Source: a virus | DNA: 20,204 nucleotides | Virus record (IMG/VR): IMGVR_UViG_3300047440_000016 | Span: 1 to 20,204 of that record | Reading direction: 5' to 3' (one strand) | In this document: in pieces, positions 1-20,204 of the stretch | How the letters are laid out: every line of letters starts with the position of its first letter | Position numbering within the stretch: the first letter of the stretch is position 1 | Made by a program: the position numbers and the translations under genes | The notes under the pieces: generated by a model | The model's input: the letters and a program-made list of their open reading frames with translations, nothing else | Databases searched by the model: none | Told to the model about the DNA's origin: nothing

Positions 1-36
1 CTATCCCCGGGCTTAGGGCGACCGACCGCTCGATAT

Positions 37-57
37 CCGGGGCCGAAAGCGCCCCGG
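37..57. other. GC-rich hairpin in the leader
   Basis: CCGGGGC at 37-43 pairs perfectly with GCCCCGG at 51-57 around the 7-nt loop CGAAAGC. A run of G and C follows to about position 77. No T tract follows, so a classical intrinsic terminator is not supported. It could act as an RNA-processing or stability element between the upstream gene and the head genes, or simply reflect base composition. Confidence 0.4.
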
Positions 58-106
58 GGGCCGCCGGCGCCCGGGGGCATGGCGCGCCCGGAGGTATCTG
101 GCGGCC

Positions 107-146
107 GGTGCACTGGTGCACTAGCTCACCGGTGCATCGGTGCTCT
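107..146 (+). repeat. 8-bp tandem repeat array, left copy
   Basis: Five consecutive octamers can be read: GGTGCACT, GGTGCACT, AGCTCACC (degenerate), GGTGCATC and GGTGCTCT. The consensus is GGTGCAYY. The array sits directly before the GTG start at 162. Its last part, 127-148, matches 12245-12266 in the same orientation at 19 of 22 positions. Because the unit is partly palindromic, 127-143 also matches 12244-12260 exactly as an inverted repeat over 17 bp. Confidence 0.75.
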
Positions 147-148
147 TG
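127..148 (+). promoter_or_regulatory. Candidate start-associated element, copy 1
   Basis: This 22-bp element ends 13 nt before the GTG of the protease gene, and its relative at 12245-12266 ends 14 nt before the ATG of a baseplate wedge gene. Both genes lack a visible Shine-Dalgarno sequence. The shared position suggests a role in transcription or translation initiation, like the start-associated sequences described in cluster K mycobacteriophages, although the sequence is different. The role is inferred. Confidence 0.45.
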
Positions 149-161
149 ACAACCGGCCAAC

Positions 162-1385
162 GTGCCAATACGCGTGCGCGTGACAGTCACGCGCTACGAC
201 GCAGCCCGGCTTGGTAACGTTCGCAAGACGTCGCAGGGTTTCTTGCGGGCTCCGGCGCGCGTCACGCGCACCGGCGTGCTCACCTATCACCGGGCCGACG
301 GCTCGGTCGTGCGCGAGCTTAGGCGGCCCGACAATGTCTTCGCCGCCGACTCGCTCGCGACGCTCGCCGACGCGCCAGTGACCGATCTGCATCCGCGCGA
401 CATGCTGTCGCCGAGCAACGCCAAGCAGCTCGCCGTCGGCCATGTGTCCGGTGCATCCGCTCGAGCAGACGCCGGGCGCTTTGTCGAAGCGCAGCTCGTC
501 ATCACCGACGCCGCCATGATTACGGCCATCGAAGCCGGCGACCGGAGCGAAGTTAGTTGCGGCTACACGTGCGACCTAAAGCACGGCGCCGGCGTCTTCA
601 ACGGCGAGCACTACGACGCCGAACAAACGAACATTGTCTACAACCACGTCGGCATCGGGCCGCGCAATTGGGGCCGTGCGGGCTCCGAAGTCGCGCTGCG
701 ACTCGACAGCAAGACGCCAGACGACTTTGCGCTCGGCGAAGGCGCCGCGCGAGCAGTGCTCACCGACGAGCCAAAGAGGGACAGCAACATGGATCTGGTC
801 ACCATTCGCATCGACGGAATCGAAGCGCAAGTCACACCGACGACCGCGCAGATACTGCAACGCACGCTCGACACGCGCGACACCGCTGCGCGCGACGCCG
901 CTGCGAAGCTCACAGACTTGCAGAAGCGCTACGACGCGCAGCAAGCCGAGCTCGACGCGACGAAGACGCAGCTCGCGCAAGCCGCCGACCCGAAGCGCTT
1001 CGACGCAGCGCTGCGCGATCGGCTCGAGCTGCTCGACCGCGCGCGCCCGGTGCTGGGTCGCGACGCGAAGCTCGACGGCAAGAGCCCGCGCGACATCAAA
1101 GAGCTCGCGCTCGAGAAGATGAAAGCCGGCGGCAAACTGTCGGAACGCTCCGACGCCTACGTCGATGCGCTCTTCGACATGACCGTCGACAAGTGGCTCG
1201 CCGACAACAAGGTCAATAACCACCGCAGCACCGACCCAGCGCCGCACCATGACGGCGGCAACGGCTCAGACGTCGACGTGCACGCAATCCTCGACGGCCG
1301 GCGCGCCGACGGCACGCAGCCGCTCAAGCGCGAATATCAGTCGCCGCCGTGGCGCTCGAAGCTCGCGAGCACGCGCACCGAATAG
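162..1385 (+). CDS. DUF2213-type prohead protease with C-terminal scaffold domain
   Basis: A 407-residue head-maturation protein of the DUF2213 family. Residues about 10-182 match the family pattern: VTRTGVLTYHRADGS, a VTDLHP motif (His77), LAVGHVSG, EVSCGYTCDL (Ser132), and a YDAEQTNIVYNHV segment followed by GRAGSEVALRLD. The family is related to HK97-type prohead proteases, so His77 and Ser132 are plausible catalytic residues by inference. Residues about 215-275 are an alanine-, glutamine- and charge-rich predicted coiled coil, as expected of scaffold. The GTG at 162 is the first start after an in-frame TGA at 147; GTG at 174 or 180 would also fit, and none has a Shine-Dalgarno. A second start lies at 789. 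The protein should act inside the prohead, directing capsid assembly and then degrading the scaffold. Confidence 0.85.
   Translation: MPIRVRVTVTRYDAARLGNVRKTSQGFLRAPARVTRTGVLTYHRADGSVVRELRRPDNVFAADSLATLADAPVTDLHPRDMLSPSNAKQLAVGHVSGASARADAGRFVEAQLVITDAAMITAIEAGDRSEVSCGYTCDLKHGAGVFNGEHYDAEQTNIVYNHVGIGPRNWGRAGSEVALRLDSKTPDDFALGEGAARAVLTDEPKRDSNMDLVTIRIDGIEAQVTPTTAQILQRTLDTRDTAARDAAAKLTDLQKRYDAQQAELDATKTQLAQAADPKRFDAALRDRLELLDRARPVLGRDAKLDGKSPRDIKELALEKMKAGGKLSERSDAYVDALFDMTVDKWLADNKVNNHRSTDPAPHHDGGNGSDVDVHAILDGRRADGTQPLKREYQSPPWRSKLASTRTE
773..781 (+). promoter_or_regulatory. Internal Shine-Dalgarno for nested scaffold start
   Basis: AAAGAGGGA lies 8 nt before an in-frame ATG at 789 inside the protease gene. 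It resembles the intergenic ribosome sites of neighbours (GAAAGGGA before 1425, AGGAAGGGA before 3055), whereas the gene's own start at 162 has none. In the full-length protein it encodes the stretch Pro-Lys-Arg-Asp. Confidence 0.65.
789..1385 (+). CDS. Nested scaffold protein from an internal start
   Basis: Predicted 198-residue product identical to residues 210-407 of the protease gene, starting MDLVTIRIDG. It would supply free capsid scaffold in excess over the protease-scaffold fusion, the arrangement known for phage lambda C/Nu3. The sequence has a helical, probably coiled-coil region of about 60 residues (DLQKRYDAQQAELDATKTQL), then a more basic region and a His/Asp/Gly-rich linker near the end. 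The in-frame ATG with a strong ribosome site at 773-781 is directly visible; that it is used is inferred. The major capsid gene follows two genes downstream, which fits a scaffold role. Confidence 0.6.
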   Translation: MDLVTIRIDGIEAQVTPTTAQILQRTLDTRDTAARDAAAKLTDLQKRYDAQQAELDATKTQLAQAADPKRFDAALRDRLELLDRARPVLGRDAKLDGKSPRDIKELALEKMKAGGKLSERSDAYVDALFDMTVDKWLADNKVNNHRSTDPAPHHDGGNGSDVDVHAILDGRRADGTQPLKREYQSPPWRSKLASTRTE

Positions 1386-1424
1386 GCCGACCACACCGAC
1401 CACTCAGAAAGGGACACAACCACC

Positions 1425-1910
1425 ATGCAGCTCTCTTATCCCGCAACACCTGTGATCGGCGTGCACGGCCAACACATTGAAGGATGGCCGAGCGCCATCG
1501 CTACAGGCATCGCGCAAGCCGCTGTCGTGCAGGTCGGATGCGTTGTCATCTTCGACCCGACGGCCGGCTACGACCCGCATGCCATCAAAGCGCCCGCCGC
1601 TACGGGCGACGTCACAACTACGCTTGGCGTCGCTGGCATCACAATGTGGGATCCCACGTATCCCGAGCCCCCATACAGAATGGGCGCCTTCGTCCCCGTC
1701 ATGCGCAAGGGCCGCATTGCCATCGCCGCGGAGACCGCGCTTGCAGCGCATACAAACCCATTCGTGCGCTTCACCGTCGGCGCGCCCGGCACACTGCTCG
1801 GCGCTCTTCGCAATGACGCCGACACGGCGAAAGCGGTCGCAGCGCCCTACCTCACCGTCGTCATCGGTGCCGCTGCCGGCGGCGTCGCCGTCGTAGAAAT
1901 CAACCTGTAA
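1425..1910 (+). CDS. Capsid cement (decoration) protein, probable
   Basis: A 161-residue protein between scaffold and major capsid genes, the usual place for the cement or decoration protein that binds the outer capsid surface and stabilises it (families like DUF2190 or Gp24-type structural cement). It is rich in Ala, Gly, Val and Thr, with little charge and many short predicted beta strands (AAVVQVGCVVIFDP, RIAIAAET, PYLTVVIGAAAGGVAVVEI), consistent with a beta-sandwich. There is no signal peptide. The ATG has a GAAAGGGA ribosome site 5' of it. Family membership rests on position and composition, so the exact family is uncertain. Confidence 0.65.
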   Translation: MQLSYPATPVIGVHGQHIEGWPSAIATGIAQAAVVQVGCVVIFDPTAGYDPHAIKAPAATGDVTTTLGVAGITMWDPTYPEPPYRMGAFVPVMRKGRIAIAAETALAAHTNPFVRFTVGAPGTLLGALRNDADTAKAVAAPYLTVVIGAAAGGVAVVEINL

Positions 1911-1947
1911 CGCGCCACTGCGCCAGCGCCCGAAAGCCAAGAAGGTC

Positions 1948-3015
1948 ATGCATCAACATATTCTAGATAGGCTCGACTCTCATGCGCTCGAAGAGCAGCT
2001 CGCGCAGCTCGGCAAGAGACTCGACGCGACGAGCTTCGCGAACGTCGTGCGCGCCGTCGCACACACGCGCGCATCCATCCACGGCATCGACCGCTTAGAC
2101 GCCAACGAAACGGCGCTCTTCGGTCGAGACCTGGAGTTTATCAGTGCGCGCTTGCGCGAAGTGCACCGGCCGGCGCTCAAGTGGCGGCAGTTCGTGCCGG
2201 TGAGCTCGGAAGCGCCGCCGGGCGCGGAGACTTGGTCTTACCGCATGTGGGACAGCACCGGCATGGCTGAAATCGTCGCGAATTTCGCCGACGACATTCG
2301 CCGCGTCGCCGTGATGGCCAAAAAGCAGAGCTACGACATCGCAACGTATGCGCTCGGCTATGACTATTCAGTGCTCGACATCGAACGCGCCGCCATGGCC
2401 GGTGTCGACTACCAGAACAAAGAAGCCGAAGCCGTGCGGCTCGGCTTCGAGCAGCGGCTCGAGCGCATCGCTTCCGTAGGCCAACCCGGCACGAGCATCA
2501 AGGGGCTCGTCAACCATCCGAACGTCCCGACGATCGCCGCTTCGAACGTCGGCGGCACGACGCCATGGGGATCCGGCACGAAGACGCCCGACGACGTCTT
2601 GAAAGATATGATCGCCGCCGAAGACAGCATCTTGACGGCGACTAACAGTGTCGAATCGCCCGATACGCTGCTCTTGCCACTTAGCAAGTACCGCTACATT
2701 CAGAATACGCCCGTATACACGGGCGCCGGCAGCGACCCAGAAGACACGATCCTGCGCGTGTATCTCGCGCGCAGTGCGTTCGTGACCAACGTCGATTGGT
2801 GGATGCCGCTCGCAACGGCAGACGCGGCCGGCACTGGGCCGCGCGGCATCTGGTATCGCCGCGACCCGCGATACGTGCACTTCGAACTGTCGATGCCACC
2901 GCGCGAGCTGCCGCCGCAAGCGAAGAATCTCGCACTCGCCGTCGAAAGCTGGGCTCGCGCCGGCGGCGTCGCTTGGGAGTATCCGCTCTCCGCTGTCTAC
3001 ATGGATGGCATCTAG
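1948..3015 (+). CDS. Major capsid protein, DUF2184-type
   Basis: A 355-residue HK97-fold major capsid protein that forms the icosahedral shell. The N-terminal region (1-60) is helical. The segment at about 85-150 (ETWSYRMWDSTGMAEIVANF, then a stretch with DDIRRVAVMAKKQSYDIATY) and the ending with an aromatic, PP-containing region, ARAGGVAWEYPLSAVYMDGI, match the DUF2184 capsid family. The length is typical of that family. Its ATG has AAGAAGG 2-3 nt upstream, a tight spacing. It follows scaffold and cement genes and precedes the connector genes, the canonical head order. It lacks an obvious long N-terminal delta domain, in agreement with a separately encoded scaffold. Confidence 0.85.
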   Translation: MHQHILDRLDSHALEEQLAQLGKRLDATSFANVVRAVAHTRASIHGIDRLDANETALFGRDLEFISARLREVHRPALKWRQFVPVSSEAPPGAETWSYRMWDSTGMAEIVANFADDIRRVAVMAKKQSYDIATYALGYDYSVLDIERAAMAGVDYQNKEAEAVRLGFEQRLERIASVGQPGTSIKGLVNHPNVPTIAASNVGGTTPWGSGTKTPDDVLKDMIAAEDSILTATNSVESPDTLLLPLSKYRYIQNTPVYTGAGSDPEDTILRVYLARSAFVTNVDWWMPLATADAAGTGPRGIWYRRDPRYVHFELSMPPRELPPQAKNLALAVESWARAGGVAWEYPLSAVYMDGI

Positions 3016-3054
3016 CCGGGCGCCACACCGCACACGCAGGAAGGGACCAAGCAC

Positions 3055-3453
3055 ATGCAACCCCGCTACACCGCACCCACACCGACGCCAACGGCGACCG
3101 GCGACGCCACAGTCACAAACCTAACAGCCCGCATTTTGTGGGTACAGAGCAACAGCAAGCTCATCAAGTTTCCACCGCTCGAGACCGTCATCGTCGCCGC
3201 CGAAGACGTCGAACAAGTCGGCTATGCGCTCGTCGGCGTCTTCGCGCCCTACGTCGAAGACGGCACCATTACCTATACGCTGCCGGAGGCACCGCCGGTG
3301 CTCGACCCAACCGGCACCGGCACCGAATGCCCGCCGACGACACCGCCGACCACTCCGACGGCGCCAGCGCCGTCGCCGGGGCAACTGCCGGCCGACCCGA
3401 CTACGCCGCCGACAGCGGCATCGAAGCTCACGCCGAAGGGCTCAAGCAAGTAA
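3055..3453 (+). CDS. Unknown head-region protein with Pro/Thr-rich tail
   Basis: A 132-residue protein that I do not recognise. Residues about 18-76 look like a small alpha/beta domain (TARILWVQSNSKLIKFPPLE, then EQVGYALVGVFAPYVEDG). Residues about 77-132 are a low-complexity tail dominated by Pro, Thr and Ala, ending in basic residues. The start has one of the best ribosome sites in the window (AGGAAGGGA). Its place between capsid and connector genes suggests a minor virion or head-assembly protein; the Pro/Thr-rich tail could be a surface-exposed spacer. No function is claimed. Confidence 0.7.
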   Translation: MQPRYTAPTPTPTATGDATVTNLTARILWVQSNSKLIKFPPLETVIVAAEDVEQVGYALVGVFAPYVEDGTITYTLPEAPPVLDPTGTGTECPPTTPPTTPTAPAPSPGQLPADPTTPPTAASKLTPKGSSK

Positions 3454-3460
3454 CCGCGCC

Positions 3461-3811
3461 ATGACCGTCACAGTCGAGCAAATCTTTGACGAGTTCCCGG
3501 AGTTCGCGCGCTGCGCGTTCACGCTCGTCAAAGCCAAGCTCGACGACGCCGAAGCGCTCACCGCGGCGACCTTCGCCGGTGCAACGCCCGTCGCGAAGCC
3601 CGACGGGCTTACACCGCCGGGCGTTGTGTTCGTCGACACCGCGCGCGACATGCGCGTGAAATACCTCACGGCCGAGCTGTTAGTCTTGACGCCGGCCGGT
3701 GAGTTCGCGCGGCTCGACCCGAGCAAAGAGCCAGACGGCGCCCGTTCCATCTATGAGCGGCGCCGTATGGAGCTCGACCGCAACTACAACCCGCTCGCCA
3801 TGGTGCTTTGA
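3461..3811 (+). CDS. Head-tail connector protein, DUF4054-like
   Basis: A 116-residue protein starting MTVTVEQIFDEFPEF, the FxxxFPEF opening typical of DUF4054 connector proteins. The second half (KYLTAELLVLTPAGEFARLD, then DGARSIYERRRMELDRNYNP) fits the family's helical segment plus the conserved Gly and YE..R/W ending. Such proteins form the ring below the portal that seals the DNA-filled head and accepts the tail. The ATG at 3461 lies 7 nt after the previous stop; an in-frame upstream extension overlaps the preceding gene and is unlikely. The next gene starts one base after its TGA. Confidence 0.7.
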   Translation: MTVTVEQIFDEFPEFARCAFTLVKAKLDDAEALTAATFAGATPVAKPDGLTPPGVVFVDTARDMRVKYLTAELLVLTPAGEFARLDPSKEPDGARSIYERRRMELDRNYNPLAMVL

Positions 3812-3812
3812 C

Positions 3813-4274
3813 ATGGCCGTCACCGATACCGACAAGGGCTGGAATGACCTAGGCAAGGCCGTCGCGAAGCTCAACGGCGGCCCCTATGTGCTCGTCGGTA
3901 TTCAAGGCTCGAAGGGCTCGGCGCAGCACGGCGCCGACGGCTTGACGAATATCGAGCTCGGCACGATTCACGAGTTCGGGTTAGGTGTGCCGGAGCGCTC
4001 GTTCATCCGTGCCGGCGTCGACGAAAACCAGAAGACACTCGTCGACTTCATGGCGACGATGGGTCAGCGCTTTCTGCTCGGCGAAATCACCGAAGCCGCG
4101 CTGCTCGGCCTTACTGGCGAGAAAGCCGTCGACATCATCAAGGATCGCATTCTCGCCCATATCGAGCCCGCGCTGCAACCCGCGACGGTCGCGAAGAAAG
4201 GCGGCATAGAGACGCCGCTTGTCTGGCACGCGACGCTTATCAACTCCATCACTTGGGAAATAGGCGCCAAGTGA
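3813..4274 (+). CDS. Head-tail joining / tail completion protein, probable
   Basis: A 153-residue protein with the pattern of phage neck or tail completion proteins (HK97 gp10-like and virion morphogenesis groups): a strand-rich VLVGIQGSKG segment at about 25-35, then IELGTIHEFGLGVPERSFIR at about 49-68, where the HEFG-x-PERSFIR motif is characteristic. The C-terminal half is helical and ends with an LVWHATLINSITWEIG segment, which in relatives packs against the neck. The ATG at 3813 overlaps nothing but follows the previous TGA by one base, so coupling is likely. The exact family is inferred from motif and position. Confidence 0.65.
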   Translation: MAVTDTDKGWNDLGKAVAKLNGGPYVLVGIQGSKGSAQHGADGLTNIELGTIHEFGLGVPERSFIRAGVDENQKTLVDFMATMGQRFLLGEITEAALLGLTGEKAVDIIKDRILAHIEPALQPATVAKKGGIETPLVWHATLINSITWEIGAK

Positions 4275-4870
4275 ACTGGCAAGACTTCGCCGATGGCACG
4301 CGCGCGTGGGTCGCAAGCACGTCGAAGATTCACATCGACGACGTCGTATGGACCGGCGAGCCCGAAGGCATGCTCGGTCGACCTTGCGCGCGGCTCAATC
4401 TGCTCGGCGCCAATCCGCCGGTGAGCAGCGACGAAGTGCGCCTAGTGTCGCAGGGACCCGGCGAAGACGCCGCCGTGCGCATCGTCGGCAACCGCGCGAT
4501 CATCCTGAATGTGCTCGTGCAGACCCGCGACGGCACACCGTGGGGACGCGCCTTCCGATACCTCGAGCGGCTTCGAGATGCGCTCTTTTTGCCAAGCACG
4601 CAACAGCTATTCTCCGAGCTGCGCGTCGCACTCGAAGGCCCCGGCGTGCTCGTCGACTTGCAGCGATTCGTCGACTTCCGGCGCGAGTCGGCCGCAAGCC
4701 TCGACCTTCGAATGAACTACGCATTCGACACCATGTGCGAATGCGGCGAAGGGCTCACGCCCGAAACCATCGGCACGATTGAACACGTGCGCGTAGCTGG
4801 CACCGTCCACACGCCACTCGGCGGCGACGTCGACGTTGTGCAGGTCCCCGAAAAGCAGCTCGATAGATAG
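4271..4870 (+). CDS. Neck/tail terminator protein, LIC_12616-like
   Basis: A 199-residue protein placed where the tail terminator is expected, before sheath and tube. It contains a segment typical of terminators that cap the tail tube and accept the head: AAVRIVGNRAIILNVLVQTR at about 72-91, then WGRAFRYLERLRDALFLPST. The GTG start at 4271 overlaps the previous TGA as GTGA, which is preferred over an in-frame TTG at 4253 because the same GTGA overlap recurs at 7311, 12745 and 13920. The end is close to the sheath start at 4879. The family name is inferred from motif resemblance and gene order. Confidence 0.6.
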   Translation: MNWQDFADGTRAWVASTSKIHIDDVVWTGEPEGMLGRPCARLNLLGANPPVSSDEVRLVSQGPGEDAAVRIVGNRAIILNVLVQTRDGTPWGRAFRYLERLRDALFLPSTQQLFSELRVALEGPGVLVDLQRFVDFRRESAASLDLRMNYAFDTMCECGEGLTPETIGTIEHVRVAGTVHTPLGGDVDVVQVPEKQLDR

Positions 4871-4878
4871 GTGAAATC

Positions 4879-6189
4879 TTGGGAACCGAAATCGAAGTTA
4901 TCCAACACACAGTCGTAGTCGCCGACGCCACGGTGACGCGCTTCGGCTTCGGCATTGCGCTCATTGCCGTCAATCACAGCTACTGGCCCGAGCTCGTGCG
5001 AACATTCAACACCGCCGACGAGCTCACGTTGCCGCCTTACAACGTGCCGAAGACGAGCGCGCTGTATCTCGCGGCGAAGCAGCTCAAGTCACAGTCTCCG
5101 AGCCCGCCTTCGTATAAGGTCGGCCGACTCACCGGCGGCTTTACACAGACGTTCACGCTCACGCCGACGGCACCGACTGCGCCTAACCAACACTACACAG
5201 TGACCATCGACGGCGTCGCGGTCGACGTGACCGGCTCGCCGCCGGACACCGACGCGGCCATCTGCGCAAAGCTCATCACGGCCATCAACGCCATCACCGA
5301 CGTCACGGCGACCGGCACGACGAGCGTCACTGTCACCAGCGACACCGCGAACATCACGCACGCGGTCTCGAATGTCTCGAGCAATATCGTCTTCGCCGAC
5401 ACGACACTCGCGCCGACCGTATTGCCGGCGGTCGACTTGGCGGCCATCCGTGCAGCCGATGGTGACTGGTATGCGCTGCTCATGCTCACGCCGAGCGCGG
5501 CCGCCATCTCGAGCGCCGCGTCTTGGGCGCAGCTCGAGCGCGCGATTTATCTCGCCGCGAGCTCCGACAGCGCCATCCCGACGGCGGCGACAACGGACAT
5601 TGCGAGCGTGTTGCAGGCTCAGTCAATGACCCGCTCGTCCATCTGGTATCACCCAAATCAGGCCGAATATCTCGACGCGGCCGTAGTCGGTGCGATTTTG
5701 CCGAAGTTGCCGGGGCCCGTGTCGTTCGCGAACAAGGGGCTCGCGGCCGTGACGATGCAGAATCCCAACGCGACGCAGCGCTTGGCGCTCAAGACCAAGC
5801 ACGCGAACTGTTACGTCAACATCAAGGGGCTTGGCTTCACGTTGTGGGGTTGGGCCGCTTCGGGGCGCTTTCTCGACGTCACCGTCGCTATCGATTGGTT
5901 CGACGTCAACATCGAAGATCGCATTGTGTCCCTGTTACGCAACAATGACGTCGTGCCGTATACCGCGAGCGGTATCGAGCTCGTGCGCTCGCAAATCAAC
6001 GGGCAAATCCTCGACGGCATCGCGCTCGGCATCATCGACGGGCAACAGCCCTATTCAGTCACGGCGCCCGAGCTCGCCGCCATCGACCCGGCGCTCAAGA
6101 CGCAGCGCATTCTGCCGGACATGCGTTACACGTATGCACTCTCCGGCGCCATCCATCAGGTCCGCGTTGTCGGGCTCGTGCAGGTCTAG
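4879..6189 (+). CDS. Contractile tail sheath protein, DUF3383-type
   Basis: A 436-residue sheath protein that surrounds the tube and contracts to drive it into the host. The N-terminal beta region, the inserted YTVTIDGVAVDVTGSPPDTD-like domain at about 105-175, the ADGDWYALLMLTPS core near 195, IWYHPNQAEYLDAAVVGAIL near 255, and the NCYVNIKGLGFTLWGWAASG segment plus FLDVTVAIDWFDVNIEDRI near 312-350 match DUF3383 sheaths. The C-terminal part (PDMRYTYALSGAIHQVRVVG) is the expected beta-handshake-like end. The start is TTG at 4879 with AGGTGA just upstream; no ATG or GTG in this frame is near, so the rare start appears real. Its identity as sheath also implies a myovirus. Confidence 0.85.
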   Translation: MGTEIEVIQHTVVVADATVTRFGFGIALIAVNHSYWPELVRTFNTADELTLPPYNVPKTSALYLAAKQLKSQSPSPPSYKVGRLTGGFTQTFTLTPTAPTAPNQHYTVTIDGVAVDVTGSPPDTDAAICAKLITAINAITDVTATGTTSVTVTSDTANITHAVSNVSSNIVFADTTLAPTVLPAVDLAAIRAADGDWYALLMLTPSAAAISSAASWAQLERAIYLAASSDSAIPTAATTDIASVLQAQSMTRSSIWYHPNQAEYLDAAVVGAILPKLPGPVSFANKGLAAVTMQNPNATQRLALKTKHANCYVNIKGLGFTLWGWAASGRFLDVTVAIDWFDVNIEDRIVSLLRNNDVVPYTASGIELVRSQINGQILDGIALGIIDGQQPYSVTAPELAAIDPALKTQRILPDMRYTYALSGAIHQVRVVGLVQV

Positions 6190-6226
6190 GACCCAATAGT
6201 CAGAAGCCGATAGGAGCCACCGCGTT

Positions 6227-6664
6227 ATGGGTTTTAAAGCCTGGAATATCAATGAAATGTCACTCAGTCTAAACGCCGTGCCGCTCGACGGCGGCGGCTA
6301 TGCCGAAGACGAAGTGCTCACCATCGATTGGACCGAAGATTGGTTCAGCATGTACGTGGGCGCCGACGGCGAAGTGACGCGCGTTCGTACGAACAACTTC
6401 TCCGCACTCGCGACACTCAAGTACGCGCAGACCGCCGACGCCAACGACCGCTTGAGCGCCATGCTCACCGCAGACATCGCCGTGCTAAACGGTGCCGCCG
6501 CCGGCGTCTTCAATGCTCGCGACCAATCGGGCCGCTTGCTCGTCACGAGCGCGCGTGCGTGGATCACTGCGCCGCCGGCGATCAAAATCGGCAAAACGGT
6601 GCAAGTGTACGAATGGAAGATCAACCTAGCCGACGCCCGCACGTCATTCTTCGGAGGTCGCTAA
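6227..6664 (+). CDS. Tail tube protein, DUF3277-type
   Basis: A 145-residue inner tail tube protein. The family hallmarks are visible: an early MSLSLNAVPLDGGGYAEDEV strand pair, YVGADGEVTRVRTNNFSALA at about 43-62 (the GADGEV.R.R.NN motif), a DRLSAMLTADIAV helix, and a terminal AWITAPPAIKIGKTVQVYEW segment. It follows the sheath gene, as in most myophages. The ATG is preceded by TAGGAG 10 nt upstream. The tube stacks from the baseplate to the terminator, with its length fixed by the tape measure encoded further on. Confidence 0.85.
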   Translation: MGFKAWNINEMSLSLNAVPLDGGGYAEDEVLTIDWTEDWFSMYVGADGEVTRVRTNNFSALATLKYAQTADANDRLSAMLTADIAVLNGAAAGVFNARDQSGRLLVTSARAWITAPPAIKIGKTVQVYEWKINLADARTSFFGGR

Positions 6665-6667
6665 GAG

Positions 6668-7201
6668 ATGCCGACGCGCGCGGTAAAGGACAAGGTCATA
6701 GGCGGCCATCGCTACGAAGTGACGTTGCTCGGCGCGAAGCAGGGACGGGCGATGCTGGTGCGTCTGGTGCGCCTTATGGGCCCCGCAACGGCCGGCTTCA
6801 TCGAAGGTACCCTGCACGCTAAAGGCGACCTCACCGTGTCGCTAGCGTCGGGCGCGTCCGATGCTATCCGCGAGCTGTCGCAGCGCATCACCGAAGCCGA
6901 GTTCGCCACCGTGAGCGACGAACTCGCGCGCTTCACGGTCGTGCATCTCGACCACGAGCACGCGCCGAAGCTCGACGCCATCTTCGAAGACCACTTCGCC
7001 GGGCGCTATGACGTCATGTTGCAGTGGTTCGGCTTCGCGCTAGAGGCAAATTTCTCGAGTTTTTTCGACGGCACCGCGAGCGGCAAGAGCACGCTCGCGG
7101 AACGGTTGAAAGCGCTGACGTCATTACTTGCGCCATCCCGGCCGGCGTCGACTGGGACATCCACCGCATCGCCACAAGCAGCCACTATCACGCCGGACTA
7201 G
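6668..7201 (+). CDS. Tail assembly chaperone, unshifted product
   Basis: A 177-residue product directly after the tube gene and two reading steps before the tape measure, the invariant place of the tail assembly chaperone (analogue of lambda gpG). It opens with VIGGHRYEVTLLGAKQGRAM and includes a helical second half (EFATVSDELARFTVVHLDHE). It ends in a low-complexity Ala/Ser/Thr/Pro tail after the frameshift site at 7060, as expected of a non-conserved zero-frame end. It should coat the tape measure during tail assembly. Family recognition is from organisation and partial motif resemblance. Confidence 0.75.
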   Translation: MPTRAVKDKVIGGHRYEVTLLGAKQGRAMLVRLVRLMGPATAGFIEGTLHAKGDLTVSLASGASDAIRELSQRITEAEFATVSDELARFTVVHLDHEHAPKLDAIFEDHFAGRYDVMLQWFGFALEANFSSFFDGTASGKSTLAERLKALTSLLAPSRPASTGTSTASPQAATITPD

Positions 7202-7314
7202 CGGAGATTTGCCACGATTGGAGCCTTGACGACCTATACGACGCTCATGCGGTGCTCGATATGTACGATGAACTAGACCGCCGCCACGCTGCCGCAGTAA
7301 GGGACCGCAAGTGA
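6668..7314 (+). CDS. Tail assembly chaperone, -1 frameshift fusion
   Basis: Predicted 215-residue fusion, join 6668-7066 and 7066-7314, made when ribosomes slip back one base at T TTT TTC (7060-7066). The added 82 residues run into a helical end (LAEICHDWSLDDLYDAHAVL, DMYDELDRRHAA), a pattern seen in the T-like part of chaperone fusions. The -1 frame stays open from 7024 to the TGA at 7312-7314, has no ATG before 7261 and no ribosome site, so independent translation is unlikely. The tape measure GTG at 7311 overlaps its TGA as GTGA. The fusion normally links the chaperone-coated tape measure to tube subunits, at a fixed ratio to the short form. Confidence 0.8.
7042..7100 (+). promoter_or_regulatory. 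Programmed -1 ribosomal frameshift cassette
   Basis: Three parts are visible. AGAGG at 7042-7046 is Shine-Dalgarno-like and lies 13 nt upstream of the slip site. T TTT TTC at 7060-7066 is a canonical X XXY YYZ heptamer in the zero frame (codons TTT TTC). CCGCGAGCG at 7074-7082 pairs perfectly with CGCTCGCGG at 7092-7100 around a 9-nt loop, starting 7 nt after the heptamer. A second heptamer, A AAT TTC at 7048-7054, lies 12 nt earlier in the same frame. Its codons (AGT, TTT, AAT) are otherwise uncommon here, suggesting selection. Confidence 0.8.
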
Positions 7315-9062
7315 GCGCGGTAGTCGTGCGCGAGCTCGTTGCGCTGCTCGGCTTGAAGGTCGACGAAGCCGCGTTCAAAAAAGCCGACGCCGGGCTCGAC
7401 AAGGTAAAGAAAGGGCTCGAAGGCGTCGACGGCAAGATGCGCGACGCCAAGGGCCGTTTCATCGGCGCCGGGCGCAGTATGGGCGACGGCGCTGCCGGTG
7501 CCGCCGGCGCCAGTGCGAAAGCCATCGCGAAGCAGGTAGGCGGCTCGAGCGGCATCGGTGCCGCCATCGGCACGACGCTCGGCAAGTACATCGGCGGTGC
7601 CGCGGTCGTCTCCGCGATCGCGCACATGACCGAGCTCGCGAGCTCTGCCGATGAAACTAACAACGTGTTGCAGCAAGTCTTCGGCCCTAGTGGCGAAGCC
7701 GAAGTGCATGCGTGGGCCGAGACGACCGCGCGCGAGATGGGCCGATCTAAATATGCGCTCGAAGCCAACGCCGGCGCACTCGGCGCCATGCTCGAGCCAA
7801 TGACCGGCAACGCTAGCAAAGCGCAAGAAATGTCGACCCGCTTCGCCGGGCTCGCGGTCGACTTGGCGAGCTTCTTCAATGCATCCGACGACGATGCGCT
7901 CGCGGCGCTCAAGAGCGGTATATCGGGCGAAGCCGAGCCGCTCAAGCGCTTCGGCATCGTCATGCAAGACGCGACGCTGCAAGAATACGCGCACAAAGAG
8001 GGTATCCAAAAGAAGCTCGCGGCCATGACTGTCGCCGAGAAAACAGAGCTTAGATACGGCTACATCCTGAGCCAGACCACGAAAGCGCAAGGCGATGCCG
8101 CTCGCACCGCCGACGGCTTCGCCAACCGGCAACGCGCGCTCACCGACTCGGTTCGCGACCTTGCGACCGACATCGGCAAAAAGCTTCTGCCGGTCGCGAC
8201 CAAGCTGCTCGGCTGGGCACTGACCTCAATCAAGAAATTCGGCGAGCTCACGAAGACGAGCAACGTACTCAAGGCGAGTATGGCCGTGCTCGGCGTTATC
8301 ATGCTTGCCGCGTTCGCTCCGGCGCTGGTTTCGATTGGCGCCGTGGCTGCCGCGCTGCTTCTCGTGGTCGGCATCGTCGACGACCTCATTACGTGGTTTG
8401 AAGGCGGCGATTCGGCCTTCGGCGACTTGCTAGAAAGCATGTTCGGGCTCGGCAGCTCGGCCAAAGTGCTCGCGGCGTTCAAAGAAGCGCTCGACGATGC
8501 CGGCAAAGCCTGGGAGGTCTTCACGACCGCGATCCGTCGCTTCCCTTGGGAAGATACCTTCGACCGATACGATCGGCGGCTGCGCGTCTTCGGCGAGACC
8601 ATCAAGCTACTAGCGAAACAGTGGCGCTACTTCGCCGGCGTCACGGGCGACAAGCCCATCACAGACGAAGAGTCACAAGACATCGCAGCCGAAGCCGAAG
8701 ACGCCGCCGCCGCCGGCGTGCGACGTATGCGCGCCAGGGAAGCAGAAGCCAAGCGCTTGCAGCGCGAAGCCGAAGCGCGCGCCGAAGTGCAACGCCAGCT
8801 CGACGCCGAAGCCACAGAAAACAAGGGCCGCACAGACCTAGCTTACGCAAATCCGTATGCATCCTACGCCGGCGGCGCATCCGCGTCGGCACCGCTCCCG
8901 CCGCCGCAGTCGGCTGCAACAACGGTCAACCAAGCGCCGATCACTATCAACAACTTTCTGCCGCCTAACGCCAACGTCGGCGACTACACGCGCGCCCAAG
9001 ACCGCGCGAATGACATCAACCTTCGCCGCACGAAAGCCGCGCTCGAGCGCACGGCGCCGTAA
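7311..9062 (+). CDS. Tail tape measure protein
   Basis: A 583-residue tape measure that sets tail length and is ejected with DNA. The N-terminal part (about 5-45) is a charged helix. Residues about 105-245 carry the core TMP pattern: EAEVHAWAETTAREMGRSKY, then AGLAVDLASFFNASDDDALA and LKSGISGEAEPLKRFGI. A long hydrophobic stretch at about 321-358 (MAVLGVIMLAAFAPALVSIG and what follows) may insert in the host membrane. Residues about 455-505 are a charged, alanine-rich helix, and the C-terminal 60 residues are Pro/Asn-rich. By the usual 0.15 nm per residue it implies a tail near 85-90 nm, short for a myovirus. The GTG start overlaps the preceding TGA. Confidence 0.85.
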   Translation: MSAVVVRELVALLGLKVDEAAFKKADAGLDKVKKGLEGVDGKMRDAKGRFIGAGRSMGDGAAGAAGASAKAIAKQVGGSSGIGAAIGTTLGKYIGGAAVVSAIAHMTELASSADETNNVLQQVFGPSGEAEVHAWAETTAREMGRSKYALEANAGALGAMLEPMTGNASKAQEMSTRFAGLAVDLASFFNASDDDALAALKSGISGEAEPLKRFGIVMQDATLQEYAHKEGIQKKLAAMTVAEKTELRYGYILSQTTKAQGDAARTADGFANRQRALTDSVRDLATDIGKKLLPVATKLLGWALTSIKKFGELTKTSNVLKASMAVLGVIMLAAFAPALVSIGAVAAALLLVVGIVDDLITWFEGGDSAFGDLLESMFGLGSSAKVLAAFKEALDDAGKAWEVFTTAIRRFPWEDTFDRYDRRLRVFGETIKLLAKQWRYFAGVTGDKPITDEESQDIAAEAEDAAAAGVRRMRAREAEAKRLQREAEARAEVQRQLDAEATENKGRTDLAYANPYASYAGGASASAPLPPPQSAATTVNQAPITINNFLPPNANVGDYTRAQDRANDINLRRTKAALERTAP

Positions 9063-9070
9063 GAGCCACC

Positions 9071-9985
9071 ATGCCCGACGCCTATCAACGCGAAGTTATG
9101 CACTTGCAAATCGACCGCATCTGGATTGATTGCAGCATCCGCGAAAGCCACGGCATGAGCGCGCAGTGCACACAGTTTCCGGTCGAAGACGGGCCCAACG
9201 TGAGCGACCACGTGCGCACGCAGCCCGAGACGCTACACCTCGAAGGCGTCGTATCGAATACGCCGCTCGACGCGCCCAAGTCGCACACCGAAGGGCTCGT
9301 CTTCGACGACAAGTCGAGCTACGCGCTACGCGACGCGCACGGTCAAAAAATCACGACCACATTCGATACCTACGTCTCGAAGTCGCTCGAAGGCGAGCCA
9401 GTCGGCGCATGGTTGAGCGTTTTGCCGTTCGTCGGCCAGGTCGCAGACCTCACACGCCGGAGCACCGATCCACGTTGGCCGAAGGTCAAGCTCGCCATGG
9501 AGCGCGCGCAGCCGCGTAACATTCTCAATAACCTATCCATGACGGCGCCGCAGATGCTCATCTCTCCGGCCGCAAACCCGCGCACCGACGTCGCGACGGC
9601 ATCGGTCGACCGCGTCGAAGCCGTGGCGGCCGCGCTGCGCGATTCCTTCATGCGCCGGCGGCCCGTGCAGGTCGTGACCGCTTTCCGGACCTATCAGAAC
9701 GCCGTGATGGTCGAACTGTCTGTCACGCGCGACGCGTCGAGCTCGCGCAATGCACTCATGTTCACGGCGCAGTGTCAGATGGTCAACGTCGTTGGCGTGA
9801 CGTATGGAACGCCGTTGCCGGCACAAGTACGTGCGACGCCGGCAAAGGCTAAAGGGACCCAAAACACCCAACCAACCAAGCCCGGCGAAGTCTCGCCGGA
9901 CCAAAAAGACAAGACGAGCTCGCTCAAGCAAGTCTTGAGCGGCGCAAGAGAGAGACTGCAAGCGCTCGCGCATCCTACACCGTAA
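9071..9985 (+). CDS. Dit-like baseplate protein
   Basis: A 304-residue baseplate component with the N-terminal pattern of Dit-like tail proteins: an opening IWIDCSIRESHGMSAQCTQF, then PVEDGPNVSDHVRTQPETLH and LEGVVSNTPLD at about 38-68. The PVEDG..VSDHV motif is well conserved in such proteins. Residues about 200-255 form a second beta-rich part (RPVQVVTAFRTYQNAVMVEL). The end is a Lys/Gln/Thr-rich linker plus a short helix (SSLKQVLSGARERLQALAH). It should lie at the tube base, between tape measure and hub. A weak AAGAG precedes the ATG. Confidence 0.7.
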   Translation: MPDAYQREVMHLQIDRIWIDCSIRESHGMSAQCTQFPVEDGPNVSDHVRTQPETLHLEGVVSNTPLDAPKSHTEGLVFDDKSSYALRDAHGQKITTTFDTYVSKSLEGEPVGAWLSVLPFVGQVADLTRRSTDPRWPKVKLAMERAQPRNILNNLSMTAPQMLISPAANPRTDVATASVDRVEAVAAALRDSFMRRRPVQVVTAFRTYQNAVMVELSVTRDASSSRNALMFTAQCQMVNVVGVTYGTPLPAQVRATPAKAKGTQNTQPTKPGEVSPDQKDKTSSLKQVLSGARERLQALAHPTP

Positions 9986-9991
9986 CCGTGC

Positions 9992-10318
9992 ATGGCAAGC
10001 CTACGCATCGTCACGACGCCCGACGTCGACACTACCCAACGCGTGCAGCTAAGCGGCTCGAGCTATGCGCTGCGCATCGTCTGGAGCCAACGTGGCGAGT
10101 GCTTTCACATGCATGTGTCTGATAGCGCCGGTGTGCCTCTCGTCGTCGGCGTGCGTATGATCACCTTGTATCCGCTGCTCGACCGCTATCATTACAATAC
10201 GGCGCTGCCGCCGGGCGATTTGTGGTTTCTCGACATGCGCGACGTCGGTGCGAAGCCGACGCTCGCCGAGATGGGCGACCGGTTTCGCCTTTACTACGTC
10301 ACCGATGGCACATGGTGA
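9992..10318 (+). CDS. Baseplate plug-like protein, Pam3 gp18-type
   Basis: A 108-residue protein resembling the small plug protein of the cyanophage Pam3 baseplate. The pattern is a beta-rich start, then SSYALRIVWSQRGECFHMHV at about 23-42, VPLVVGVRMITLYPLLDRYH at about 48-67, and a LPPGDLWFLDMRD segment with a RFRLYYV ending. Relatives seal or line the channel at the tube end until contraction. It lies between the Dit-like and hub genes, as in Pam3. The ATG lies 6 nt after the previous stop. The identity is from motif recall, not alignment. Confidence 0.65.
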   Translation: MASLRIVTTPDVDTTQRVQLSGSSYALRIVWSQRGECFHMHVSDSAGVPLVVGVRMITLYPLLDRYHYNTALPPGDLWFLDMRDVGAKPTLAEMGDRFRLYYVTDGTW

Positions 10319-10321
10319 CGC

Positions 10322-11182
10322 ATGGCCGACGACCCGAACGGCATACCGCAAGACGCACTCTTCGACCGCATCTATGCGTTGCAGGTCGAAGACATCAGCA
10401 TTTCCGAGCTGAATATTCAGTTCAACGTCAAGCGCTCGTTGTCCGCGAAGGTCTCCGGCCGCTGCGACGTTGTGATCAACAACCTATCCGAAGAGACCCG
10501 CAAGCGTCTGCACGCCATGCGGCAGGTCTTCGTCTCGGTCGAAGCCGGCTATGTGCACACGGGCTTGAGTCTCATCTTTCGCGGCGACCTCGCCGAAGCC
10601 TGGAGTGCGCGCGAAAATACAGAATGGACTACCACGATCACGAGTGACGACGGCGGCGCAAAGAAGAAAGCCGCGCGCGTGCAACGCAACTACGTGCAGG
10701 GAACTACCCTTGCCAAGATTATCAACGACATCGCCGCGGCGATGCATGTCGGCGCCGGCAATGCGGCAGCCATCGCCAGCAATGCGCGGTACTGGAAAAC
10801 AGGTCAAGCCGCGGTCGGCAAAGGCATCACGACGAGCGGCAATGCCGTCTCGCAGCTCGACCGCATTACGCGGTCGTGCGGGCTGTCATGGTCGATTCAA
10901 GACGGCGAACTGCAGTTTCTTCCGTCGCGCGACGCGGTGCTGCCGGACCCGCCTATCTTGCTGTCGCCGCAGAGCGGCTTGATTGAGTCGCCCGAGCTCG
11001 GAAAAGACCAACTCGTCAAAGCGCGCACGCTCATGCTTCCCGGCTTGTATCCCGGCCGGCAAGTCGAGCTCAAGACGCGCTATGTCGCCGGCGTCTATCG
11101 TATCGACACGGTGAGTTTCAAGGGCGAGTCGCTCGGCAATGCGTGGGGGGCCGAGCTCGAGCTCAGTGCCGTCAAGCGCTAG
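10322..11182 (+). CDS. Baseplate hub protein (gpD/gp27/Mu gp44-like)
   Basis: A 286-residue protein with the plan of phage hub proteins: N-terminal strands (ISELNIQFNVKRSLSAKVSG), a CDVVINNLSEETRKRLHAMR stretch at about 56-75 (the NLS..T...L pattern typical of hub domain 1), a helical KIINDIAAAMHVG region near 140, and an ITRSCGLSWSIQDGELQFLP element near 190, then a C-terminal GRQVELKTRYVAGVYRIDTV segment. The hub forms the trimer that connects the tube to the central spike. It begins 4 nt after the plug gene's TGA. Confidence 0.75.
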   Translation: MADDPNGIPQDALFDRIYALQVEDISISELNIQFNVKRSLSAKVSGRCDVVINNLSEETRKRLHAMRQVFVSVEAGYVHTGLSLIFRGDLAEAWSARENTEWTTTITSDDGGAKKKAARVQRNYVQGTTLAKIINDIAAAMHVGAGNAAAIASNARYWKTGQAAVGKGITTSGNAVSQLDRITRSCGLSWSIQDGELQFLPSRDAVLPDPPILLSPQSGLIESPELGKDQLVKARTLMLPGLYPGRQVELKTRYVAGVYRIDTVSFKGESLGNAWGAELELSAVKR

Positions 11183-11222
11183 GGCTCTTGCGCGCGGCTC
11201 GACTCTGCCGCTATGCGCCGGC

Positions 11223-11444
11223 ATGCAGAACGCCGAAGAGACGACAGCCAACACACCCACCGCGGCAGACGCCGAAGAGATCACGGCCACGCTCGAGCGC
11301 CCGGCCGCCGAAGCCGAGCCCGAGCCGGTCGGGCTCGCCAGTTCCGAGCATCAACACGTCATCCCGGCGAGCGACTTGCAGCCCATCCCGGCCGCGGTCG
11401 ACGTCGAGCTCGACGACGAAGACGGCGCCGCCGAGTCAAACTAG
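11223..11444 (+). CDS. Small acidic protein of unknown function
   Basis: A 73-residue protein between hub and spike genes that I do not recognise. It has 18 acidic residues, one Arg and no Lys, with an acidic C-terminus (VDVELDDEDGAAESN). It has no membrane segment or signal. Codon use matches neighbours, and its TAG is immediately followed by the spike ATG at 11445, suggesting coupling. The ATG at 11223 is the first in this frame after the hub stop; no clear ribosome site is seen. It could be a spike or hub assembly factor, or a structural linker. An artefactual ORF is possible but less likely, because the tight junction with the spike would then be coincidental. Confidence 0.6.
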   Translation: MQNAEETTANTPTAADAEEITATLERPAAEAEPEPVGLASSEHQHVIPASDLQPIPAAVDVELDDEDGAAESN

Positions 11445-12218
11445 ATGGCATCCGCGACGCCCGATTTGGCCGAGCTGGTGCAGGTCGCGATCGCTTCGGC
11501 GCTCGCCGATGCGCATACGGCCATGCCGGGTCAAATCGTCGCGGTGTACACCGACGCGAACGGCCGCGGTCAAAGCGCCGACGTGCGGCCGTCGCTGCGC
11601 AACACGCTACCGACCGCCGACGACGTCGAAGGCTTCGAGCCGTACGCCGAAGAAGACTTGCCGGTGATTCCGCGCGTGCCGATCGCCTACCCACAAGGCG
11701 GCGGTTTCGCGATCACATGGCCGCTCGCCGCCGGCGACTTTGTCTTGCTCGTCTTCGCCGAGCGCTCGATTGACCAATGGCTCAACACGGCATCCAAAAG
11801 CCGCCAGGTTGCCATCTCGACGGGCGACCTCGGTACACACACGCTCGACGGCGCTGTCGCCCTACCGCTCGGCCCAGCGCCCTATGCGCACCTTCTAAGC
11901 GCGGTCGCTTCGAATGCCATGCGGCTCGGTCATGACACCGGGAAGGCCATTTTCGTCACCGCGAGCAAGGTCAATCTAGGCAGTTCGGCGCCGACCGACT
12001 CGGTCGCGCTCGCCAGCAAGGTCGACGACGAGCTCGCGCGCATCGCCGCCGACCTCTCGCGGCTCACGCTCGCCACCGAAACCGCGATCGGTGCTGTCCC
12101 CGGCGGCGGCGCCGCGAAAACCGCTTTCGCGGCGGCCGTCGGCTCGACCGCGGTGCCGCCGGCCAAAGTGCCATCGGACCCGGCCGCCGTCGGCTCGACC
12201 GTCGTCGGCAGCGACTAA
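11445..12218 (+). CDS. Baseplate membrane-puncturing spike, Gp138-type
   Basis: A 257-residue central spike. Residues about 1-120 match the Gp138 N-terminal region (OB-fold): helical start, MPGQIVAVYTDANGRGQSAD, VPIAYPQGGGFAITWPLAAG and DFVLLVFAERSIDQWLNT, a very characteristic stretch. The middle carries short beta elements expected of a spike (SKVNLGSSAPTDSVALASKV), and the C-terminal ~60 residues are low-complexity Ala/Gly/Pro repeats (AVGSTAVPPAK, AAVGSTVV). No apex HxH iron motif is seen. It should sit below the hub and pierce the outer membrane or envelope on contraction. Confidence 0.8.
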   Translation: MASATPDLAELVQVAIASALADAHTAMPGQIVAVYTDANGRGQSADVRPSLRNTLPTADDVEGFEPYAEEDLPVIPRVPIAYPQGGGFAITWPLAAGDFVLLVFAERSIDQWLNTASKSRQVAISTGDLGTHTLDGAVALPLGPAPYAHLLSAVASNAMRLGHDTGKAIFVTASKVNLGSSAPTDSVALASKVDDELARIAADLSRLTLATETAIGAVPGGGAAKTAFAAAVGSTAVPPAKVPSDPAAVGSTVVGSD

Positions 12219-12240
12219 GCGCTCGAGCTGCCGGCGCATC

Positions 12241-12264
12241 GATGCACCGATGCACCGGTGCACT
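12241..12264 (+). repeat. 8-bp tandem repeat array, right copy
   Basis: Three octamers are visible: GATGCACC, GATGCACC and GGTGCACT. They use the same unit as the array at 107-146. The first unit holds an ATG at 12242 in frame with the downstream gene, and the second unit an ATG out of frame, so a change in unit number would change which ATG is in frame. Confidence 0.75.
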
Positions 12265-12266
12265 TG
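12245..12266 (+). promoter_or_regulatory. Candidate start-associated element, copy 2
   Basis: This matches 127-148 at 19 of 22 positions in the same orientation and ends 14 nt before the ATG at 12281, against 13 nt for copy 1 and its GTG. Neither downstream gene has a visible Shine-Dalgarno. A role in initiation or regulation of these two transcripts is inferred. Confidence 0.45.
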
Positions 12267-12280
12267 CGCTTCGGTCCACT

Positions 12281-12748
12281 ATGCCGGTATTGCCCGGCGT
12301 GACCGACCTTGCGCTCGACCCGCTCGACGGGGACATCGTCATCGCCGGCGGCGACCTGGTGCTCGTCACGGGCGCCGACGCCGTCGCTCAAGACGCCAAT
12401 CTGCGCGTCGCCCTATTCAAGGGCGAATGGCCGCTCGACGTGAGAGTCGGTATCGACTACCGCGCGCTCTTTTTTGACCGCCGGCCGCCAGAAGCCGTCG
12501 TGCGCGCAGTCTTCGGGCAAGTGCTTCGCGAGACCGGCGGCGTCGCTTCGGTCGACCGGATGCAGATTGCCTTCGACCGCACGTCGCGCGCTCTCAACGT
12601 CTCGGCGACCGTCACGACGACCGACGGAACGGTCGTGCCGGTATACCGCGACGTGCTCGTGACGCTCGACGCAGCCAACGCGCCCGACGCCGACGGGGCC
12701 CCGGCCGGCAACTCGGCGAGCTCGCTCTTCACCGGGGGCACACCGTGA
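12281..12748 (+). CDS. Baseplate wedge protein, gp25/Mu gp46-like
   Basis: A 155-residue wedge component. The opening VTDLALDPLDGDIVIAGGDL, then VLVTGADAVAQDANLRVALF and KGEWPLDVRVGIDYRALFF, match the gp25/gpW-like and Mu gp46 pattern, where a helix followed by a G.W..D...G..Y motif is typical. The end is a beta-hairpin region (LNVSATVTTTDGTVVPVYRD). ATG 12281 is preferred to the in-frame ATG 12242, which lies inside the octamer array and would add a Cys/Arg-rich prefix unlike the family. In the baseplate it joins with baseplate J, whose GTG at 12745 overlaps this gene's TGA. Confidence 0.75.
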   Translation: MPVLPGVTDLALDPLDGDIVIAGGDLVLVTGADAVAQDANLRVALFKGEWPLDVRVGIDYRALFFDRRPPEAVVRAVFGQVLRETGGVASVDRMQIAFDRTSRALNVSATVTTTDGTVVPVYRDVLVTLDAANAPDADGAPAGNSASSLFTGGTP

Positions 12749-13923
12749 GCGGGCTCACTCCGCAAGGCTTCGTCGCGAAGACCGTCGACGAGATACTCGC
12801 CGAGCTTCGCCAATCGCAGCGCTCCAACGTCGACGGCTCGCTCAATACGTCGGCGACCGGCGTCATCGCCAACTTGAATATGGCGTTCGCGCTCGAGCTC
12901 GCCGCCGCCTGGGAAGCCATCGCCGAAGTCTACGACGCACACGACCCGGTGAGCGCCGAAGGCATCGCAGCCGATGCGAACGGCTCGCTCGTCGGCGTAC
13001 CGCGGCGACCAGCGACCAAAGCACTCACGACGCTACACCTTACGATGGCGCCTAACACGCTAGTCCCCGAAGGTAGCGTCGTGTCAGACCCGACGCGCCC
13101 GGCCGTGCGGTTCGTGACGCTCGCCGATGCGCTCACGTCGACGACTTCGACGAGCTTCGACGTCGCCGCGGCCGCGGAGACCGCCGGCACGCTCACGGCC
13201 GGCGCCAACACGCTAACCAAAATCGAAAGCCCGGCATCCGGTTGGACAGCCGTCACGAATCCAGCGACCGCCATTCCAGGTCAAGACGTCGAGACGGACG
13301 AAGAGTACCGCATCCGCCAAGCCGAGCTGCGCGCGACAAGCGAAGGCTCGACGCTCGCCGGCATCGTCGCCGACGTGCGGCTGCTTCCGAATGTCATCAC
13401 CGCGGCCGGCTACGAAAACACATCCGACGTCACGGTCAACCTGCTACCGCCGCACTCATTCGAAATCGTGGTATCCGGCGGCGCCGACGCGGCGATCGCG
13501 CAATCCATCTGGCGCAATAAACCCGCGGGCATCGAGACCTACGGCACGACCACAGTCACGATCACAGACAGTGAAGGCGTGACGCATCCGGTGCGCTTCT
13601 CTCGCCCCGTCGACAAGATTGTCAACGTCAACTACGCCGCGACCATCGACGCAAGCTATGTCGCCGGCAGCATCCGCTCGACGCTCGAGCAAGCCAGTGT
13701 CGACATCACGAGCCCGGCGCACTTCGCCATCGGTGCGCCCGTCTATCTCGTGCGGCTGCTCGCCATCGCATCCGAAGTGCGCGGCGTCGTGAACGTCACG
13801 CTCGACATCGCGCTTGCGCCGGCGCTGCCGCCGGATGCCGTGCCGACTTCGCCCGATAACGTGCTGCCGGTGTCGACGCGCGAAGTCGCGACATTCACCG
13901 GCGCGAACTGGGTCGGCCCGTGA
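12745..13923 (+). CDS. Baseplate J-like wedge protein
   Basis: A 392-residue baseplate J (Mu gp47/P2 gpJ type). The family signature is clear: AVTNPATAIPGQDVETDEEY at about 168-187, RIRQAELRATSEGSTLAGIV, then ENTSDVTVNLLPPHSFEIVV near 225-244, and GGADAAIAQSIWRNKPAGIE, TYGTTTVTITDSEGVTHPVR and FSRPVDKIVNVNY. The N-terminal helix (TVDEILAELRQSQRSNVDGS) and AFALELAAAWEAIAEVYDAH are also typical. Two copies per wedge usually embrace gp25-like protein and trigger sheath contraction. The GTG start overlaps the previous TGA; its own TGA overlaps the next start. Confidence 0.85.
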   Translation: MSGLTPQGFVAKTVDEILAELRQSQRSNVDGSLNTSATGVIANLNMAFALELAAAWEAIAEVYDAHDPVSAEGIAADANGSLVGVPRRPATKALTTLHLTMAPNTLVPEGSVVSDPTRPAVRFVTLADALTSTTSTSFDVAAAAETAGTLTAGANTLTKIESPASGWTAVTNPATAIPGQDVETDEEYRIRQAELRATSEGSTLAGIVADVRLLPNVITAAGYENTSDVTVNLLPPHSFEIVVSGGADAAIAQSIWRNKPAGIETYGTTTVTITDSEGVTHPVRFSRPVDKIVNVNYAATIDASYVAGSIRSTLEQASVDITSPAHFAIGAPVYLVRLLAIASEVRGVVNVTLDIALAPALPPDAVPTSPDNVLPVSTREVATFTGANWVGP

Positions 13924-14519
13924 CGCTCGAGCACAACGCGCAAGTCGTCGCGCAAGGTCAAGCGCTGCCGATTTACGACCTGCGCACGCCGAAGTTTCTC
14001 GCGTTGCTCGGCACCTATCTCGAGCAGATTCAACAGCTCGAAGACGCCGTCTACGACGTCTTCGTCGGCACCATGTTGCCCGGCGCCGAAGGCGATGCGC
14101 TCGACATGCTCGGCGAGCTCGTCGGCCAACCACGCGCCGGCCGCGACGACGAGACCTATAAGATATGGATATCGGCGCGCGTCATGCTCAACAGCTCGAG
14201 CGGCCGGCCGCCTGACATCTTGGGTATTGCTCGCACCATCATGCCGCCGGCCGGCACTGTCTTACTCACAGAGTATTTCCCCGGCGCATTCAAGCTCGAG
14301 CTTATAGAGCTGCCGGCGGCGACTACGGCCGTGCAGCTGCATGACCTATTCAATGAAGCAAAGGCGGCCGGCGTGCGCATTGACGTCGCGTATTCGGCGC
14401 TACCCATCGGCGAGCAGTTCACGCTCGGCGCCGCCGCAGTTACGCCTGACATCAACGTGTTTCAAGGCTTCTCCGACATCGCGCAAACAACCGGCGGCGC
14501 GCTCGCTGGAGTGGTGTAG
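13920..14519 (+). CDS. DUF2612-type baseplate protein (gpI/Mu gp48-like)
   Basis: A 199-residue protein that completes the wedge and typically links it to the fibre. The family pattern is FLALLGTYLEQIQQLEDAVY at about 24-43, then GAEGDALDMLGELVGQPRAG near 55-74, YKIWISARVMLNSSSGRPPD near 80-99, and ILGIARTIMPPAGTVLLTEY. The C-terminal end (FQGFSDIAQTTGGALAGV) also fits. The GTG start overlaps the baseplate J stop as GTGA. The fibre gene begins two nucleotides after its TAG, as expected if this protein anchors the fibre. Confidence 0.75.
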   Translation: MTLEHNAQVVAQGQALPIYDLRTPKFLALLGTYLEQIQQLEDAVYDVFVGTMLPGAEGDALDMLGELVGQPRAGRDDETYKIWISARVMLNSSSGRPPDILGIARTIMPPAGTVLLTEYFPGAFKLELIELPAATTAVQLHDLFNEAKAAGVRIDVAYSALPIGEQFTLGAAAVTPDINVFQGFSDIAQTTGGALAGVV

Positions 14520-14521
14520 CT

Positions 14522-17500
14522 ATGGCAATCACACTCACGTTCGACCAACCCGGCGCCGGCATACCATCCGGCAGCATCGACCGCGGCCGCACTGACATCA
14601 AGAGCACGGGGCCCATAAGCTCGCCGCGCGCGCATCCGGTGACTATCACTGTCGGCTCGATTCCGACGGCCGCGCTCGTCGACGTCGTGCTGCTCGACGA
14701 GCCGCCGGGCGCTAATCCGCTCTTGACCGAGCTCGCGCCGGGCAACTGGACGCTCGAGTTCGACGTCGGCTGTTGGGGGCCTTTCCGTGTGCGCGTGACT
14801 GCGACCGCAAGCGGCGAAGTTGTGTCGTCTGTCACGCGACGCATAAGCATTCGGTCGCCCGGCTACCACATCGACTATCCGGGGCTTGCGGAGCGGTACG
14901 ATCCGAATGCGACTCTCGTGCCGACCGTGCCATCGGTCGAGCTCACGGAGATGAATGAAGGCTCGACGAATCGGCCGCTCGTCGACTTCCATCGGCAGAT
15001 GGTCGAAGCCATCGAAGGCGGCGGCAGCGGCGGCGGCGGTGTCATCCCGGACGGCAGCATCACGGAAGAAAAGCTCGCGCCCGAGCTCTCCGACAATCTA
15101 CTGCGCGCCGACGGCACGATACCGTTTACCGCAAGCCAAAATGCCGCCGGGCGCACGGTCGCAAATCTCGGCATACCGGCGGCGAGCGGCGACGCCGTGC
15201 CGCTCGCGTATCTCAATCTCTCATTTGCCGTATCCGGTATCCGGCCGCCGTGCAGGCTCGTCGCGACGACACCCATCACTGCTTCGAATACGCAAGTCAT
15301 CGATTCGAAGCCGACTGTAAACGGCGACCGTGTGCTGCTCACCGGGCAAGCGTCGCCGACGGACAACGGCATCTTCGTCGCCAATGACACCGGCGCATGG
15401 GTACGCAGCGCCGACGCAGCGACGAACGCGCAGATGCAACCCGGCTTTGTCGTCTTCGTCACCGACGGCACCGAATACGCGGAAAGCGGCTGGATTCTGG
15501 CGACCGACGCGCCGATCGCGCTCGGCACTTCGCCGCTCAACTTCACACGCTTCACGGGCGCCGCCCAACTCGTCGCCGGCGCCGGCTTGACGAAGACTGC
15601 CAACACGGTCGACGTCGTCGCGCACGCCGACGGCTCAATCGCCGTGTCTGCAGACGCCATGCAGGTCGGCACGCTCGCGACCGATGCGCAGCACGGCAGC
15701 CGTGGCGGCGGCGCGCAGCACGTCGCAGCGACGCCGAGCGTCGCCGGGTTCATCTCGGCCGCCGACAAGACCAAGCTCGACGGCATCTCGAGCGGCGCCG
15801 CGGCGCTCGCGAGCTCGGCGCCGGCCAACGTCGGCACGGCCGCCGCTGTCGGCGTCGGCACGACGGCTGCTCGAAGCGACCACGTGCACGCGCACGCCGC
15901 GCAGACCGACGGCACGCTGCATGCCGCTGCGACGCCGAGCGTCGCCGGATTCATCTCAGCCGCCGACAAGACGAAGCTCGACGGCGTCTCGAGCGGCGCC
16001 GCGGCGCTCGCGAGCACGACGCCGGCGGCCGTGGCATTTACGGGCGCGGTAGGCGTCGGCACAACAGCCGCTCGAAGCGACCACGTGCACGCGCACGGCG
16101 CACAGACCGACGGCACGCTGCATGCGAACGCGACGCCGGCGGTCGACGGCTTCATGTCCGCCACGGACAAGACGAAGCTCGACACGGTCGCGACGAGCGC
16201 CGCGGCGCTCACGGCAACCGCACCCACGCAAATCACTGTTACGACCGCCGCCGTCGGCGTAGCGACCGCTGCCGCGAAGGGCGACCACGTGCACAGTGTG
16301 TCCACGGGCGCGCCGTCGGCGCTCGCCGTCGCCGGCACGCAAAGCACTGGCTCGGCGACGTCGCTCGCTCGAAGCGACCATCAGCATGCGATGCCAGACG
16401 TCGCGACGGCGAGCGTGTCGGGCTTCCTATCGGCCGCAGACAAGACGCGGCTCGACGGCATGGCCACGGGCGCCGCGGCGCTTACGTCGACGCTGCCGGT
16501 CAACGTCGACAACGGGACTAACGCGGTCGGCGTCGGCACGACTGCCGCGCGGCACGACCACAAGCACACCGTGACCATCGGCACACCGGTCGCGCTCACG
16601 GTCGGCGGCGCCAACGCGCAAGGCGCCGCTACGTCACTCGTACGCAGCGATCACACGCACGGCATGCCGGCACTCGTGACCGCGAGCGTCGACGGCTTCA
16701 TGGCGGCGACCGACAAGAGCAAGCTCGACGGCGTCGAAGCCGGCGCGCAAGTGACGAGTTTCGCGCGCGTGCAGACCGCGCTCGGTCTGGCGAGCTCGCC
16801 GGTTAGTTTCAACACACAAAAGATTACAAACGTAGTCGACCCGACGGCCGCACAGGAAGTTGCGACGAAGGCATACGTCGACGCCTACGTGCAAGGGCTC
16901 GACATCAAGGCGTCGTGCAGGCTCGTCGCGACGACTAACGTTGCTACCCTATCGGGCTCGCAAACCATCGACGGCAGCGCGACATCGACCGGCGAGCGTG
17001 TGCTCTTGACCTCGCAGACAACGCCAAGCGCCAACGGAATATACCTCACGGCCGCCGGCGCATGGTCGCGCGCGACCGACGCCGACAGCTCGGCAGACGT
17101 CTCGTCTGGCATGTACACGTACATCAGTGAAGGCACTGCGAACGCCGATAGTGGCTGGGTACTCACAACCAACGATCCGATCACACTCGGCACGACCGCG
17201 CTTGCGTTCACACAGTTTTCGGGCGCCGGGCAAATCACCGCCGGTGCCGGCTTGACGAAGACGGCCAACACGCTCGACGTCGGCGCAAACGGCGACGGCT
17301 CGATTGTCGTCAACGCTGACAACATTCAGATCGGTGTCATCGCCACCGACGCGCAACACGGCGTGCGCGCCGGCGGCACGACGCACGCCGCGGTCGTCGC
17401 CGGCGGCGCATCCGGCTTCATGACTGGCGCGGACAAGACGCGGCTCGACGGCATGGCGACGAGCGCCGCGGCGCTCACGAGCTCGGCACCGGCGAGCGTC

Positions 17501-20204
17501 GGCACGACCGCAGCCGTCGGCGTCGGCACGACAGCGGCTCGAAGCGACCACGTGCACGCGCATGCCGCGCAGACCGACGGGACACTGCACGCCGCTGTCA
17601 TCGCCGCCGGCGCATCCGGCTTCATGACCGGGTCTGACAAGAGCAAGCTCGATGGCGTCGAAGCCGGCGCGCAAGTGACGAGTTTCGCGCGTGTGCAGAC
17701 CGCGCTCGGCGTCGCGAGCTCGGCCGTTGGCTTCAACGCGCAAAAGCTTTCGAGCGTCGCCGACCCGACGGCCGCGCAAGACGCCGCGACAAAAGCGTAC
17801 GTCGACGCCATTGCGCAAGGGCTCGATATCAAGACGTCGTGCCGGCTCGTCTCGACGACCAATATGGGCTCGCTCGGCGGCGTCCAGGTTATCGACGGCG
17901 TGACGACACAGACCGCCGACCGCGTGCTCATTGTCGGCCAGACGACCGCGAGCGCCAACGGAATATACGTGTGTTCCGGCGTGACTTGGCTGCGCGCGCC
18001 CGATGCCGATACGTCGGCCAAAGTCACGTCGGGCATGTATACGTTTATCACCGAAGGCGCCGCCAACGCCGACAGCGGATGGGCGCTCATTACGCCAGAC
18101 CCGATCGTGCTTGGCACGACAGCTCTATCATTCACCCAAGTGTCGGGCGCCGGGCAAATCACCGCCGGCGCCGGCTTGACGAAGAGCGGCAACACGCTCG
18201 ACGTCATTGCCAATGCCGACGGCTCAATTGTCGTCGCCGCCGATGCCGTCGGCGTCGGTGTGCTTGCGACCGACGCGCAGCACGGAACGCGCGGCGGCGG
18301 CACTGTGCATGCGGCCGTCGTCGCCGCCGGCGCTTCGGGCTTCATGACTGGCGCGGACAAGACGAAGCTCGACAGCGTTGCGACGAATGCCGCGGCCGTG
18401 TTGAGCGTCACACCGCTACAGGTCGACGGCAGCAGCGGCAACGGCGGCGCTGCGACCACTGCTTCGCGCTCCGACCATCGGCACCAGGTCACGACCGGCA
18501 CGCCGAATGCGCTCACAATGGGAGCTGCGACCGCTGCCGGCACGAGCAACAATCTCGTGCGCGCCGACCATATCCACGCCTTGCCCGCCGCCGGCACGCC
18601 CGTTGCGCTCACGCTCGCCGGAGCAAACGCGGCCGGCAGCGCTGCCACCATCGCGCTCAGCGACCACGTGCATGCGCTGCCGGCGAGCTCGACCGCGCCG
18701 CCGGCGCTCACCGTCGGCGGCTCGAGCGCTGCCGGTAGCTCGACCTCGCTGTCGAAAGCCGACCACGTGCACGCGCTGCCGGCGAGCTCGGCGCCGCTCG
18801 AGAACACCGGCGTAGCAACCGCCGGCACGAGCACGTCGGTCGCGCGTGACGACCATCGGCACCCGACGGCATGGAAGGCCATTTGCACGGCGCTACTCGA
18901 GAGCGTCGGCTTCAACGCGTCCGCGCCACCCACGACCGTCGACGGCGTCACCATCGTCGCCGGCAACCTCATCCTCGTCGACGGCACGCTCGCGCCGCTC
19001 GCTGCCGACGACTCAGAGCCCGAGCCCCTCGCCGGCGAGCTGCTCGGAATCTTTGTTAGTCTCGGCGCCACGTGGCAATTTCTCGAGACGCTCGACCGCG
19101 GCGACGTCGCCTATGTGCTCAGCCGCGACACGCTCTACACCTACATCGGCAGCGGCTACGTCGAGGTTTACCCCGAGGTCAACTACAGCAGACACGGCCT
19201 CATGTCGGTGTTCGACTACACCAAGTTAGTCAGCATCCAGGCCAACGCCGCCGCAGTCACGAGCACCGCGCCGACACAAATCACTGTCACGACCGCAGCC
19301 GCAGGCAGCAGCGGCAGCGCAGCTCGCGGCGACCACGTGCACAGCGTGTCGACCGGCTCGCCCGTCTCGCTCGGCATCGGCCAGACCGCCGGCGACGGCA
19401 CCTCGACCGCACTCGCTCGCGCCGACCACTCTCACGCAACTCCCTCGAGCGGCATCCCCGTATCGCTCACGCTCGCCGCAACCAACGCCGCCGGCGTTGC
19501 AACAACCGTCTCGCGCTCCGACCACGTGCACGCGCTGCCCTCGAGCTCAGTCATTCCGAGCGCGCTCACGATGGGCACCGCCGGCTCGGCCGGCAGCTCG
19601 CTCGGAATCTCAAAAGCCGACCACACGCACCCGCTGCCGAACGCTGGCACACCAACCAACCTAACACTCGCCGGGACCAACTTCGCCGGCAGCGCGGCAA
19701 CGCTCGCAGTCAGCGACCACGTGCACGCGCTACCCGCGACAGCCGCGCCCATTGCGCTCACACCCGGCGGCAGCAACGCCGCCGGCTCGGCTGTCACGCT
19801 GCCGCGCTCCGACCACGTGCACGCCTTGCCCGCATTCGGCCAGACCTCCGGCACGTTCTGCGACGGAGCCGACGTCAGATTGACCGTGATTCCGAGCGTC
19901 AACGGCTTTCGCCTCGCGCCGACTGTAGACGACGCCATCCCGACCGACGGCACGTTTAGCACTGTCTACCTTGCGCCCATCACGAGCGACCTAATCGCGA
20001 TCTACACCGGCACGGCATGGGTGTTGCGCCAAGCGTCCGGCGTCTCGTATGTGCTCAGTGGTCGAACGACTGACATACCATTTGACGTCTATGCCGCATG
20101 GAACGGCACGGCTGTCGTGCTCGAAGTGCTCAACTGGACAAGCGGCACCGCGCGCGCGACGGCAATCACGCGCGTAAACGGTGTGTGGACGAAGTCAGGC
20201 GACG
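14522..20204 (+). CDS. Giant repetitive tail fibre, 3' end outside window
   Basis: One frame open from ATG 14522 to the window edge, at least 1,894 residues, with no stop. Residues 1-~150 look like a beta-rich, possibly Ig-like anchor (TITVGSIPTAALVDVVLLDE, then GNWTLEFDVGCWGPFRVRV). A GGGSGGGG linker at 166-173 and GSITEEKLA..FTASQNAAGRTVANLG..GDAVPLAYL near 178-232 follow, a common trimeric-fibre collar pattern. Then come three copies of a CRLV-starting domain (about 244, 799, 1107), eight GF(I/M/L)..(A/T/S)DK(T/S)(K/R)LD repeats, three TDAQHG motifs and 18 Asp-His-x-His motifs (453-1767). From about 1786 the RLTV..YLAPITSDLIAIYTGTAW..LNWTSGTARATAITR..KSGD pattern matches a common C-terminal phage structural domain, so the end should be near. 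The fibre probably binds the host surface. Confidence 0.85.
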   Translation, partial: MAITLTFDQPGAGIPSGSIDRGRTDIKSTGPISSPRAHPVTITVGSIPTAALVDVVLLDEPPGANPLLTELAPGNWTLEFDVGCWGPFRVRVTATASGEVVSSVTRRISIRSPGYHIDYPGLAERYDPNATLVPTVPSVELTEMNEGSTNRPLVDFHRQMVEAIEGGGSGGGGVIPDGSITEEKLAPELSDNLLRADGTIPFTASQNAAGRTVANLGIPAASGDAVPLAYLNLSFAVSGIRPPCRLVATTPITASNTQVIDSKPTVNGDRVLLTGQASPTDNGIFVANDTGAWVRSADAATNAQMQPGFVVFVTDGTEYAESGWILATDAPIALGTSPLNFTRFTGAAQLVAGAGLTKTANTVDVVAHADGSIAVSADAMQVGTLATDAQHGSRGGGAQHVAATPSVAGFISAADKTKLDGISSGAAALASSAPANVGTAAAVGVGTTAARSDHVHAHAAQTDGTLHAAATPSVAGFISAADKTKLDGVSSGAAALASTTPAAVAFTGAVGVGTTAARSDHVHAHGAQTDGTLHANATPAVDGFMSATDKTKLDTVATSAAALTATAPTQITVTTAAVGVATAAAKGDHVHSVSTGAPSALAVAGTQSTGSATSLARSDHQHAMPDVATASVSGFLSAADKTRLDGMATGAAALTSTLPVNVDNGTNAVGVGTTAARHDHKHTVTIGTPVALTVGGANAQGAATSLVRSDHTHGMPALVTASVDGFMAATDKSKLDGVEAGAQVTSFARVQTALGLASSPVSFNTQKITNVVDPTAAQEVATKAYVDAYVQGLDIKASCRLVATTNVATLSGSQTIDGSATSTGERVLLTSQTTPSANGIYLTAAGAWSRATDADSSADVSSGMYTYISEGTANADSGWVLTTNDPITLGTTALAFTQFSGAGQITAGAGLTKTANTLDVGANGDGSIVVNADNIQIGVIATDAQHGVRAGGTTHAAVVAGGASGFMTGADKTRLDGMATSAAALTSSAPASVGTTAAVGVGTTAARSDHVHAHAAQTDGTLHAAVIAAGASGFMTGSDKSKLDGVEAGAQVTSFARVQTALGVASSAVGFNAQKLSSVADPTAAQDAATKAYVDAIAQGLDIKTSCRLVSTTNMGSLGGVQVIDGVTTQTADRVLIVGQTTASANGIYVCSGVTWLRAPDADTSAKVTSGMYTFITEGAANADSGWALITPDPIVLGTTALSFTQVSGAGQITAGAGLTKSGNTLDVIANADGSIVVAADAVGVGVLATDAQHGTRGGGTVHAAVVAAGASGFMTGADKTKLDSVATNAAAVLSVTPLQVDGSSGNGGAATTASRSDHRHQVTTGTPNALTMGAATAAGTSNNLVRADHIHALPAAGTPVALTLAGANAAGSAATIALSDHVHALPASSTAPPALTVGGSSAAGSSTSLSKADHVHALPASSAPLENTGVATAGTSTSVARDDHRHPTAWKAICTALLESVGFNASAPPTTVDGVTIVAGNLILVDGTLAPLAADDSEPEPLAGELLGIFVSLGATWQFLETLDRGDVAYVLSRDTLYTYIGSGYVEVYPEVNYSRHGLMSVFDYTKLVSIQANAAAVTSTAPTQITVTTAAAGSSGSAARGDHVHSVSTGSPVSLGIGQTAGDGTSTALARADHSHATPSSGIPVSLTLAATNAAGVATTVSRSDHVHALPSSSVIPSALTMGTAGSAGSSLGISKADHTHPLPNAGTPTNLTLAGTNFAGSAATLAVSDHVHALPATAAPIALTPGGSNAAGSAVTLPRSDHVHALPAFGQTSGTFCDGADVRLTVIPSVNGFRLAPTVDDAIPTDGTFSTVYLAPITSDLIAIYTGTAWVLRQASGVSYVLSGRTTDIPFDVYAAWNGTAVVLEVLNWTSGTARATAITRVNGVWTKSGD
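15746..16147 (+). repeat. Two tandem 67-residue repeats in fibre
   Basis: Units 15746-15946 and 15947-16147, each 201 bp, run from GFISAADKTKLDG through AARSDHVHAH and QTDGTLHA to the next GF. Much of the nucleotide sequence is shared, for example around the KLDG and SSGAAALAS codons. A third, diverged unit begins at 16148. Confidence 0.85.
15878..19822 (+). repeat. 18 Asp-His-x-His motifs in fibre
   Basis: DHxH motifs start at 15878, 16079, 16283, 16376, 16556, 16649, 17546, 18473, 18566, 18662, 18761, 18851, 19331, 19424, 19520, 19619, 19715 and 19811. Inside the runs 18473-18851 and 19331-19811 they recur every 90-99 bp (30-33 residues). Ten are DHVH, all encoded with CAC GTG. By analogy with HxH metal sites in phage T4 long and short tail fibres, they may hold one metal ion per trimer level; this is inferred. 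Confidence 0.8.
16730..17691 (+). repeat. 924-bp segmental duplication in the fibre gene
   Basis: A 38-bp sequence at 16730-16767 recurs exactly at 17654-17691, coding for GVEAGAQVTSFAR. The protein similarity continues downstream (DPTAAQ..ATKAYVDA..QGLDIK(A/T)SCRL, then the CRLV domain), so a 308-residue unit seems duplicated. Confidence 0.8.

Follow-up and report, generated by a model that had tools for sequence, protein, structure and literature searches.

The G/GT genes of phage lambda, the spread of such genes among tailed phages, and the experiments that established the roles of the lambda products have been reviewed (PMC5009743). For the chaperone family to which the locus described here belongs, the part of PMC12846349 drawn on here argues for -1 frameshifting in Vandenendeviridae (phage Adele and PAK_P2) and in Andersonviridae, and it reports a GTTTTT motif as invariant in the frameshifting chaperones. 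Efficiencies of 6–7% have been measured for other phage chaperone genes (PMC3711429). U UUU UUC belongs to the heptamers at which E. coli ribosomes tend to shift. Joint stimulation by a Shine–Dalgarno (SD) sequence and a hairpin is listed for nine gene clusters in PMC4066793, where the SD lies 6–17 nt upstream and the structure 5–8 nt downstream.

The window, that is, the whole stretch of DNA analyzed here, is the complete virus record IMGVR_UViG_3300047440_000016, of 20,204 bases. An original prediction had placed a -1 frameshift cassette in its tail chaperone gene, and the coordinates and spacings given there for the heptamer, the AGAGG element, the stem, and a further heptamer, A AAT TTC, proved correct to the base on direct reading. 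The features are as follows.

6668–7201, plus strand: tail assembly chaperone gene, frame 0; short form of 177 aa, of which residues 1–133 are the shared N domain
7042–7046, plus strand: AGAGG, SD-like candidate upstream stimulator with a GAGG core; 13-nt gap to the heptamer
7048–7054, plus strand: A AAT TTC, the second heptamer of the original prediction; probably incidental
7060–7066, plus strand: T TTT TTC, slippery heptamer and putative -1 site
7067–7073, plus strand: 7-nt spacer from heptamer to stem, read directly from the sequence
7074–7100, plus strand: hairpin of 9 bp with a 9-nt loop, candidate downstream stimulator
7066–7314, plus strand: -1 frame extension, C domain of the predicted long form; 82 codons plus stop
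7311–9062, plus strand: tape measure protein gene with a GTG start (PHROG 1535, tail length tape measure, E 1.4e-27)

The identification of the gene as a tail chaperone held up. Its product matches PF21822, Phage_TAC_15, in Pfam (E 9.8e-17; 62.1 bits against a cut-off of 22) and PHROG 1613, tail assembly chaperone (E 1.2e-18), and an AlphaFold2 model of the frame-0 protein has a pLDDT of 87. As in G/GT-type loci, the gene is flanked by tail tube/sheath genes on one side and by the tape measure gene on the other, in the order sheath (4879), structural protein (6227), chaperone (6668), and tape measure (7311). The -1 frame is open to 7314, as had been predicted, and its TGA stop (7312–7314) overlaps the tape measure GTG at 7311; fusion of the two frames at the heptamer would give 215 residues. 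Searches of the PDB for folds like the N domain and the -1 domain gave no significant match for either. For the N domain model (6668–7066), a match to 5ir0, the ORF19 protein of a PICI-like element from Vibrio cholerae, was weak and non-significant (TM 0.64 by target, E 0.69).

The window and lambda gpG/gpGT are alike in that a -1 shift immediately upstream of the tape measure gene would yield a short and a long chaperone. Lambda has a different heptamer, and its chaperone is unrelated in sequence to that of the window. The likeness to the chaperones in the part of PMC12846349 drawn on here is closer, extending to the family, the order before the tape measure gene, a probable -1 shift close to where the N domain ends, the position of the T run, and the GTTTTT motif itself. 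Unlike those phages, the window is part of a GC-rich, uncultivated clade, has about 24–30% identity to them in the N domain and a 45-codon overlap of the two frames, and carries a GC hairpin of high stability together with an SD-like GAGG; that part of PMC12846349 describes no stimulators. In the latter respect the locus resembles the signals of E. coli dnaX and of IS911/IS3-type elements, which combine an SD-like element, a heptamer, and a downstream hairpin at similar spacings. The heptamer of dnaX is A AAA AAG, however, the gene is unrelated, and the dnaX and IS911/IS3-type stimulators have been proven by mutation, whereas those of the window are predicted. Because both chaperone frameshifting and joint stimulators are already published, the finding is ordinary in kind. 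What is new, as judged from sequence comparison, is the clade, the evidence that the SD-like element is under selection, and the distinction between a heptamer that is old and hairpins that are specific to lineages.

The slippery heptamer and the -1 frame

Relatives of the locus were gathered through the chaperone, capsid, and sheath proteins and a diverse chaperone alignment and span 24–100% identity; a scan of genome contigs for the chaperone found no relative. In the window, the frame-0 codons within the heptamer are TTT (7061) and TTC (7064). Of about 70 relatives, with identities down to 24%, nearly all have T TTT TTN at the corresponding position, so that, as in G/GT-type genes, a canonical in-frame heptamer is kept where the N domain ends. 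Among synonymous recodings of the chaperone gene made with the codon usage of the window, 1.6% acquire T TTT TTN in the reading frame. Variants among the relatives have T TTT TT followed by C, A, G, or T, and PAK_P2 and L138 show a GTT TTT arrangement at the site. Two relatives, L108 (at 2827) and L109 (at 2863), apparently have G GGT TTC and A AAT TTC, respectively, at about the homologous place. Frame-0 homology to Felix O1-like phages stops at the heptamer, tblastn matches to them mostly ending at residues 133–136. Synonymous-site conservation over codons 125–133 taken together is not significant (P 0.19).

Beyond the frame-0 stop, the -1 frame varies as coding sequence does. In 11 close relatives without indels, the variable columns after the frame-0 stop (7201) fall 5/8/22 on the three -1 codon positions, of 37 each. 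A W..R..L..W..D..A pattern is kept in the -1 extension of 26 sequences, and its predicted structure is confidently helical from about residue 20 onward. A Pfam search of the -1 domain returned no credible match; its counterpart in the related phage Michonne, which was deposited with ribosomal slippage annotated in the chaperone gene, matches PHROG 4963, tail assembly chaperone (E 4.7e-51).

How ribosomes come to this frame could, in principle, be explained in several ways. First, the -1 frame could be an independent small gene, entered at a start codon of its own through coupling or reinitiation, a view put forward for T4-like phages. A separate small ORF is indeed often annotated in relatives (for example, PAK_P2, Alteromonas PT11-V22, and Silverhawkium). 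A search of the -1 extension in the window for ATG, GTG, or TTG, however, found none in the first 62 codons, the first being codon 63, past the conserved core at codons 29–60 (with DWDIHR at codons 29–34); the core thus has no independent-start origin. The extensions of L110 and L065 are without any of these codons, and several other relatives resemble the window. An independent start for the -1 ORF was therefore rejected on the lack of a start codon before the core. A separate gene would also leave the conservation of T TTT TTN unexplained, and we regard this account as extremely unlikely. Thus, as in G/GT-type genes, the -1 frame is coding and can be reached solely by a shift. In the window it is open for only 48 nt upstream of the heptamer, and in L070, L071, L078, and L080 it opens just 9 nt before the heptamer, so that no earlier shift is possible there and the frame change falls at the heptamer.

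Second, the change of frame could arise from slippage of RNA polymerase on the T run, giving edited transcripts. A run of six T is slippery for polymerases in principle, but bacterial transcriptional slippage usually requires runs longer than six, and the apparent heptamers of L109 and L108 contain no long run. Moreover, the conservation of the SD-like element and the spacing of the hairpin fit ribosomal frameshifting. Polymerase slippage is, in our judgment, hardly credible at all.

Third, it had been proposed that A AAT TTC at 7048 and T TTT TTC at 7060 may act in tandem. In the window, as in L068, L069, L083, L084–L086, and L090, both are canonical heptamers of frame 0. A AAT TTC has nonetheless disappeared from 7 of 10 close relatives, and in L070, L071, L078, and L080 a -1 frame TAA overlaps its place and so excludes it as a slip site. 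The tandem proposal thus fell, and joint action of the two sites in the window appears very unlikely.

The single shift fared better. The heptamer of the relatives, the coding character of the -1 frame, and the point at which homology switches frames support the prediction of -1 frameshifting with a 215-residue product. We consider it very probable, on these comparisons, that -1 frameshifting at T TTT TTC yields the 215-aa chaperone beside the 177-aa short form, with the SD-like element and the hairpin probably aiding it.

Candidate stimulators

The gaps of 13 nt from the SD-like element to the heptamer and 7 nt from the heptamer to the stem fit the ranges of PMC4066793 and likewise those of dnaX-type signals, in which the SD lies about 6–17 nt upstream and a stable hairpin about 5–8 nt downstream. 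An alternative is that the heptamer alone matters, with GAGG and the hairpin being by-products of the conserved LEANF motif, high GC content, and dual coding. In its favor, GAGG sits in a conserved Glu-Ala codon pair, a fixed frame-0 peptide together with a fixed -1 peptide leaves one free base in 7067–7108, and relatives without the stem, such as L090, or without the SD exist.

For the SD-like element, codon choice bears on this alternative. Window genes behave as if SD-like GAGG were avoided inside them, judged from a dependence of the Glu codon on the next base: before a G-initial codon, Glu is GAA 74 times and GAG 4 times in 13 window genes, and the GAGG site is one of the 4. Before A, C, or T, window genes in 162–14519 have GAG 72 times and GAA 35 times. 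Among relatives with Glu followed by a G-initial codon at the SD-like site, 22 of 24 have GAG, against 10.9 expected from the usage of each locus itself, a count that ignores kinship. Within the same chaperone genes, the codon at the SD-like site is GAG in 26 of 29 cases; of the remaining Glu codons that precede a G-initial codon, 40 of 77 are GAG (Fisher P 2e-4, likewise ignoring kinship). This enrichment over other Glu codons, together with the strong avoidance of GAG before G in the window, speaks against a mere by-product of the peptide, as does the finding that where the residues differ (LKEN, in L128 and L137), AAGGAG stands instead. The exceptions are L058, L063, and L065, which have GAA, and L106 and L110, which have no Glu. 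Compared with synonymous recodings, SD energies go in a consistent direction and are weak per sequence (median P 0.32), and across the sheath, tube, and chaperone genes two of nine Glu columns are always GAG, which makes that comparison weak. Selection on the SD-like element is thus supported by the sequences, and the element is a probable frameshift stimulator.

The hairpin is perfect, with CCGCGAGCG at 7074–7082 pairing with CGCTCGCGG at 7092–7100. Just 5 distinct perfect hairpins of at least 9 bp with loops of 3–12 nt occur in the 20.2-kb window, and 7073–7102 is the lowest-energy of 4,780 30-nt segments from the structural genes (161–14500). This extreme energy argues against a by-product. 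Alignment of relatives, which had been proposed as a check on both heptamer and stem, bore out the former and was less telling on the latter: all nine pairs form in 10 of 10 distinct close-clade sequences, two of them changing from G-C to G-U, and the invariance is not separate evidence because dual coding forces the stem. More telling are L080 and L083 (contigs L022 and L019), in which the sequence has changed and a stable stem has re-formed in a shifted register, and GC-rich relatives outside the clade, whose hairpins are more stable than a background that includes singly coding sequence (21 representatives, KS P 0.001). Low-GC relatives as a group give no hairpin energy signal (P 0.51); both statistics ignore kinship. 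One group of relatives has a 7-bp stem with a loop of varying length, in which one pair is seen as A-U, G-U, and G-C. Stem pairs are kept in 96–100% of cells, and the observed covariation was reached by 138 of 500 shuffles.

On balance, it is unlikely that the heptamer acts alone and that both elements are by-products, and we take the hairpin, too, as a probable stimulator. The original prediction had likened the two to the stimulators of dnaX. This stands for both as probable stimulators and does not extend to the family as a whole: the heptamer is ancient and general, and the strong GC stem is lineage-specific, present in the uncultivated clade of the window and in certain further GC-rich relatives, with no evident counterpart in those like Felix O1. 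Because several relatives have no notable stem or SD, neither element is essential in the chaperone family.

Proposed mechanism and related observations

The sequences show the elements, the conservation of the two frames, the point of the switch, and selection on the signals. From these we infer how the slippage would proceed and how efficient it would be, how the SD-like element and hairpin would stimulate it, and what the proteins would do. Most ribosomes would stay in frame 0 and make the 177-aa short form. A minority would pause at U UUU UUC, where GAGG 13 nt upstream would pair with the 16S anti-SD and the hairpin 7 nt downstream would resist unwinding. Two tRNA-Phe could then re-pair one base back, from UUU/UUC to UUU/UUU, and translation in the -1 frame would run to 7314, giving the 215-aa long form with its extra C domain. 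By analogy to lambda gpG/gpGT, the short form may serve as a coat for the tape measure protein, and recruitment of tail tube subunits may fall to the long form.

Across the family, the heptamer would then be fixed while the stimulators turn over. We suggest tentatively, as a possibility somewhat short of even, that the SD-like element is ancient and retained by many relatives and that hairpins have arisen and been remade from new sequence in GC-rich lineages, as though tuning the ratio of short to long form to the ribosomes of each host. The locus is a clear-cut natural case of probable tail chaperone frameshifting that has both candidate bacterial stimulators, and since some relatives in the family are without one or the other, the role of each in setting this ratio becomes testable. 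It also bears on annotation: what is listed in these phages as a small ORF ahead of the tape measure gene should be corrected to the C-terminal part of the fusion.

Two further observations concern a relative and the far end of the window. The chaperone locus of Listeria phage LPML1 (OK283618; L044) is much like those of Hafnia phages of Ounavirinae, and its stated Listeria host may be doubtful. In the window, 14522–20203 is a single open frame of 1,894 codons that runs off the end and holds many direct repeats (at spacings such as 96, 201, and 924 nt) and many DHVH (H-x-H) units; it resembles a gene for a long, repetitive tail fibre that has expanded through duplication.
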